This document shows positions 1 through 64,000 of a stretch of DNA of 64,000 nt, piece after piece. The notes under the pieces are model-generated. The model had not been told where the DNA came from. It made no database searches and saw only the letters and a program-made list of their open reading frames with translations. Source of the stretch: Desulfovibrio sp. (GTDB lineage: Bacteria; Desulfobacterota; Desulfovibrionia; Desulfovibrionales; Desulfovibrionaceae); assembly GCA_016218665.1 (NCBI GenBank), contig JACRDI010000008.1:186001-250000 (forward strand). The letters are read 5' to 3'. Position 1 is the stretch's first letter. The number at the start of each line of letters is the position of its first letter. Both the position numbers and the translations under genes were made by a program.

Positions 1-1257
1 GGCCACCAGGGGGCCGGGGTCGGTGGCGGTGCCGCGCAGCATGTCCACGCGCAGGGTCACTCCCAGGGAAGAATTCTGGAAGGCCGCGATCTTCTCCGCA
101 TAGGGCTTGAGCATGGCCAAAAGGGCCGGGTCGCCCGGGCCCACGCTGGCCGCGCCGGAAGCCTCCACCGCCGCCCGGAGGGCCCGGCCGTCCTGAGAGG
201 CGGGATCGACGGTGAACGGTCCCACGCGGAAGGGCTCGGACACAAGCAGCTTCGGCGCGGCGTCGTAGCCGGCCACGCGGCCCTGGGCGTCGAAGCGCAC
301 GGAAAGCGCGCCCAGCGCCTCGCCCCATTTCCAGGCCTGGACCACGAGCACCGTGTCGCCCCCCGGCCCGCGCACCACGGTGGGATACGGCCCGGCGGGC
401 GTGAGGCCCAGGCCGGCCAGGGCCGCGCGCTCGCCCAGCAGGGTGTGGGTGTGCCCGCCCACGATGACGTCCAGGCCGGGCACGGCGCGCGCCAGCCGCT
501 GGTCCACGTCGTAGCCGTTGTGGGAAAGCAGCACGATCTTGTTCACGCCCTTGGCGGAGAGCTCGTCCACCGCCGCGCGGATGGCCGGGGCGGGATCGAG
601 GAAGCGCGCGCCGCCGACGCTTTCGGTCATGAGCGGGGTGGACACCGTGGTGGACCCGATGATGCCCACGCGCTCCACGCCGCCGGGGGTTCTATACTCG
701 CGGATGACAAAAGGCCTGATGCGCCCGGCCAGGGCGGGCTCGGCGGACACGTCGACGTTGGCCGAGAGCACCGGGAAGCGCGACAGCTCCAGCATGCGGC
801 CCAGGTGCGCGGCCCCCTTGTCGAACTCGTGGTTGCCCAGGCACATGGCGTCCAGGCCCAGCTCGTTCAGGAAGGCGAAGTCCGCCGCGCCCTCGAACAC
901 GTTGAAGTAGAGGGTGCCCTGCACGGCGTCGCCCGCATGCAGCGCCATGACGTTGCCGCCGCCCGCGCGCAGGGCGTCGAGCCCGGCCTTGAGCCGAGGC
1001 ATGCCGCCGAGTTTCGCCCGGATCTCCTGCCGCTCGCCGTCCACGTCCACCACGAGCTTTTCCTCGGAAGGCTCGATGGCCGAGTGGGTGTCGTTCACGT
1101 GGGCGATGGTCAGGCTGAAGGGGCTGGCCGACAGGCTGCCGGACCGGCTGGGCGGCTGGCTCCCGGCCGCGCAGGCGGCCAGGAAGAACGCCAGGGCAAG
1201 GGCCGGCAGCGAGCGGAAGGCGCTTTTCAGCGCCGGGGAAGGAATGGATGTGCGCAT
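1..1257 (-). CDS. 5'-nucleotidase/metallophosphoesterase lipoprotein, UshA-like (3' end cut off)
   Basis: The protein probably dephosphorylates nucleotides or related phosphodiesters outside the cytoplasm. The N-terminus is a lipoprotein signal ending in a LAAC lipobox near residue 29. The metallophosphoesterase signatures follow: HVNDTHS near residue 53, a GD pair near 107 and GNHEFDKG near 140. The sequence at the window edge (VTLRVDMLRG, then GPLVA) looks like the beginning of the 5'-nucleotidase C-terminal domain, so the end of the gene lies outside the window. The ATG at 1257 sits just downstream of a GGAG-like site. It is the first of three minus-strand genes with sbcC and sbcD upstream, but it is separated from sbcC by about 56 bases and need not share its role. 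The family call is firm; the substrate is unknown. Confidence 0.85.
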   Translation of the reverse strand, partial: MRTSIPSPALKSAFRSLPALALAFFLAACAAGSQPPSRSGSLSASPFSLTIAHVNDTHSAIEPSEEKLVVDVDGERQEIRAKLGGMPRLKAGLDALRAGGGNVMALHAGDAVQGTLYFNVFEGAADFAFLNELGLDAMCLGNHEFDKGAAHLGRMLELSRFPVLSANVDVSAEPALAGRIRPFVIREYRTPGGVERVGIIGSTTVSTPLMTESVGGARFLDPAPAIRAAVDELSAKGVNKIVLLSHNGYDVDQRLARAVPGLDVIVGGHTHTLLGERAALAGLGLTPAGPYPTVVRGPGGDTVLVVQAWKWGEALGALSVRFDAQGRVAGYDAAPKLLVSEPFRVGPFTVDPASQDGRALRAAVEASGAASVGPGDPALLAMLKPYAEKIAAFQNSSLGVTLRVDMLRGTATDPGPLVA

Positions 1258-1313
1258 GGGGCGGTCTCCTTGCCGGGTGCGGCGGAACAGGCGCGGGGGG
1301 CAGCGCCGGAAGT

Positions 1314-4300
1314 CTAGCAGTTCACCTGCCGGATGCTGCTGCCGCCCTTGGAGGGCAGCACGTCGATGCGCGCGTCGATGCGCTCCTTGAGCTCGGCCAC
1401 GTGGGAAATGATGCCGATGAGCCGGCCCGCGCTGTGCAGCTCCATGAGGGTGTTCAGCGCGTACTCCAGGGTCTCGCCGTCAAGGGAGCCGAAGCCCTCG
1501 TCGATGAAGATGCAGTCCAGCCTGCGGCCGCCCTGCTGGGCCATGACCACGTCGGACAGGCCCAGGGCCAGAGCGAGGGACGCCAGGAAGGACTCCCCGC
1601 CGGACAGGGTGGAGGCGGGCCGCGTCTCGCCGGTGTGCGCGTCCTCCACGTCCAGGTCCAGGCCGCCAGTGCTGCGGCCGTCGTGGACCGCCAGGGCGCG
1701 GGCCAGGCGGTAGCGGCCCCGGCTCATGCGCAGCAGCCGCTGCGAGGCCGCCACGGCCACTTCCTCGAACAGGGCCGCCAGCACATAGCGCTGCAGGGTC
1801 ATGCGCTCCGGGTTCTTTCCGGCCGCCAGGTCGGCCAGGTGCCCGGCCACGCGGTACTGGGCCTCCAGCTCGGCGGCGCGCCCGGCCTTCTCGCCGATGG
1901 CGGCGAGGGCCTCGCGCAGCTCCTGTCCGCGCTGGGCCAGCTCGCCCAGCTCCCGGCTCAGGCGGTCCGCCACGGTTGCGGCCTCCTGCCGGGCCAGGAC
2001 AAGGGCCCCAAGGTCCGGCCGGACCCTGTCCGCGCAGGCGGCCTCGGCGCGGGCCAGACGGTCGCTGGCCGCGGCCAGGGACTCGCGGAACGCGGCCGCC
2101 CGCTTGCGCAGGGCCTCGGCCTCGGGCCGGGGCAGTCTGGCCTCCCGGTATTCCTGGATGGTCATGAAGCCGTCTGTGAGCAACCGCCGCTCAAAGGTCT
2201 GGCGCTGCCCGGCCAGCAATGCCGAGGCGTCCTGCGCGGCCTGCTCCAGCGCGGAGCCTTGGCCCTGGAGGGCGCTCAGCCGGGTTTCGATGTCGGCATG
2301 CTCCTTCTGCGCGCTCTGGAACGCCCGCTCCGCAGCCGGGATGAGCCGGGCCAGCTCGTCCAGCCGGGCCTGCACCGCGGCGGAATCCTCCGTCCCTGCG
2401 GCGGCGCCCGCGCGCTCCAGCAGGGCCTGGCCGGCGGCCAGCTCCGCGGCGGCGGCCGCGCGGCGTTCGTCGGCCGAGGCCTGCACGGCGAGGAGTTCGG
2501 GCCGCTGCGTGGCAAGCGTGTCGCGCTCGGCCCGGCTGCGCTCCAGGCGCTGGACCAGCCCGGCCAGACGCTCCTTGTCCGCCCGCGCCTTGGCCAGCTC
2601 TCCGGCCATGTCCCGTCCTTCCGCCGCCTCGCCCAGGGACTGCGCCAGCTGCCCCATGCCCGCGTCCATGCGGGCGAGGTTTTCCCTGGCCTGCCCGGCG
2701 GCCGCGCGGGCCTGCTCCAGATTCTTCTCCGCCCGCTGTTCCGCCGCCTCCGCCCTGGCCAGAGCCTGCTCGGCGTGGGCCTCCTGCCCGCCCGCCGCGG
2801 GCGCGGGGTGCTCCAGGGAGCCGCACACCGGGCAGGGCTGCCCTTCCGCCAGGGTGGCCGCCAGATGCGCGGCCTGCCCGGCCAGAAGGGCCCGCTGGGC
2901 CTCCTGGCGCTCCTGCCGGGCAGTGGCGAGGGCCCCGGCGCACGCGGCCTCGCGGGCCAGCGCCGCCGCGAGCCCGGATTCGGCCGCGCCGCGTTCCGCC
3001 AGCAGGCGGTCCAGCTGGGCGCGCTGCTCCAGCAGCCTCTGCAGGCGCGAAATGTCCAGGTCCAGGCGGGCGGCGTCGCCCACCTGCTGCGCAAGCCCCT
3101 CGATGCCCTTGGCCAGCTCCTCCAGCCGGCGGTCCACGGCGGCCAGCCGCTGGGCGGCCTGGACGGCCGCGTCGCGCGCCTCGGCCTCGGCCTTGCGGGC
3201 CTGGGCGGCCTGCCGCGCCGCCGTGTCGCGCTCCTTGAGCTGGGCCAGCCGCGCGGAGAGACGCTCCTGCTCGGCCGCCAGCTCCGGAATCCTGTCCCGC
3301 CCGGCCTGGGCCTGGGCCACGGCCTGGGCCGCAGCCGCGCGCCGGTTGTTCAGGACGTCGATGTCCCCGGCCAGGCGCTGCAGGACCTGGGCGCGCTGGC
3401 GGGCTTCCTCCTCTCCGCGGGCGATGGCCGCCTCCAGGTCCGCGTGCTCCAGGGCCTTGAAGGCCCGCCCGGCCCGGCGCTCCGCCGCTTCGGCCTCCGG
3501 CTGCCCGGCCTGCAGGACGCCCAGCGCTTCTGCCGCCTGGGCGCGTTCGCTGAAATCCCGGTCCACGGCCTGGGCCTGGGCCTCGGCCGCCTGGGCCTGG
3601 GCAAGGGCAAGGCGCGCGGCGTCGCGTTCAGCCCCGCGCTCGCGTTCCATGGCCGCGCAGGCCGCCAGACGCTCCTCCAGCTCGCCCACGCCGGCAACGC
3701 CCTTGGACGAAAGGATGGCCTCCATGCCCGCGCTCAATTCGCCCAGCAGGCGTTCCAGCTCGGCCCGGCGGCGCTTCAGCGCCTCCTCCACCAGCTTGTA
3801 CTTGCCCGCGCCGAAGAGCTTCTGCAGGATCTTCTCCTTCTCGTCGCTCTTGGCCAGCAGCAGGCGGCGGAACTCGCCCTGGGGCAGCACCATCACCTGC
3901 CGGAACTGCTCGCAGGTGAAGCCGACCAGCTCCTCGATGCGCTGGTCCACCTCGCCCACCTTGGACAGGCGCTCGCCCAGCACCTGCCCGTCCGCGCCGA
4001 TTTCGCAGAACTCCACGCGGTGCTTGCGCTCCACCGTCTTCCCGCGCGAGGCCACGTCCTGGGTGGGCTTGCGCTCCACCAGGAAGCGCCGCTCGCCCAC
4101 CTGGAAGGACAGGCGCACCACGCACTCGTCCTCCGGCCGGGCCAGTTGGGAGCGCAGGTACTTGTCGTTCTGCTTCTCCCGCGCCTCGCCGCTGGCCTTG
4201 CCGTAGAGGGCGAAGCACAGACCGTCCAGCAGCGAGGTCTTGCCCGCGCCCGTGGGCCCGTTGATGAGCAGGAAGGGGGCCAGGCCCGTGCGCGTGAAGT

Positions 4301-4361
4301 CCACGCGCTGCTCGCCCGCAAAGGGCCCGAAGGCGTTCAGGGTCAGGGTCAGCGGCCTCAT
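1314..4361 (-). CDS. sbcC: SbcC, ATPase subunit of the SbcCD exonuclease
   Basis: SbcC is the Rad50-type SMC ATPase that works with the SbcD nuclease to cleave DNA hairpins and palindromes. The 1,015-residue protein begins with an ABC head containing the Walker A motif GPTGAGKTS at residues 35-43. A very long Ala/Glu/Arg-rich coiled coil follows, interrupted by the zinc hook CPVC at 510-513. The chain returns to the head with the signature LSGGES at 919-924 and the Walker B segment IFIDEGFGSLD. Its ATG overlaps the sbcD stop codon as ATGA, which indicates translational coupling. Length and architecture match the family. Confidence 0.96.
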   Translation of the reverse strand: MRPLTLTLNAFGPFAGEQRVDFTRTGLAPFLLINGPTGAGKTSLLDGLCFALYGKASGEAREKQNDKYLRSQLARPEDECVVRLSFQVGERRFLVERKPTQDVASRGKTVERKHRVEFCEIGADGQVLGERLSKVGEVDQRIEELVGFTCEQFRQVMVLPQGEFRRLLLAKSDEKEKILQKLFGAGKYKLVEEALKRRRAELERLLGELSAGMEAILSSKGVAGVGELEERLAACAAMERERGAERDAARLALAQAQAAEAQAQAVDRDFSERAQAAEALGVLQAGQPEAEAAERRAGRAFKALEHADLEAAIARGEEEARQRAQVLQRLAGDIDVLNNRRAAAAQAVAQAQAGRDRIPELAAEQERLSARLAQLKERDTAARQAAQARKAEAEARDAAVQAAQRLAAVDRRLEELAKGIEGLAQQVGDAARLDLDISRLQRLLEQRAQLDRLLAERGAAESGLAAALAREAACAGALATARQERQEAQRALLAGQAAHLAATLAEGQPCPVCGSLEHPAPAAGGQEAHAEQALARAEAAEQRAEKNLEQARAAAGQARENLARMDAGMGQLAQSLGEAAEGRDMAGELAKARADKERLAGLVQRLERSRAERDTLATQRPELLAVQASADERRAAAAAELAAGQALLERAGAAAGTEDSAAVQARLDELARLIPAAERAFQSAQKEHADIETRLSALQGQGSALEQAAQDASALLAGQRQTFERRLLTDGFMTIQEYREARLPRPEAEALRKRAAAFRESLAAASDRLARAEAACADRVRPDLGALVLARQEAATVADRLSRELGELAQRGQELREALAAIGEKAGRAAELEAQYRVAGHLADLAAGKNPERMTLQRYVLAALFEEVAVAASQRLLRMSRGRYRLARALAVHDGRSTGGLDLDVEDAHTGETRPASTLSGGESFLASLALALGLSDVVMAQQGGRRLDCIFIDEGFGSLDGETLEYALNTLMELHSAGRLIGIISHVAELKERIDARIDVLPSKGGSSIRQVNC

Positions 4362-5746
4362 GCGCCAGCCTCCCCGCCGGCTTCGCCGGGCAAATTGCCA
4401 GCCGATTGGTCGGGTGATGTGCCGGGTGATGTGTGCGTCCGCTGGCTTGCCCGCTGGCGGGCCGATTGGCTGGCCGGCTGATTGGCTGATTGCCCGGCCT
4501 GTTGCCTAGCCTGTTGCCTAGCCTGTTGGTTGGCCTGTTGGTTGGCCTGTTGGCCCCGCGAGCCGCCGCCCGATTCGCCGCCCGGCTCGCCGCCTGCGTC
4601 ATCAGGCATCCCGCCCAAAACCTCGGCCCGGAGCATCTCGTCCACCACGGCGCGCAGGGCGTCCTCCTCGGCCGGGTCCAGCTCGCGCCCGCCCGCGCGG
4701 CGGAAGAAGGCGGCAACAATGTCCCACTCGCTCTTGCCGCGCACGCTGATGCCGCCGCCGTCCCCCTGCCCCTCTGCGCCGTAAATCGCCTTGGTGATGC
4801 TGAGCACGTTGGGATAGGCTTGGCGCAGCTTGGACGCGTAGTCGTACAAAGCGCCCCTGTCGGTCAGCTCAATCCACAGGTAGTCGTCGCGGCCGGGGTC
4901 GGAATCGGCCCGGGCCAGCAGCTCGCCCAGCTCGCCGCTCAGGGCGCGCATGTCGCGCCTGGGCGTGAGGGGCACCAGCTCGCGCGTGAAGGTGCCGTCG
5001 GCCGCGAGGTCGTACAGGGCGGCGGACTTCACGTGGTCCACCTCGGAAAAGGAGTACTTGAGCAGGCTGCCCGCGTAGAAGGCGTTCTGCGCCACCTGCT
5101 GCGGCCGGTGCAGGTGCCCCAGCAGGGCCAGCTGGAAGGACGCGAAGTGCGCCGGGGACACCTGGCTGGTTCCGCCGATGCTCAAGGGGCGCTCGGAATC
5201 CGACGTGCTGCCGCCCAGGGTGAGGCAGTGGGCCAGGCACACGCGGCGGCCCTCCGCCGGGGGCAGAGACGCCATCACCCGTCCCAGGGCCTCGTCGAAG
5301 TCGCCGCCGGCCAGGTCGTCCTCGCGCTCCTTGAGCATGATGGGCGCGACGTACGGCAGGGGCAGGAAGCTCACCGGGCCGTGGGCGTCCTCCAGGGTCA
5401 CGGGCACAATCTCCCCCGGCAGGCCGGGCGCGATGTGCAGCCCCCGCCCGCGCAGGAGCCTGCTGCCGAAGGCCAGGCGCTCCGGGCTGTCGTGGTTGCC
5501 CGGCGTCAGAATGACGGGGATGCCCATGTCCAGCACGAGCCTGGACAGGAACTCGTCCATGAGCTGGGTGGCCGCCACGGGCGGGATGGAGCGGTCGTAC
5601 ACGTCGCCGCTCACGGCCACCACATCGGCCTTGCCCTCGCGGGCGATGGTCAGGACTTGTTCGAGCACATGGGCCTGGTCCCCGGTCATGGAGACCTCGT
5701 GGACCAGCTTGCCCAGGTGCAGGTCGGCCAGATGCAGGATGCGCAC
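4358..5746 (-). CDS. sbcD: SbcD, nuclease subunit of SbcCD
   Basis: SbcD is the Mre11-type Mn-dependent nuclease partner of SbcC. The phosphoesterase motifs are in order: DLHLG near residue 8, GDVYDRS, GNHDSPERL, LAHC and LGHLH. A GTG at 5746 is chosen as the start because GAGGGGGG lies just upstream and the protein then opens directly with the conserved VRILHLADLHLG strand. Longer readings from upstream ATGs add only low-complexity sequence. The C-terminus is unusual: after the capping domain comes a long Gln/Ala/Asn/Ser-rich tail encoded by 12-bp tandem repeats. It overlaps sbcC by four bases. Confidence 0.95.
   Translation of the reverse strand: MRILHLADLHLGKLVHEVSMTGDQAHVLEQVLTIAREGKADVVAVSGDVYDRSIPPVAATQLMDEFLSRLVLDMGIPVILTPGNHDSPERLAFGSRLLRGRGLHIAPGLPGEIVPVTLEDAHGPVSFLPLPYVAPIMLKEREDDLAGGDFDEALGRVMASLPPAEGRRVCLAHCLTLGGSTSDSERPLSIGGTSQVSPAHFASFQLALLGHLHRPQQVAQNAFYAGSLLKYSFSEVDHVKSAALYDLAADGTFTRELVPLTPRRDMRALSGELGELLARADSDPGRDDYLWIELTDRGALYDYASKLRQAYPNVLSITKAIYGAEGQGDGGGISVRGKSEWDIVAAFFRRAGGRELDPAEEDALRAVVDEMLRAEVLGGMPDDAGGEPGGESGGGSRGQQANQQANQQARQQARQQAGQSANQPASQSARQRASQRTHTSPGTSPDQSAGNLPGEAGGEAGA
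4497..4556 (-). repeat. Five 12-bp tandem repeats in the sbcD tail
   Basis: Five consecutive units of GCCTGTTGNNNN (plus-strand reading) occupy this stretch: two with CCTA, two with GTTG and one with GCCC as the last four bases. On the coding strand they give QQAN/QQAR-type tetrapeptides, so unit number can change without a frameshift. Related GATTGGCTG-like units continue towards 4460. Confidence 0.9.
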
Positions 5747-6136
5747 GCGTTTCCCCCCTCGGGGCGCGGTGGCCGCCCCAGCGCAGTCTATGCCCCAGCG
5801 GGGCGGTTCCCGTCCAGCATCGGGCGGGCCAGCATCGGGCGGACCAGTGCCAGGCGAGGCCAAATGCAAAAAGGCCAGACGCGGCCATGTCAGACGGGCC
5901 AGGGCCGGGTGAGACCGGGCCGGGAGGGGCGAGGGGGGGAAGGGCCGGGCCAGGGGCCGCCTGGCACATTCATGACCTCGGCCAGATGCTCCGGCCTTTT
6001 GCTCCGGTCCTCTGCTCCGGTCCTCTGCTCCGGGCGTCGGCCTCGGATATCCTCCCTGACCAGCCAGCCGGCCCGCTTGCTGCCTGGGATGCGCCCGTGC
6101 TAGTCGCCGGGCTTCGGATCAAGAAGGGGGACCAAC
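5747..6136. other. Divergent intergenic region between sbcD and the plus-strand gene
   Basis: This 390-bp region must hold the promoters for the sbcDC operon (minus) and the following plus-strand gene, but no convincing -35/-10 pair stands out. It is rich in short repeats: two GCATCGGGCGG units near 5817-5850 and a 13-bp tandem GCTCCGGTCCTCT array at 5988-6039 (about four units, two identical). No convincing gene was seen. Confidence 0.5.
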
Positions 6137-6955
6137 GTGGAAAAGCTGCTGTTCGGCGTCTCCGGCCTGCCCCTGGGCGACGGAAAGAAGAAGTTCAACT
6201 ACGCCACCGGCATAGAGTACCTGGCGCGCATCGGCCTGGACGCCATGGAGATGCCCTTCGTGCGTTCGGTGAACGTGAGCGAAAAAAACGCCCCGGACAT
6301 CCTGCGCGCCAAGCGGGACAGCGGTTTGTACCTCTCGGCCCACGGCTCCTACTACGTCAACCTCAACGCCGGGGACGAGGCCCTGCGGGAGAAGTCGCGG
6401 GAGCGCCTGGCGGCCGCGGCCCGGGCCGTGCGCCTGGTGGACGCGGACATCGTGGTGTTCCACGCCGGATATTACCTCGGCCAGGAAAGCGCGCAGGCCA
6501 TGGCCGCCGTTTCCGAAAACCTTGCGCTGCTCCCGTCGGAGGGCGTGCGCTTCTGCCTGGAGACCACGGGCAAGCCCACGCAGTTCGGCACCGTGCAGGA
6601 GATTGCGGCCCTGTGCACAATCCACCCGCACTGCCGCATCTGCATCGACTTCGCGCACATCCACGCCCGGGACAACGGGGCCCTCAGGGGCTACGCGGAC
6701 TTCGCGGCCATCCTGGAGCACGTGGGCCGCGAGCTGGGGCGCAGCGCCCTGGACGACCTGCACATGCACGCCGCAGGCATCAGCTACACTGCCAAGGGCG
6801 AGCGCTGCCACCTGCCCCTGCGCGAGAGCGACTTCAATTATGCGGCCATGCTCCGGGCCCTGAAGGACTTCCGCGTGGGCGGCCGGCTCATCGCCGAAGG
6901 CCCGCTGGTGGAGGGCGACGCCCTGCTGCTCAAGGAGGCCTACCGCCGCCTCTAA
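6137..6955 (+). CDS. Endonuclease IV-like TIM-barrel protein
   Basis: This 272-residue protein resembles the AP endonuclease IV/xylose isomerase-like TIM-barrel superfamily. Candidate metal ligands fall where endonuclease IV has them: H69 in SAHGSYY, H109 in VFHAGYY, E142 in LETTGK, D171 and H174 in DFAHIH, and H209 or H211 in DLHMHAAG. The final motif, usually D-R-H, reads E-R-C-H here (H225), so one Asp ligand appears to be missing. Either metal binding is altered or this is a non-nuclease relative. The GTG start at 6137 has AAGGGGG just upstream. It may be a stand-alone DNA repair gene; a sugar isomerase role cannot be excluded. Confidence 0.7.
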   Translation: MEKLLFGVSGLPLGDGKKKFNYATGIEYLARIGLDAMEMPFVRSVNVSEKNAPDILRAKRDSGLYLSAHGSYYVNLNAGDEALREKSRERLAAAARAVRLVDADIVVFHAGYYLGQESAQAMAAVSENLALLPSEGVRFCLETTGKPTQFGTVQEIAALCTIHPHCRICIDFAHIHARDNGALRGYADFAAILEHVGRELGRSALDDLHMHAAGISYTAKGERCHLPLRESDFNYAAMLRALKDFRVGGRLIAEGPLVEGDALLLKEAYRRL

Positions 6956-7089
6956 AGGGAGCGCCGCCGCCGCGCCGGGACGGTGAAAAGCGTCCAGCAG
7001 TCTCGCAGAATCGTTTGCATAGGCGCCCCGATTTCGGTATACACGAATACCCCCATACCAGAACAACCGTTTGCCGGACCGGAGACCGC

Positions 7090-10000
7090 ATGGCCAGGCG
7101 CAAGGCCGCAAAAACGAGCGATCCATCCTTGGCCGAGGTTGCGGAAGGCGACCCCGGCTCCCGTTTGCCGTTCCCCGTTTTGGTCCTCGGCGCGTCGGCC
7201 GGGGGGGTGGAAGCCCTGCACTCCCTGCTGGGCGGCCTGCGGGAAGCGCCCCACGCGGCCATCATCGTGCTGACGCACGTGCCCGCGGACAAACACAGCC
7301 GCATGACCGAGGTGCTGGCGAGCTTCACCGCGCTGCCTGTACGCGAGATCGCCACCCCCACGCCCCTTGAGCCCGGCGTCGTCTACACCATGCCCGCCGG
7401 GCACGATCTGGAAATCACCCGCGGCGTGCTGCGCCTGGTGCCCGCCAGCCGCAACCTGGATTACCGCATCATCGACCGTTTCCTGGACAGCCTTGTGCGC
7501 GACCAGGGGGCCAACTCCGCCTGCGGCATCCTCTCCGGCACCGCGTCCGACGGCACCCAGGGGGCCGTGCGCATCTCCGAGGCCGGGGGGCTGGTGCTGG
7601 CCCAGGATCCCGCCACCGCGGCCCATCCGAGCATGCCGGAGAGCGTCATCGAGGCCGGCGTGGCCGACGCCGTGCTCGCGCCGGAGGAAATGGCCGCGCG
7701 GCTGCCGCGGCTCCTGGCGAGCATGGGCAAGCCCCGCGAGCAGAACCAGGCGGAAATCGAGGCGATACTCGGACTCGTGCGGCAGAGCTCAGGCCACGAC
7801 CTCTCGGGCTACCGGCCGAGCAGCATCGCCCGGCGCATCCACAAGCGCCGGCTGCTGGCCGGACACGCGAACCTCGCCGGATACCTCAAGGCCCTGGAGG
7901 ACGACCCCGAGGAATGCCGCCAGCTCTCGCTTTCGCTGTTCATCGGGGTCACCGCCTTCTTCCGCGACCCGGAAGGCTTCGCCGCGCTGCGGGAAAAGGT
8001 GCTGCCAGGGCTTTTTGCCGGGCGCACCCCGGACGAGACGGTGCGCGTGTGGGTGGCGGGCTGCTCCACCGGCGAGGAGGCCTACAGCCTGGCCATGCTC
8101 CTTGAGGGACACATGGAGGCCACGGGCGCGACCTGCGACGCGAAGATCTTCGCCACGGACATCGACCAGCGGGCCGTGGAGCGGGCGCGGGCGGGCCTCT
8201 ACCCCGCGCGCGCGGTGCAGCACCTGGACGCGGAGACCCTGGAGCGCCACTTCACCCGCAGCGGCGAGGGATACCTCGTGACCCCCCGCCTGCGCAGCCG
8301 CATCGTCTTCGTGCACCACAACCTGCTGCAGGACCCGCCCTTCCTGCACATGGACCTGGTGGTGTGCCGCAACCTGCTCATCTACCTTACCCCGCCCCTG
8401 CAGGAGCGCGCCCTGGGCCTGCTTTCCGGGGCGCTCAATCCCGGCGGCTGCCTGTTTCTCGGCTCGGCCGAGAGCCTGGACACCCAGCTCCTGCGGCTGG
8501 AGACCGTGGACGCCAAGTGGCGGCTGTTCCGCAGCCGCGCCAGGGAGGACCGCCCCGGCCTGCGCCATGCCCTGGCCCTGCGCCGCTCCCTGAACCTGCC
8601 GGGCCCGCCGGTCCCGGTCCAGACGGCCCGGGCAAAGAGCCCCGCCGCGCAGGCCGCGGAGGCCCTGCTCAGCTATTTCGCCCCGGCCTCCGTGCTGGTG
8701 AGCCCGGAACACACCATTCTGCACACCACCGGCGACACCAGGCCCTATCTGTCCATAACCCCCGGCGAGCCCAGCCTGAACCTGCTGCGCCTTGTGCGCT
8801 CCGGCCTGCGCCACCCCTTGCGCAAGGCCCTGAGCGATGCCGCAAGCTCCGGCAGGCAGGTGCGCGTCTCCGGCCTGCGCCACGAGGAAGGCGGCGCGCA
8901 GGGCCTGGCCCTTGGCGTGGCCCCGGTGCGCAACGAGTCCGGGGCCCTTTCCGCCCTGCTGGTGGTCTTTGAGCAGCAGCCCCAGGCCCAGCCCCAGGCC
9001 GACGCCCTGGACTTCGAGCGGCTCTCGGAAAGCGGCATAGTGCAGCGCTACGAGGAGGAGCTGCAGGGCGTCCAGGAGCAGCTCAGCCGGGCCGTGGAGG
9101 ACTACGAGAAGCTCAACGAGGAGCTGCGCGCCTCCAACGAGGAACTGCTCAGCATGAACGAGGAGCTGCAGTCCTCCAACGAGGAGATGGACGCCTCGCG
9201 CGAGGAGCTGCAATCGCTGAACGAGGAGCTTTCGGCCAAGCTGGAGGAGCTGGCCCAGGCCAACGCCTTTGTGGAGAACCTGCTGCGCAGCGCCAACGCG
9301 CCCATCGTGTTCCTGGACCGGGGCCTCTGCATCATGCGCGCCACGCCCGCCGCGGCCGAGATCTTCCACCTGGCCGTGGCCGACGCGGGCCGGCACCTTT
9401 CGGAGGTCAAGAGCCGCGTGCGCGACGACGCGCTCCTGGCCGACGCAGCCGAGGTGCTGCGCACTGGCAAGGAACTGGAACGCGAGGTGCAAAGCGACGA
9501 CCGCCGCACCTACCTCAAGCGCGTGGCCCCCTTCGCCAGCGCGCACGGCGAACCCGGCGGCGTGGCCCTCACCTACTCGGACATCACCCGGCTGAAGGAA
9601 GCCGAGGCGGTGCTGCGCCTGAACAACGAGAAGCTGGAAGGCATGGTGACGGTGCGCACGGCGGAGCTGGAGCTGGCGCGCAAGGAATCGGAGCGCCGCG
9701 CGGCCGAGCTGGAGGCCATCATGGAGCAGGTGCCCGCGGCGGTGTGGCTCACCCGCGACCGCGAGGCCATGACCATCGTGGGCAACCAGGCCAGCTACCG
9801 CCTGCTGCGCATGGATCCCGGCTCCAACGTGAGCAAGGCCGCGGAGGGCGTGCCCTACACCCCCGTCAGCCGGGGCCTCCCCATGCCCCTTACGGAGCTG
9901 CCCATGCAGCGCGCCGCCCGCGGCGAGACCGTGAGCGGCCAGGAGATCGACCTCGTCTTCGCCGACGGGCACAAGCGCACCATTCTGGGCAACGCCGCGC

Positions 10001-13000
10001 CCCTGCGCAACTTCCTGGGCGAGTCGTACGGCGCCGTGGGCGCCTTCCTGGACGTCACGGAGTTCAAGCAGGCCCAGGCCCAGGCCCTGCGCTGGCAGCG
10101 CATCTTCGAGGAGTCCGGCTTCGGCCTGGCCATTGCCGACGTGGCGGACAACGTCTTCCTCACCGTGAACCCCTCCTTCGCGCGGGAGCGCGGCTACACC
10201 CCGGAGGAGCTCGCCGGCAGCCCCCTCCTCTCGATCTACCCCGAGGAGGTCCGCCAGGAGGTCATCGGCCACATCCAGGCGCTGGACAGGACCGGCCACG
10301 GGGTGTTCGAATCGCTGCACCTGCGCAAGGACGGCAGCACCTTCCCCGTGCTGGTGGAGATCACCGTGCTCAAGGACGAGGCCGGGCAGCCTGTCTCCCG
10401 AGTGGCCTACTGCCTGGACACCACGGAGCTCAAGCGCGCCCAGAGGGAGTCGCAGAGCTGGCTTGATGTGTTCGAGCGCGCGGCCTTCGGCATGGCCATC
10501 TCCAGGCTGCCGGAGAACGTGTTCCAGGACGTGAACCCCTTCTTCGCCAGCGAGCGCGGCTACACGCGTGAGGAACTCATCGGACGGCCGGTGACCACGG
10601 TCTTCCCGCCGCACTCGCACGCGGGGCTGCGGGAGAAATTCGCGGATATCGACGCAGCCGGCCACGGCCTCTTCGAGACCGAGCACATGCGCAAGGACGG
10701 CAGCACCTTCCCCGTGCTCCTGGAGCTGACCACCCTGCGCGACGAGAAGGGCCGGCCCGTGCAGCGCGTGGCCCACGTCATGGATCTCTCCACGCGCAAG
10801 GCGGCGGAGCGGGCCAGCCTGGAAACCCTGGCCAAGCTGGAGGCCGCCCTGGCCAGCATGACCGACGCGGTGTTCATCTCCGACGAGCAGGGCCACTTCG
10901 TGCACTTCAACGACGCCTTCGCCACCTACCACAAGTTCCCGGACAAGGAAAAATGCTCCAGAACCTTCGCCGAGTATCCGGACCTGCTGGACGTGTACAT
11001 GGAGGACGGCAGCCCGGCCCCGGTGGAGCAGTGGGCCGTGCCCCGCGCCCTGCGCGGTGAGACCGCCTCAAACATCGTGTACCATTTGCGCCGCAAGGAC
11101 ACCGGCGAACGCTGGACCGGCAGCTACAGCTTCGGCCCCATCCGCAACGCCGAAGGCCGCATCGTGGGCTCGGTGGTTGTCGGGCGCGACATCACCGAAA
11201 GCCGCCTGGCCGAGCAGACCCTGCGCGAGATGGCCCAGCGCCTGGGCATGGCGCTGGACTCCGCCAACGCAGGCATATGGGAGTGGGACCTCGGCACGGA
11301 CGAGAACTACTGGTCGCCGGAGGTCTTCCGCCTGTACGACCTCGACCCCGCGCAGGTCGTCTCGTCGTACGACTCCTGGCTCTCGGCCGTGCACCCCGCC
11401 CAGCGCGACGAAATGGTGCGGCAGGTGGGCCAGGCCGCCAGCAACCTTGACACCATCAGCATCGAGTTCCGCGCGAACACGAAGGACGGCAGCGAGCGCT
11501 GGCTGCTCTCCATCGGCCAGCCGCAGTTCGACTCCTCCGGCAAGGCCACGCGCTACCTGGGCATCGTGCTCGACATAACCGACCGCAAGCGGGCCGAGGC
11601 CAAGATGCGGGAGAGCGAGGCCCGCTTCCGCGACCTGTTCCACAGCTCGCCCGTGCCCTTGGGCGTCATGGATGCCAAGGGCCGCATCATCGACCTGAAC
11701 CGCCGCTTCACGGAAACCTTCGGCTACACCCTGGAGGACATTCCCACCCTCCGCGACTGGCGCCGGAAGGCGTACCCCGACCCGAAGTACCGCGGCTCCA
11801 TCTCCCCGGTGTGGGACAAGGCCCTGCTGGACGGCGCCGCCGAGGGGACGGAAATCCCCCCCTCGGAGTTCAGCATCACCTGCAAGAACGGCGAGACCCG
11901 CTTCGTCATCGTGGCCGGCATCACCACCGGCAAAAGCCTCGTGGCCAGCTTCACGGACATCACCGACCGCCGCCGGGCCGAGGACGCGCTGCGCGAGAGC
12001 GAGGCCAAGTTCCGCACCGTGGCCGACTACACCCAGGACTGGGAGTACTGGCGCGGCGTGGACGGACAGATCGTCTGGGTCTCCCCCGCGTGCGAGCGCA
12101 TCACCGGCTACCAGGCCCGGGAATTCCTGGCAGACAGCCAGCTCGTGCTCGACATCATCCACCCGGAGGACCGGGCGTCCTTTGCCGGCCACCTCGGCCA
12201 TGTGGACGAATCCGGCGAGGAGCTCCGGGACATGGAGTTCCGCGTTGTCCGCAAGGACGGCCAGGTGATCTGGATAAACCACAAGTGCAAGAGCATCCAC
12301 GCGGACGACGGCGTCTGGATGGGCCGGCGCGCCTGCAACACCGACATCACCCGGCAGAAGCTGGCCGCGGAGAGCCTGCGCTACAGCGAGGAGCGCTTCC
12401 GCGCCCTCAGCATCACCAGCTCCCAGGTGGTTTACAGCGTCAACGCCGACTGGAGCGAGCTGCGCGAGCTCATGGGCAAGGGATTCATCCCCGACACCTC
12501 CGGGCCGGACCGCAACTGGCTGCAGCAGTACATCTACCCCGAGGACCAGGAACTCGTCCTCAACGCCATCAAGACCGCCATCGCCGACCAGGGCATCTAC
12601 GAACTGGAGCACCGGGTGCGGCGGGAGGACGGGACCGTGGGCTGGGCCCACTCTCGGGCCGTTCCCATACGCAACGCCGCGGGCGAGATCACGGAATGGT
12701 TCGGCGCCGCAAGCGACATCACCGACCGCAAGCTCTCCGAGCTGGCCCTGGCCGAGCGGGAGGAGCAGCTGCGCCTGTTCGTGGAGCACGCCCCGGCCTC
12801 CATCGCCATGTTCGACGCGGACATGGTCTACCTGGCGGCCAGCCAGCGCTGGTGCGACGACTACAGCCTGCAGGACTGCGACCTGGTGGGCCGCAGCCAC
12901 TACGAGGTCTTCCCGGAGGTTCCCGAGCGCTGGAAGGAGATCCACCGCCGCTGCCTGGCCGGCGCCGTGGAGCGGTCCGAGGAGGACCATTTCCTGCGCC

Positions 13001-14295
13001 TCGACGGCAGCAGGCAGTGGGTGGCCTGGGAAATCCGCCCCTGGCGCAAGGCGTCCGGCGAAGTGGGCGGCATCGTCTGCTTCAGCGAGGACATCACCGC
13101 GCGCAAGGAAGTGCAGGAGGCCATGCGGGCGGCCAGGGACGCAGCCGAGGCCGCCAACAAGGCCAAGAGCGAGTTCTTGGCCAACATGAGCCACGAGATA
13201 CGCACGCCCTTGAACGGCGTGCTGGGCATGCTGCAACTGCTGAAGGGCGGGGCCTCGGCCCAGGAGCAGGGGCTCTACACGGACATGGCCCTGGAGGCCT
13301 CCAGGCGGCTCCTGTCGCTTTTGAGCGACATCCTGGACTTCTCCCGCATGGAGGCCGGGCACATGGCCCTTGCCCGGGAGCCCTTCCAGCTCTCCGGCGT
13401 CTTCGAGTCGGTGCACAACCTGTTCCTGGTCACCAGCCAGGCCAAGGGGCTGCGCATGGACTGCTCCATCGCGCCCGACGTGCCGGAGCTGATCCTGGGC
13501 GACGAGTCGCGCATCCGCCAGATCATGTTCAACCTGGTCGGCAACGCCCTCAAGTTCACCCGCCGGGGCGGGGTGCGCTTCGACGCCTGGAGCCGCCCCT
13601 TCCACGGCGATCCCGGACGCGTCCACCTGTACATCCGCGTCCGCGACACCGGCATCGGCATCCCCGCGGAGAAGATACACCACGTCTTCCAGCGCTTCAC
13701 CCAGACGGACAGCTCCTACACCCGGCCCTTTGAGGGCGCGGGGCTTGGCCTGGCCATCGTCAAGCGCCTCACCGACGCAATGGGCGGCAACATCGCCGTG
13801 GACAGCACCGAGGGCGAAGGCACCACGCTCTACGTGCACCTGCCCATGGCCGTGCCCGCCCGGCAGAAGCCGGGCCAGGCCGCCCCCAGGGAAGCGGATG
13901 CGGCAAACCCCCTGCACGTCCTTGTGGCCGAGGACGAGGAGGTGAGCACCCTTGCGCTGACCACCATGTTCAGGCGCCTGGGGCATTCGGTCACGCACGT
14001 CTCCAACGGCCAGGAAGCGGTGGAGGCCGTGTGCCGGGAACACTTCGACTGCGTGTTCATGGATATCCAGATGCCGCTGGTCAACGGACTGGAGGCCACC
14101 CGGATGGTCCGCTCCCTTGCGGATCCCGCGCAGGCGGGAGTCTGGATCATCGCGCTCACGGCGTATGCCCTTTCGGGCGACAAGGAACGCTTCCTGGCGG
14201 CCGGCATGAACGACTACGTCAGCAAGCCCGTGCAGCTGAAGGAGCTTGAGGAAGCCCTGGCGCGCGTGCCCCTGGCCCGCCGGCCGCGGCAGTAA
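7090..14295 (+). CDS. Giant CheB-CheR-PAS(10)-histidine kinase-receiver fusion
   Basis: This is a 2,401-residue sensory protein. The order is: a CheB methylesterase domain (residues ~28-215; Ser36 in GASAGG, His63, Asp154), a CheR N-terminal helical part and SAM-dependent methyltransferase domain (~220-480; [10 protein letters not shown] at 324-333), a coiled coil rich in NEEL repeats (~650-730), about ten PAS domains (~730-2003), a HisKA domain with H-box His2035 in SHEIRTP, an HATPase domain (~2107-2250) and a receiver with phospho-acceptor Asp2325. There is no transmembrane segment, so it should be cytosolic. PAS units 3 and 4 (~1003-1113 and ~1126-1233) look like a recent duplication. The ATG at 7090 with GGAG upstream is preferred over a far-upstream in-frame extension. 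The signal is unknown. Confidence 0.92.
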
Positions 14296-14318
14296 GGCGA
14301 GCTGCCCCCCGCAACAAA

Positions 14319-14350
14319 CAAGGCCTTGCGAGAATTCTCGCAAGGCCTTG
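14319..14350. terminator. Perfect 32-bp palindrome after the sensor kinase gene
   Basis: Two exact 16-base arms centred on GAATTC form a strong hairpin 23 bases after the kinase stop codon. T-rich sequence lies on the minus-strand exit side (TTTGTTG), and CTGTTT on the plus side. It could terminate the kinase transcript and also stop readthrough from the convergent hydrogenase operon. Confidence 0.65.
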
Positions 14351-14447
14351 CTGTTTCTGGTGCCGGTGGGGGGAATTGCACTGCACGGGGTGCTTCAGCG
14401 CCCGTGCCTCCGCGCCGCCTCCCCTTTGGCGGTGGCTGGTGCGACTG

Positions 14448-14486
14448 GCGGGCCCGCCCCGGACGATGGCGTCAGGGCGGGCCCGC
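14448..14486 (-). terminator. GC-rich hairpin downstream of the hydrogenase operon
   Basis: Twelve-base arms (GCGGGCCCGCCC at 14448-14459, complement at 14475-14486) lie just past the large-subunit stop codon in the minus direction. There is no U-tract, so it may stabilise the mRNA 3' end rather than terminate by itself. Confidence 0.5.
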
Positions 14487-14512
14487 GTTTCAGGCAATGG
14501 ACGATGCCGCCG

Positions 14513-16162
14513 CTAGAGCACCTTGAAGGTCTTCTCGCCGCCGGCGTGGATCACGTGCACCGCGCAGGCGATGCAGGGGTCGTACGAGTGCACCGAGCGC
14601 AGGATCTCCACCGGGCGCTCGGGATCAGCGATGGGGTTGCCCACCAGGCACTCCTCCACGGCGGAGAGCTTGCCCGCGGCGCAGCGCGGCCCCAGGTTCC
14701 AGGTGCTGGGCACCACCATCTGGTAGTTGGCCGTCTTGCCGCCCTCTATGCGTATCCAGTGCGAGAGCCCGCCGCGCGGCGCGGTGACGTAGCCCACGCC
14801 CTTGGCCTTGTCCGGCATCTTCCAGGACCTGCAGATCTCCACGTCCGGGTGCTTGGCCCTTGCGGCAAGGTCCCTGTGCCAGCCGCTGATGAGGTCCACC
14901 AGCACCTGGGTCTCCACCATGCGCGCCGCCGTGCGGCCCAGGGTGGAGAACATGTTCTCCGGCTTCAGGTTGCAGGCGCCCAGCCAGGCGTTCATGAACT
15001 GGAGCGTGGCCTTGTCCCCCCGGGCGTAGGCGATGGCCTGGCGGGCCAGGGGCCCGGTCTCCACGGATTCGCCCTTGTAGCGCGGCGCCTTGACCCAGGA
15101 GTACTTGCCGTTGGGGTCGAAGTCCCCGGGCACGGGCTCGGTGCGACCCTCGTACGGATGCCTGGCCTCGGCCCCCTGGTACCAGCTGCGGGTCACGTCC
15201 TCCTTCAGGGCCCCGGGGTCGAACTCCTCCACCTGCTTCAGGTTGCGCTTCCACATGACGCCGCCCCGGAAGGCCGGGTTCTTGCCGGTCTCGGGGTCGT
15301 GGAAATCGCTGAAGTCCATGTAGTTGGTGGTGCGGCCGTAGACGCAGGCCTCGGGGTAGCGGCGGCCCAGAAGGATCAGGTCGCCCATGTAGTTGTGCCG
15401 CAGGAAGGGGACGCATTCGTCGTAGATGGCCTTGAACTCGGCCAGGCGCTCGGGCTGCAGGCTCTCGTAGCAGGTCACCCCGCCCACGCGCATGGTCTGG
15501 GCGTGGGGGTTCTTGCCGGCGAAGATGGCCCAGGCGTGGGCCAGCTTCACCTGCACGCGCAGGCCCTCCAGGTAGTTGGAGGCGAGGATGAGGTTTTCCT
15601 CGGGCGTCAGCCGGTAGCTGGGGTGCCCGCCCAGGAAGTAGGCGTTGGTGAGCCAGCCCAGCTGGCCGCTCTCCACGAATTTCTTCAGCTTGGCCTGGAC
15701 GATGAAGTAGTCGCCGGGCTGCACCTCCCGCCCGGAGACCTGGGTGGCCAGCTTGGCCGCGGCCACGGGATCGGCCTTGAGCGCGGTGGCCATGTCGAAG
15801 TAGTCCAGCGCGTTCAGGTGGTAGAAGTGCACCAGATGGTCGTGGATGTTGAGCATGCCCAGGATGAGGTGGCGCACCAGCTCGGCGGCCGGGGGCGGCT
15901 TCACGCCCACGGCGTTCTCCACCGCGCGGATGCTGGCCAGGGAGTGGCTGTTGGTGCACACGCCGCAGGCGCGCTGCACGTAGTGGTGCACGTCCTCGGG
16001 CGGGCGGCCCAGCACGATCATCTCAAGCCCGCGGAAGAGCTGGGCGCTGGACCAGGAATTGGCGATGACCCCGTCCTTCACCTCCACATCGATGCGCAAA
16101 TGCCCCTCGATGCGGGTGATGGGGTCCACGGTTATGCGGCCGGTGTATGCTTTCTCTGCCAT
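14513..16162 (-). CDS. hynB: Periplasmic [NiFe] hydrogenase large subunit
   Basis: This subunit carries the Ni-Fe active site for reversible H2 oxidation in the periplasm. The 549-residue protein has the N-terminal ligand pair C66/C69 in RACGVCTNSH (the common form is RICGVC) and the C-terminal pair C530/C533 in DPCIACAVH. A 13-residue extension follows His536. In this family a maturation protease removes it after Ni insertion; that protease gene is not in the window. The subunit has no signal peptide, as expected, because it travels with the Tat-exported small subunit. The ATG is preceded by GGAGGTG, 13 bases after the small-subunit stop. The gene order is that of the HynBA-c3 hydrogenases of Desulfovibrio. 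Confidence 0.97.
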   Translation of the reverse strand: MAEKAYTGRITVDPITRIEGHLRIDVEVKDGVIANSWSSAQLFRGLEMIVLGRPPEDVHHYVQRACGVCTNSHSLASIRAVENAVGVKPPPAAELVRHLILGMLNIHDHLVHFYHLNALDYFDMATALKADPVAAAKLATQVSGREVQPGDYFIVQAKLKKFVESGQLGWLTNAYFLGGHPSYRLTPEENLILASNYLEGLRVQVKLAHAWAIFAGKNPHAQTMRVGGVTCYESLQPERLAEFKAIYDECVPFLRHNYMGDLILLGRRYPEACVYGRTTNYMDFSDFHDPETGKNPAFRGGVMWKRNLKQVEEFDPGALKEDVTRSWYQGAEARHPYEGRTEPVPGDFDPNGKYSWVKAPRYKGESVETGPLARQAIAYARGDKATLQFMNAWLGACNLKPENMFSTLGRTAARMVETQVLVDLISGWHRDLAARAKHPDVEICRSWKMPDKAKGVGYVTAPRGGLSHWIRIEGGKTANYQMVVPSTWNLGPRCAAGKLSAVEECLVGNPIADPERPVEILRSVHSYDPCIACAVHVIHAGGEKTFKVL

Positions 16163-16175
16163 GACGACACCTCCC

Positions 16176-17150
16176 TTAGGCCTTCTCGCCCTTCATGAGG
16201 ACGTCGCGGTTGAACGGAGCGTACTGGTCCCAGAAGCCGGGCTCGCTGCAGCCGATGCAGGGCGCGCCCGCGCGCACGGGCCAGTTGGCCTGGTTGAACT
16301 GGACCGTTGGACAGTTGTTGAACGTGTAGGGGCCGCGGCAGCCGATCAGGTGCAGGCACCAGCCCGCGCGCGCCTGCTTGGACTCGAAGCTGGGCGCGAA
16401 CTCGCCCGCGTCGAAGTGCTTGCGGCGCGGGCACTTGTCGTGGACCGTGGAGCCGAAGAACATCTTGGGCCGGCCCACGGCGTCCAGATCGGGCAGCCCC
16501 TTGGTCAAGAGGTGCACCACGGTTCCGATGAAGTTCACCGGGTTGGGCGGGCAGCCGGAGATGTTGATGGGTTTGATGCCGAGCGGGGCAAACGCCTCGC
16601 CCACGCCCACGGCTCCGCTGGGGTTGGGGGCGGCCGCCTGCACGCCGCCGAAGCTGGCGCAGGTGCCCATGGCGATGACGCCCTTGGCCCCCCCGGCCAC
16701 GCGGGCGAACAGCGAGAGCATGGTCTCCCCGCCGACCCTGCCATACACGCCGCCGCCCTTGGCCGGGATGGCGCCCTCGATGGTGCAGAAGTAGCCCTCG
16801 GGGTTCTGCATGGCCTTTTCCAGGGCCTTCTCGGCCCCGTGGCCGGCCGTGGCCATGAGGCTCTCGCAGTAGTCGAGCGAGATGACCTCCATGATGAGCG
16901 TGTCCACGTAGGGGTCGATGGAGCGCAGGATGGCCTCGGTGCAACCGGTGCACTCCGCCCCGTGCATGTAGATGACACTGGGGCGCTTCTTGCTTTCCAG
17001 GGCGTGGGCCACATCGGCGGCGAAGGCCGGGGGCATGCCCATGGCCGCGGCCACTATGCCGCAGAACATCATGAAGTCGCGGCGGGACATGCGCCCGCCC
17101 TCAAGCTGCCGGTCCAGCAGTTTCGCGGAGATGCGTGTGGTGGAACTCAT
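16176..17150 (-). CDS. hynA: Periplasmic [NiFe] hydrogenase small subunit
   Basis: This subunit relays electrons from the Ni-Fe site through three iron-sulfur clusters. The 324-residue precursor has a Tat signal ([10 protein letters not shown], twin Arg at 23-24) and a likely cleavage site after AFA near residue 44. Proximal cluster ligands include C67 and C70 (ECTGC), MGTCASFGG and SGCPPNP. The later cluster ligands lie in [27 protein letters not shown] and [11 protein letters not shown]. It sits between the cytochrome and the large-subunit gene with short gaps and an AGGAGG ribosome site, so all three are probably co-transcribed. Confidence 0.97.
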
Positions 17151-17162
17151 TGTTGCCCTCCT

Positions 17163-17564
17163 TTACTGCTTCTTGTGGCAGCCGCGGGTGCAGGAAATGG
17201 GCGGCATGGCCTGCTTGGTCAGGCGCTTCTGCTTGTGACACCCCAGGCAGCTGGTCGGGCTCGAATTGTGGAAGGCCCGGAAAAAGCCCGTGGGCTCATC
17301 CAGGCCCGGCTTTATGTGGCACTGGGTGCAGGGCAGAAACTGCCCCAGCGAGCGGTCCGATTCCTCGTGGTGGCAGGCCTTGCAGGGGTTGTACACCGCG
17401 TGGAAGCCGTGCGGGAACTTCACGGACCCGACCCAGGACGATTGCTGCGGGGTTTTCTCAGGGCGCTTGATGACGAGTTCCTTGGGCACCTCGTAGGCCG
17501 ACGCCAAGCCGGAGAGCAGCGCCAGCACTGCCGTTGCCGTTACGATGCAGACGAACTTTTTCAT
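17163..17564 (-). CDS. Tetraheme cytochrome c3-like electron acceptor of the hydrogenase
   Basis: This is a periplasmic class III cytochrome c that probably accepts electrons from the adjacent hydrogenase. The 133-residue precursor has a Sec signal peptide (MKKFVCIVTATAV..., cut after ASA at residue 23). Four heme attachment sites follow: CKACH at 61-65, CTQCH at 79-83, CLGCH at 106-110 and CTRGCH at 125-130. The last is a CX3CH site; classical c3 has CX2CH or CX4CH there. The motif KFPHGFH near 49-55 is typical of c3 and would supply distal His ligands. The ATG at 17564 follows GGGAGGAGG, which favours it over an in-frame upstream ATG at 17609. It is the first gene of the operon. Confidence 0.9.
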   Translation of the reverse strand: MKKFVCIVTATAVLALLSGLASAYEVPKELVIKRPEKTPQQSSWVGSVKFPHGFHAVYNPCKACHHEESDRSLGQFLPCTQCHIKPGLDEPTGFFRAFHNSSPTSCLGCHKQKRLTKQAMPPISCTRGCHKKQ

Positions 17565-17600
17565 TTCCTCCTCCCGAATAAAGAATGTCCGACATATGAC

Positions 17601-17628
17601 ACCATACATGATCCGGGGGGGCGGTCAA
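17601..17628 (-). promoter_or_regulatory. Probable sigma-70 promoter of the hydrogenase operon
   Basis: On the minus strand TTGACC (17628-17623) is followed after 16 bases by TATGGT (17606-17601). It lies about 37 bases upstream of the cytochrome start codon and would drive the cytochrome, small-subunit and large-subunit genes. Confidence 0.6.
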
Positions 17629-17812
17629 GGAGGGTGACCACGCTTTTGCGTCTTCTCGCCGGAGGCGCGCGCAAGAAAGCCATGCGGTCACGGGCAGGCA
17701 GGCCCCAGGCTGCAGGGCCTCCCGTGGCCCCAGCGCCCCCCGGCCCGGATGAAGAACAGCGCGATTGCAAACGAGAGGACAGGAGTGGGACACGGCGGAG
17801 GCCACAACGAAA

Positions 17813-17842
17813 AACCCCTTACGACTCGCATCGTAAGGGGTT
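17813..17842 (-). terminator. Orphaned tRNA-type terminator next to a tRNA-Phe 3' remnant
   Basis: Twelve-base arms (AACCCCTTACGA and its complement) surround a six-base loop, with a T-run on the minus-strand exit side. It stands in the same position relative to the tRNA remnant at 17851 as the terminator at 28538 does to intact tRNA-Phe. It is probably the ancestral tRNA-Phe terminator, displaced by insertions. Confidence 0.65.
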
Positions 17843-17850
17843 GATTTCTC

Positions 17851-17867
17851 TGGTGCCGAGGGAGAGA
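17851..17867 (-). repeat. Short tRNA-Phe 3'-end remnant (outer attachment scar)
   Basis: Seventeen bases are identical to the outer end of the 19126 copy of the tRNA-Phe 3' end, including the CCA end and the variant base that distinguishes that copy from the intact gene. The match stops abruptly at 17868. It marks the far edge of an older integration at the same tRNA. Confidence 0.6.
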
Positions 17868-18016
17868 CGAGCCGTGCGAATCTCCTCAACACTCAACAGC
17901 CTGGGATGACAGGCAATCTCTTCAGAGGCGGGTACTGGTTGTACGTGCGCGTTGTACCTTGGGCGTGTACTGTGGGCGAGTCCAACCCCGCCAGCGATTC
18001 CTTAAGACGCCTTGAA

Positions 18017-18388
18017 CTATGCAAGGATGCGTCGGAAAATCTCACTCAGGACTATGGCAACGACGATGATTTTCAGATTGAGCATGTACGGATGAGCTTT
18101 CGCATAGACCTGGAGCTTGGTGTTGGCTTCTGGGAAGCGGTTCACCCACATCCGGATACACCAAATGCCGAAGAACACGACTACTGGCACGGTGAACAGC
18201 ACAACTCGCGCACCCAAGGTGTCCCTTAATGTCGGAGCCGTATGTCCAGGCCGCACCTGAGAGTTTGTCACAAGCAAAACAACCCAGGTCGCGACATACA
18301 AGGGGGCCACGATGTCCAGCGCGCGGGCAAGAACGGATTTGGCTTTGAGCATACGCAGTTCTGTCGCATGGCCGCCGGAGGAGGTCAA
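18017..18388 (-). CDS. Small membrane protein, unrecognised
   Basis: A 123-residue protein with about three hydrophobic helices (near 27-47, 64-82 and 104-120) and no recognisable family. Translation may instead begin at the Met at residue 13 (18352). It lies between the two tRNA-Phe 3' scars, immediately downstream of a broken integrase gene, so it is probably leftover cargo of an old integrated element. Codon use is less GC-biased than in the flanking chromosome. An overlapping plus-strand reading frame at 17906-18229 looks less protein-like. Confidence 0.5.
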   Translation of the reverse strand: MTSSGGHATELRMLKAKSVLARALDIVAPLYVATWVVLLVTNSQVRPGHTAPTLRDTLGARVVLFTVPVVVFFGIWCIRMWVNRFPEANTKLQVYAKAHPYMLNLKIIVVAIVLSEIFRRILA

Positions 18389-19019
18389 TCACCCATCGCG
18401 GCATGAGTGGGGTGCGAGGATGACGGGGGACTCGTGGCGTACTGGTCCGAGTAGTCACCCACGGCCCTGGCCTGCCCAATACGTGCTGCCTCCACTTCTC
18501 GCTTCATGACCTCCAAGGCGAAGCGGCGATACCCTGGGGAGTCCTTCTCCAGGGCGATGCCGTGTTCCTTCAGCAAGCCATCAACTGTGGACTCGAAGAA
18601 CTGGATGCTGTTGCGGCCAGGGCATCCTTCGTCTTGGCTTCCAGGGTGCGGAGTACCTCGGCATGGCCAGCAGGGAAGGCTGTGTCGAATGGACCTGGGG
18701 TGCTTGCCTTCTGGTTCTCCCAGTCTTCAAGTGCATCGCTCACGAGGCGGTCAAGGATGCGCTGGAGCTTCTCTGGGGTGCCGTCTGCGGTGGTCATCGA
18801 GGTGGGGCCTCCCTGCATGGTATCGAGCCTGACGAGGAATCGAGCAACAGCAGCACCTACCTGCTGGGCCTTGGCCCTGGCAAGCCTCACGTAGCCTGTG
18901 CCGAGGGTCCGCTTGATTTCCGTCCTGTCGAGGAGTGGACGCAGGCGATGGGGTACAGCGAGGCGGAAGTACCAGACGCCACCCTGACGATGAAGATGGG
19001 ATGGGCTGAAACGAAACAT
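18385..19019 (-). pseudogene. Frameshifted, truncated phage-type integrase (N-terminal part)
   Basis: The first frame (19019 to about 18600) reads like the start of a tyrosine recombinase of the DUF6538 type: GGVWYFRLAVPHRLRPLL, then KRTLGTGYVRLARAKA. The frame then shifts near 18600-18630. The next frame continues the expected sequence with FFESTVDGLL and KEHGIALEKDSPGYRRFA down to 18385. The catalytic domain with Arg, His and Tyr is absent. This is a dead integrase of an earlier element, on the opposite strand to the live integrase at 19329. It could be a single sequencing frameshift, but the missing catalytic half argues for real decay. Confidence 0.75.
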
Positions 19020-19125
19020 CGGGCCAAACCTTTGCGGCTTGTACCCGATGCTTGTACCTGTCTCGTGGGCAGGTTCTGGGAGACTGACTCAACGTCGAAT
19101 CATTCCGAATCGTTGAGGAACTTGC

Positions 19126-19172
19126 TGGTGCCGAGGGAGAGAATTGAACTCCCCACACGGGGATTTTCAGTC
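19126..19172 (-). repeat. Left attachment copy: displaced tRNA-Phe 3' part
   Basis: The copy covers tRNA nucleotides 30-76 including the GAA anticodon and CCA end. It differs from the intact gene at 19140 and 19150 only. These correspond to tRNA positions 62 and 52, which pair in the T-stem: A-U here, G-C in the intact gene. Identity ends at 19173. Confidence 0.9.
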
Positions 19173-19288
19173 GCCATCCTGTGTTTCATCGACTATCACT
19201 TTTCATGCCCGCAAACCTTGACTATCAGGCAATCCCCTCTTATCGTCTTTCACGTGAACTCACCCCAGAACACCCTTTTTCACCGGAA

Positions 19289-19311
19289 AAAGTAGTACAG
19301 GGGTAGTACAA
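19289..19311 (+). repeat. Left copy of a 23-bp arm-type repeat
   Basis: A 23-bp sequence with two GTAGTAC heptamers separated by AGGG. It is identical and in the same orientation at 28496-28518 near the other end of the island. It lies 18 bases before the integrase start codon. It is a likely integrase arm site, possibly also autoregulatory. Confidence 0.75.
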
Positions 19312-19328
19312 CTTTTCAGGGGGTCGGC

Positions 19329-20555
19329 ATGGCGATTTCATGGAAAACTGCGGTGAAGGGCGTCCGCTACCGGGAGCACCCCACACGCAAGCACGGCAAG
19401 CGGGCTGACCGCTATTGGGCCTTGCAGTACAAGTTGCACGGCAAGGTCATCAATGAGGCCGTGGGCTGGTGGTCTGACGGGCACAACCAGGAAGAGGCCG
19501 AGGGCTACTTGCGGACGCTGCGCCAGAATTGGAACTCCGGCGAAGGGCCGCAGACCCTTGTGGAGATTCAAGCCGAGGGCAAGGCCCTGCGGACAGAAGA
19601 GGCCCGCCGCGACATTTCCCTTGCCGACTACTGGACGGAGAATTACGCGCCCCAGGCCCAGCAAGGCAAACGCCCTGAAACTTGGCGGGGTGAAGAGCGC
19701 AACATGCGCTTTTGGCTGGCCCCGGCAGTTGGGCAAATGCCGCTGCGCAAGATTCACCCCCGCAATCTGGAAGCACTGCGGCAGAAGATGGTTGCCGAGG
19801 GCAAGGCCACCAGAACGATTCAGCACGTGCTGGCAACCCTGCGGGCCGTCTGGAAACATGCGAAGCGCTGGGGAGTGGTTGAAGGCGACTGCCCGGCCAA
19901 GGGCGTAGAGCTTGGGCGCATCGACAACGGGCGCGTCCGCTTTCTGGACCCTGCCGGGGTGAATGAGTTACTAGACGCGGTGCGGGAACGAGACGAAAAC
20001 GCTTGGCGCTTGTGCCTCATGGCCTCGCACACCGGGGCGCGGCTTGGGGAGCTTGCGGCGCTTCGCTGGGCTCATGTTGACCTTGCCGGGGGCTATCTCA
20101 CGCTGGTTCACACCAAGACGGGCAAGCCCCGCGCCTTCCCCATGACTCCGCAGGTTGCGGCAATGCTGGCAGAGATTGGGCCGGGCGCTGCAAATGAGCT
20201 TGTGCTGACCAACGCGGACGGCAACCCCTGGCGGACCCAGCCGAACGCCTTCCGCCGGGCCGTGGCTGCGCTGGGCCTGAATGACGGGCGCACGGACGCA
20301 CGGGAAAAGATCGTGTTCCATTCCCTGCGGCATAGCGCCGCCTCGCTCATGTTGGCGGGGGGCGTTGACGCGCGCACCATCATGGAGCTTTTCGGCTGGT
20401 CCACCCTCGCCATGCTCCAACGCTACACACACCCCGGAGCCGAAGCCAAGGCCCGCGCCGTTGCTACGCTTGGGGCAGCCATGAACGCGCAACCCGGCAA
20501 GGTATTGCCCTTCAAAAGAGCTGGCGGGAGTCCTCTTGACAGCACGGCACGATAG
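19329..20555 (+). CDS. int: Tyrosine recombinase integrase of the island
   Basis: This enzyme catalyses site-specific integration and excision at tRNA-Phe. The 408-residue protein has an N-terminal arm-binding region, a SAM-like core-binding domain (~97-190) and the catalytic domain. The active residues are visible: R238 in TGARLGEL, K263 in HTKTGKPR, H331 and R334 in FHSLRHSAAS, W357 and nucleophile Y366 in QRYTHP. The ATG at 19329 is preceded by CAGGGGG. It sits directly inside the left attachment copy and reads into the island, the classic arrangement. The 23-bp repeat overlaps its leader. Confidence 0.95.
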   Translation: MAISWKTAVKGVRYREHPTRKHGKRADRYWALQYKLHGKVINEAVGWWSDGHNQEEAEGYLRTLRQNWNSGEGPQTLVEIQAEGKALRTEEARRDISLADYWTENYAPQAQQGKRPETWRGEERNMRFWLAPAVGQMPLRKIHPRNLEALRQKMVAEGKATRTIQHVLATLRAVWKHAKRWGVVEGDCPAKGVELGRIDNGRVRFLDPAGVNELLDAVRERDENAWRLCLMASHTGARLGELAALRWAHVDLAGGYLTLVHTKTGKPRAFPMTPQVAAMLAEIGPGAANELVLTNADGNPWRTQPNAFRRAVAALGLNDGRTDAREKIVFHSLRHSAASLMLAGGVDARTIMELFGWSTLAMLQRYTHPGAEAKARAVATLGAAMNAQPGKVLPFKRAGGSPLDSTAR

Positions 20556-20577
20556 CACTATCTGATAGCAGGAAGAT

Positions 20578-20832
20578 ATGAACAACAGGCAGCGAAAAAC
20601 ACTAGCGGCGGTCTTTGCCTTACCCGCTTCGGGCAGCATCCATTGGGCGGACATAGAAGCGCTGCTTATTGCCGCAGGGGCCAGGGTTGTGGAAGGGCGC
20701 GGTTCACGTGTCCGCTTTGTGGCGGGGGCGCTGGTAGCCACCTTCCATCGGCCCCACCCGGAAAAAGAGGCCAAGCCGTACCAGGTGCGGGCGGCAAAGG
20801 AATTTCTTGCAGAAATAGGAGTGAAGCCATGA
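20578..20832 (+). CDS. hicA: HicA-family toxin
   Basis: An 84-residue HicA-type mRNA interferase, the toxin of a type II toxin-antitoxin pair. It has the double-stranded RNA-binding-like fold signature with a conserved His in ATFHRPHPEKEAKPYQ and the ending VRAAKEFLAEIG. Its stop codon overlaps the antitoxin start as ATGA. It begins 22 bases after the integrase gene and may be read from the same transcript, which would help stabilise the island. Confidence 0.88.
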   Translation: MNNRQRKTLAAVFALPASGSIHWADIEALLIAAGARVVEGRGSRVRFVAGALVATFHRPHPEKEAKPYQVRAAKEFLAEIGVKP

Positions 20833-21155
20833 GCACCATGACGTACAAGGACTACAGCGCCCGGATTGAGTTTAGCGACGAGGACGGCTGCTTCATTGGC
20901 CGTATGGCGGGCATCCGTGATATCGTCACCTTCCACGGCGATTCCGTGGCGGAGCTGCGCGCGGCCTTTGAAGAGGCCGTCAACGACTACCTTGAAACCT
21001 GCGAGCGTGAAGGGCTAAAGCCCCAGCGCCCGTATTCTGGCAAGGTGATGCTGCGCATCCCCCCAGAGGTCCACGCCCGCGCGGCCATGCAGGCCGAGGC
21101 CCACGGCAAGTCGCTCAACCAGTGGGTGGCCGAGGCTCTGCGGCACGTGAATTAG
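20829..21155 (+). CDS. hicB: HicB-family antitoxin
   Basis: A 108-residue partner of HicA. The N-terminal half is a degraded RNase H-like HicB fold (YSARIEFSDEDGCFIGRM, then GDSVAELRAAFEEAVNDYLE). The C-terminal half is a ribbon-helix-helix DNA-binding segment (RIPPEVHARAAMQAEAHG, then SLNQWVAEAL) that should autoregulate the operon. The start overlaps the hicA stop by four bases. A terminator-like hairpin follows at 21181. Confidence 0.92.
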   Translation: MSTMTYKDYSARIEFSDEDGCFIGRMAGIRDIVTFHGDSVAELRAAFEEAVNDYLETCEREGLKPQRPYSGKVMLRIPPEVHARAAMQAEAHGKSLNQWVAEALRHVN

Positions 21156-21180
21156 GCGGGGTCCAGGGCCGGAACGTAGA

Positions 21181-21216
21181 GAAAGGCCGCGAGTCCGGGT
21201 GGAGTGGCGGCCTTTC
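21181..21216 (+). terminator. Hairpin after hicAB
   Basis: Ten-base arms (GAAAGGCCGC and its complement) surround a 16-base loop, 25 bases after the hicB stop. There is only a short T stretch inside the right arm, so termination strength is uncertain. Confidence 0.55.
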
Positions 21217-21399
21217 GAGTGATGATCGTGCGTGGCGCGGCTTGTGCGGGGCCTTGCATGGGTAAGATATAAGCCCGCAGTTGTTCTGTGTCAACATTTC
21301 CAGGGCCTAGGGGCGGCCTAATTACCCGTCCCGAAAAGCTGCCTGCCCCTGGCGGCCTGGCCCTGGACTCTACAAGGGGATAGCGAAGGGGGCTTGCGC

Positions 21400-22593
21400 A
21401 TGGAATATATCGACGGCCAAGCTGTTCTTAAGAAGTACGGCATATCTGTAGGCGAACTCGTGAAGGCCATTCACGACGGGCTCCCGGCATATGACGCGGT
21501 TACTGGAAAGAGGGTCATTGACCAAGACATGATGATTGCCTGTCCAAAGTACGAAACAGAAGAGCAAGCCGCTAAAGCTGTCGATTATGTTGACAACATG
21601 CTTGCGGCAACACGGATGAGTCAGGGAATGCCGCCATTTCGTGACTATTCACATTCAGGGGCAGGTTACATAGACGCCGTTGTGCGGAAGGATAAAGTTC
21701 AACTCTTTTTGAAGAATTGCAAATCATATAAGTTTCCAGAAGGATATGACCAACCACAAGAGCCTTGCGGCATATTCCCGCTGCGGTACGACACATTCCA
21801 CCGTGAATATGCAGAAGCAGTGCATCTTAAGATGCATGGCGACAACGAAACCGTAATCGGATTGTATCAAAAGCTCATCGGGGCGATGCGCCTTCCCGTG
21901 GCGGCTGTTGAAGAACGATTTAGAAAGGCTTCCTCAGACAGTGGGATTGATATCCGCCATGTGCCGCTTACGCCGGGGCAAGACTGGCTTGGGAACACAG
22001 ACCCTCTCCTGAACCGAAAGCAGATAGCCCGCCCCATTTCTGTCTTTGATCTGCTTGCCAGGTGGTCGGGCGCATCCGGCGAAAGCATGGGCGCACTCTC
22101 TGAAAGGCTTGTGCGATTCCACAAACATGGCGCTCTGCATCTCTTTGAGCCCCAGCAAAAGGGGCCGCGCATTCTGTACGCCCCTTCAACAAAAGACGCG
22201 GCGGCAATCGAGATTGATTGTGCGGCGGCTTCGCATGACAGATGGACGGAAGGAAGCCAGGCCGCCAACGATTTGTCCGGCCTCTTTGCGGACATGGCCG
22301 AAGTGGAGGCCCTTGAGGCTCAATACGATTCCTTGAAGCCTATAGCTTCCGACAACAGCGGCCAGGAGCCCGGACAGGTTGCGCCGATGGGGATAGTTGA
22401 AGCTGAAGATACGCCAGGGGCCAAGCCCACACCTGAAAACATGCTTCGGATGCACCAGGCAAACCCGGAGAAGTGGACTCGTAAGGCGCTGGGAGACAAG
22501 TATTTTCGCAATTCTCCAGGCGAGAATGACGAAACGGTCAAAAGTCGCCTTCAACGGTATCTCGCCAAGATCAGCAAAAGGCCAAAAGCATAA
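21400..22593 (+). CDS. Unrecognised island protein of lower GC
   Basis: A 397-residue protein that I do not recognise. The N-terminus (YIDGQAVLKKYGISVGELV, then LPAYDAVTGKRV) looks like a winged or AlpA-like helix-turn-helix segment. The middle is charged, mixed alpha/beta sequence. The C-terminus (MLRMHQANPEKWTRKALG, then LQRYLAKISKRP) resembles a second helical DNA-binding segment. The ATG at 21400 follows GAAGGGGG and is preferred over an in-frame TTG two codons upstream. Its codon use is clearly more AT-rich than that of its neighbours, which suggests separate acquisition. It sits between the integrase/HicAB module and the replication module, a usual cargo position. Confidence 0.7.
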   Translation: MEYIDGQAVLKKYGISVGELVKAIHDGLPAYDAVTGKRVIDQDMMIACPKYETEEQAAKAVDYVDNMLAATRMSQGMPPFRDYSHSGAGYIDAVVRKDKVQLFLKNCKSYKFPEGYDQPQEPCGIFPLRYDTFHREYAEAVHLKMHGDNETVIGLYQKLIGAMRLPVAAVEERFRKASSDSGIDIRHVPLTPGQDWLGNTDPLLNRKQIARPISVFDLLARWSGASGESMGALSERLVRFHKHGALHLFEPQQKGPRILYAPSTKDAAAIEIDCAAASHDRWTEGSQAANDLSGLFADMAEVEALEAQYDSLKPIASDNSGQEPGQVAPMGIVEAEDTPGAKPTPENMLRMHQANPEKWTRKALGDKYFRNSPGENDETVKSRLQRYLAKISKRPKA

Positions 22594-22600
22594 TTGACTG

Positions 22601-22758
22601 GTGCATGGTGCATGGGGGGGTGCATTTTTGAACCGAGTATGCACCTCTCGTCTTATGTTGCCCTGTGCGAGTATTCTTCATTGATTCCAAAACATTCCAA
22701 GCTGCAAAAAACTTTCTGTCACATAGCATAACTGTGCTTGATGCACCGCCCCAGGTGC
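22601..22758. promoter_or_regulatory. Cluster of GTGCAT/ATGCAC motifs upstream of the AlpA-like gene
   Basis: In the 233-bp gene-free stretch, GTGCAT occurs at 22601, 22608 and 22620, and its complement ATGCAC at 22639 and 22741, with GGTGCA at 22754. The pair at 22620/22639 can form a hairpin. The pattern suggests binding sites for a regulator of the replication module that follows. Confidence 0.4.
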
Positions 22759-22826
22759 AACGGACACTTCTAGGAACTGGTGGGACATTGGTCCTCGCCG
22801 GAACCTAGAACCCGGAGCACAGCACA

Positions 22827-23057
22827 ATGAACACCGACTCTTACGCCGAACTCGAAAGAACCCTGCCTCCAATCCTCTCCCGAACCGAAGTCCCAAAGCT
22901 CACAGGCGGCCTAATCTCCGCCGGGCGCTTGGCAAACTTGGATTGCCTGGGCCAAGGGCCGCGCCGCATTACCTTGGGCCGCAAGGTGGGCTACACCCGC
23001 GCCGATTTCATCGCGTGGATGCGCTCACGTGGCGGACAGTCCGAGGTGGAAGGGTAG
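22827..23057 (+). CDS. AlpA/excisionase-like small DNA-binding protein
   Basis: A 76-residue protein with a winged-helix-like arrangement: PPILSRTEVPKLTGG as the helix-turn-helix, then ITLGRKVGYTRADFIAWMRS as the wing and last helix. That ending is typical of AlpA/Xis-type regulators of P4-like elements. It precedes the primase-helicase gene, as in many satellites. It could act as an excisionase or as an activator. The ATG at 22827 has no strong ribosome site. Confidence 0.65.
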   Translation: MNTDSYAELERTLPPILSRTEVPKLTGGLISAGRLANLDCLGQGPRRITLGRKVGYTRADFIAWMRSRGGQSEVEG

Positions 23058-23062
23058 CCGCC

Positions 23063-23275
23063 ATGCAGAAAACAGAAAACCCCGGATTCGTGGTCCGGGG
23101 CTCTGTGCTGGTGCTGAAAGTCTGCGTTGCTTGTGAGACTTTCTTACACCGGGCGGGCCTCGCCGTCAAACTCTGGACCCTGCGCTGGCTGCGCACCCTC
23201 ACCTCTGAAATGGGCATGGCCTGTAGCCGATGGACTGACAGGCTCACCATTGCCATTGAAGGGGGGAGCCGATGA
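23063..23275 (+). CDS. Small island protein, unrecognised
   Basis: A 70-residue basic, Leu/Trp/Cys-containing reading frame from ATG 23063. It ends in a TGA that overlaps the start of the primase-helicase gene (ATGA), which supports translational coupling. No family was recognised. An AAGGGTAG site lies just upstream. It could be only a coupling leader for the large gene. Confidence 0.45.
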   Translation: MQKTENPGFVVRGSVLVLKVCVACETFLHRAGLAVKLWTLRWLRTLTSEMGMACSRWTDRLTIAIEGGSR

Positions 23276-26178
23276 CAAGCGCCGTGAATGCCTTCCGCGC
23301 CCGGTTGGAAGAGGCCGGGCTTGTGCCTGGGGAGATCATCGCGGACGGCCAGCTCCACCGCTGCGCCACGGTGACAAAGCCCCGGTCCGTGAACGCTGCC
23401 TACATCGCTCACCTGGACGAACCGCCTTCTCTCTGGTGGCTTGATTGGGCCACGGGCCAGGGGGGCACCTGGACCGCCAAGGAAGAACGCACCCTGAGCC
23501 CAGCCGAGCGCCAGGCGCTACAGGCCCGTATCGAGGCGGACCGCCGCGCACGACAAGAGGAAGAGGTCAAGCGCCATGCCGAGGCCCGCGACAAGGCCCG
23601 GCGCATCCTGGCCGAAGCCACGGAATGCACGGCGCACCCCTACCTTGAGCGCAAGGGCGTGAAGCCCTGCCCCGGCCTCAAGATCGGCACGGACGGGCGG
23701 CTGGTGGTGCCTTTGCTGGGAGAGGACGGCAAGCCTGTGTCGCTGCAATTCATCGCAGAGGACGGCGGCAAGCTGTTTCTCGCTGGCGGGCGCACCAAGG
23801 GCGGATACTTCGCAATCAAGGGGGCCGCTGGCCCGCTCTACATTGCCGAGGGCTTGGCAACGGGCCTGAGCATCCTTGAGGCCACGGGGCAAACGGTCCT
23901 CTGCGCCTTCAACGCCGGGAACCTTGAGCACGTGGCGGCCCTGGCCCGGCAGAAGTACCCGGACCGGGAGCTTGTGCTTTGCGCAGACGATGACCACGGC
24001 ACAGACGGCAACCCCGGCCTGAGCAAGGCGACTGCGGCGGCCCTGTCCGTGGGCGCATCCTTGGCCGTGCCGAGCTTCAAGGAACCTGCCGGGCGCACTG
24101 ACTTCAACGATCTGCACCAAGCAGAGGGCCTGGACGTGGTGCGGGCGCAACTGGCGGCGGCTGCGAAGCCCGAGGCCGTTCCCGTATCTGCGAAGAACAG
24201 GAAGAGCACAGGGAGTGCGCTGGGCAACTCTTTCTCCCTCCGTGACTCCGGCGTGTTCTTCATGGAGGTGGATAAAGACGGCAACCCGGAATGGCACTGG
24301 GTATGCTCCCCGCTGCGCATCCTGGCCCGCACACGGAATGCGGACGGCCAAGCCTGGGGGCATCTCTTGGAAGTGCTTGACCCTGAAGGCCACGCGCACC
24401 GTTGGGCCATGCCTGCAAGCCTCATGGCTGGAAGTGGTGACGCCTACCGCGCCGAATTGCTGTCCCTGGGCCTGGGCATCGCACCTGGCTTGAAAGGCAA
24501 GCAACGCCTGGACCTCTTCTTTAGCACGGCCAAGGTTGACGGCTTCGCCCGGTGTGTTGACCGCATCGGCTGGCAGGGCAACGCCTTTGTGCTGCCTGAT
24601 TCGGTTTACGGTGAACAGGCCGGGGAATTGATCGTGCCGCAGGGCATCCCGAGTGAAAATCCGTTCCGCCAGAAAGGAAGCCTTGAAGAATGGCGGGAGC
24701 ACGTGGGCCGCGTCTGCGCTGGAAACTCCCGGCTTGTTCTGGCTGTGTGCACGGCCTTGGCCGCGCCGCTCTTGGAGCCTTTGGGCCAGGAATCCGGGGG
24801 CCTTCATATGGTGGGCGGCTCTTCTCTGGGCAAGACAACTGCGCTACGCGTGGCCGGGTCCGTGTGTGGCGGCGGGCCGGGCGGATTCATCAAGCAATGG
24901 CGGGCCACGGACAACGGACTTGAAAGCATCGCGGCGGCCCACTGTGATGCGCTCTTGTGCCTGGACGAAATGGGCCAGGCCGGGAGCAAGGTAGTTTCCG
25001 AGGTGGCTTACATGCTGGCGAACGGCCAGGGCAAGGGCCGTGCATCTCGGGACGGCCAGGCCCGCAAGGTTCACACGTGGCGCTTGCTCTTCCTTTCCAC
25101 TGGCGAGATCACGCTTGCGGACAAGGTGGCAGAGGACGGCAGGGGCCGGGCCAAGGCCGGGCAGGCCGTGCGCGTGGTGGACATTCCCGCCGATGCTGGG
25201 GCCGGGCTCGGACTGTTTGAGGCTTTGCACGGGTGCGAGAGTGCGGACCTGTTCGCCCGCCAGTTGAAAGAGGCATCGGCCAACTACTACGGGACGCCGC
25301 TCCGGGCCTTCCTGCAAGCCCTGGCAGCGGACCGCGACACGCTCACCCGTCAGGGGCGAGAGATCATGCACACCTTCGAGACGGACAACTGCCCCGAGGG
25401 CGCGGACGGGCAAGTGCGCCGGGTGTGTGGGCGCTTCGCGCTGGTGGCCGCCGCCGGAGAGCTTGGCGTTTCCCTTGGGGTGCTGCCCTGGCCCGCTGGC
25501 GAGGCTTCCAAGGCCGCCGCTACATGCTTCAAAGCCTGGGTTGAACAGCGCGGAGGCACGGGCGCGGCAGAGGTGACGGCAGGACTTGAGCAGGTCCGGC
25601 GCTTTTTCCAGGCGCACGGGGCTGCCCGTTTTGAGGACTTGGATTCGGAAGAGCACCGCGCCGTTGTCAACCGTGCCGGATACCGCCGCCGCGAGAATGG
25701 CGAGGCCGTGTTTCTGGTGTTCCCCGAGGTGTTCCGGCAAGAGGTCTGCGCGAGCTGCAATCACAAGATGCTGGCGGGGGAGCTTGTCCGCCGTGGCCTG
25801 ATTGAGGCGCAACACCCACACCAGACAAGGAAGCTGCGCAATCCCGCAGGGCGCTTCTATGTCGTGCGCGCTGCAATTTTGAGTGGGGACGGTGGGGACA
25901 GTGGGGACACGCTAGAGCCCCAACGGTTTGAACTGTCCCCAGTTGTGGGAAAGCCGAGTGGGGACAGTGGGGACACCCGGCCCCCGGATGCCCCGTCCCT
26001 GGCAAGCGTCCCCAGTGTCCCCAGTGACGAATTGACAGAGTGGGGACGGCGCGAAGCAAGCAATACCAACGATGTCCCCAGTGTCCCCAGTGTCCCCAAT
26101 GAAAACAGCATAAGCGCAACAATTCGCCCGAATACTGCGCCTGGCTGTGAGCCCTTACCGGACCGGGTGACAATATGA
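23272..26178 (+). CDS. TOPRIM primase / DUF927 helicase fusion (P4-alpha-like replication protein)
   Basis: This 968-residue protein should prime and unwind the excised element's DNA. A primase-like N-terminus is followed by a TOPRIM domain with LYIAEGLATGLSIL near 190 and the acidic motif CADDDHG at 238-244. The DUF927 ATPase/helicase domain has Walker A GGSSLGKTT at 515-523 and Walker B LLCLDEMGQ. A C-terminal winged-helix-like part follows (VFLVFPEVFRQEV). The last ~100 codons are low complexity, with SGDGGDSGD and SVPSVPS repeats encoded by an iteron-like DNA array. Both its start and its stop overlap neighbouring genes by four bases. Confidence 0.92.
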   Translation: MTSAVNAFRARLEEAGLVPGEIIADGQLHRCATVTKPRSVNAAYIAHLDEPPSLWWLDWATGQGGTWTAKEERTLSPAERQALQARIEADRRARQEEEVKRHAEARDKARRILAEATECTAHPYLERKGVKPCPGLKIGTDGRLVVPLLGEDGKPVSLQFIAEDGGKLFLAGGRTKGGYFAIKGAAGPLYIAEGLATGLSILEATGQTVLCAFNAGNLEHVAALARQKYPDRELVLCADDDHGTDGNPGLSKATAAALSVGASLAVPSFKEPAGRTDFNDLHQAEGLDVVRAQLAAAAKPEAVPVSAKNRKSTGSALGNSFSLRDSGVFFMEVDKDGNPEWHWVCSPLRILARTRNADGQAWGHLLEVLDPEGHAHRWAMPASLMAGSGDAYRAELLSLGLGIAPGLKGKQRLDLFFSTAKVDGFARCVDRIGWQGNAFVLPDSVYGEQAGELIVPQGIPSENPFRQKGSLEEWREHVGRVCAGNSRLVLAVCTALAAPLLEPLGQESGGLHMVGGSSLGKTTALRVAGSVCGGGPGGFIKQWRATDNGLESIAAAHCDALLCLDEMGQAGSKVVSEVAYMLANGQGKGRASRDGQARKVHTWRLLFLSTGEITLADKVAEDGRGRAKAGQAVRVVDIPADAGAGLGLFEALHGCESADLFARQLKEASANYYGTPLRAFLQALAADRDTLTRQGREIMHTFETDNCPEGADGQVRRVCGRFALVAAAGELGVSLGVLPWPAGEASKAAATCFKAWVEQRGGTGAAEVTAGLEQVRRFFQAHGAARFEDLDSEEHRAVVNRAGYRRRENGEAVFLVFPEVFRQEVCASCNHKMLAGELVRRGLIEAQHPHQTRKLRNPAGRFYVVRAAILSGDGGDSGDTLEPQRFELSPVVGKPSGDSGDTRPPDAPSLASVPSVPSDELTEWGRREASNTNDVPSVPSVPNENSISATIRPNTAPGCEPLPDRVTI
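25884..26098. repeat. Twelve GTCCCCA/TGGGGAC iteron-like repeats
   Basis: TGGGGAC occurs at 25884, 25893, 25902, 25959, 25968 and 26041. GTCCCCA occurs at 25935, 26008, 26017, 26074, 26083 and 26092. Adjacent copies are spaced 9 bp apart, and the two orientations alternate in blocks. All lie inside the 3' end of the primase-helicase gene. Confidence 0.9.
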
Positions 26179-26456
26179 CCGCCGCCCATTGGATTGAATC
26201 CCGAGGCGTCCGGGTCTGGGCAGAGGGTGACTTGCTCACTTTGGAGGGGCTGGCCGCTCTTGATCCGGAACAGGCGTCCGAGGTGTTGCATTTCGCCCGG
26301 CAGAACAAGGCGCGGCTGTTGGAAGAGCTTGGGGGGCCTCCGGGCCTCCCGGTCCGCCCCTGCCTGGGGTGCGGCAAGCCGTTCACGCCGTCTGATGAAA
26401 ACAAGGTCTTTTGCCGGGCCAGGTGCTTCAACACCATGCGCGGGGTGCTGCAATGA
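26175..26456 (+). CDS. Small zinc-finger-like island protein
   Basis: A 93-residue protein. The first half is a short helical segment (RVWAEGDLLTLEGL). The C-terminal part has a CX2C...CX3C arrangement (CLGCGKPFTP, then FCRARCFN) that would bind zinc. Start and stop both overlap neighbouring genes as ATGA, so it is coupled to the primase-helicase upstream and the nuclease downstream. Its function is unknown; a DNA-processing accessory role is plausible from context. Confidence 0.65.
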   Translation: MTAAHWIESRGVRVWAEGDLLTLEGLAALDPEQASEVLHFARQNKARLLEELGGPPGLPVRPCLGCGKPFTPSDENKVFCRARCFNTMRGVLQ

Positions 26457-26923
26457 AAATCATCCGCGACACCCGCGAGCAAGCGCCGTTCACCTTCGCC
26501 GGGTATGACTGCGAGGTGGTGGCCGGAACGCTCACCACGGGCGACTACAGCCTTGCCGGGCTGCTGGACCGCTGCGCCGTCGAGCGCAAGAGCCTGGACG
26601 ATCTGCTGGGCTGCCTCACTGGCGAAGGCCGGGAGCGTTTCGAGAGGGAGCTTGCCCGCGCCCGTGGCCTGGACGCCTTTGCCGTGGTGGTGGAGGTGAG
26701 CTTTCAGGACATGGCGGAAGGCCGCTACCGGAGCAAGATGAAGCCACACGCGGCGCTGCAATCGGTTCTGGCCTTCCAGGTCCGCTACCGTGTTCCCTTC
26801 CTCTGGTGCGGAACCAGGGCCGGGGCAGAGTACGCGGCCTATCACTTCCTGCGGCACTATCTGCGGGAAGCGTCCACCAGATACAAGAGCATCCTTGAGG
26901 CCCACGGGCCGCAGGCAGCATAG
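26453..26923 (+). CDS. ERCC4-type nuclease domain protein
   Basis: This 156-residue stand-alone nuclease is of the XPF/ERCC4 family, which cuts branched or flapped DNA. The catalytic signatures are RDTREQ at 5-10, GDYS at 30-33 and ERKSLDDLL at 44-52. No helix-hairpin-helix domain follows, so it depends on a partner for DNA recognition. It is translationally coupled to the upstream zinc-finger protein and probably acts in replication or recombination of the element. Confidence 0.88.
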   Translation: MKIIRDTREQAPFTFAGYDCEVVAGTLTTGDYSLAGLLDRCAVERKSLDDLLGCLTGEGRERFERELARARGLDAFAVVVEVSFQDMAEGRYRSKMKPHAALQSVLAFQVRYRVPFLWCGTRAGAEYAAYHFLRHYLREASTRYKSILEAHGPQAA

Positions 26924-26934
26924 GAGCTAATGAC

Positions 26935-27723
26935 ATGGCGAAACGTAAGGCAAAAGAAAAGCCCACGGACAAGGCCCCGGTGAAGATGCGGGAAATGACC
27001 CCGGCGGAACAGGCCAGATATGAAGCGTACAAGGCGCGGAAAGCGGCTACGCCTGAGCCGCTGAAATATGAAGAGAGGGAAGCACGGGACGGGGTGCGGC
27101 AGTTGGTCAACCGCCAGGATGCCCCGCCAGGCTTTGAAGTATCGGCAATGGCGGCGGCAACGGGCACAGTTGACCTTGGTGCGGGCACGGGCTTGATAAA
27201 TCAGGTAGGCAACGCTGTGCCCACGTATAGCGACCCCGTAGCCCACGGAAACGACATCATCGCCAGAATGACGGACATAGCCCCTAGTGACGGCCTGGAA
27301 GGGATGCTAGCCGCTCAAATGGTGACGTGCCACAACGCGGCGATGGAGTGTATGCGCCGGGCTCACGTGGACAAACAGACCCTTGAGGGCCGCAAACTCA
27401 ACCTCACCTTCGCAGATCGTTTCCTGCGAACCTTCACGGCGCAGGTGGAGGCCCTGGCGAAGTATCGGGGCAAGGGCCAGCAAAAGGTGACTGTGGAGCA
27501 TGTCCACGTCCACCAGGGCGGGCAAGCCATTGTCGGCAACGTGACAACCGGGGGAGGGGGGCATGGAACAGGAAATGACGGCACAACCTCAAGCCAGCGC
27601 GCAATCGAGGCCGCCGGAGAATCAATCACGCTTCGATCTGCGGACGGTGCGGAAGTGTGGGGCGCGTTGCAAGGGAACGGGGAAGCCGTGCCAGCAACCC
27701 GCGATGCCGAACGGGCGCTGTAA
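26935..27723 (+). CDS. Conserved-looking island protein of unknown function
   Basis: A 262-residue protein. It has a basic Lys-rich N-terminus, a helical middle (LEGMLAAQMVTCHNAAM, then FADRFLRTFTAQVEALAKYR) and the distinctive strand VEHVHVHQGGQAIVGNV followed by a Gly-rich linker. I associate that strand with an uncharacterised family found near phage and integrative-element genes, but I cannot name a function. Its 3' part overlaps the next gene by 161 bp in another frame, so the real C-terminus after the Gly-rich linker may carry little structure. Confidence 0.65.
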   Translation: MAKRKAKEKPTDKAPVKMREMTPAEQARYEAYKARKAATPEPLKYEEREARDGVRQLVNRQDAPPGFEVSAMAAATGTVDLGAGTGLINQVGNAVPTYSDPVAHGNDIIARMTDIAPSDGLEGMLAAQMVTCHNAAMECMRRAHVDKQTLEGRKLNLTFADRFLRTFTAQVEALAKYRGKGQQKVTVEHVHVHQGGQAIVGNVTTGGGGHGTGNDGTTSSQRAIEAAGESITLRSADGAEVWGALQGNGEAVPATRDAERAL

Positions 27724-27871
27724 GCTACATGGCGGAAAATCTCCCGGCCCCCCAAAGGGCAACCGCAACGCTTGGAAGCATGGGCGGTACTCGGCAGAGG
27801 CCATAGCGCATAGGCGGGAGTTGCGGGCCTTGCTGCGAGAGATGCAAGAGACGGCGAAACGGGCAGGGTGA
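27563..27871 (+). CDS. Small Cys/His protein of the HGGKSPGPPKGN type
   Basis: A 102-residue protein with a Cys-rich core (KCGARCKGTGKPCQQPAMP, then GRCKLHGGKSPGPPKGN) and the ending WKHGRYSAEA. The spaced Cys and His residues suggest a metal-bound knuckle. Such proteins occur near terminase-like genes in other elements, but a function cannot be stated. The ATG follows GGGAGGGGGG. It overlaps the previous gene by 161 bp. Confidence 0.65.
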   Translation: MEQEMTAQPQASAQSRPPENQSRFDLRTVRKCGARCKGTGKPCQQPAMPNGRCKLHGGKSPGPPKGNRNAWKHGRYSAEAIAHRRELRALLREMQETAKRAG

Positions 27872-27965
27872 GCAGGGCAAGGGCGTAGACAGGACTTGAG
27901 GCCGGGGGCATTGGTTCCCGGCCTTACCATTTGGCGGTATATGGCGTGGGTCCGCAGAACAGGAA

Positions 27966-28289
27966 TTACTCTCTATTTCGTGTCATGTCATATGCTATGA
28001 ATAGCATACCTGTTCCAGAAAGAACTATCCACACGTAGAATCCATTTATTGAAAGCTTTGACAACACGGCATACATAACAAATAGAACAATGAAATTGAC
28101 AATACCTTTTTTGCCTAAATAGAATTGTGCTATTGCTGGATTCAGTAGGCAAAGGGCTAGTCCAGTTCTTAAGCTCTTTGGCCTGTTTCTTGCCCGTCTA
28201 AGTAGAAGCAAAGGGATAATGAGAAGTAGCGTAAGAACAACGAGAACTGGCACTAGAGCTAGCCATTGACTTCCAGCGCTTGCATCCAT
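27966..28289 (-). CDS. Small multi-helix membrane protein, lower GC
   Basis: A 107-residue protein with an N-terminal hydrophobic helix (~9-30), a basic loop with RRARNRPKS, and two further helices near 65-80 and 84-100. The middle segment LCLLNPAIAQFYLGKKG recalls TM2-domain proteins, which have a helix-hairpin-helix membrane fold. It is the only minus-strand gene inside the island and is AT-rich relative to its surroundings. It could be cargo such as an immunity or exclusion factor; there is no direct evidence. Confidence 0.55.
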   Translation of the reverse strand: MDASAGSQWLALVPVLVVLTLLLIIPLLLLRRARNRPKSLRTGLALCLLNPAIAQFYLGKKGIVNFIVLFVMYAVLSKLSINGFYVWIVLSGTGMLFIAYDMTRNRE

Positions 28290-28495
28290 AACGCCTCTCC
28301 CCTTGCTCTACCAATTCTGAGTCCGTACCACGCACCCACCAGCTACCGCCCAAGCTCGCACACTTGATATTGCCAGACCTGTACATGACCTGGGGGAGAA
28401 GGGCAAGCGTGGGCCGTGATAGGCGTGGCATGGTCGGGAAGGTACAGGGGTTAATTCAACCCGTGGGGATGGAAGCCTGAGGCCATTTTCCTGCC

Positions 28496-28518
28496 AAAGT
28501 AGTACAGGGGTAGTACAA
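28496..28518 (+). repeat. Right copy of the 23-bp arm-type repeat
   Basis: Identical to 19289-19311. It lies 57 bases inside the right attachment core, whereas the left copy lies 116 bases inside the left core. A partial third copy (GTACAGGGG) is at 28442. On the circularised element these repeats would flank the core, as integrase arm sites do. Confidence 0.75.
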
Positions 28519-28537
28519 AACGGTGGAGGCAAAGAAA

Positions 28538-28567
28538 AAGGGCTTGCGGTTTAACCCGTAAGCCCTT
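28538..28567 (-). terminator. Terminator of tRNA-Phe
   Basis: Twelve-base arms with one G-T wobble surround a five-base loop. A TTTTTCTTT stretch follows on the minus-strand exit side. It lies 8 bases beyond the tRNA 3' end, on island DNA, so the element itself supplied the terminator for the host tRNA. Confidence 0.8.
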
Positions 28568-28575
28568 GATCTTTC

Positions 28576-28651
28576 TGGTGCCGAGGGAGGGAATTGAACC
28601 CCCCACACGGGGATTTTCAGTCCCCTGCTCTACCAACTGAGCTACCTCGGC
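28576..28651 (-). tRNA. tRNA-Phe (GAA)
   Basis: A complete 76-nt cloverleaf on the minus strand: acceptor GCCGAGG/CCTCGGC, D-arm GCTCAGTTGGTAGAGC, anticodon loop CTGAAAA with GAA at 28618-28616, T-loop TTCAATT and encoded CCA. Nucleotides 30-76 are duplicated at 19126-19172, making this gene the integration target. Its 3' part was therefore supplied by the element. A weak promoter (TTGCCA, 17 bases, TAGTTC) lies just upstream at 28696-28668. Confidence 0.97.
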
Positions 28652-28731
28652 GCGTTGTGAGAAAGGTGAACTACCCGATGAGCCCCCTCTTGGCAAGCGA
28701 AAAATGGAGCGACCCGGCCTGAAACATCCGG

Positions 28732-28923
28732 CTACAGCTCGCGCACCAACATGCTCGCCAGCGACCTCGCCAAATCCCGCACGTCGGGCCGGTACACGCC
28801 TTTGCGGATCTGGGCCTTGAGTCCGTCGATATATGCCAGGCGCTTGGGGTCGTTCTGCGCCATCTCTTCCGTTGGCGGCGATCCGCTCTGCAGACGCGCG
28901 GCGTTGCAGTTCTGCTCAGTCAT
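28732..28923 (-). CDS. Small FlgM-like protein
   Basis: A 63-residue protein whose C-terminal half (RLAYIDGLKAQIRKGVY, then DVRDLARSLASMLV) resembles the sigma-28-binding end of FlgM anti-sigma factors: a helix, the turn KGVYRPD and a final amphipathic helix. The ATG at 28923 follows GGGAGGAAA. It might restrain FliA, which would fit the FliA-type promoter at 50558, but FlgM is normally longer and this link is inference. It lies just outside the integrated island. Confidence 0.5.
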   Translation of the reverse strand: MTEQNCNAARLQSGSPPTEEMAQNDPKRLAYIDGLKAQIRKGVYRPDVRDLARSLASMLVREL

Positions 28924-29226
28924 GTGTTTCCTCCCTGTGAACTCGCTCCGGGCGCGGCGATGGTCGGTCATGCCCTATGCGCCTGGAGATGACGGGCGGG
29001 AGCGGAAGTCCGCCTGGAGCGGGCCTTCGCCCCCGCCCGATTGCCGGCGAACTCCCTTTCGCCCGTGAACCCGGCCTCCCTGCTCCCTGGGGCCGAGCAG
29101 CGGGTCCGGTCGGTCGGGCCTGCTGCTGGCTTCTTATCGGCCCGGCCGCGACGCTTGATTACCCCGGCTTACGCACTTTTTGATCTTCGTAGCTTTGTCC
29201 GGGAATACCAGGCAGATGTGGCTGTT
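28924..29226. other. Intergenic region without recognised gene
   Basis: About 300 bp of GC-rich sequence between the FlgM-like gene and the next minus-strand gene. It presumably contains the promoter of the FlgM-like gene. No RNA gene, strong hairpin or convincing reading frame was seen. Confidence 0.4.
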
Positions 29227-30171
29227 TTAACCCAGCGCGGCCACGGCCGGGGCGAGGCCGCGCTCCTGCGCCCGGCCCGCCCAGTCCGGAGGAGGATCGC
29301 CGCCCAGGGCGGCCCGCATGCCTTCGCGCATGGCGCGGAGCGCCCGCACCTGCCCTGCTTCGTCCTCGGGCAGATGCGCGGGATCAAGCTCCAGGCTGAC
29401 GGTCCCCCGGTAGCCCGTGGCCGCAAGGGCGGACAGGAAGGGGCCCAGGGGCAGCGTGCCCGCGCCCGGCGGCAGGTGCTCCGTGAAGCCGGCGGCGTCG
29501 GAGAAGTGCACGTGGCGGATGAGGCAGTCCGAGGCGTTGCAGGGAATGCGCGCCAGGCTCTCCAGCACGTCCCGGCCGGAGACCCCAAGGTGGCACACGT
29601 CCAGGGTGAGCCCGAGATCCTTGGCGCGGCATTCGTCCATGAGGCCGGAGAGGGCGTCGCGGCCGAAGAGCCCGCCCGCCCCGGCCGCCCAGGGCAGGTT
29701 CTCCAGGGACAGGGACACGCCCGGCAGAGCGCCGAGGAGCCTGGGCAGGTCCACGGCGCGGGCGAACCAGCGGGTCTGGATGGCGTCGCGCAGGGTACCG
29801 GCGGGCGGGTGCAGGGTCACGTGCACGGCATTGCCGCTGGCTTCGCCCAACAGCACGCCCGCCAGGGCCACGGCCGCGCGCCAGGCGTCCAGGTGGCCGC
29901 CCCAGGCGCTCCAGTTGCGGAAGGGAGCGTGCACCACGCGCACCGGGCACAGGGCGTGGGCGGCCTCCACGGCGGCGCCGGGGGCGATCTTGGGCGAGCC
30001 CATGACCAGATCCAGCCCGGCGAAGCCCGCCTGGGCCGCCACGGCCGCGATGGCCGGCAGGGGAAGGTGGAACAGCGAACCGGTGGAAAGCAGCACCAGC
30101 GGGCCCTCAAGGCCCGTGGCGGCTGCGCGGGGCGTTGCGTGCCCGGGCTTGCTGTCCATGGAACTGTCCAT
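29227..30171 (-). CDS. Sugar phosphate isomerase/epimerase-like TIM-barrel protein
   Basis: A 314-residue protein of the xylose isomerase-like TIM-barrel (AP endonuclease family 2) group. Candidate metal ligands are the Glu in LSLENLPWA, Asp and His in LTLDVCHLG, His in IRHVHFSDA and Glu in VSLELDP. The substrate is unknown. The N-terminal 15-20 residues look non-conserved, so initiation at the second ATG (30159) is possible. It appears to be monocistronic, between the FlgM-like and msrAB genes. Confidence 0.75.
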   Translation of the reverse strand: MDSSMDSKPGHATPRAAATGLEGPLVLLSTGSLFHLPLPAIAAVAAQAGFAGLDLVMGSPKIAPGAAVEAAHALCPVRVVHAPFRNWSAWGGHLDAWRAAVALAGVLLGEASGNAVHVTLHPPAGTLRDAIQTRWFARAVDLPRLLGALPGVSLSLENLPWAAGAGGLFGRDALSGLMDECRAKDLGLTLDVCHLGVSGRDVLESLARIPCNASDCLIRHVHFSDAAGFTEHLPPGAGTLPLGPFLSALAATGYRGTVSLELDPAHLPEDEAGQVRALRAMREGMRAALGGDPPPDWAGRAQERGLAPAVAALG

Positions 30172-30277
30172 GGCACTGGCATGCCCGGCGCTCCGTCAAG
30201 GGGCAACGCAAATCAGGGGAACGGACGCGCCGCGCTGGTGAACGGCGCATCCGGCCCCGTGGGCGTTTACGCGCCGT

Positions 30278-31306
30278 TTAGACCCCCGATGACTCCCCGC
30301 GGAACAGCCCGGCGTAGCGGCCGTACCCGGCCCGCTCCAGCTCCTCCTGGGGTATGAAGCGCAGGGCAGCGGAGTTCATGCAGTAGCGCAGGCCCCCGGC
30401 CTCGCGCGGGCCGTCCTCGAACACATGGCCCAGATGGTTGCCGGAGTGCCAGGCCAGCACCTCGGTGCGCGGCACAAGGAGCTTCCTGTCCGTGCGCGTG
30501 ACGACGTTGCCGGGCGCGAGCGGCCGGGTGAAACTGGGCCAGCCCGTGCCGGAATCGAACTTGTGGATGCTGGCGAACAGCGGCGCGCCGCTCACCGGGT
30601 CCACGTACAGGCCGGGCCGGTGCTCGTCCCAGTAGGCGTTGTCGAAGGCCCGCTCCGTGCCTTCCTCGCGCGTCACGCGGTAGGCCAGGGGCGAGAGCAG
30701 CCGCTTCAGCTCGCCCTCCCCCGGCGCGCCTTGGCGCAGGCGCGGCACATAGCCGAACAACGGATTCGCAGCCTCCGGCCCCCACAGGCGGGCCAGGGTG
30801 GCATCGCGGCCGCAGCCCGCGCGGTAGAGCTGGTATCGCCTGGGGTTCTTCGCACTGTAGCCCTGGTGATAGCCTTCGGCCGCGTAGAAGGGCGCCGCGG
30901 GCAGCAGGGCCACGGCCAGGGGCCTGGCGAGGACGCCGGACGCCTCCAGCTCCGCCAGCGCCGCCCTTGCCTGGCGCTCCTGCTCCGCGTCATGGAAGAA
31001 GATAGCCGGGCGGTACTGGGGCCCGTGGTCGCAGAACTGGCCGTCCGCGTTTGTGGGGTCGATGCGCCGCAGGAACCAGCGCACCAGGGCGGCGTAGTCG
31101 ACCAGCTCCGGGTCGAAACGGGCCTGCACGGCCTCGTAGTGGCCGGTTGCGCCCCCGCAGACCTCGTCATAGGCGGGATTCGCCACAGCACCGCCAGTGT
31201 AGCCGGAGGTGGCGGAAAGCACGCCCGGCAGGTGCAGCAGATCGGCCTCCAGACACCAGAAGCAGCCGCCCGCGAAGGTGGCGGTGGGGAACGCGTCGAG
31301 ATTCAT
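30278..31306 (-). CDS. msrAB: Bifunctional peptide methionine sulfoxide reductase MsrA-MsrB
   Basis: A repair enzyme for oxidised methionine covering both diastereomers. The 342-residue fusion has the MsrA domain first (catalytic GCFWC, C15 and C18; SGYTGG; GHYEAVQ). The MsrB domain follows from about residue 190 ([20 protein letters not shown]; catalytic C309 in RYCMNSAAL). The MsrB part appears to lack the CXXC zinc pairs. There is no signal peptide, so it should be cytosolic. The ATG at 31306 follows GGGAGGTGCTC. It fits the oxidative-stress needs of an anaerobe. Confidence 0.96.
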
Positions 31307-31543
31307 GAGCACCTCCCGGTTCAGAACATACAGGTAGGCAGCGCCCTGCCCTTGTCAACGCGGCCTTGGCCGGCACGGCCCCCACTTCCCCACAGCCTGC
31401 TCTCGAAAACAGGGCCAGACACTCCTCCCTTCTCTGCGCCTCCCTTCTCTGGCCTTCCGGCGCGGCCGCCGCCCGGCCGTGGTTGACAAAACCCCAGCCA
31501 GGGCCAATATCCCTCCCACAGCACCCCCACCAAGGAGAAGCCC

Positions 31544-31933
31544 ATGGCCGGAAAATGGCGGCTCACCATCGACGAGGCTTTTTGCGCCTCGCACCAGCTG
31601 CGCAACTACAACGGCAAGTGCGAGCATCTGCACGGCCACAACTTCGGCGTCAGCGTGGAGGTGGAAGGCAGCGAACTGGACCCCGCGGTGCAGATCCTGG
31701 TGGACTTCGGCGAGCTCAAGCGGCTGACGCGCGAGGCCGTGGACCAGCTTGACCACGCGCACCTGAACGACCTGCCGGCCTTCGCCGAGCGCAACCCCTC
31801 CAGCGAAAACATCGCCCGGCACATCTTCCTGGACATCAAGGGCAAGCTGGCGGCCCTGGCCCCGCAGGCCGCGCTCAAGAGCGTCAGCGTGAGCGAAAAG
31901 GGCACCTCGCGCGCCACCTACCTGGAGGACTAG
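31544..31933 (+). CDS. queD: 6-carboxytetrahydropterin synthase QueD (6-pyruvoyl-THP synthase family)
   Basis: This enzyme probably makes 6-carboxy-5,6,7,8-tetrahydropterin for queuosine (preQ0) synthesis. The 129-residue protein has zinc ligands H17 in CASHQLRNY and H30/H32 in CEHLHGHNF, catalytic C26, and the DQLDHAHLND and PSSENIA motifs of the family. An AAGGAG site precedes the ATG. The dtd gene follows after three bases, suggesting one transcript. Other queuosine genes are not in the window. Confidence 0.93.
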   Translation: MAGKWRLTIDEAFCASHQLRNYNGKCEHLHGHNFGVSVEVEGSELDPAVQILVDFGELKRLTREAVDQLDHAHLNDLPAFAERNPSSENIARHIFLDIKGKLAALAPQAALKSVSVSEKGTSRATYLED

Positions 31934-31936
31934 CCC

Positions 31937-32422
31937 GTGCGCCTGCTGCTGCAGCGCGTCAGCCGCGCGGCCGTTGACGTGGCCGAAGGTGGGGAGCAGC
32001 GCCGCGTGGGCGAGATCGGCCCGGGGCTGCTGGTGCTGGCGGGCTTCGGCAAGGACGACGGCCCCGCCCTCCCCGGCTCCAAGCTCTGGCAGACGCTGTG
32101 CGCCAAGGTGCTCGATCTGCGCATCTTCCCCGACGAGGCGGGCAAGCTGAACCTGAGCCTCAAGGAGACGGGCGGCGGGCTGCTGCTGGTGTCCCAGTTC
32201 ACCCTCTACGCGGACACGCGCCGGGGCAGGCGGCCTTCCTTCACGGACGCCGCGCCGCCGGAGCTTGCCCGCGCGCTCTACGACCGCCTTGCCGCCGACC
32301 TCTCGGCCCTGTGCCCAGGCCCCTTCGCCAGCGGGGTCTTCGGCGCCGAGATGCTTCTCGACTTCGTCAACTGGGGGCCGGTGACCATCCTGCTCGACTC
32401 GGCTGACTTCCCCGGCCTCTAG
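31937..32422 (+). CDS. dtd: D-aminoacyl-tRNA deacylase
   Basis: This enzyme removes D-amino acids (and glycine) mischarged on tRNA. The 161-residue protein begins MRLLLQRVSRAAV. It has the SQFTLYADTRRGRRPSF active-site segment and, near the end, the cis-Gly-Pro type motif NWGPVTILLDS. The GTG start at 31937 lies three bases after the queD stop, so the two are coupled. A slight insertion around residues 45-50 is not disruptive. Its 3' end abuts the convergent thioredoxin gene with no gap. Confidence 0.95.
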   Translation: MRLLLQRVSRAAVDVAEGGEQRRVGEIGPGLLVLAGFGKDDGPALPGSKLWQTLCAKVLDLRIFPDEAGKLNLSLKETGGGLLLVSQFTLYADTRRGRRPSFTDAAPPELARALYDRLAADLSALCPGPFASGVFGAEMLLDFVNWGPVTILLDSADFPGL

Positions 32423-32848
32423 CTATTTCAGGCTCCCCTGCGTCCAGCTGACGATGTCCCCGGCGGGCCTGGCCCCGGCCAGCCGCCCCAGCTCCCTGCC
32501 CTCCCGGAACAGGATCAGCGTGGGGATGGACTGCACGCCGAAGCGCGCGCCCAGGGCGGGATGCGCCTCCGTGTCCAGCTTGCCCAGGCGCACGCCCGGG
32601 GCCAGCCTCCTGGCCGCCTCCTCGAAGGCCGGGGCCATCATGCGGCAGGGGCCGCACCAGGGGGCCCAGAAATCCACCAGCAGGGGCAGGCCGTCCTTGG
32701 CCAGCAGGGCATCGAGCAGGGGGCCGTCCAGGTGCAGCACCTGCGCGCCGGCCAGGGGCTTGGCGCACTTGCCGCACACCGCCTGGCCCAGACGGGATTC
32801 ATCGACACGGTTCACAGCGGTGCATGCGGGGCAGAGGATGTGCTTCAT
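32423..32848 (-). CDS. trxC: Thioredoxin 2-like protein with N-terminal zinc finger
   Basis: A disulfide reductase of the TrxC type. The 141-residue protein has an N-terminal zinc knuckle (C6, C9, C25, C28) followed by a thioredoxin fold with active site WCGPC at 64-68 and the conserved cis-Pro in QSIPTLILF. The start at ATG 32848 gives the family's usual opening. An in-frame ATG 18 bases upstream is an alternative, and neither has a strong ribosome site. It is convergent with dtd. Confidence 0.9.
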   Translation of the reverse strand: MKHILCPACTAVNRVDESRLGQAVCGKCAKPLAGAQVLHLDGPLLDALLAKDGLPLLVDFWAPWCGPCRMMAPAFEEAARRLAPGVRLGKLDTEAHPALGARFGVQSIPTLILFREGRELGRLAGARPAGDIVSWTQGSLK

Positions 32849-33328
32849 ACGCGCACAGATAACCATTGCCGTTTCGCTGGCAAGCCTTGCGCTTCCCTTC
32901 GCCCTCTCACGTCTCCCCCCTTCCCCATCTTCCGCAATCGTCCACAACGATCAGCAACACTTCGCCGCACGCAGCGCTTCCCCCGCCTTTCAGCCTACTC
33001 GAGGCACCGCCCCGCCGCCTGTTCATCGCCCGCCTTCACCGCCAGCTTGCGGGCCGCCTCGGCCGCTTCCCTGGCAGCACGGCCGCCAGGCCGGATGCCC
33101 AGGGAAGCGGCCGACAGCGGGAGTCCAGAGGGCCTCGTGCCCTCTGGCGGGGTCAAGGGGCAGCGCCCCTTGCGCCTTCTCCCATTCTCCCGCCCTCCCC
33201 CTCCCACTCCCCTGCCCCTGCCTCGCCCTCCCCCTCCTTCCCCTCGCCCATCGCCCTGCCCTTGCGCCAAGCTTCCCGTCCCCGCCAGATGTTGCTCTTT
33301 GCTGCCGAACCGGGCTAGGGTGGGCGGC
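32849..33328. other. Intergenic region with repeat element and polypyrimidine tract
   Basis: About 480 bp without a convincing gene. It contains a two-hairpin repeat at 33121-33172 and, at about 33174-33270, a stretch in which the plus strand is almost entirely C and T, with a few G and A. Promoters for the thioredoxin and glycosyltransferase genes must lie here, but I cannot point to them. Confidence 0.5.
33121..33172 (+). repeat. Two-hairpin intergenic repeat, copy 1
   Basis: Two adjacent inverted repeats, CCAGAGGGC...GCCCTCTGG and CAAGGGGC...GCCCCTTG, are joined by CGGGGT. The same composite design occurs at 46711-46777 and, inverted, at 50246-50294. It resembles REP/BIME-type dispersed palindromes. 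Confidence 0.7.
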
Positions 33329-34564
33329 ATGAATGTCCTGATTCTGCACCAGAATTTTCCTGGCCAGTTCCGGCACATGGCGCAGCGCCTCTCGCAGGAG
33401 GGCCACGGCGTGCTCGGCATGGGCGCCAAGACCGCGCCGGGGCTCAAGGGCCTGCCCATGGTCCGCTACGAGATCAAGAGCCTGCCCAAGCCCACGCACC
33501 GCTACCTGGGCACGGCCACAAGCGCGGCCATGCACGGGGAGGTGGTGGCCAAGGCGCTGCTGGAGATGCGCAGGCAGGGCCGGCCGGATCCGGACGCGGT
33601 GCTGGCGCATCCGGGCTGGGGCGAGGCGCTGTTCCTCAAGGACGTGTTCCCGCGCGCGCGGCTGGTGTCGCTGTTCGAGTTCTACTACCACGCGCACGGC
33701 GTGGACGTGGGCTTTGACAAGGAAATGGACGGCGCGGACGGCGTGCTTTTCGACCTGGCGGCCACGCTGACCTCGCGCAACATGCTGCACCTCATGAACC
33801 TGGAGCGCTGCGATGTTGGCGTTTCGCCCACGGCCTGGCAGCGCTCGCTGCACCCCAGGGCGTACCAGGACAAGATCGCGGTGGCGCACGAGGGCATCGA
33901 CACCGTGCACATGTGCCCGGACGCCGCGGACCGCTTCGTGCTGGCGGACGGCAGGGTGCTGAGCCCCGGCGACAAGGTGCTGACCTACGTGGCCCGGCAC
34001 CTGGAGCCCTATCGGGGCTTCCACGTATTCATGCGCGCCCTGCCGGAGATCCAGCGCCGGAACCCCGACGCCATCACGGTCATCGTGGGGGGCGACGGGG
34101 TGAGCTACGGCCGCAAGCCCAAGGACGCCCCCAACTGGCGGACGAAGCTGCTGGCCGAGGTGGGCGACAGGCTGGACATGACGCGGGTGGTGTTCACCGG
34201 GCAACTGCCCTACGCGGCCTACCGCTCGCTTTTGCGGGTCTCGGCCGCGCACGTGTATTTGACGTATCCCTTCGTGCTGTCGTGGTCGGCCCTGGAGGCC
34301 ATGGCCTGCGGCTGCCTGCTGGTGGCGTCCAACACGCCCCCGGTTGCGGAGGTGATGCGCCACGGCGAGAACGCCCTGCTCTTCGACTTTTTCGACCTGG
34401 AGGGGCTGGCCGGGCTGGCGACCCAAGCCCTGAGCCGCCCGCGCGACTTCGCGCCCCTGCGGGAGAAGGCCCGGCGCACGGTGGAGGCGGGCTATGGCAT
34501 AGAGCGCGGCATAGCCCGCTACATGGCGCTGCTCGGGGCTTCCCAGCCGCGGCAGGCCGGCTGA
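33329..34564 (+). CDS. Glycosyltransferase, GT4-like
   Basis: A 411-residue GT-B fold glycosyltransferase. The N-terminal domain opens with MNVLILHQNFPGQFRHMA. The C-terminal domain has the family-4 features HLEPYRGFHVFMRALP, GGDGVSYG, VVFTGQLPYAAY and the donor-binding EAMACGCLLVASNTPPV near residues 327-343. The start is the ATG at 33329, where the conserved first strand begins; in-frame upstream sequence is low complexity. It stands alone, so the acceptor (surface polysaccharide, flagellin or lipid) cannot be inferred. Confidence 0.88.
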   Translation: MNVLILHQNFPGQFRHMAQRLSQEGHGVLGMGAKTAPGLKGLPMVRYEIKSLPKPTHRYLGTATSAAMHGEVVAKALLEMRRQGRPDPDAVLAHPGWGEALFLKDVFPRARLVSLFEFYYHAHGVDVGFDKEMDGADGVLFDLAATLTSRNMLHLMNLERCDVGVSPTAWQRSLHPRAYQDKIAVAHEGIDTVHMCPDAADRFVLADGRVLSPGDKVLTYVARHLEPYRGFHVFMRALPEIQRRNPDAITVIVGGDGVSYGRKPKDAPNWRTKLLAEVGDRLDMTRVVFTGQLPYAAYRSLLRVSAAHVYLTYPFVLSWSALEAMACGCLLVASNTPPVAEVMRHGENALLFDFFDLEGLAGLATQALSRPRDFAPLREKARRTVEAGYGIERGIARYMALLGASQPRQAG

Positions 34565-34623
34565 CCGAAGCGCGCCGAGGTGCGGGCGTCCTGATCCGCA
34601 ACGAACTCCAATAGCCATGAAAA

Positions 34624-34657
34624 AAGGGCGGCCGCGGATGGTTCCGCAGCCGCCCTT
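34624..34657. terminator. Bidirectional terminator
   Basis: Fourteen-base arms (AAGGGCGGCCGCGG and a near-perfect complement) surround a six-base loop. An A-run on the left gives TTTTTT for minus-strand transcripts, and TCGGCGTCTTTTCC follows on the plus side. It separates the convergent glycosyltransferase and HD-domain genes. Confidence 0.8.
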
Positions 34658-34688
34658 CGGCGTCTTTTCCGAACGGCGGAGGGACCGG

Positions 34689-36020
34689 CTAGTTGGCCAG
34701 GCCTTCCTCCCTGGCGTAGCGGGCCACCCAGGCCTTGGCCTCGTCGATGCCGGTGACGTCGCCCGCGATCTGCGCCTTCAGGAGCGCGTCGCGGATGATG
34801 CCCACGGTGGGGCCGGGGTTCAGGCCCGTGGCCTGCATGATGTCGCGGCCGTTGAGGAAGGGCTCCAGGGCCTCCTCGGGCGTGTCGCCGCGCTCCAGCA
34901 TCTTGAGGTTGTGGTTGAACTCGCGGTAGGAGCCGCCGCGGGCCTTGATGTCCGCGCGGACCATCTCCAGGATGCGCGGGTACTCGTCGATGGCCATGAA
35001 GCGGCGGATGCCCTTGTCCGTAAGCATGAAGTGCGGGCGCATGTGGTCGCGCACCAGGGTGCAGATGAGGTCGATGTCCTCGGGCGGGAAGTGCAGGCGG
35101 TTCAGGATCTTGCGGGTGACCTTGGCGCCCACGCGGTGGTGCTGCAGGAAGCTCCACTGCCCGTCGGAGTACTCGGCCGTGTACAGCTTGCCCACGTCGT
35201 GGAACATGCAGGCCAGCGTGCCGTACCAGTCGTAGGGCAGCACCTCCGGGTAGTGGCGCATGACCGCGATGGTGTGGGCGAACACGGTCTCCTCGCCGGC
35301 CTCCGGAGCCTTGATCTGCTTCACCCGGGCAAGGGCGGCGATCTCCGGGATGAGGCCGTGCAGGATCTGGCATTCGAAGAGCAGCATGACGAAGGCGTGC
35401 ATGTTCTCCGCCTCCACCTTGCGCCATTCGTCCATGATGTCCGACACGGGGCAGTAGTCCAGCACGCGGCGCGCGCCGCGGATGATGGCCAGCCAGGAGT
35501 TGGGCTCGATGGACAGGTGGTAGTTGGCGGCGAAGCGCATGGCGCGCACGGCCAGCAGGTAGTCCTGCTTGAGGGCCTGGTCCGGGAAGCCCTTGATGCG
35601 CACTTCGTTGTTGTCGAAGGAGAGGCCGTGGTCCTGCTCCTGCGCGGTGGGCAGGTAGGGGCAGGCGGCGGAGAGGGGAATCTCGCCGCGCTCCTGCAGG
35701 ATCTTCAGCAGGCGCGGGGTGAGGCGGGCCACGCACTCCTCGGGGTGTGCGCCGTCATCCACCGAGGCCGGGTGGAAGTAGAAGGTGGTGCCGCCCTGGC
35801 GCAAAAGCCCGGTGACGCCCTCCTCGTTGCAGCTTTCGATGTTGGGGAACTGGCGCTTCAGGCCGTCCAGGTCCAGCTCGGTGCTGATGTCCATGGCCAG
35901 CTCGGCCCCGGCCCCGGACAGCACGGACTTCTGCAGCCGCGCGTTGATGACGTAGGCGTCGTAGCCGTTGCGCATGATGGTCTTGCACAGACTGACGGCG
36001 TCTTTGAAAGGCTGACTCAT
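34689..36020 (-). CDS. HD-domain protein with degenerate tRNA nucleotidyltransferase-like head
   Basis: This 443-residue protein resembles class II poly(A) polymerase/CCA-adding enzymes. The usual GG..RD motif and DxD catalytic pair are not evident at the N-terminus (GYDAYVINARLQKS and ELAMDISTELD, with one acidic residue missing). The central helical part (LLAVRAMRFAANYHLSIEP) matches the RNA-binding core. The C-terminal part is an HD phosphohydrolase domain (HTIAVMRHYP, ACMFHDVGKL, HHRVGAKV, RDHMRPHFM). A phosphohydrolase role is therefore more likely than tRNA CCA addition. The ATG at 36020 follows GGAGGATCA. It is upstream of the terminator at 34624. Confidence 0.8.
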   Translation of the reverse strand: MSQPFKDAVSLCKTIMRNGYDAYVINARLQKSVLSGAGAELAMDISTELDLDGLKRQFPNIESCNEEGVTGLLRQGGTTFYFHPASVDDGAHPEECVARLTPRLLKILQERGEIPLSAACPYLPTAQEQDHGLSFDNNEVRIKGFPDQALKQDYLLAVRAMRFAANYHLSIEPNSWLAIIRGARRVLDYCPVSDIMDEWRKVEAENMHAFVMLLFECQILHGLIPEIAALARVKQIKAPEAGEETVFAHTIAVMRHYPEVLPYDWYGTLACMFHDVGKLYTAEYSDGQWSFLQHHRVGAKVTRKILNRLHFPPEDIDLICTLVRDHMRPHFMLTDKGIRRFMAIDEYPRILEMVRADIKARGGSYREFNHNLKMLERGDTPEEALEPFLNGRDIMQATGLNPGPTVGIIRDALLKAQIAGDVTGIDEAKAWVARYAREEGLAN

Positions 36021-36088
36021 TGATCCTCCGCGTGCGGGCCCCGGATTGGGGGGCAGGGCCCTTGGTTCGTGATCCCTGTCGGGCGGCG

Positions 36089-37462
36089 CTATGCGCCCGC
36101 CGAGGGAATGCCTACCACCATTTTGCCCGCAAGGAAATGGGCCGCGACGCGCCCCCGCAGCTGGCGGCCATACAGCGGCGTGTTCTTGCTCTTGCTCTTC
36201 ATGCTCTCGGCCGAGACGGTCCACACGGCGTCCTGGTCAAAGAGCACGAAGTCCGCGGTGTCGCCGGGGGCGAAGGCGTTCACCGGCAGGCCGAAGCGCG
36301 TGCACGGGGCCGTGGTCCAGGCGCGGACAAAGGCATCGAAGGGCAGCTTGCCGGCGCGCACAAGCTCCCAGGTGGTGGAGAGCGCCGTGTCCAGGCCGGA
36401 GATGCCGCAGGGCGCCTGGTCGAACTCCACTTCCTTCTCGTGGGCCGCGTGGGGCGCGTGGTCCGTGGCCAGCATGTCGATGGTCCCGTCGGCCAGGGCG
36501 TCCAGCAGGGCGTCCACGTCCCCCTTCACTCGCAGGGGCGGACTGACCTTGGCCCCGGCGCTGTAGCCGGCCGCCTCCTCCTCCGTCAGGGTAAGGTAGT
36601 GCGGGCAGGTCTCGGCCGTGACGTTGACGCCCCTCGCCTTGGCGAAGCGGATGAGGGCCACGCTCTTCTCGCAGGAGATGTGCGCCAGGTGGATGGGGGT
36701 TTGCAGGTACTCGGCCAGCAGCACGTCGCGCGCAACCTGGATGGCCTCGGCCACGTCGGGCTGGGCGGGCAGGCCCAGGCGGCTGGAGACCTCGCCCTCG
36801 TTCATGCCCGCGGCCGGGGCCAGGTAGGGGTCCTCGCAGTGGTCGATGACCACGATGCCCAGGTCGTGGGCGTACTCCATGGCGCGGCGGAAGAGCTCGG
36901 TGCTCTCCACCGGGCGGCCGTCGTTGGAAAAGGCGTGGCAGCCGGCGTCCTTCAACTCGGCCATGGGGGCCAGCTCCTGCCCCTTGAGCCCCTTGGTCAG
37001 CGCGCCGATGGGGAACAGCCGGGGCCCGTCGGGCCAGCTCTTCCTGGCCTGGTCCAGCATGAACTCGGTGATGCTCGCCGTGTCGTTCACGGGCCTGGTG
37101 TTGGCCATGCACATGATGTTGGAGAAGCCGCCGAAGGCGGCCGCGCCCAGGCCGGAGGCGATGTCCTCCTTGTACTCCTGGCCGGGCTCGCGCAGGTGCA
37201 CGTGCACGTCGGTGAGGCTCGGCAAGAGCACCCTGCCGCCCGCGTCGATCTCCTTGGCCGCGCGCAGGTCCAGGCTGCCCGCCGGGGTCAGGGCCACGAT
37301 CTTGCCCTTGGCCACGAACACATCGACCAGTTGGCCTTTCTGAGGCTGGCCGCCTTTTCTGGGCTTCCCGCCCTTGGCGTCGCCCTTCCCCTCGTTGCGG
37401 ATGGGCCCGAACCACAGCGCGCCGCGCACGGCCAGATCAAGCTTCTTCTGCGTCCCGGTCAT
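36089..37462 (-). CDS. pyrC: Dihydroorotase
   Basis: Catalyses the reversible cyclisation of carbamoyl aspartate to dihydroorotate in pyrimidine synthesis. The 457-residue protein has the metal-binding motif DVHVHLREPGQEYKEDI, the substrate Asn in MANTRPVND, the metal ligands HCEDP and HISCEKS, and the catalytic Asp in ATDHAPHA. An unusual Lys/Gly-rich insert (GKGDAKGGKPRKGGQPQK) occupies residues ~25-42. The start lies 9 bases after the pyrB stop, so pyrB and pyrC form an operon. Confidence 0.96.
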   Translation of the reverse strand: MTGTQKKLDLAVRGALWFGPIRNEGKGDAKGGKPRKGGQPQKGQLVDVFVAKGKIVALTPAGSLDLRAAKEIDAGGRVLLPSLTDVHVHLREPGQEYKEDIASGLGAAAFGGFSNIMCMANTRPVNDTASITEFMLDQARKSWPDGPRLFPIGALTKGLKGQELAPMAELKDAGCHAFSNDGRPVESTELFRRAMEYAHDLGIVVIDHCEDPYLAPAAGMNEGEVSSRLGLPAQPDVAEAIQVARDVLLAEYLQTPIHLAHISCEKSVALIRFAKARGVNVTAETCPHYLTLTEEEAAGYSAGAKVSPPLRVKGDVDALLDALADGTIDMLATDHAPHAAHEKEVEFDQAPCGISGLDTALSTTWELVRAGKLPFDAFVRAWTTAPCTRFGLPVNAFAPGDTADFVLFDQDAVWTVSAESMKSKSKNTPLYGRQLRGRVAAHFLAGKMVVGIPSAGA

Positions 37463-37471
37463 GGCGGCCTC

Positions 37472-38437
37472 CTATTCGGGCATGCCGGACTGGCCCATTA
37501 CCTGGGCGTCCGGGCTCTTGCGGGTGAGGTACAGGAAGAGCAGGGCCATGCGCACGGCCACGCCGTTCTCCACCTGCTCCAGGATGAGACTTTCGGCGCT
37601 GTCCGCCAGGGCGGAGCCGATCTCCACGCCGCGGTTGATGGGCCCGGGGTGCAGCACGCAGCAGCCCGGAGCGGCCAGGCGCATGTGCCCCTCTCCAAGC
37701 CCGAAGGTGCGCGCGTACTCGCGCAGGTCGGGCAAAAGGCCCGCCTGCTGGCGTTCCAGCTGCAGGCGCAGGCACATGACGGCGTCCGCCCCCTTGCACG
37801 CCGCCGATAGGTCGCTGAAGACCTCCACGGGCCAGGTGTCCAGCCTGGGCGGCATGAGGGTGCGCGGCCCGCACAGGCGCACGCGCGCGCCCAGCTTGGT
37901 CAGCAGGATGACGTTGGACCGGGCCACGCGGCTGTGGGCTATGTCGCCAAGGATCAGCACGGTCTTGCCCGCGAAGTCGCCCTTCCAGTGGCGGGAGAGG
38001 GTCAGCGCGTCCAGCAGGGCCTGGGTGGGGTGGGCGTGGCGCCCGTCGCCCGCGTTGATGACGCTGCAGTCCAGGCGCTCGGCCAGGAACTGCGCCGCGC
38101 CGCTGGAGGAGTGCCGGATGACGATGCCGTCCGGGTTCATGGCCTGCAGGGTCAGCGCCGTGTCCTTCAGCGTCTCGCCCTTGACCAGGCTGGAGCCGCT
38201 TTTGGCCAGGGCGAAGGTGTCGGCGCTCAGGCGCTTGCCAGCCATGTCGAAGCTGGTCTTGGTGCGGGTGCTGGGCTCGGCGAAGAAGAGCACCACGCTG
38301 CGGCCTTTGAGCGTGGGCACCTTTTTCACGGGCCGGCTGTTGATCTCCCGGAAGTAGGCGGCCGTGGCCAGGATGTGGCGCACCTCGTCGGCCGAGAGCT
38401 GGGAGACGTCCAGCAGGTCCTTGTGTTTCCATTGCAT
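37472..38437 (-). CDS. pyrB: Aspartate carbamoyltransferase catalytic subunit
   Basis: Condenses carbamoyl phosphate with aspartate, the first committed step of pyrimidine synthesis. The 321-residue protein has the carbamoyl-phosphate-binding motif [10 protein letters not shown], the [13 protein letters not shown] loop, [14 protein letters not shown] and [11 protein letters not shown], which are typical of the family. No regulatory pyrI is present here, and the pairing with pyrC resembles the pyrBC arrangement of many bacteria. The ATG lies at 38437 with a GGAAGG-type site upstream. Confidence 0.97.
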
Positions 38438-38515
38438 AGGGCTTCCTTCCTCCCCCGGCCTTCGCCGGGCTTCTCCCCCGCGGTCCTGGAAACGGGCGCA
38501 GGGGCGGGACGTTAG

Positions 38516-39691
38516 CTAGTGATCGCTTCTCTCCAATACGTCTCGCGGCACGATGGAGAACCGGGCCAGCTTTCCCCCGGCCAGGCTGCCCAGGCGCGCC
38601 GCCCAGGGGATTGTCCGGCCGAAGAACCGGGCCGGGTTCAGGGTGACGAGCGCCAGGGCCTGCGCAAGGCCCAGGGAGGGCTCCTTCTCCAGCAGCCAGG
38701 CGACTTCCCCATACGGATTCAGGTCCGCGTTGGAGCACAGGCCGTCGGTGCCCAGGCAGACGTTCACCCCGGCGCGCAAAAACGCCATGGCCGGGGCCCG
38801 GCCCACGCCGATGTGCTCGTTGCTGCGCGGGCACAGGCATACCGTGCCCCCGCTCTTGGCGATGTCCGCGATGTCGTCGCCGTCCACCCGCACGCTGTGC
38901 ACGAGCAGGGTGTCCGCGTCGAGCAGGCCCAGATCGCGCGCCAGGGGCACGGGACGCTTCCCAGGGGCGGTGTAGCCGGTGATGTAGCCCCGCTGGATGA
39001 GCAGGTCCAGGAAGGGGCTTTCCCCGCGCAGGAGGATGCTGTCCTCGTCCGCGTGCTCCGCCAGGTGCAGGGAGAAGGGCAGGCCGCGCTCCCGGCACAG
39101 GGCCTTGGCCGCCTGGAGCAGCTCCCCGCTGGTGCTGTAGAGCGCATGCCCGGCCACGGACATGGCTCCCCGGCCGCAGGCTGCGGCTTCCTCCACCACG
39201 GGCAGCAGGCTGGCCGGGTCTTCCGCCACGGGCGGCACGACGCTGCCGATGGCCTCGGCGAAGCTGACGAAGCCCAGGCCCGAGGAGGCCAGTAGGGCCC
39301 CTGCCCTGGCGGCGTTGCGGGTGCTGATGTCGGCCACGAAGCCCACGCCCTTCTGCTCCATGCGGAAGAGCTCGGCGCGCACGCGGGCCGCGTCCAGCTC
39401 GTACAGGGGCTGGGCCAGCAGGCTCTTGACCCAGGGCACGAAGCCCTGGCCCTGGGTGGTGAGGCCCAGCAGGTGGCTCATCTCCAGGTGCACGTGGCTG
39501 TTGAAGGTGGCCGGGGCCAGGGTGACCTCGCCCAGGTCTCGCACGGGGCCGGCGTGCAGGGCCCTCATGTGGCCGAACTCCCCCGCGTCCAGAATGTCCC
39601 CGCCTTCGACAACGACGGCGGCGTCCGCCAGCAGGGGCGGCAGTGCGGGGTTCATGGGCGCGGCCTGGGCCGCTCGGAAGAGTTCCGGCAT
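38516..39691 (-). CDS. Amidohydrolase of the deaminase type (possibly aminofutalosine deaminase)
   Basis: A 391-residue metal-dependent hydrolase with the HxH metal motif in NSHVHLEMS, the metal His in SLHLAEHADE, His in LLVHSVRVD and Asp in CLGTDGLCSNADL. The pattern matches SAH/MTA deaminase and chlorohydrolase-like enzymes. In sulfate reducers such genes often act as aminofutalosine deaminase in menaquinone synthesis, which is an inference here. It lies upstream of pyrB on the same strand with a 78-base gap and may share its transcript. Confidence 0.82.
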   Translation of the reverse strand: MPELFRAAQAAPMNPALPPLLADAAVVVEGGDILDAGEFGHMRALHAGPVRDLGEVTLAPATFNSHVHLEMSHLLGLTTQGQGFVPWVKSLLAQPLYELDAARVRAELFRMEQKGVGFVADISTRNAARAGALLASSGLGFVSFAEAIGSVVPPVAEDPASLLPVVEEAAACGRGAMSVAGHALYSTSGELLQAAKALCRERGLPFSLHLAEHADEDSILLRGESPFLDLLIQRGYITGYTAPGKRPVPLARDLGLLDADTLLVHSVRVDGDDIADIAKSGGTVCLCPRSNEHIGVGRAPAMAFLRAGVNVCLGTDGLCSNADLNPYGEVAWLLEKEPSLGLAQALALVTLNPARFFGRTIPWAARLGSLAGGKLARFSIVPRDVLERSDH

Positions 39692-39767
39692 GGTGTCTCG
39701 CCTGGTCTTTGCGCGTTCCGCGCCGCTCCCCGCCTGGCAGGGCCCTTGCGGCGCGCGGTCCTCAAAA

Positions 39768-39792
39768 AAAGGGAGGCTTGCGGCCTCCCTTT
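39768..39792. terminator. Terminator after the homocysteine biosynthesis gene
   Basis: Arms AAAGGGAGGC and its complement surround a short loop, with an A-run on the left and a T-run on the right, six bases beyond the stop codon of the minus-strand gene at 39798. Confidence 0.82.
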
Positions 39793-39797
39793 TCGTA

Positions 39798-40970
39798 TCA
39801 CATGGACGGTATCTTGTCCTGCGGCTCGGAGAGGAAAAACTTCCCCTCCTGGATCCACTTTTTCAGCTCCTCGGCTATCTCCAGCGATATGGTATAGCTG
39901 GTGAGCGGCACGGTCTGGGCCGTTCGCTCGTTGACCACGATGCTGCCGCTTTTCAGCTCCTCGAAGGTGGCGTGGCCGATGACCCGGTTGATGCCGTTGG
40001 GGTAGTCGTAGCCGTAGTCCTTGATGGGCATCTGGATGTCCGCGTCGCTTACTGCGGTGAACCAGGCCATTTCCTCGTCCAGGATGGGAATGGGGATGCC
40101 CACGCCCATGTTCAGCGAGCAGCCGTAGCCGATGAGCGACAGGCCGCGCACGTAGCGGGGGTCCATGCCCTTCAGATCGCCCTTGAGCATGAGCGTGCCC
40201 GAGGCGGAGAGCGGGATGCCGCGCTCGTTTCTGGCCGGCTTGGGGTTGTGCTGGGTGCCCGCGCCGATGACGTAGCCGATGCCGCCGCCCATGAAGATGC
40301 GCGTGCCCAGGCCGATGGTGCGCAGGTAGGGATCGTTGAACAGGGGCGAAAGCTGGCCGCTGGTGGCGTAGTTGGCGTTGCGGCAGCCGGGCTTCAGCGG
40401 GCCCATGTAGGTGTAGATCGTCCGGCCGCTCATGTTCACGGCGCAGTTGTAGTTCTGGTAGCAGTTGCGCGGATTGAGCAGCTGGGCGAAGGGCAGGCTG
40501 GCCAGGGTGACGTCCTTCTCCAGGTCCTTGCGCGGGTAGCAGTCGGTCACGTAGCTCTTGGCGCGCAGGCGCACGGGCTTGCCGCGCAGCAGGTCCTCGA
40601 TGACGTGGCCGCCGCCGTAGGCGAAGCGGCCGGGGTACACCTTGTTCAGCGGATCGTCGGCGCTGGGCTCGGTGGCGCCCAGGTAGGCGTCCACGGCGGC
40701 CAGGCCGCCGTAGCAGGGCACGTTGTTCAGCCACACCTGGGAGGCCCGCATGAGCGGCGGCTCCTGCCCGAAGTTGAACAAGAGGCCCGAGGAGCACATG
40801 GGCGAGAAGGTGCCCGTGGTGACGACGTCGACCTCGCGCGCGGCCTTGGTCTTGCCCAGGCGCTTCACGGTCTCGATCATTTCCTCGGCCGTGAGGACCA
40901 CGGCCTTGCCCTTCTTGATGCGCTCGTTGATCTCGGCGATGGTCTTTTCGGTCTTGGCTTTGACGGCCAT
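39798..40970 (-). CDS. Homocysteine biosynthesis protein, DUF39 (HcyBio) family
   Basis: Members of this family are needed in Desulfovibrio and methanogens to form homocysteine from aspartate semialdehyde and sulfide. The 390-residue protein has the family's conserved Cys and Gly segments: TTGTFSPMCSSG, NNVPCYGGLAAVDAYLGA, AYGGGHVIEDLLRG, NPRNCYQNYNCA and FMGGGIGYVIGAGTQH. The ATG at 40970 follows GGAGGTATTG. The usual NIL/ferredoxin and COG2122 partners are not adjacent. The family call is strong; the exact reaction is from the literature. Confidence 0.92.
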   Translation of the reverse strand: MAVKAKTEKTIAEINERIKKGKAVVLTAEEMIETVKRLGKTKAAREVDVVTTGTFSPMCSSGLLFNFGQEPPLMRASQVWLNNVPCYGGLAAVDAYLGATEPSADDPLNKVYPGRFAYGGGHVIEDLLRGKPVRLRAKSYVTDCYPRKDLEKDVTLASLPFAQLLNPRNCYQNYNCAVNMSGRTIYTYMGPLKPGCRNANYATSGQLSPLFNDPYLRTIGLGTRIFMGGGIGYVIGAGTQHNPKPARNERGIPLSASGTLMLKGDLKGMDPRYVRGLSLIGYGCSLNMGVGIPIPILDEEMAWFTAVSDADIQMPIKDYGYDYPNGINRVIGHATFEELKSGSIVVNERTAQTVPLTSYTISLEIAEELKKWIQEGKFFLSEPQDKIPSM

Positions 40971-40997
40971 CAATACCTCCGCGTCCGCTTCGCGGCG

Positions 40998-41183
40998 CTA
41001 TTCGGTAATCTCGGCGAAATAATCCCGGCGGCGGCGGGGTTCCTTGCGGCGCTTGTCCGCGTGGGGCCTGGCCGGAGGCGCGGCCTTCTTGCGCGCACGA
41101 ACGCCCGTGCCCTCGATTTCGAGGGTGAACAGGGTGCGCCCGCCCGCGGGCGACGCTTTCCGGCCGTGGGCGCCGCCGTTCAT
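40998..41183 (-). CDS. Small basic protein, uncertain
   Basis: A 61-residue frame from ATG 41183, beginning MNGGAHGRKASPAGG, with a short hydrophobic strand (RTLFTLEIEGTGV) and a strongly basic, Arg/Lys-rich tail that ends DYFAEITE. GGAG lies 11 bases upstream of the ATG. It is immediately upstream of the homocysteine biosynthesis gene and divergent from dnaA. There is no family match; it could be a nucleic-acid-binding peptide or a chance frame. Confidence 0.4.
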   Translation of the reverse strand: MNGGAHGRKASPAGGRTLFTLEIEGTGVRARKKAAPPARPHADKRRKEPRRRRDYFAEITE

Positions 41184-41209
41184 GATCCGCTCACTCCGTC
41201 CGGGTGGCG

Positions 41210-41505
41210 GCTGGGCAGGGTTTGTGAACCGCCGCGCAGCCCTCCGGCCCGTTTGAACCTGTTCTGGAAAACTCGCCGCAATTCTGTGGAAAACACCACA
41301 GCGCCCGGCACTGCGCAACATGGCCCAAATTGCTGCGGAAGGCAACGCTTTTTCCCGCACGAGCACCGCTCTATTTGCTTGGCATTGGAAGGGATTTGGG
41401 GTATACGACGCTGTGATTCAGGCGGGTATCAGACCCATTTTCCAAGCCATTGAAAATCTCTTTGTTTATCCACAAATTGCACCGCCACAAAGAGGCATCC
41501 CCGGC
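41210..41505. other. Probable replication origin region upstream of dnaA
   Basis: This stretch between the divergent small gene and dnaA contains a perfect DnaA box TTATCCACA at 41466-41474, a near-match (TTTTCCACA, inverted) at 41285-41293 and locally AT-rich sequence at about 41425-41480. The position next to dnaA-dnaN-gyrB-gyrA and the nearby parA/parB/parS genes support an origin. Only two good boxes were seen, so the assignment is tentative. Confidence 0.5.
41379..41407 (+). promoter_or_regulatory. Likely dnaA promoter
   Basis: TTGGCA (41379-41384) and TATACG (41402-41407) are separated by 17 bases, about 100 bases upstream of the dnaA start. The DnaA box at 41466 lies in the leader and could mediate autoregulation. 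Confidence 0.55.
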
Positions 41506-42825
41506 GTGAAGAAAGCCCTCCGTGAACATTTGTCAGCCACCTGCTCCGAACAGGAGCTCAGGCGCTGGTACGACCCCCTGGACATAGAGCTGTCCGAGGG
41601 CGGACAGGAAGTACGGGTGGCCTTTCCGCACAGCTATTTCGCCCAGTGGTTCGCCGGGCGCATGCAGGACCGCTTCGAGGCCGAGCTGTTCCGCTTCCAG
41701 GGCCGCCCCTGCGACATCCGCTACATCGCCCCGGGCGCCAAACGCGGCGGCGAGGCCCCGGGAGGCAACGGCTCCACCACGGCGGGAGAGGGGCGCAAGC
41801 CCCAGCGCAAGCTGGCCTTCCCCTTTGACGCCCAGTACAGCTTCGAGAGCTTCCTGACCAACTCCAAGAACTACTTCCCGCTGGAGACCGCCCGCCAAGT
41901 GGCCAGAAGCGACGGGGCCCAGTTCAACCCCTTCGTCATCTGCGGCAAGTCCGGCTCGGGCAAGAGCCATCTCCTCAAGGCCATCGCCAACGAGATGGCC
42001 AAGACCCACCCCGTGGAGAACATGCTGGTGACCACCGGGGAGGGCCTGCGGGGCCTGCTCTCCGGGGCGGACCCCCTGGCCGCGCGCGAGCACGTGAACC
42101 GCCACCGCTTCCTCTTGGTGGACGACATCCACTGGCTGGCCGGAGACGAGCGCCTGCAGCAGGAACTCTTGGTGATCTTCAACCAGTTCCAGGACGGGCG
42201 CAAGCAGATGGTCTTCACCTGCCAGGACCGCATCGGCGCGTGGGAGGAACTTCTGCCCCCGCTACGCTCCCGCCTGGAGGGCGGGCTTGTGGTGGGCCTC
42301 AAGCAGCCGGACATGGAAGTGCGGGTGGCGCTCATCCAGGAGCGCGTGCGCGCCAAGAAGCTGCCGCTGACCAAGGAACAGGTGCTGACCCTGGCCCAGC
42401 GCTTCCAGAACTTCCGCGCCCTGGGCGGCATCCTCATCAAGCTCCTCGCCTTCCGCGAACTCGTACGGCGCGACATTTCCGCACGGGACTTCGAGCAGAT
42501 CCTCTCCAACACCGAGGAGCGCGACCAGCCGCAGATCACGGTGGATGTCGTCATCGACGCCGTGTGCCAGCACTACCAGGTGAGCAGGAAGGACGTGCTG
42601 GGCGAGGATCGCCGGCAGAACATCGCCCTGGCGCGCCAGGTGGCCATGTATTTGTGCCGGCACATGCTGGGCCTTTCCTATCCGGCTTTGGGCCGCTCCT
42701 TCGGCGGCAAGGACCACTCCACGGTCATCTACTCCGTAAAGAAGATCCATGAATTACAGGAAGATGAAAAGGAAATGAAACAGCTGTTAAAAGATTTGAA
42801 GCTTCGTTGTCGGCAACCGGCGTAA
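41506..42825 (+). CDS. dnaA: Chromosomal replication initiator DnaA
   Basis: Binds DnaA boxes and opens the origin. A GTG at 41506 is chosen because the protein then starts VKKALREHLSATCSEQEL, like other Desulfovibrio DnaA proteins; in-frame upstream sequence overlaps the origin. The 439-residue protein has an N-terminal domain (~1-75), a short linker rich in Gly, an AAA+ domain with Walker A GKSGSGKS at 147-154 and Walker B LLVDDIHWL (Asp206/207), and the DnaA-box-binding signature GKDHSTVIYSVKK from residue 401. It is first in dnaA-dnaN-gyrB. Confidence 0.97.
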   Translation: MKKALREHLSATCSEQELRRWYDPLDIELSEGGQEVRVAFPHSYFAQWFAGRMQDRFEAELFRFQGRPCDIRYIAPGAKRGGEAPGGNGSTTAGEGRKPQRKLAFPFDAQYSFESFLTNSKNYFPLETARQVARSDGAQFNPFVICGKSGSGKSHLLKAIANEMAKTHPVENMLVTTGEGLRGLLSGADPLAAREHVNRHRFLLVDDIHWLAGDERLQQELLVIFNQFQDGRKQMVFTCQDRIGAWEELLPPLRSRLEGGLVVGLKQPDMEVRVALIQERVRAKKLPLTKEQVLTLAQRFQNFRALGGILIKLLAFRELVRRDISARDFEQILSNTEERDQPQITVDVVIDAVCQHYQVSRKDVLGEDRRQNIALARQVAMYLCRHMLGLSYPALGRSFGGKDHSTVIYSVKKIHELQEDEKEMKQLLKDLKLRCRQPA

Positions 42826-42967
42826 GGCCGTTCCAGGGACGCGTGAAACACCAGGCTGTTCCCGTGAGACGACAGCTTGTGTTCTTAATAAATGAAACGA
42901 ATTTGACTGGTTGCAACAGTTTGGAACAAAACGGCGCGGCTAATAGCAGCCATCAAGGAGAAGAGAT

Positions 42968-44131
42968 ATGTTTGTGAAGGTGAACCGCGACGAAATCATC
43001 GAGGGCCTGCAGAAGTCCGCAGGCATCATCCCCGCCAAGACAGGGGCCGCGTTTCTGCGCAGCATCTGGATGGAGGCCGAGGACGGCAGCCTGAAGATCA
43101 TGTCCACCGACTCCAGCCTGGAGTTCTGCGGCGAATATCCCGCCCAGGTGATGACCCCCGGCCGCGTGGGCGTGCAGGGCCGCGCCTTCTGCGACCTGGT
43201 GCGCAACCTGCCCAAGGGCGAACTCAGCATCAAGGCCGACGCCGAGGGCAAGAACGTGCTCATCGAGCAGGGCCGGCGCAAGTACAAGCTGCCCGCCAAC
43301 GAGCCCGAATGGTTCCAGGCTTTCGCCCCCTTCCCCGAGGGCGAGACCGTGTTCTGGAGCGGCGACTTCCTGCACGAGGTCATCGAGAAGATCGCCTTCT
43401 GCATCAGCGAGGAGGACAGCATGGAGGCCATCGCCTGCCTGTACCTCAAGCCCGAGCAGGACGCGACCGGCAAGCGCGTGGAGGTCTGCGGCCTGAACGG
43501 CCACCAGTTCGCAATGTTCACCTTCGTCAACGACGACATCTTCAACCTGCTCCCGCGGGAGGGCGCGCTCATCCAGCGCAAGTACCTGGCGGAGCTCAAG
43601 AAATGGCTCGGCGCGGACGAGATAGAGCTGGCCATGGGCGAAAAGCGCCTGTTCCTGCGCACGGGCGACAAGCGCGAGACCTTCAGCCTGCCGCTGTCGT
43701 TCTACCAGTACCCCAACTACCAGGGCTTCCTTTCCAAGCTGAAGGATCCGGGGGCCTCGCGCCTCACCGTGAACCGGGCCGAGCTCATCGACACCCTTGA
43801 GCGCATCCTGATCTTCAACACCGAGAGCAACCGCTGCACGTACTTCCTGTTCAGCCCGGGCGAGGTGGTGCTGTACAGCCAGGGACAGGACGTGGGCACC
43901 GCCCAGGAGCCCCTGGCCGCCTCCTTCCAGGGCGACCTGCAGCGCATAGCCTTCCCCACGCGCAACCTGATGGAGATCCTCTCGCACTACGCCTCTGAGG
44001 AAGTCACTCTGACCCTGACCGGAGCCGAGGCGCCCTGCGGCGTCTCCGGCGAGAAAGACCAGAATTACAACGTCATCATCATGCCGATGATGATCCAGGA
44101 AGAGACCTACTACGCTGAGGAAAACGCCTAA
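42968..44131 (+). CDS. dnaN: DNA polymerase III beta sliding clamp
   Basis: The ring-shaped processivity clamp of the replicative polymerase. The 387-residue protein has the three-domain clamp pattern, with SAGIIPAKTGAAFLRSIW in domain 1, AIACLYLKPEQ in domain 2 and the C-terminal NYNVIIMPMMIQ strand that forms the ligand-binding cleft. An AAGGAG site precedes the ATG. The 142-bp gap after dnaA has no DnaA box. The next reading frame (gyrB) begins at the base right after its stop codon. Confidence 0.96.
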   Translation: MFVKVNRDEIIEGLQKSAGIIPAKTGAAFLRSIWMEAEDGSLKIMSTDSSLEFCGEYPAQVMTPGRVGVQGRAFCDLVRNLPKGELSIKADAEGKNVLIEQGRRKYKLPANEPEWFQAFAPFPEGETVFWSGDFLHEVIEKIAFCISEEDSMEAIACLYLKPEQDATGKRVEVCGLNGHQFAMFTFVNDDIFNLLPREGALIQRKYLAELKKWLGADEIELAMGEKRLFLRTGDKRETFSLPLSFYQYPNYQGFLSKLKDPGASRLTVNRAELIDTLERILIFNTESNRCTYFLFSPGEVVLYSQGQDVGTAQEPLAASFQGDLQRIAFPTRNLMEILSHYASEEVTLTLTGAEAPCGVSGEKDQNYNVIIMPMMIQEETYYAEENA

Positions 44132-46576
<2,445 letters not shown>

Positions 46577-46626
46577 GCGCTGAACGGGATGGCTGGGACA
46601 TTGGGGGCGCCGCCCCCAAGCCCCCG

Positions 46627-46777
46627 CCAAAGGGCGTTCGCCCTTTGGAATCCCGTTATGATTGGAGCTTGTTGGAGTACTTGAGGTTATAATGACCCCC
46701 ACCCCTACAGGGGGTCCAGGGGGCCTTGTGCCCCCTGGCGGTGAAGGGGGTCCGGGGGAGGAGGCGAAGCCTCTGCC
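46627..46777 (+). repeat. Palindromic repeat cluster between gyrB and gyrA (two-hairpin copy 2)
   Basis: The 240-bp gap holds a perfect 22-bp palindrome at 46627-46648 (CCAAAGGGCG arms), the CCAGGGGG...CCCCCTGG hairpin at 46716-46738 and a longer GC-rich hairpin to 46777 (CCGGGGG...CCCCCGG). A further inverted repeat (TTGGGGGC arms) is just upstream at 46601-46619. The 46711-46777 part matches the repeats at 33121 and 50246. Confidence 0.75.
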
Positions 46778-46816
46778 CCCGGCTGCCCGCACCGCCGCCA
46801 TACACGGAGGACATAC

Positions 46817-49309
46817 GTGAGTCAGAACGTCACCATTGAACGCGAGATGCAGAAATCCTACCTGGAGTACTCGCTCTCGGTCATCGTGGGCCGCGCCATC
46901 CCGGACGTGCGCGACGGCCTGAAGCCCGTGCACCGGCGCATCCTGTTCGCCATGCACGAGCTGGGAAACGCCTATAACCGGGCCTACAAGAAGTCCGCCC
47001 GCGTGGTCGGCGACGTCATCGGCAAATACCATCCGCACGGCGACTCCGCAGTCTACGACGCCCTTGTGCGCCTGGCGCAGGAATTCTCCATGCGCGACAC
47101 CCTGGTGGACGGCCAGGGCAACTTTGGCTCCATCGACGGCGACGCCGCGGCGGCCATGCGTTACACCGAAGTGCGCATGGCCAAGCTGGCCAGCGAGTTT
47201 TTGGGCGACATCGAGAAGAAGACCGTCGACTTCCGCCCCAACTACGACAACACCCTTGAAGAGCCCGTGGTGCTGCCGGCCAAGGTGCCCAACCTGCTCT
47301 TGAACGGCAGCTCGGGCATCGCGGTGGGCATGGCCACCAACATCCCGCCCCACAACCTGGGCGAGCTCATAGACGGCACCCTGCACGTGCTGGACAACCC
47401 CAACTGCTCCCCCCGCGACCTGCTGGGCTTCGTCCACGGGCCGGACTTCCCCACCGGCGGGCAGGTGTACGCGGGCAAGGGCCTGGCCGACGCCTACCTG
47501 ACCGGCCGCGGCAGCATCCGCATGCGCGGCGTGGTGCACACCGAGGAAGTCAAAAAGGGCGGCAAGGAGAACGTGGTCATCACGGAGATTCCTTACGCCC
47601 TCAACAAGTCCAGCCTGGTGGAGAAGATCGCCGGCCTGGTCAACGACAAGAAGATCGACGGCGTGTCCGACCTGCGGGACGAATCCGACCGCAAGGGCAT
47701 CCGCATCGTGCTGGAGCTCAAGCGCGGGGCCATCGCCGAGATCGTCATCAACGCGCTCTACAAGTTCACCCCGCTGGAGACCAGCTTCGGCATCAACATG
47801 ATGGCCGTGGTGGGCAACCGCCCCCGTCTGCTGAACGTGAAGCAGATCCTGCAGCACTTCCTGGAGCACCGGCGCGAGGTCATCATCCGCCGCACCCGCT
47901 TCGACCTGGACAAGAGCGAGGCCCGGGCCCACATCCTGGAAGGCCTCAAGATCGCCCTGGACAACATCGACGAGGTGGTGGCCCTCATCCGCGCCAGCAA
48001 GACCGCCATCGACGCCAAGAACGGCCTCATGGAGCGCTTCACCCTCACGGAGATCCAGGCCCAGGCCATTCTGGACATGCGCCTGCAGCGCCTGACCAAC
48101 ATGGAGCGCGAGAAGCTGCTCGACGAGCTCAAGGAGCTGGAGAAGCTCATCACCTGGCTCAAGAGCATCCTGGCCGATGAGAACGTGCTCAAGGGCGTCA
48201 TCCGCGACGAGCTGGTGAAGGTGAAGGAAGAGTACGCCACCGACCGCAAGACCCAGATCCTGGCCGACGAGGCCGCGGACATCGCCATCGAGGACCTCAT
48301 CCCCGACGACGAGTGCGTCATCACCCTGTCGCGCCGGGGCTACATCAAGCGCACCAGCCTGTCGCACTACCAGCAGCAGAAGCGCGGCGGCAAGGGCATC
48401 GCCGGGGTGAGCACCTCGGACGGCGACTTCGTGCACACCTTCCTGCTCACCAGCAACCACCAGTACCTGCTGCTCTTCACCAACCAGGGCCGCATGTACC
48501 AGCTGAAGACCCACCAGGTGCCCGAGGCTGGCCGCTACGCCAAGGGCGCGCACATCGCCAACCTGGTGCCCCTGGAGAAGGACGAGTCCATCGCCACGGC
48601 CTTCACCCTGCGCGAGTTCGCCGAGGACAGGCAGTTCCTGTTCATCACCCGCCGGGGCATGGTCAAGCGCACCAGCGCCGCGCTGTACGCCAACAGCCGC
48701 TCCACGGGCATCCGCGCCGTGTCCCTCAAGCCGGAAGACGAGCTGATGATGGTCTGCGGCGTGCAGAACGACTCCGAGATCCTGCTCATCACCGAGCTGG
48801 GCACCGCCATCCGCTTCTCCGTCGACGAAGTGCGGCCCACCGGCCGCGCCACCGAAGGCGTGAAGGGCATCGCCCTGCGCGGCAAGGACCGCGTGGTGGC
48901 CGGCGTGGTCACCGGCGATCCGGACCGCGAGCAGATCCTCACCGTGAGCGAGAACGGCTACGGCAAGCGCACCCCGCTGGACCAGTACCGCGCCCAGTCC
49001 CGCTCCGGCATGGGCATCATCAACATGAAGGTTACCGACAAGACCGGCAAGGTCGTTGGCGCCGTCATGGTGGCCGAGACCGACCAGATGGTCATCCTCT
49101 CCAGCGCCAACAAGATCGTGCGGTTCCCGGTGCGCCAGGTGAGCCTGAACCTGGGCCGCGCCACCCAGGGCGTCAAGCTCATCAACCTGGACGAGGGCAC
49201 CAGCGTGGCCGGCTTCGACCTGGTGCAGCGCCAGGGCCTGGATCCGGTGGACGGCCTGGACGGCGACACCGACATGCTTGCCGAAGGGGAAACCAGCGCC
49301 GAGGAGTAG
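46817..49309 (+). CDS. gyrA: DNA gyrase subunit A
   Basis: The DNA-cleaving subunit of gyrase. The 830-residue protein starts at GTG 46817 after ACGGAGGAC. The catalytic Tyr116 is in AAMRYTEVR. The quinolone-determining segment [12 protein letters not shown] has Ser77 and Asp81, the sensitive-type residues. The C-terminal beta-pinwheel carries the GyrA-box-like QQKRGGKG. The acidic tail ([14 protein letters not shown]) is usual. It is separated from gyrB by 240 bp of repeat-rich sequence but probably still co-regulated. Confidence 0.97.
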
Positions 49310-49313
49310 GTCC

Positions 49314-50234
49314 ATGACCGCCTTGCGCCACAGCACACTGTCCATCCGCGCCTGCGCCCTGGTCCTGGCCGCCCTGCTTCTGCTGGCGGCCTGCGACCGG
49401 GGCGCGGCCACGGGCGCGGCCCAGGACCTCGTCATCGCCCGCGAAGCCTATTCGACTGGCTATTTTCTCGAAGCCGAAACCGCCTACGAACGCTACCTCC
49501 AGTCCGATCCCCAGGGCAAGCACCGCCTTGAAGCGTGGACGCGCCTGGTCGACATCAGCACAGGCGTGAAGGGCGACACGGGCAAGGCCGTGACCCTTCT
49601 TGAGACCGCCACCCTGGAGTTCGCCTCCCGCCCGAAGGACAACTGGGCCCTGCTCTTCCGCCTGGGCGAGCTCTACGAACAGCTGGGCCAGCGCAAGAAG
49701 GCGCTGGACGCCTGGGGCCGCTGCCTCGACACCGCGGGGGGCGACACCGCCCGCGCCGTGCAGGCGCAGATGCGCATGGCCATTGCCGACCGCGCCCTGG
49801 GCAAGTCCGACACGGCTGTGGACCTCCTCACCCAAAGCATCACCCAGGCCCCTGACGTTCCCACCAAGAGCCAGGCCATGTACGAGCTGGCCCAGACCTA
49901 CGGCATGACCTGGAACTGGCCCAAGGCCAAGGCCATCCTTGAGGAGATCCTGGCCCTTGAAAAGGCCCCGCAGGAGGTCAAGGTCATGAGCACGTATCTC
50001 TTGGTCGACGCCTACGAGGCCGAGAGCAACCTGCCCAAGGCCAGGGAACTGCTCCTCTCGCTCAAGGACACCTACCCGAATCCCGAGGTCATCATGGCCA
50101 GGCTGGCCAGCCTGGGCCAGCGCACCGAAAGCGATGTCGCGGCCAAGCTCCGTCCCGGCACGGGCTCCCCGTCTTCCGACATGGAGAACGCCGGCAGCGC
50201 CGAGGTCAGGCGCAGGCGCGTGAGCGCGAAGTAG
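49314..50234 (+). CDS. TPR-repeat lipoprotein
   Basis: A 306-residue protein with a lipoprotein signal (LAALLLLAAC, lipid Cys near residue 27) followed by at least five TPR-like helical repeats (AREAYSTGYFLEAETAYERY; LFRLGELYEQLGQRKKAL; AMYELAQTYGMTWNWPKA). It should be anchored in the periplasm and act in protein assembly. A role with the flagellar genes downstream or in outer-membrane assembly cannot be told apart. The ATG at 49314 lies four bases after the gyrA stop, so it is translationally linked to gyrA. Confidence 0.8.
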   Translation: MTALRHSTLSIRACALVLAALLLLAACDRGAATGAAQDLVIAREAYSTGYFLEAETAYERYLQSDPQGKHRLEAWTRLVDISTGVKGDTGKAVTLLETATLEFASRPKDNWALLFRLGELYEQLGQRKKALDAWGRCLDTAGGDTARAVQAQMRMAIADRALGKSDTAVDLLTQSITQAPDVPTKSQAMYELAQTYGMTWNWPKAKAILEEILALEKAPQEVKVMSTYLLVDAYEAESNLPKARELLLSLKDTYPNPEVIMARLASLGQRTESDVAAKLRPGTGSPSSDMENAGSAEVRRRRVSAK

Positions 50235-50245
50235 GTCGTTGGAGG

Positions 50246-50294
50246 CAAGGGGCGCCGCCCCTTGACCCGGCCAGGGGGTATGCACCCCCTGGAC
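50246..50294 (-). repeat. Two-hairpin intergenic repeat, copy 3 (inverted)
   Basis: The reverse complement of the design at 33121: CAAGGGGC...GCCCCTTG followed by CCAGGGGG...CCCCCTGG. It lies 12 bases after the lipoprotein stop. Confidence 0.7.
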
Positions 50295-50302
50295 CCGCAT
50301 GG

Positions 50303-50350
50303 CCATTGCGAGGGCCCCGGATGCGAAAGCGTCCGGGGCCCTCGCAATGG
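50303..50350. terminator. Very stable hairpin with GAAA tetraloop
   Basis: Nineteen-base perfect arms (50303-50321 and 50332-50350) extend by three more pairs (one wobble) to a GAAA loop, giving about 22 base pairs. There is no T-run on either side. It probably ends or protects the gyrA-lipoprotein transcript. Confidence 0.6.
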
Positions 50351-50557
50351 CGGCGGGAGGCAGGGGCCGGTGAAATGCGGGCGTGTTGGGCGGGCTGTGA
50401 ATCCATCCGTGGGGGGAATGTGCGGGAAGGACCCGCCGCCAATGGGAACCACGGCCCAGCGTTCTGCGGCAGGGGCCGGAGGGGCGAACCTGGGCCGAGG
50501 TCGGCCGGCTGGTCCGGTCATAGGTCGGATTGCTTGCGTTTGTGGCGGCATATTGGC

Positions 50558-50584
50558 TATACCTTTTCATCATGCGGCCGATAA
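50558..50584 (+). promoter_or_regulatory. FliA (sigma-28) type promoter before fliL
   Basis: TATA (50558-50561), 15 bases, then GCCGATAA (50577-50584). The second element is the exact sigma-28 consensus -10; the first differs from TAAA at one base. It lies about 67 bases upstream of the fliL start and should drive the flagellar export genes. Confidence 0.7.
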
Positions 50585-50650
50585 GACTGGCGCAACACTG
50601 GCGAGATCTGCCGGATCATCCCGGCTGCATTGAAGAAGGCGGTTATCCCC

Positions 50651-51259
50651 GTGGCGAAAAAAGCTGAAAAGGCTCCTGCTGAAGAAGTCGCCCTGGACGG
50701 CGAAGCCCCGAAGAAGTCCAAGAAGAAGCTGTTCCTCATGATCGGCATCGTCGTGGTGCTGCTTGGCGTGCTGGGCGGCGGCGGGTTCTTCGGCTACAAG
50801 TGGTGGATGGCCAAGAAGGCCGCTGCCGGGGCGGACAACGCCACCGAGCAGAAGGTCGAAGAGGGCCAGGGTGAAAAGAAGGCCGCTGCCGGCCAAGGCG
50901 GCGAGAAGAAGGACGAGAAGGGCGGCGAGAAGGGTGCGGCCGCCGGACCCGAGGGCGGCGGCGAGCTGGTGAGCATTCCGCCGCTTCTGGTGAACCTGGC
51001 CGAGCCCCAGGGCAGGCGCTACCTGAAGCTTGCGCTGGACATTGAGGTCAAGGACAAGGCTGCGGCCGACCAGCTGAACAAGAGCATGCCCAAGGTCAAG
51101 GATTCGCTGCTGCTGCTGCTTTCCAGCAAGACCTACGAGGATCTGGGCAGCCTGGAGAACAAGATCCTGCTCAAGAAGGAGATCGTCGAGCGGCTGACCC
51201 TGGTTCTTGGCGAGCAGAAGGTGCTCCGTGTCTACATCACGGAGATTGTGATTCAGTAG
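50651..51259 (+). CDS. fliL: Flagellar basal body-associated protein FliL
   Basis: FliL is an inner-membrane protein around the flagellar motor that supports stator function. The 202-residue protein has a short basic cytoplasmic start, one transmembrane helix (LFLMIGIVVVLLGVLG, ~27-47), a long Lys/Glu/Gly/Ala-rich periplasmic linker (~55-100) and the FliL core (IPPLLVNLAEPQGRRYLKL; LLLLLSSKTYEDL; VLRVYITEIVIQ). The GTG at 50651 after GAAGGCGG is preferred over an in-frame TTG seven codons earlier. It is the first gene of the fliLNOPQ cluster. Confidence 0.9.
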   Translation: MAKKAEKAPAEEVALDGEAPKKSKKKLFLMIGIVVVLLGVLGGGGFFGYKWWMAKKAAAGADNATEQKVEEGQGEKKAAAGQGGEKKDEKGGEKGAAAGPEGGGELVSIPPLLVNLAEPQGRRYLKLALDIEVKDKAAADQLNKSMPKVKDSLLLLLSSKTYEDLGSLENKILLKKEIVERLTLVLGEQKVLRVYITEIVIQ

Positions 51260-51391
51260 GGCGCGGAATTTTCCTTGCCGCCCCTGTGTGATATTGCGCG
51301 AGCACGGGTTTTGCAGTAGGTGCTGCATTGACCCGCAGTGAAGGCTTTGGGCCGGCGCGGGCGGAACATTCAGCGCAACCGAGAGGTCACC

Positions 51392-51916
51392 ATGGCCGAT
51401 GACAAGGACCAGGACAAGCTCGCCGAGGAGTGGGCCAACGCTCTGCTTGAGCAGGAAGCCCCTCCGGCCGATGGCGGTGGCGCTTCGTCCTCTGACGAGG
51501 CCCTGGCCGACGAGTGGGCCAAGGCCCTGGCCACCCAGGAGGCCGACGACGTCAAGAAGGAGCAGGAGCAGGGCTACCTGCGCACCCAGACGCACGAGCC
51601 CGAATTCCGCGACATGACGTCGGAGTACAAATCCCAGCGTCAGAATCCCGGCACCAAGCGCGACCTCGACTTCATCCTGGACATTCCGCTGGAGGTTTCC
51701 GCCGAGCTGGGCCGCACGCGGCTTCTCATCAACGAGCTGCTGCAGTTGGGCCAGGGCTCGGTGGTGGAGCTGAACAAGCTGGCCGGCGAACCGCTGGAGA
51801 TCTTCGTCAACGGCAAGCTTGTGGCCCGCGGCGAGGCCGTGGTCATCAACGAGAAGTTCGGCATCCGCCTCACGGACATCATCAGCCCCATTGAAAGGGT
51901 GAAGCAGCTTGCCTGA
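51392..51916 (+). CDS. fliN: Flagellar motor switch protein FliN
   Basis: A C-ring component that takes part in switching and export. The 174-residue protein has an acidic, disordered N-terminal part with a duplicated motif (DKLAEEWANALLEQE and ALADEWAKALATQE). The FliN/SpoA domain follows (LDFILDIPLEVSAELGRTRL; LGQGSVVELNKLAGEPLEI; VARGEAVVINEKFGIRLTDI). The ATG at 51392 follows GAGAGGTCACC. FliM is not adjacent. Its 3' end overlaps fliO by eight bases. Confidence 0.95.
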   Translation: MADDKDQDKLAEEWANALLEQEAPPADGGGASSSDEALADEWAKALATQEADDVKKEQEQGYLRTQTHEPEFRDMTSEYKSQRQNPGTKRDLDFILDIPLEVSAELGRTRLLINELLQLGQGSVVELNKLAGEPLEIFVNGKLVARGEAVVINEKFGIRLTDIISPIERVKQLA

Positions 51917-52460
51917 TCAGCTTTTTTTTGACATCGTGAAGATGGTTGTGGCGCTCGCGTTCATCGTGGGCCTGATCTATGCCATCGTCTATGTTCTCAA
52001 GCGTTTGCTGCCGGGCGCCATGCGCTCCGGAGGCGAGCGGGTGGAGATGCAGGTGCTGTCCCAGCTCAATGTCGGGTCCAGGCAGCGCATCGCCGTCATC
52101 CGCGTTCAGGACCGGACCCTGGTGGTTGGCATCACCGAGGGCTCCATCAACACCTTGGCCGACCTGACGCCTGAACTGGCGCCCGGACTGTCGCCCCAAG
52201 AGGCCGCCGCCCGGAAGGAAGCCGATGAGCCGAAAATTTTTTCCAACCTTCTCTCGCCCCGCAGGGACGGCCAGGCCGACCAGCGCGGCGGCGTGTCCGG
52301 CTCCGAGCCGGGCAGGGGCCGGCGCCAGCCTGCTGAACGCGAGAACGGCCTTGTCTTCCGCCCCCTGGGGCCCCGCACGGCGCAGCCTGCCGCAAGCCCG
52401 GCCGATGACCGCGGCGACGGGCCGCTGCTCTTCGCCCCTGGCGAGCGTCCTCCGCGCTAG
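51909..52460 (+). CDS. fliO: Flagellar biosynthetic protein FliO
   Basis: A small accessory membrane protein that helps FliP assemble in the flagellar type III export gate. The 183-residue protein has an N-terminal membrane helix (MVVALAFIVGLIYAIVYVL), a short beta-rich cytoplasmic domain (VEMQVLSQLNVGSRQRIAV, VVGITEGSINTLADL) and a low-complexity basic tail. It starts at TTG 51909, within the end of fliN. Its last 56 bases overlap the proposed fliP start. Confidence 0.88.
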   Translation: MPDQLFFDIVKMVVALAFIVGLIYAIVYVLKRLLPGAMRSGGERVEMQVLSQLNVGSRQRIAVIRVQDRTLVVGITEGSINTLADLTPELAPGLSPQEAAARKEADEPKIFSNLLSPRRDGQADQRGGVSGSEPGRGRRQPAERENGLVFRPLGPRTAQPAASPADDRGDGPLLFAPGERPPR

Positions 52461-53226
52461 CCTGCCGCTTCTTCTGTTCTGCTTCTTCGTGCTGCTGCCC
52501 GCCCTTGCGCAGGCGGCCGGCACGGGGCCGGCCAACGCCACGGCCACCCAGGTTCCCGCGCTCACCATGCAGCTCTCGGCCGGCCAGTCCGAGCCGGGCA
52601 AGGTGGCGGTGGCGCTGGAGCTCATGTTCCTGTTCACGGTGCTCACCATCGCCCCTAGCATCGTGCTCACCATGACCAGCTACACGCGCATCATCATCGT
52701 GTTCCACTTCCTGCGGCAGGCCATGGGCACCCCGCAGATGCCCCCCGCGCAGATCATGGCCTCTCTGGCCCTGTTCATGAGCATCATCATCATGGGCCCG
52801 GTGATCAAGAACGTGAACGAGCAGGCGCTGCAGCCCTACATGGAGGAGAAGATCGGGTTCAAGGAGGCCCTGGACAAGGCCCAGGTGCCCATCCGCGAGT
52901 TTTTGTTCAAGCACACGCGCGAGAAGGACCTGTCCATCTTCTACTCCATCTCCAAGGAGGAGCGCCCGGCCAACAAGGAGCAGGTGTCCACCATCATGCT
53001 CGTGGCCGCCTTCACCATCAGCGAGCTCAAGACCGGCTTCTCCATCGGCTTCCTCATCTACATCCCGTTCCTGATCCTGGACATGGTGGTGGCCAGCATC
53101 CTGCTCTCCATGGGCATGATGATGCTGCCGCCCGCGACAGTGGCCCTGCCGTTCAAGATATTGCTGTTCATCCTGGTTGACGGGTGGAGCCTGCTCATAG
53201 GCTCGCTGGTCAACTCCTTTGCCTGA
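52405..53226 (+). CDS. fliP: Flagellar export gate protein FliP
   Basis: A core component of the flagellar type III export gate. The 273-residue protein has a cleavable signal (PLLLFCFFVLLPALAQA) and the FliP signatures LTIAPSIVLTMTSYTRIII, LRQAMGTPQMPPAQI, MLVAAFTISELKTGFSIGF and SMGMMMLPPATVALPFKI. The ATG at 52405 gives the usual length plus the signal; longer in-frame starts to 52225 read through fliO and look artificial. fliQ follows after 11 bases. Confidence 0.95.
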   Translation: MTAATGRCSSPLASVLRASLPLLLFCFFVLLPALAQAAGTGPANATATQVPALTMQLSAGQSEPGKVAVALELMFLFTVLTIAPSIVLTMTSYTRIIIVFHFLRQAMGTPQMPPAQIMASLALFMSIIIMGPVIKNVNEQALQPYMEEKIGFKEALDKAQVPIREFLFKHTREKDLSIFYSISKEERPANKEQVSTIMLVAAFTISELKTGFSIGFLIYIPFLILDMVVASILLSMGMMMLPPATVALPFKILLFILVDGWSLLIGSLVNSFA

Positions 53227-53237
53227 CGGGGCGCATA

Positions 53238-53513
53238 GTGGCCATTACCCCGGAATTCGTCGTCGGCTTCGCTCGCGAGGCCATGGAACTCACGCTGGTC
53301 ATCTGCCTGCCCATGATGGGTGTGGGGTTGGTGGTGGGCGTGGTCCTCAGCATTTTCCAGGCGGCCACCCAGATCCAGGATTCCACGCTCTCCCTTGTGC
53401 CCAAGCTCATCGCCATGTTCATCGCCCTTATTTTGGCGTTCCCATGGATCATGGACAAGATGATCACCTATACGACCAATCTGCTTCTGAATCTTCCCAC
53501 ATACATACGCTGA
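53238..53513 (+). CDS. fliQ: Flagellar export gate protein FliQ
   Basis: A small two-helix gate protein that packs around FliP and FliR. The 91-residue protein has the pattern PEFVVGFAREAMELTLVI, GLVVGVVLSIFQAATQIQD and PKLIAMFIALILAFPWIMDK. The GTG at 53238 gives the family's expected start; a plus-strand ATG at 53184 lies inside fliP. fliR does not follow, so the cluster is interrupted here by an unrelated glycosyltransferase gene. Confidence 0.93.
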   Translation: MAITPEFVVGFAREAMELTLVICLPMMGVGLVVGVVLSIFQAATQIQDSTLSLVPKLIAMFIALILAFPWIMDKMITYTTNLLLNLPTYIR

Positions 53514-53640
53514 CGCCGTTCTCGCCCCTGTCGTGCACGCTCCGGCGCCCGCGCGCCCGTGCGATTTCCCGGCGTCCTTGCCAAAGCCTGCCGCCCACGC
53601 TAGACAGACCCTGCGCAAATCGCGCCAGGACAGTTTCTCC

Positions 53641-55260
53641 ATGCACAGCACCAACGCCCAGACTTTCTATGAGACCCTGCGCGAGCACGCCAGCCGCTGG
53701 GTTTGCTTGCTCATTTTGGCCCCCCTGGTCCTGCGTTTGTGGTTCGTGGCCACCGGCCAGCTGAACCTGGTGCAGGACGAGGCCCAGTATTGGGACTGGA
53801 CCCGGCATCTGCAGCTGACCTACTACTCCAAGGGCCCGCTCATCGCCTGGATCATCTGGGCCTGCACGGCCGTGTTCGGCAACACCGAGCTTGGCGTGCG
53901 CATGGGTTCCATCCTCGGCGCGGCGGTTTTCCCGGCCCTGCTGTGGCTGCTGGTGGGCCGGCTGTGGAAGCGCCCGGTGCTGGGCGTGCTGGCCGTGTTC
54001 ATCGCCGCGGTTTCGCCCCTTTTCCAGGCCCTCGGCATCCTCATGACCACGGACAACCCCTTCGTGATCTGCTGGACGCTGTCCATGTTGGCCCTGTATG
54101 CCGCCACCACCCCGGACGAGTCGGGCCGCGACAGGGGGCTGTGGCCCTATGTCTTGTTGGCCCTGGCCTACGGTGTGGGCATTCTGGCCAAGTACACCAT
54201 GCTGGGGGTGGCTGGCCTGGCCGTGGCCTACGGGCTCGTCCTCAGCCGGCGCAACGCGCTTCCAGCAGGCTACTGGCCCAAGCTTTTCATCGCCCTGTTC
54301 GTCGGCGCGGTCCTGGGCTTCCTGCCCACCCTCATCTGGAACATGCAGAACGACTTCGTGGGCTACAAGCACGTGCTGCACCTCATCGGCGTGCAGGGCG
54401 AGGGCGGCAAGAAGCTGTTCCGCATCTCCCGCGTGCCCGAGTACGTGGGCGCGCAGCTGGGCTTCGCCCTGCCGTGGTGGTTCTGGTTCATGCTCGTGGC
54501 CGGGTGGCGCGCGGCCCTGCGCTGTTTCCGTCCGGCCAACGGGCACGCGGTGGACACCGGCTCCCTGTCGCTGCAGCAGTCGGCGCTGCTCGTGGTCTTC
54601 TTCTGGCCCATGACGCTGTTCTTCCTGGCCTGGAGCTTTCACACCAAGGTGCTGGCCAACTGGAACACCGTGAGCTACGTGGCGGGGGCCATACTCTGCG
54701 CGACCGAGGTCGAGCGCCTGCTGCGCTCCGGGCTCACCCGCCGCGGCTGGGCCTGGCTCAAGGCCGGAGCCTGGGCCAGCGTGGGGCTCATGCTTCTGCT
54801 GCACCTGCACCAGCTGCTGCCCATACCGCCGTCGATCAACCCGGCCCACCGCCTCAAGGGCTGGGACGACCTTGGCCGCCACATGCGCACCGTGGCCGAT
54901 ACGCGCTTCCCCGACCCTTCGCGCGTGTTCTTCATGAGCGACGTGTACGACATCACCGCAGAGCTGGCCTTCTACGTGCCTGGCCAGCCGCAGGCCTACT
55001 GCCTGTGGTGGGACGGCCGGCGCATGAACCAGTACGACCTGTGGGGCGGGCCCAAGGACAAGATCGGCTGGGACGCGGTGCTCGTGCTGCGCGGCGACGC
55101 CCCCGGCGTGCCCCCCGTTGTCACCGAAATGTTCGAGCGCGTGGCCGGTCCGTACCGGCATGTGGCGAGCTTCCGGGGCGAACCTGTCCGTCCGTTCTAT
55201 TATTACCTCTGCACGGGCTACAAGGGCCTTTGGCCCCGCCAGGACACCGGTGCCTTCTAA
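53641..55260 (+). CDS. Membrane glycosyltransferase, GT39/GT83-like (ArnT/PMT family)
   Basis: A polyprenyl-phosphate sugar-dependent glycosyltransferase with its active site facing the periplasm. The 539-residue protein has about ten to twelve hydrophobic helices. The first periplasmic loop has the catalytic acidic motif LVQDEAQYWDWTRH followed by YYSKGPLIAWII. A C-terminal soluble domain follows (FFMSDVYDITAELAFYVPG). The acceptor (lipid A, glycan or protein) is unknown. Initiation at ATG 53641 is preferred over upstream ATGs in low-complexity sequence. Confidence 0.87.
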   Translation: MHSTNAQTFYETLREHASRWVCLLILAPLVLRLWFVATGQLNLVQDEAQYWDWTRHLQLTYYSKGPLIAWIIWACTAVFGNTELGVRMGSILGAAVFPALLWLLVGRLWKRPVLGVLAVFIAAVSPLFQALGILMTTDNPFVICWTLSMLALYAATTPDESGRDRGLWPYVLLALAYGVGILAKYTMLGVAGLAVAYGLVLSRRNALPAGYWPKLFIALFVGAVLGFLPTLIWNMQNDFVGYKHVLHLIGVQGEGGKKLFRISRVPEYVGAQLGFALPWWFWFMLVAGWRAALRCFRPANGHAVDTGSLSLQQSALLVVFFWPMTLFFLAWSFHTKVLANWNTVSYVAGAILCATEVERLLRSGLTRRGWAWLKAGAWASVGLMLLLHLHQLLPIPPSINPAHRLKGWDDLGRHMRTVADTRFPDPSRVFFMSDVYDITAELAFYVPGQPQAYCLWWDGRRMNQYDLWGGPKDKIGWDAVLVLRGDAPGVPPVVTEMFERVAGPYRHVASFRGEPVRPFYYYLCTGYKGLWPRQDTGAF

Positions 55261-55347
55261 ACGGCTTTGCCGGGCTTTAAAACCGATCCTGACGAGACCA
55301 TTTCCAAGCAGTGAGTTTCATGATTGTTTGATGAACATGGATGACAT

Positions 55348-55389
55348 CCGTTGACATTCTTTGACAACGGGTGCATAGCACTGTACATC
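55348..55389 (+). promoter_or_regulatory. Promoter-like region with inverted repeat before the HTH gene
   Basis: TTGACA occurs at 55351 and 55361. The second is followed after 17 bases by TACATC (55384-55389). CCGTTG (55348) and CAACGG (55365) form an inverted repeat over both. Transcription from this -10 would begin at about 55396-55398, on or next to the proposed ATG. The sequence is AT-richer than its surroundings. Confidence 0.4.
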
Positions 55390-55397
55390 GGTGTCCT

Positions 55398-55661
55398 ATG
55401 ATAGACATTGATGTGCCTGCGCCGGATGGGGGAGGGGTTCTCCCCAGGCTGCTGACCATACGGGAAGTGGCGGACATCTTGCGCATACATTACCGGACAG
55501 CGTATCGTCTGGTGAAGGATGGCGGCATTGAAGCCATCCGAGTGGGCACGCAGTGGCGCGTGACGGAAGACGCCCTGCACGAGTATGTGGCGCGCGGCTG
55601 GAGGCACTGGAAGCCCGAACCGGCCCGCAACCGGCCCAGGCAGTGCAAGCTGCCCTTGTGA
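55398..55661 (+). CDS. Helix-turn-helix excisionase/MerR-like DNA-binding protein
   Basis: An 87-residue protein with a clear DNA-binding fold of the HTH_17/excisionase type: LLTIREVADILRIHYRTAYR as helix-turn-helix, GGIEAIRVGTQWRVTEDALH as wing and last helix. The rest is short and basic. The ATG at 55398 has no good ribosome site; a GTG at 55371 is an alternative. It is not next to an integrase, so it is probably a regulator rather than an excisionase. An inverted repeat just upstream may be its own operator. Confidence 0.78.
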   Translation: MIDIDVPAPDGGGVLPRLLTIREVADILRIHYRTAYRLVKDGGIEAIRVGTQWRVTEDALHEYVARGWRHWKPEPARNRPRQCKLPL

Positions 55662-55683
55662 CGTTCACGACCCAGGAGAGCGC

Positions 55684-56082
55684 ATGAACCGCACGCCGCA
55701 GAACATGGACCAGAACATCGGCCCCCGGCCCATCTCCCTGCCGAACGACTTCGGCGACGCCATCGGCCTCACGGGCACCTTGGTGGCCGAGGACATCCAC
55801 TTCAGCACCGCCACGGGCCTGCTGACCGTGGAGAAGCTGTACCGCTCGGCCGAGGGCAAAGTGGCCTACGGCATCATCGCCGCCTCGGGCGACTCGCGCG
55901 AGCGCAGGGCCTACGTGCTGGACGAGCAGGGCGAGACCGTGCTGGCCGACAATGGCAGCTACACGGTGGAACTGCCGGTGAACGACATGTTCGAGCTGCT
56001 GGCCATGGTCCTGCAGGCCGAGGACGCCCGCGCCACCATCGGCGAACACCTCATGGTGCGCCCGGCCGTCAACGAAGACTAG
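55684..56082 (+). CDS. Conserved-looking hypothetical protein
   Basis: A 132-residue protein with a beta-rich central region (GDAIGLTGTLVAEDIHFSTA; LLTVEKLYRSAEGKVAYGI; RRAYVLDEQGETVLADNG) and an acidic helical C-terminus (NDMFELLAMVLQAEDA). No family is recognised. The ATG at 55684 follows CAGGAGAGC. It could be read with the HTH gene 22 bases upstream. A strong terminator follows at 56112. Confidence 0.7.
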   Translation: MNRTPQNMDQNIGPRPISLPNDFGDAIGLTGTLVAEDIHFSTATGLLTVEKLYRSAEGKVAYGIIAASGDSRERRAYVLDEQGETVLADNGSYTVELPVNDMFELLAMVLQAEDARATIGEHLMVRPAVNED

Positions 56083-56111
56083 CAACAGACTCCAACAAGC
56101 CTGAAAATGAA

Positions 56112-56140
56112 GACGCCCGGCGAACCGGGCGTCTTTTTTT
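56112..56140. terminator. Rho-independent terminator
   Basis: A perfect 9-bp GACGCCCGG stem with a CGAA loop and seven T residues. It ends the plus-strand gene, and an A-run on the left suits the convergent phosphofructokinase gene too. Confidence 0.95.
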
Positions 56141-56161
56141 GTGTCCGAGCGGCTATGGGCC

Positions 56162-57535
56162 CTAGGGCTTTGGGCATTCCACGCCGGGCAGCCTGTGCAT
56201 GGTCATGGACTCCTGCCCGGTGGATTCGAGCACTGCGCGCCAGTAGTCGGCCTCGATGTTCATCTTCTTGCGCTTCATGGTCACCAGCTCCAGGGGCACG
56301 TGCACGTAGCGCGACTGCAAACGGCTGACCACCATGCCGGTCTTGCCGGCCATGGCCGCGTGCACGGCGTTCTGGCCCAGGAATCCGCAATACACGCGAT
56401 CGTTGGCGTTGGCCGGCACGGAGCGGATGATGTAGCTGGGGTCGATGAACTTGATGGTGGTCTCCATGGTGCGCATCTTGAAGTGCTCCTTGATGCGCGC
56501 GATGAGCAGGGTGCAGATGTCGCACAGCACCGGATTGCCCGAGGCGTCCGTGCTGCCGCTGGCCTCGCATAGGTGCTGGCCGGCGCCCTCGGCCACCACA
56601 ATGACCGCGTGATGGCGCGAGCGCAGGCGCTTCTCCAACTGGTCCAGCAGGCCGTCCGGCCCGTCCAGGGAGAAGGGGTTCTCCGGCACCAGGACAAAGT
56701 TCACTTCCTTGAGTGCCAGGGTGGCCTGGGCGGCGATGAAGCCGGATTCGCGGCCCATGAGCTTCACGATGCCGATGCCGTTGTAGGCCCCGACAGCCTC
56801 CACATGGGCGCAGGCGATGGCCTCTGTGGCCTTTTCCACCGCCGTGTCGAAGCCGAAGCTCTTGCCCACGAAGTTGATGTCGTTGTCGATGGTCTTGGGC
56901 ACGCCGATGACGCTGATGCGCGAGTTGCGCGCCCTGATCTCCTTCACGATGTTGGCCGCGGCCTTCATGGTGCCGTCGCCGCCGATCATGAACAGCACGC
57001 CCACGTTCATGCGCTCCAGGGCGTCCACGATCTCCTCCGGCGGCTGCGGACCGCGGGAGGAGCCCAGCTCCGTGCCGCCGAACACGTGGAAGTTGCTCAC
57101 GTTATGCGGGGTGAGCTCCACGATGTCGTGCCCGTACTTGGGGATGAAGCCTTGCAGGCCGTAGCGGATGCCGATGACCGAGGCCACGCGGTAGTGGTGG
57201 TAGGCGTCCATGACGATGGCCCGGATGACGTCGTTGATGCCCGGGCACAGGCCGCCGCAGGTGACGATGGCGCACTTGACCTTGGAGGAGTCGAAATAGA
57301 GCTTGCCGCGGGGGCCGGCCTTCTCGAAGCTCAGGTGCAGGCCGTGCCCGCCGGGAACGTCGGCCTCCTCCTCGGTGAGGCGCAGCTCCAGCTGTTGCTC
57401 GTCCTCCACAAAGCGGCAGTATTTGAGGGGGGAGGGGATCTTTGCCTGGCCAAGACTCTGGATGGTGGTGTCCAGGCCGTTTTTCTTGGCCGGTGCGGCC
57501 TTGGCGGGCGCGCTCTTGGTCGGTGTCTTGGCCAT
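56162..57535 (-). CDS. pfkA: 6-phosphofructokinase, ATP-type group II
   Basis: Phosphorylates fructose 6-phosphate in glycolysis. The 457-residue protein has a Lys/Ala-rich N-terminus, the nucleotide motif GGLCPGIND, the IGGDGTMKAA loop and the substrate motif PKTIDNDI. The residue after the catalytic-loop Asp is Gly (Gly104 type), which in this family indicates ATP use. Lys in PKTIDND is shared by PPi and long ATP enzymes, so ATP is likely but not certain. MGRESGF and GFLGQNAVHAAMAGKTGM complete the site. It is convergent with the plus-strand genes before it. Confidence 0.92.
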   Translation of the reverse strand: MAKTPTKSAPAKAAPAKKNGLDTTIQSLGQAKIPSPLKYCRFVEDEQQLELRLTEEEADVPGGHGLHLSFEKAGPRGKLYFDSSKVKCAIVTCGGLCPGINDVIRAIVMDAYHHYRVASVIGIRYGLQGFIPKYGHDIVELTPHNVSNFHVFGGTELGSSRGPQPPEEIVDALERMNVGVLFMIGGDGTMKAAANIVKEIRARNSRISVIGVPKTIDNDINFVGKSFGFDTAVEKATEAIACAHVEAVGAYNGIGIVKLMGRESGFIAAQATLALKEVNFVLVPENPFSLDGPDGLLDQLEKRLRSRHHAVIVVAEGAGQHLCEASGSTDASGNPVLCDICTLLIARIKEHFKMRTMETTIKFIDPSYIIRSVPANANDRVYCGFLGQNAVHAAMAGKTGMVVSRLQSRYVHVPLELVTMKRKKMNIEADYWRAVLESTGQESMTMHRLPGVECPKP

Positions 57536-57650
57536 GGCCGTCCTCCGGTTTCAGCGTTGCTCACGGGTTGGCGTCGCCCGGAATTCCGGGTGATTTCAGC
57601 ACCTCATACCTGTTTCACAGGGCCGCGTAAACCGTGCGCGCCAAAGGGCG

Positions 57651-58670
57651 CTACTCCATTCCCGGCAGCGGGGCCACGGGCGGGGCGGGGCGGGCCTCCA
57701 CGGCCTGGCGCAGGGCCTCCAGCGTGGGCGTTGCCGCCCCCACCTGGGCCACCACGATGCCCGCCGCGTGGTTGGCCAGCACGGCCGCGTCCAGCAGGGA
57801 GGCCCCGGCCGCCATGGCCAGGGCCAGGGTGGCGATGACCGTGTCGCCCGCGCCGGTGACGTCGAAGACCTTGCGGGCGAAGGTGGGGATGTGCGTGGCC
57901 TTGGCGCGGCCCTCGAAGAGCGCCATGCCCTGGGGGCCGAGGGTGATGAGCAGGTCGCGGCAGCCCAGGCGGTCGAACAGCGCCTGTCCCACGCGGGCAG
58001 GGCCAGCCGGCCAGGCGCAGGGCAGGTTCGCTCCTTCCCCGGCCTCCTTGGCGTTGGGAGTCAGGATGTCCACGCCGTGGTACAGGTCGTAGTTCTGCGG
58101 TTTGGGGTCCACCAGAATGCGAGGGCGCCTGCCGTTCGCACCGGTGATCGCCCGCAGAGCGTCCATGACGGGCCTGGTGATCACGCCCTTGCCGTAGTCG
58201 GAAACAATAACAATGTCATGGTCTTGGGCGTGAGTGGCGATGTTCTCCAGCAACCCACCAACCACGGACTCGGAGAGGGGCTCGCTGGTCTCGCGATCGA
58301 CCCTGACGATCTGCTGGTTTTGGGCGATGATCCTGGTCTTTCTCGTTGTGCGGCGGCGATCGTCGTGAACGAGCACGCTGTTGACGCTGTTGTCGTCCAG
58401 GATCTGCGCAAGGGTCTCGCCATCGCGATCATCGCCGATCACGGCGAGCATGGTGGCGTGGCCGCCCAGGGCGTTGATGTTGCGGGCCACGTTGCCCGCT
58501 CCGCCCAGGACGTACTCCTCGCTGATCACCTCAACCACGGGCACTGGCGCCTCGGGCGAGATGCGCGACACCGCGCCGAAGGTGTAGTGGTCGAGCATGA
58601 CGTCGCCCACGATCATCACGCGCTGACCGGCCAGGCTCGTGAGCAGCTTCTCGTGTTCCGCTGTGATCAT
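57651..58670 (-). CDS. rfaE1: D-glycero-beta-D-manno-heptose-7-phosphate kinase (RfaE1 type)
   Basis: Makes ADP-heptose precursors for LPS. The 339-residue PfkB/ribokinase-like protein has GDVMLDHYTFG at the N-terminus, GGAGNVARNINALGG and the anion-hole motif DVTGAGDTVIATLALAM. It lacks the nucleotidyltransferase half present in fused HldE, so the second activity must be elsewhere. An unusually low-GC patch around 58180-58450 stands out within the gene. The gene lies on the minus strand, 96 bases downstream of parB. Confidence 0.92.
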   Translation of the reverse strand: MITAEHEKLLTSLAGQRVMIVGDVMLDHYTFGAVSRISPEAPVPVVEVISEEYVLGGAGNVARNINALGGHATMLAVIGDDRDGETLAQILDDNSVNSVLVHDDRRRTTRKTRIIAQNQQIVRVDRETSEPLSESVVGGLLENIATHAQDHDIVIVSDYGKGVITRPVMDALRAITGANGRRPRILVDPKPQNYDLYHGVDILTPNAKEAGEGANLPCAWPAGPARVGQALFDRLGCRDLLITLGPQGMALFEGRAKATHIPTFARKVFDVTGAGDTVIATLALAMAAGASLLDAAVLANHAAGIVVAQVGAATPTLEALRQAVEARPAPPVAPLPGME

Positions 58671-58766
58671 GTATCCTCTTTTCTTGCTCTGTGCTCAGGA
58701 TGTGCGGAGAAAAATATGTGCCGTGTCAGGCTGTTGTCAGTGGTGATGATCTGGTGATTGCCGCGA

Positions 58767-59690
58767 TCATGCGTTGGTGAGGCCGAGCTTCCTGGCCAGC
58801 TCGCTCAGCTGGTCCGCAGACTGGTACTGCAGGGAGAGCACGCCGCGGTCAACGCTGCCGCTGAGCTTCACCCCGCTGCCCAGGACCTCGCTGAGTTGCG
58901 CCTGCATCTGGGCCAGGGCTTCATCGAGCGCCTTGGCGCCGCGGGCGCCGCGTGGGGCCTTGCCTCTCGGCTTCTCGCTGCCGTAGAGCTCTTCCGGTTC
59001 CGCCAGGCGTCCGTTTTCCTTCACGAAGCTGGCCTCGGCCTCGGCCTGGCGCACGGAAAGGTTGAAATTCTTGATGCGCTGGTACAGGCCCTGGCCCGCC
59101 TCGGCATCCACAGACATGATGGCCCGGCCGTGCCCGGCCGTGAGCACGCCGGTCTGGATGTCCCCCTGGATCTCGTCGGGCAGGTTCAGCAACCGCAGGG
59201 AATTTGCCAGGGCCGAGCGGCTCTTGCCAACCTGGCGCGCCAGTTCCTCCTGGCTCAGGCCGAAGTCCTTCAGCAGCTGCTGGAAGCCCTTGGCCTCCTC
59301 GATGGCGTTGAGGTCGGCGCGCTGCAGGTTCTCAATGAGCGCGATGGCCAGGGTCTCCATGTCCGTCAGGGTGCGCACCAGGGCCGGAATCTCGGTGAGC
59401 CCGGCCATCTTGGAGGCGCGCATGCGCCGTTCGCCGGCCACTAGCTCGTAAGGGATGTCCTCGCCCTTGGTGGGGCGCACCAGCACGGGCTGCAACACGC
59501 CCTGGGCCTTGATGGAGTTGCAGAGGTCCTCAAGTGCCTCGGGGTCGAACTCCTTGCGCGGCTGGTGCGGGTTGGGCCGGATGGAGGCGATGGGCAGATG
59601 CTTCACCTCGGCGGAGTTCACCGATTCAGGCTTGATGCTGCCGAGCAGCGCGTCCAGACCTCGTCCCAATCCACGTTGACCTATGGCCAT
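58767..59690 (-). CDS. parB: Chromosome partitioning protein ParB
   Basis: Binds parS sites and spreads to form the centromere complex. The 307-residue protein has an N-terminal GRGLDALLG motif that contacts ParA, the CTPase boxes (PNPHQPRKEFD; YELVAGERRMRASKMAG; ENLQRADLNAIEEA), a helix-turn-helix (LSQEELARQVGKSRSALANS) and a C-terminal dimerisation domain. Of two close ATGs, 59690 is preferred because GGAGGG then lies at the right distance. parA is not adjacent but lies 560 bases upstream, beyond a plus-strand gene. Confidence 0.95.
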   Translation of the reverse strand: MAIGQRGLGRGLDALLGSIKPESVNSAEVKHLPIASIRPNPHQPRKEFDPEALEDLCNSIKAQGVLQPVLVRPTKGEDIPYELVAGERRMRASKMAGLTEIPALVRTLTDMETLAIALIENLQRADLNAIEEAKGFQQLLKDFGLSQEELARQVGKSRSALANSLRLLNLPDEIQGDIQTGVLTAGHGRAIMSVDAEAGQGLYQRIKNFNLSVRQAEAEASFVKENGRLAEPEELYGSEKPRGKAPRGARGAKALDEALAQMQAQLSEVLGSGVKLSGSVDRGVLSLQYQSADQLSELARKLGLTNA

Positions 59691-59793
59691 CTTCATCCCT
59701 CCGGATCGATTCAGCCCCGATGTGAGCGGTCGGCCTTGCCAGGTGTGGTCCCTGGCACTATAAGACGCCAACGCCATTCAATCGGAGCTGCGA

Positions 59794-60231
59794 ATGATTT
59801 CCAACACTGAAGCCTTTCAGGAACTTTTCGATTCCAAGGGCGAGCCTCTGGGGGCCATCCTCGGTCCCGAGGCCTGGGCCCTGGTGCGCGAGGCCGTGCT
59901 GGCCCAGTTCGCACCAACCGCCCTTGCGACCGACACCACGGCCGCTGAGCCCATGCAGGACTGGCTCGACCTCGTGCAGTTCTGGGACTTCACCTATCCC
60001 GTGGACCACGACGTGGCCTGCCCCCTGTGCGGCAACAGCACCCAGGCCTGGGAGCTGGACGAGCCCCGCAAGTTCCTGCTCACCGCCGCCAATCTCGGAG
60101 GGCTTGTGGCCTTCCGGTGCCTCGGCTGCCAGGCCAAGGTCATCAAGCGGCACTTCAAAGACACCATCAAGGTAGAGGTGAAGCCCTACCAGGACGAAAA
60201 ATCCGTGCGGAACCTCGGCCGCGGGGCCTAG
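59794..60231 (+). CDS. Zinc-ribbon-containing protein of unknown function
   Basis: A 145-residue protein with an acidic helical N-terminal half, then a two-knuckle zinc site (CPLCGNSTQAW and FRCLGCQAKVI). The sequence between (LDEPRKFLLTAANLGGLV) is structured. It is transcribed opposite to parA and parB and lies between them. The position may be conserved in relatives, but I do not recognise a function. The ATG at 59794 has CGGAGC upstream. Confidence 0.7.
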   Translation: MISNTEAFQELFDSKGEPLGAILGPEAWALVREAVLAQFAPTALATDTTAAEPMQDWLDLVQFWDFTYPVDHDVACPLCGNSTQAWELDEPRKFLLTAANLGGLVAFRCLGCQAKVIKRHFKDTIKVEVKPYQDEKSVRNLGRGA

Positions 60232-60252
60232 GCGTCCGCACGGCGCTTGGCG

Positions 60253-61023
60253 CTAATCGCGCACCTTGCAGCGCACCACTTCCTGGGCCAGGGCCATGTA
60301 GGCCTCGGCCCCGCTGGAGCGGATGTCGTAGGTGATGACCGGCTTGCCGAAGCTGGGCGCCTCGGAAAGGCGCACGTTGCGCGGGATGATGACCTCGAAC
60401 AGGTGTTGCGGCAGTGCCTTGCGCACCTCGTTCTTCACCTGCCAGGACAGCTTGTTGCGCTGATCGTACATGGTGAGCACCACGCCCAGCACCTTGAGGT
60501 CCGGGTTCAGGCGCTTCTTCACCAGCTCATAGGTCATGAGCAGCTGCGAGAGCCCTTCCAGCGCGTAGTACTCGCACTGCAGGGGAACGAGCAGCTCCTT
60601 GGCCGCGCACAGCGCGTTCACCGTCAGAATGCCCAGCGAGGGCGGGCAGTCGATGAGGATGAAGTCGTACTCGTCCTCCACCGGGGTCAGCAGGTCGCGC
60701 ACGTAGTACTCGCGCCCCAGCTTGTCCGCCAGCTCGATCTCCGCGCCCACCAGGTCCTGTGTGCCAGGAAGCAGCGAAAGAAACGGGATGGCCGTTTCCA
60801 CGATGGACTTGCGCACGTTGTCCGGGTCGAACAGTGCGGAGTAGATGTTGGCGCGGTCGTCCCCAGGGTAGAAGCCCAGGCCGCTTGAGGCGTTGCCCTG
60901 GGGATCGCAGTCCACCAGGAGTACCTTCTTTTCCATTACCGCCAGGGATGCGCCGAGATTCACGGCGGTTGTGGTTTTGCCCACCCCGCCCTTCTGATTC
61001 GCGATGACGATTCTGCGTGCCAC
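60253..61023 (-). CDS. parA: Chromosome partitioning ATPase ParA/Soj
   Basis: Moves origins together with ParB and modulates DnaA in other bacteria. The 256-residue protein has the deviant Walker [10 protein letters not shown] at 11-19, the A' motif [12 protein letters not shown], Walker [12 protein letters not shown] and the family end [18 protein letters not shown]. The GTG at 61023 follows GGAGGCCCT. Two parS sites lie directly upstream, so ParB may bind at its promoter. It ends 21 bases from the convergent zinc-ribbon gene. Confidence 0.96.
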
Positions 61024-61053
61024 AGGGCCTCCACAAGCGTTTTGACTCCCGCG

Positions 61054-61069
61054 TGTTTCACGTGAAACA
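61054..61069. promoter_or_regulatory. parS site 1
   Basis: A perfect 16-bp TGTTTCACGTGAAACA palindrome, the canonical ParB-binding site, about 30 bases upstream of parA. Confidence 0.97.
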
Positions 61070-61084
61070 GGTGCCCAGAGAGGG

Positions 61085-61100
61085 TGTTTCACGTGAAACA
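61085..61100. promoter_or_regulatory. parS site 2
   Basis: A second perfect copy of the same palindrome, 31 bp from the first (three helical turns). Confidence 0.97.
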
Positions 61101-61171
61101 GCACGGGTTGATTTCCAGACTAAATCCTGGACAGGCCAAAATCAAGTCGAAGGTGTGTGGTTTTGGAAAAA

Positions 61172-62179
61172 CTACACCTTGAAGTAGCCGCGGTACCACT
61201 CCACAAAGCGGGCAATGCCGTCCTCGATGCGGGTGGCAGGCTTGAAGCCGACGTCGCGCACCAGATCATCGACGTTGGCCTCGGTGGCGGGCACGTCTCC
61301 GGGCTGCATGGGCAGGTACTCCTTGATGGCCTTCTTGCCCAGGCATTCCTCAAGAACTTCGATGTAGCGGGAGAGTTCAACAACGTTGTTGTTGCCGATG
61401 TTGTACAGACGGTAGGGGCCGGGGCTGGTGGCGGGGTCGGGCTTGGCGCCGCTCCATTCGGGGTTGGGCTCGGCGGTGTGCATGGTCACGCGCACCACGC
61501 CCTCGATGATGTCGTCGATGTAGGTGAAGTCGCGGCGCATCTTGCCGTGGTTGAAGACCTTGATGGGCTCGCCCGCGAGGATGGCCTTGGTGAACAGGAA
61601 CAGTGCCATGTCCGGCCGGCCCCAGGGGCCATACACGGTGAAGAAGCGCAGGCCCGTGGTGGGCAGTCCGTACAAATGGCTGTATGTGTGGGCCATGAGC
61701 TCGTTGGACTTCTTGGTGGCCGCGTATAGGCTCATGGGATGGTCCACGTTGTCGTGCACCGAGAGCGGCATGGTGGTGTTCAGCCCGTACACCGAGCTGG
61801 ACGAGGCGTAGGCCAGGTGGCCGACCTTGTTGTGGCGGCAGCCTTCCAGGATGTTCAGGAAACCCACCACGTTGGAGTCGATGTAGGCGCGGGGGTTCTG
61901 GATGCTGTAGCGCACGCCGGCCTGGGCGGCCAGGTTGACCACGTGGGTGAAGCCCTGCTCGGCGAAGAGCCTGGCCATGCTCTCGTTGTCGGCCAGGTCC
62001 AGCTTGACGAAGGTGAACTTGGGCTCGGGCTTCAGCATCTCCAAGCGGGAAAGCTTGACCTCGACGGAGTAGTAGTCGTTCAGGTTGTCCAGGCCCACCA
62101 CCTCGTGCCCCATGGACAGCAGGCGGCGGGACAGGTGGAAGCCGATGAAGCCGGCCGCGCCGGTGACGAGTACCTTCAT
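61172..62179 (-). CDS. NAD-dependent nucleotide-sugar epimerase (UDP-glucuronate 4-epimerase-like)
   Basis: A short-chain dehydrogenase that interconverts UDP-sugars for surface polysaccharides. The 335-residue protein has the nucleotide motif [10 protein letters not shown] at 7-16, [20 protein letters not shown], the catalytic SSSSVYG and YAATKKSNE, and the end of the fold with [16 protein letters not shown]-like sequence ([18 protein letters not shown]). The [11 protein letters not shown] and GRPDMA motifs favour the glucuronate epimerase group. The ATG at 62179 gives the first beta strand directly. Which sugar it uses is not known. Confidence 0.87.
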
Positions 62180-62250
62180 TGCGGGTATCCTTTGTGTTCG
62201 GGTGAGTGTGAAGAGGGCAGGTTTACCCGCGCCTCCGCTCAAAGGCAAGA

Positions 62251-62922
62251 TCAGTCGACGCGCAGGGCCTTCACCCCGGCAAGGGCCTGATGCAGCTCAT
62301 GGGGCAAGAGGGTGGCCAACTGCTCCGGTTCGGGCAGCGCGTGCACAACCACGTCCTTGTCCTCGGGCGGGAACAGCGTGCGTGCGCGCCGGGCCGGGCC
62401 CTCGCCGAAGCAGAGCACGTGCTTGACGCCGAAGTGGCGCACGCCCTCGGCAAAGATGTCTGAGGCGAAGCGGCCGGCAGGTTCCGTGCCAGTTGGGAAG
62501 GACACCGGCCAGAACAGGGTGGTGCCCTGCGGCCAGGCCAGGTACGCCAGAATGGTCTGGAAGAGCTTGCGCCGGCCGGGGTCAGCCTTGCCGGCCACGT
62601 CGTCCGCCAGTGATGCGTAGGTGATGATCACGCGGGGCGGGGTGCGCACGCGCGAGGCCAGCGCGTCCCACGGCGCGGGCCACTGTGGCGCGGGCGTATC
62701 GACATGCTGTGCCGCCTGGGCGGTGGCGGACCGTGCTTCTGGGGCAAGGGCGGAGGCCGGTGCGGCTGCCTGCGGCGGAAGGGGCTGCGCGCAGACCGGA
62801 GCGCCCATGGCGTCGGGCACGCCCTCCTGCAACCCCTCCGGAAGGTACAGGTGCGACAGCCCGGCCAGGGCCCAGGGCCGCAGGCGCTCCGCCAAGTCTA
62901 CAGCAGCTGCAAAAGATCCCAT
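62251..62922 (-). CDS. Hypothetical protein coupled to coaBC
   Basis: A 223-residue protein with an Ala/Pro-rich N-terminal linker (~40-90) and a compact C-terminal domain ([51 protein letters not shown]). The alternation of short strands and helices recalls a Rossmann or uracil-DNA-glycosylase-like fold, but no catalytic motif is evident. Its start overlaps the coaBC stop by 25 bases, which suggests coupling to coenzyme A biosynthesis or a merely positional link. Confidence 0.65.
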
Positions 62923-64000
62923 ACGCGCCAGGCGACCTCTGGTTTGGGCAGTTCCGGCCACTGCTCGCTGCGGCCAGCGCGGTCAAGCACGGCCACGGTG
63001 TTGGAAGCGCTGTCGAACCCGCTGCCGGGCACGCCCACGCGGTTGGCCACGATGAGGTCCAGGCGCTTCTCCGCAAGCTTCAGGCGCGCCTGCCCGAGCA
63101 GGTCGTGGGTCTCCGCAGCGAAGCCGATGAGCATCTGCCCCTCGCGTTTGCCCTCGCCCAGGGTGCGCAGAATGTCCGGGTTGGCCTCAAGGCTGATGGC
63201 GAGCCCGGCACCAGCCTCCACGGCGAGGTCGCGCTTCTTGAGTTTGCGGCCCTGGCCCGTTGACGGCGGCACGGGGCGGAAGTCGCACACCGCCGCAGTG
63301 CAGCAGGCAATGTCTGCCGTGGGCCAGGCGGCTGCAGCGGCGTCGAGCATCTCTCGCGCCGTGGTGACGCGGGTGACAGTGACGCCGGGAGGAAAGTCGT
63401 AGGCCGTGGGGCCGGCCACCACGTGGACCTCGGCCCCGCGCAGCCAGGCGGCCATGGCCAGGCACGCGCCCATGAGGCCGCTGGAGGGGTTCGACAGGTA
63501 GCGCACGGCGTCCCAGGCCTCGCGCGTGGGGCCCAGGGTGACGAGGACCTTCTTGCCGGCCAGATCCTTGGGCGAGAGGGCGCGCAGCACCTCGGCGTAG
63601 ACGTGCTCCACAGGGGCGAAGCGGCCCGCGCCGGTGTCGCCGCAGGCAACGTCGCCGCAGGCGGGGCCGATGGCAATGGCGCCGCGGTCAAGAAGGGTGC
63701 GCCAGTTGCTCTGGGTGGCGGGCGCGGCCCACATGGCCGGGTTCATGGCCGGGGCCAGCAGCAGGGGGCCCCGGAAGGCCAGGGCCTGGGTGGAGAGCAT
63801 GTCATCGGCGATGCCGTGTGCCAGCTTGGCCAAAATGTTTGCCGTGGCCGGAGCGATGACCAGGGCCTGGGCGCTCTTGCCCGGCGTCAGGTGGGCGAAG
63901 GGATCGCCCAGCTGGGCCTCGGCCGGGCTCTCGGCGAACATGGCCGTATCCACGGTCTGCGCGCCCAGGGCGCGGAAGCTCTCCGCCCCGATGAAGCGCT
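62898..64000 (-). CDS. coaBC: CoaBC, phosphopantothenoylcysteine synthetase/decarboxylase (5' end cut off)
   Basis: Makes phosphopantetheine from phosphopantothenate and cysteine in CoA synthesis. The window contains the end of the flavoprotein CoaC half (PGKSAQALVIAPATANIL and APAMNPAMW, the family's substrate-binding loop) and the complete CoaB half (VTLGPTREAWDAVRYLSNP; CCTAAVCDFRP; IGFAAETHDLL; NRVGVPGSGFDSASN). The frame is open to the window edge, so the first part of CoaC is missing. It is on the minus strand; its stop lies within the next gene. Confidence 0.95.
   Translation of the reverse strand, partial: RFIGAESFRALGAQTVDTAMFAESPAEAQLGDPFAHLTPGKSAQALVIAPATANILAKLAHGIADDMLSTQALAFRGPLLLAPAMNPAMWAAPATQSNWRTLLDRGAIAIGPACGDVACGDTGAGRFAPVEHVYAEVLRALSPKDLAGKKVLVTLGPTREAWDAVRYLSNPSSGLMGACLAMAAWLRGAEVHVVAGPTAYDFPPGVTVTRVTTAREMLDAAAAAWPTADIACCTAAVCDFRPVPPSTGQGRKLKKRDLAVEAGAGLAISLEANPDILRTLGEGKREGQMLIGFAAETHDLLGQARLKLAEKRLDLIVANRVGVPGSGFDSASNTVAVLDRAGRSEQWPELPKPEVAWRVWDLLQLL

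Follow-up and report, generated by a model that had tools for sequence, protein, structure and literature searches.

A compensated T-stem pair distinguishes two tRNA-Phe attachment copies and points to replacement of the tRNA 3' half by an integrative element

When a mobile element enters a tRNA gene and the gene stays whole, which part of that gene belongs to the host and which to the element? The question is raised by a 64,000-nucleotide stretch (the window) of Desulfovibrio sp. assembly GCA_016218665.1 (contig JACRDI010000008.1, positions 186,001 to 250,000), from a genome that probably belongs to Humidesulfovibrio. The single tRNA-Phe gene found in this genome is now occupied by a 9.4-kb mobile element. 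The intact gene, tRNA-Phe(GAA), lies at 28576..28651 on the minus strand (ARAGORN and Rfam RF00005) and is the only tRNA that ARAGORN reports in the window. Comparison of its duplicated positions 30-76 defines a tRNA-side attachment copy (28576..28622) and a displaced copy (19126..19172), both on the minus strand. Over these 47 bp exactly two differences occur, 19140/28590 (a/g) and 19150/28600 (t/c), corresponding to tRNA positions 62 and 52; one more identical base (19125/28575) lies outside the block. The two positions are T-stem partners, forming A-U in the left, displaced copy and G-C in the right, intact gene, which confirms the paired mismatches described in the first-pass annotation.

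The island interval is bounded by the whole tRNA gene and a 3' fragment in the same orientation, contains a tyrosine integrase gene (PF00589), and has an identity block that begins at the anticodon stem-loop, at position 30. Such a reach into the tRNA had been called unusually long, a view that does not hold: the available text of the Islander report counts 2083 islands of the anticodon-centred type and 1836 of the T-stem-region type (PMC4383910). As described there, anticodon-centred islands likewise combine an intact tDNA and a displaced 3' fragment with an internal tyrosine integrase and a restored gene; in contrast, the attL and attR halves of the present island differ by a compensated T-stem pair, which makes the direction of the swap readable.

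It is very probable that the interval 19173-28575 is a satellite-like integrative element whose attP half replaced the resident tRNA 3' half; this explanation draws on the observed anatomy, alleles and relatives, from which we infer the exact crossover, the direction of replacement and the mobility of the element. The attP would consist of the element's own tRNA-Phe 3' half, from the anticodon loop to CCA, together with a terminator, and the tyrosine integrase would recombine this half with the corresponding part of the chromosomal gene. The strands would be exchanged within or close to the anticodon loop, on the 5' side of position 52; the host promoter and 5' half would remain, the element 3' half with G52-C62 would complete the gene, and the previous A52-U62 half would move to the far end of the element. 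Since the delivered half contains the two strands of the T stem, the stem may differ from that of the host provided that its pairs are kept. On this reading, tRNA-Phe positions 1-29 would be of host origin and the part 3' of the crossover element-derived. The swap is supported by the restriction of the differences to positions 52 and 62 and by U62 in a third, distal tRNA remnant. The resident element most likely delivered both the G-C half and its terminator, for which a hairpin with a T-run just downstream of the tRNA and inside the element (28535..28568, minus strand), recognized from the sequence and by comparison with relatives, is the candidate. Replacement of a tRNA 3' half is a known mode of insertion, and the locus is a well-supported case of this known kind.

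The 408-aa tyrosine integrase (19329..20555, plus strand) adjoins the left copy, and the four best relatives examined (47–62% identity) all lie beside tRNA-Phe 3' halves. These relatives came from the genome search; none was confirmed when GTDB contigs or viral contigs were scanned for the integrase. In addition, paired GTAGTAC repeats occur at the integrase end (19292..19309, plus strand) and at the tRNA end (28499..28516, plus strand), together accounting for four of the six GTAGTAC occurrences in the window, and are likely integrase arm sites.

The alleles of related genomes also support the direction of replacement. A whole tRNA-Phe was recovered in 13 of 15 genomes of the genus, with A-U at 52-62 in ten and G-C in three (G000, G001 and G006). 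The A52-U62 pair predicted for relatives was thus seen in 10/13, including G010, the sister of the window genome in gyrA trees (support 98/99 for DNA, 100/100 for protein), and G002 and G012, whose sites are apparently uninterrupted and whose downstream genes match one another. The contrary pattern, with G52-C62 in island-free relatives and the left-copy allele nowhere, was not seen. Both pairs occur as real alleles in relatives, in agreement with the proposal that two functional tRNA-Phe alleles were involved, and the element most likely supplied the present 3' half, as had been suggested.

Host trees were built on gyrA in place of rpoB, which could not be located in the window genome. In the gyrA DNA tree the G-C hosts do not form one clade (G000+G001+G006 rejected, p 7.3e-6), and G-C as a clade trait was rejected on these data; in the protein tree, G001 is joined to G006 with 85/80 support. 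The element ends most closely related to the one at the tRNA, those in G013 and G003, have A-U; this lineage of elements is therefore not uniformly G-C. G001 has G-C in both of its tRNA-Phe copies, and hence G-C either predates the insertion there or was present in both halves.

Displaced copies were further compared with the whole gene of the same genome in 22 cases, of which 19 were identical and three differed, one of the latter spanning contigs of a draft genome. All eight differing bases (8/8) fall in compensated T-stem pairs, which beyond the window genome are 51-63 and 52-62 in G188 and 52-62 in G272. The search patterns fix most tRNA positions and leave 48-52 and 62-65 free, and a difference confined to the T stem is an unbiased result just for these free columns. 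The count of 22 leaves out G220, G229 and G237 (both copies whole genes), G208 (a match reaching back as far as position 18), the displaced copies of G005, G028 and G120, where no whole gene was found, and two decayed copies missed by the patterns but detected by BLAST, the distal copy of G001 (2-nt deletion and substitutions) and a remnant in G002. It also leaves out other genomes with two matches, many of them with the matches on separate contigs, in opposite orientation or some 200 bp from each other; among the matches listed, the two are identical over the matched 44 bases. A repeat of the pattern search covered 40 selected genomes. In 12 genomes, identity between displaced copy and whole gene starts at tRNA position 24-32, which fits exchange at the 7-nt anticodon loop.

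The left side of the island carries traces of an earlier insertion. An apparent older-element remnant (17868..19125), flanked by tRNA fragments, contains an integrase-type N-terminal fragment (DUF6538, PF20172; 18570-19019, minus strand). Comparison with relatives identifies a third, most distal tRNA-Phe 3' fragment (17851..17867, minus strand; positions 60-76, with U62), whose alignment to relatives continues into the flank (17777-17867), and a native-type hairpin with T-run downstream of it (17810..17842, minus strand). The left copy probably came from this older, decayed element, and, since the remnant flanks both the left copy and the third fragment, the displaced allele, too, was probably brought by an element. 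The strict reading of the left copy as the primordial host half was rejected, as the older remnant adjoins it. The first-pass annotation's claim that the host allele was replaced is thereby refined.

Other origins of the two copies have to be weighed against the swap. Strand exchange could have lain beyond position 62, at the tRNA 3' end, leaving the G-C gene all host and the A-U pair in the attP flank. Some tyrosine integrases do use the T-loop or 3' end, according to the portions available of PMC4383910 and PMC8371274, but an attP stretch that was never in a tRNA would keep neither identity from the anticodon loop onward nor the pairing. Displaced copies that start at 24-32, the genus-wide prevalence of A-U and U62 in the older distal remnant also speak against this reading, which we consider highly unlikely. 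It is barely credible that the left copy decayed after integration and that two changes struck one pair by chance: displaced copies do decay, as in G001 and G002, but the allele in the left copy is precisely the functional one that prevails in the genus, the differing bases of three genomes are all compensated, and of the 1081 ways to choose two sites in the 47-bp stretch just 7 join base-pairing partners.

Alternatively, the host may already have been G-C and an earlier element may have brought A-U, with homologous recombination or gene conversion, rather than integration, setting the gene. The older-element remnant beside the left copy and the G-C alleles of G001 and G006 are in keeping with such a history; however, the most distal fragment, expected to be the oldest half, has U62, the sister genome has A-U, and a conversion tract would have to end somewhere between the copies and still yield no mixed pair, so that this course of events appears extremely unlikely.

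Precedents exist for divergent attachment cores. In the mycobacteriophage Boilgate, the available text reports a 43-bp core at the tRNA-Lys site attB-4 whose attP and attB versions show five differences; exchange is placed ahead of the first of these, and the tRNA is still predicted to be functional (PMC10865867). The likeness lies in differences within the core and a rebuilt tRNA that still folds; unlike the present element, Boilgate is a phage of Mycobacterium smegmatis, and paired compensation and allele frequencies are not treated in that text. Fionnbharth, an example of tRNA-dependent lysogeny, likewise has an integrase directed at a tRNA gene's 3' half, but it uses a core of some 10 bp and makes good the disrupted gene with a phage tRNA (PMC10865867, same text). 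The present island has 47-bp copies and a restored gene, which is the sole tRNA detected by ARAGORN in the window. Cluster J phages (PMC3706429, available text) were considered for comparison and set aside. In the literature library searched, nothing appeared to lie closer, which speaks for that library and not for all that is in print. The tRNA query matched 138 records in the phage collection, five at 90–95% identity and none higher.

Because the halves carry distinguishable, individually functional alleles, supply of a 3' half by the element, a textbook inference, can here be read from the sequence. Tentatively, and with the balance against it, tRNA-Phe T-stem alleles in Desulfovibrionaceae may change mainly through integrative-element traffic, as independently evolving 3' halves moved between species, rather than by stepwise mutation. 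If so, the requirement that each integration yield a functional tRNA would preserve the internal pairing of element halves, and the outcome would be scattered two-base switches with no intermediates to be seen. Mixed A-C or G-U pairs at 52-62 were absent from 17 stretches in two collections, which is only suggestive. Folded by itself, the T arm takes its normal form with G-U but fails to do so with A-C, and ARAGORN calls a tRNA with either mixed pair, so a stepwise change of allele is possible; RNAfold of the whole 76-nt tRNA returned no cloverleaf, and neither whole-length RNAfold nor ARAGORN on mixed stems is counted as proof of folding. Should the process be general, exchange through mobile elements would account for some of the variation among bacterial tRNA sequences, which would affect their use as vertical markers and the explanation of compensatory changes in which intermediates appear to be bypassed.

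P4-like and PICI-like phage satellites are defined by an integrase, a regulator and a primase module without virion genes, and these are the satellites that the element may resemble. The likeness would consist of small size, the integrase, an int-alpA RNA (21300..21378, plus strand; RF02996, 47.8 bits against a cut-off of 35.8), a primase-helicase with Toprim and DUF927 domains (23272..26178) and a weak terminase-small-subunit similarity in the protein at 27563..27871 (phrog_1889, E 1.8e-7). A 76-aa protein (22827..23057) appears AlpA/excisionase-like by eye only, with no family match, and similar proteins occur in related islands. The remaining genes, like those just listed on the plus strand, encode a toxin-antitoxin pair with a HicA-type toxin (20578..20832, PF07927) and a HicB-type antitoxin (20829..21155, PF05534), a 399-aa protein without a match in family searches (21394..22593) and an ERCC4-type nuclease assigned by domain matches (26411..26923).

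A single tRNA-Phe(GAA) gene lies at 28651-28576 on the minus strand (ARAGORN and Rfam), and its positions 30-76, the 47 bases at 28576-28622, are repeated in unchanged orientation at 19126-19172. As the first-pass annotation had claimed, and as sequence comparison bears out, this 47-bp duplication carries only two differences, at the T-stem partners 52 and 62, which form A-U in the displaced copy and G-C in the intact gene. By our count, 1081 two-site combinations can be drawn from this stretch, and 7 of them are base-pairing partners. Pairing by chance alone is thus unlikely, yet it could still occur, and the argument rests on relatives.

Between the two attachment copies, the element (19173-28575) encodes HicA/HicB, a Toprim-DUF927 primase-helicase, an ERCC4 nuclease and a protein with weak terminase-small similarity, together with a tyrosine integrase (PF00589) adjoining the left copy and an int-alpA RNA (RF02996) at 21300-21378. 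A 76-aa protein is AlpA-like by eye only, with no family matches. We take this gene set to be that of a small satellite-like integrative element. GTAGTAC pairs with 11 bp spacing occur near both element ends (19292/19303 and 28499/28510), accounting for four of the six occurrences in the 64 kb; from their arrangement, which is as expected for such sites, they are putative integrase arm sites. A second island was observed in the window genome (contig C40, 5175-8818; L118), in which the integrase shows 40% identity and the 76-aa protein 84%.

Integrase matches at E≤1e-60 were found in 84 of 288 family genomes, the window genome included. In all four best relatives by tblastn (G087 at 62%; G097, G095 and G092 at 47–49%), a tRNA-Phe 3' half adjoins the integrase and a whole tRNA-Phe lies further along the same contig. 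Near a contig end in G014, no tRNA-Phe half was found in the sequence examined beside a 48% relative. At lower integrase identity the target differs: a G014 integrase at 36% adjoins tRNA-Leu. That tRNA-Leu(TAA) island (C37, 796-7850; L113) has cargo in common with the window's element (HicAB 89–93%; DUF927 primase 76% over 308 aa; ERCC4 79%), with integrase and target exchanged.

Mechanistically, the case follows what is already established for tRNA-gene islands, and the window provides an unusually readable example of them. In 12 pairs, 11 of them with both copies on a single contig and the twelfth from G007, the match between displaced and intact copies starts at tRNA position 24, 27, 28, 29, 30 or 32; position 32, the latest of these and by our reading also the start of the displaced copy of G005, is the first anticodon-loop base. 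Judged by these starts, the strands would be exchanged at the 7-nt anticodon loop, 5' of position 52. The anticodon loop is described as a standard place of exchange (PMC8371274). The Islander table gives 2083 anticodon-centred and 1836 T-stem-region islands (PMC4383910), which contradicts the earlier suggestion that identity through the anticodon stem-loop is unusually far. The same logic is seen for phage Boilgate, where attP and attB differ at five bases, the tRNA still folds and exchange is assigned 5' of the first mismatch (PMC10865867). No discussion of compensated attL/attR differences was found in the portions of the literature searched, which is weak evidence of absence.

To gauge recurrence, each displaced copy was compared, across positions 32-75, with a whole tRNA-Phe from its own genome. 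Search patterns were free at 48-52 and 62-65 (and a few others), and decayed copies such as those of G001 and G002 escape them. Copies came from the matches listed for 288 genomes (181 with a match), from 40 genomes, from 348 genomes belonging to the order, 21 of which had a displaced-type match, and from 12 genomes, 8 of which had a whole gene. Seventeen copies in 16 genomes shared a contig with the gene (G000, the window genome; G009, G036, G087, G092, G095, G097, G184, G188, G251, G257, G262 twice, G263, G268, G286 and G294), and five did not (G007, G071, G119, G272 and a second G263 copy). Among the matches listed, 19 of 22 were identical to the whole gene. The other three differ at 52-62 (G000), at 51-63 and 52-62 (G188) and at 52-62 (G272, a fragmented draft whose copies, being on different contigs, may not be partner ends), and all eight differing bases fall in compensated pairs.

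Within the genus (probably Humidesulfovibrio), a whole tRNA-Phe was found in 13 of 15 genomes, 10 with A-U (G002, G003, G004, G007-G013) and three with G-C (G000, G001, G006). G005 holds only a displaced A-U half, and tRNA-Phe was looked for but not found in G014. The A-U sites of G002 and G012, which have the same genes directly downstream (first gene 93% aa identity), are taken as uninterrupted; the distal flank of G005 reaches these downstream genes about 10.5 kb on. G002 and G012 both fall in another part of the gyrA tree than the window genome, which is sister to G010 (A-U; 98/99 on DNA, 100/100 on protein). A 47-mer scan with R52/Y62 in two collections returned 17 stretches, overlapping the genus genomes counted here: 13 A-U, 4 G-C and no mixed pair.

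The simplest history of the site is an array of insertions rather than a single one. A third tRNA-Phe 3' fragment (17851-17867; positions 60-76) carries U62 and a native-type hairpin, and similarity of its region to relatives spans 17777-17867. The 1.26 kb separating it from the left copy is a remnant that holds a DUF6538 integrase-type fragment at 18570-19019. Searched in 15 genus genomes, the protein of this fragment was matched at E≤1e-12 in three others; the matches in G010 and G002 are on contigs other than those of tRNA-Phe. Where relatives align to the left copy, the match stops at 19118-19126, so its 3' flank differs from their gene flank. In the proposed sequence of events, an older element would have entered a host gene with U62, whose original end stayed behind at 17851 as the gene acquired the A-U half of that element; the present element would then have displaced that half to 19126 and supplied G-C. 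The displaced half is thus probably the older element's, its allele identical to the genus standard.

Element traffic, rather than stepwise mutation, may be the main route of tRNA-Phe T-stem allele change in Desulfovibrionaceae, though this broader reading is less likely than not. On gyrA DNA a minimum of three allele changes is needed, and a tree constrained to keep the three G-C genomes in one group is worse by 65.8 log-likelihood units (p 7.3e-6). G001 and G006 stand together (85/80) on the protein tree, which by eye would need two changes; several forks are weak and the G006 gyrA is incomplete. The T arm alone folds into the usual 5-pair stem with G-C, A-U or G-U, not with A-C, so a mutational path via G-U is open. 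This counts against delivery of the G-C half by the present element, and together with the fewer G-C origins permitted by the protein tree it lowers the odds of the broader element-traffic reading. Also against that delivery, the tRNA-side element end is 89% identical to G013 over 28487-28702, a span including the tRNA and 51 host-side bases, and 80% to G003; both carry A-U, and the element lineage is therefore not uniformly G-C. Both tRNA-Phe copies of G001 are G-C. The two genomes from another genus, G029 and G240, likewise carry G-C, which indicates where the allele could have come from but not by what route.

Several other observations concern tRNA-Phe sites. In the 10-kb interval at tRNA-Phe in G001 (L031, 1-12001), one very long, repetitive ORF looks adhesin-like and another transporter-like, suggesting by eye two-partner secretion, and no integrase was recognised among the ORFs of at least 110 aa. 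By eye, a helicase-like ORF within about 3 kb downstream of tRNA-Phe is common to G010, G006 and G007, and a methylase-like ORF lies there in G008 (L104, L048, L047, L042). Both look like restriction-type genes, and defence genes may gather at this site as a hotspot. G220 has two whole tRNA-Phe genes (C5, 24971 and 35539) that lie 10.5 kb from each other and differ in their 3' flanks; an element that brought in a complete gene could explain them, as could ordinary duplication. An IMG/VR viral contig (L230) carries a tRNA-Phe 3' half with a G52-C62-type T stem and no 5' half before it, and this is probably either attP or the att site of an element's far end. Just beyond the array, at 14513-17609, a hydrogenase small-subunit-like gene (16176-17150) neighbours large-subunit-like and cytochrome-like ORFs (named by eye); its only match above 61% among the 14 other genus genomes is in G004 (82%), on a contig other than that of tRNA-Phe.
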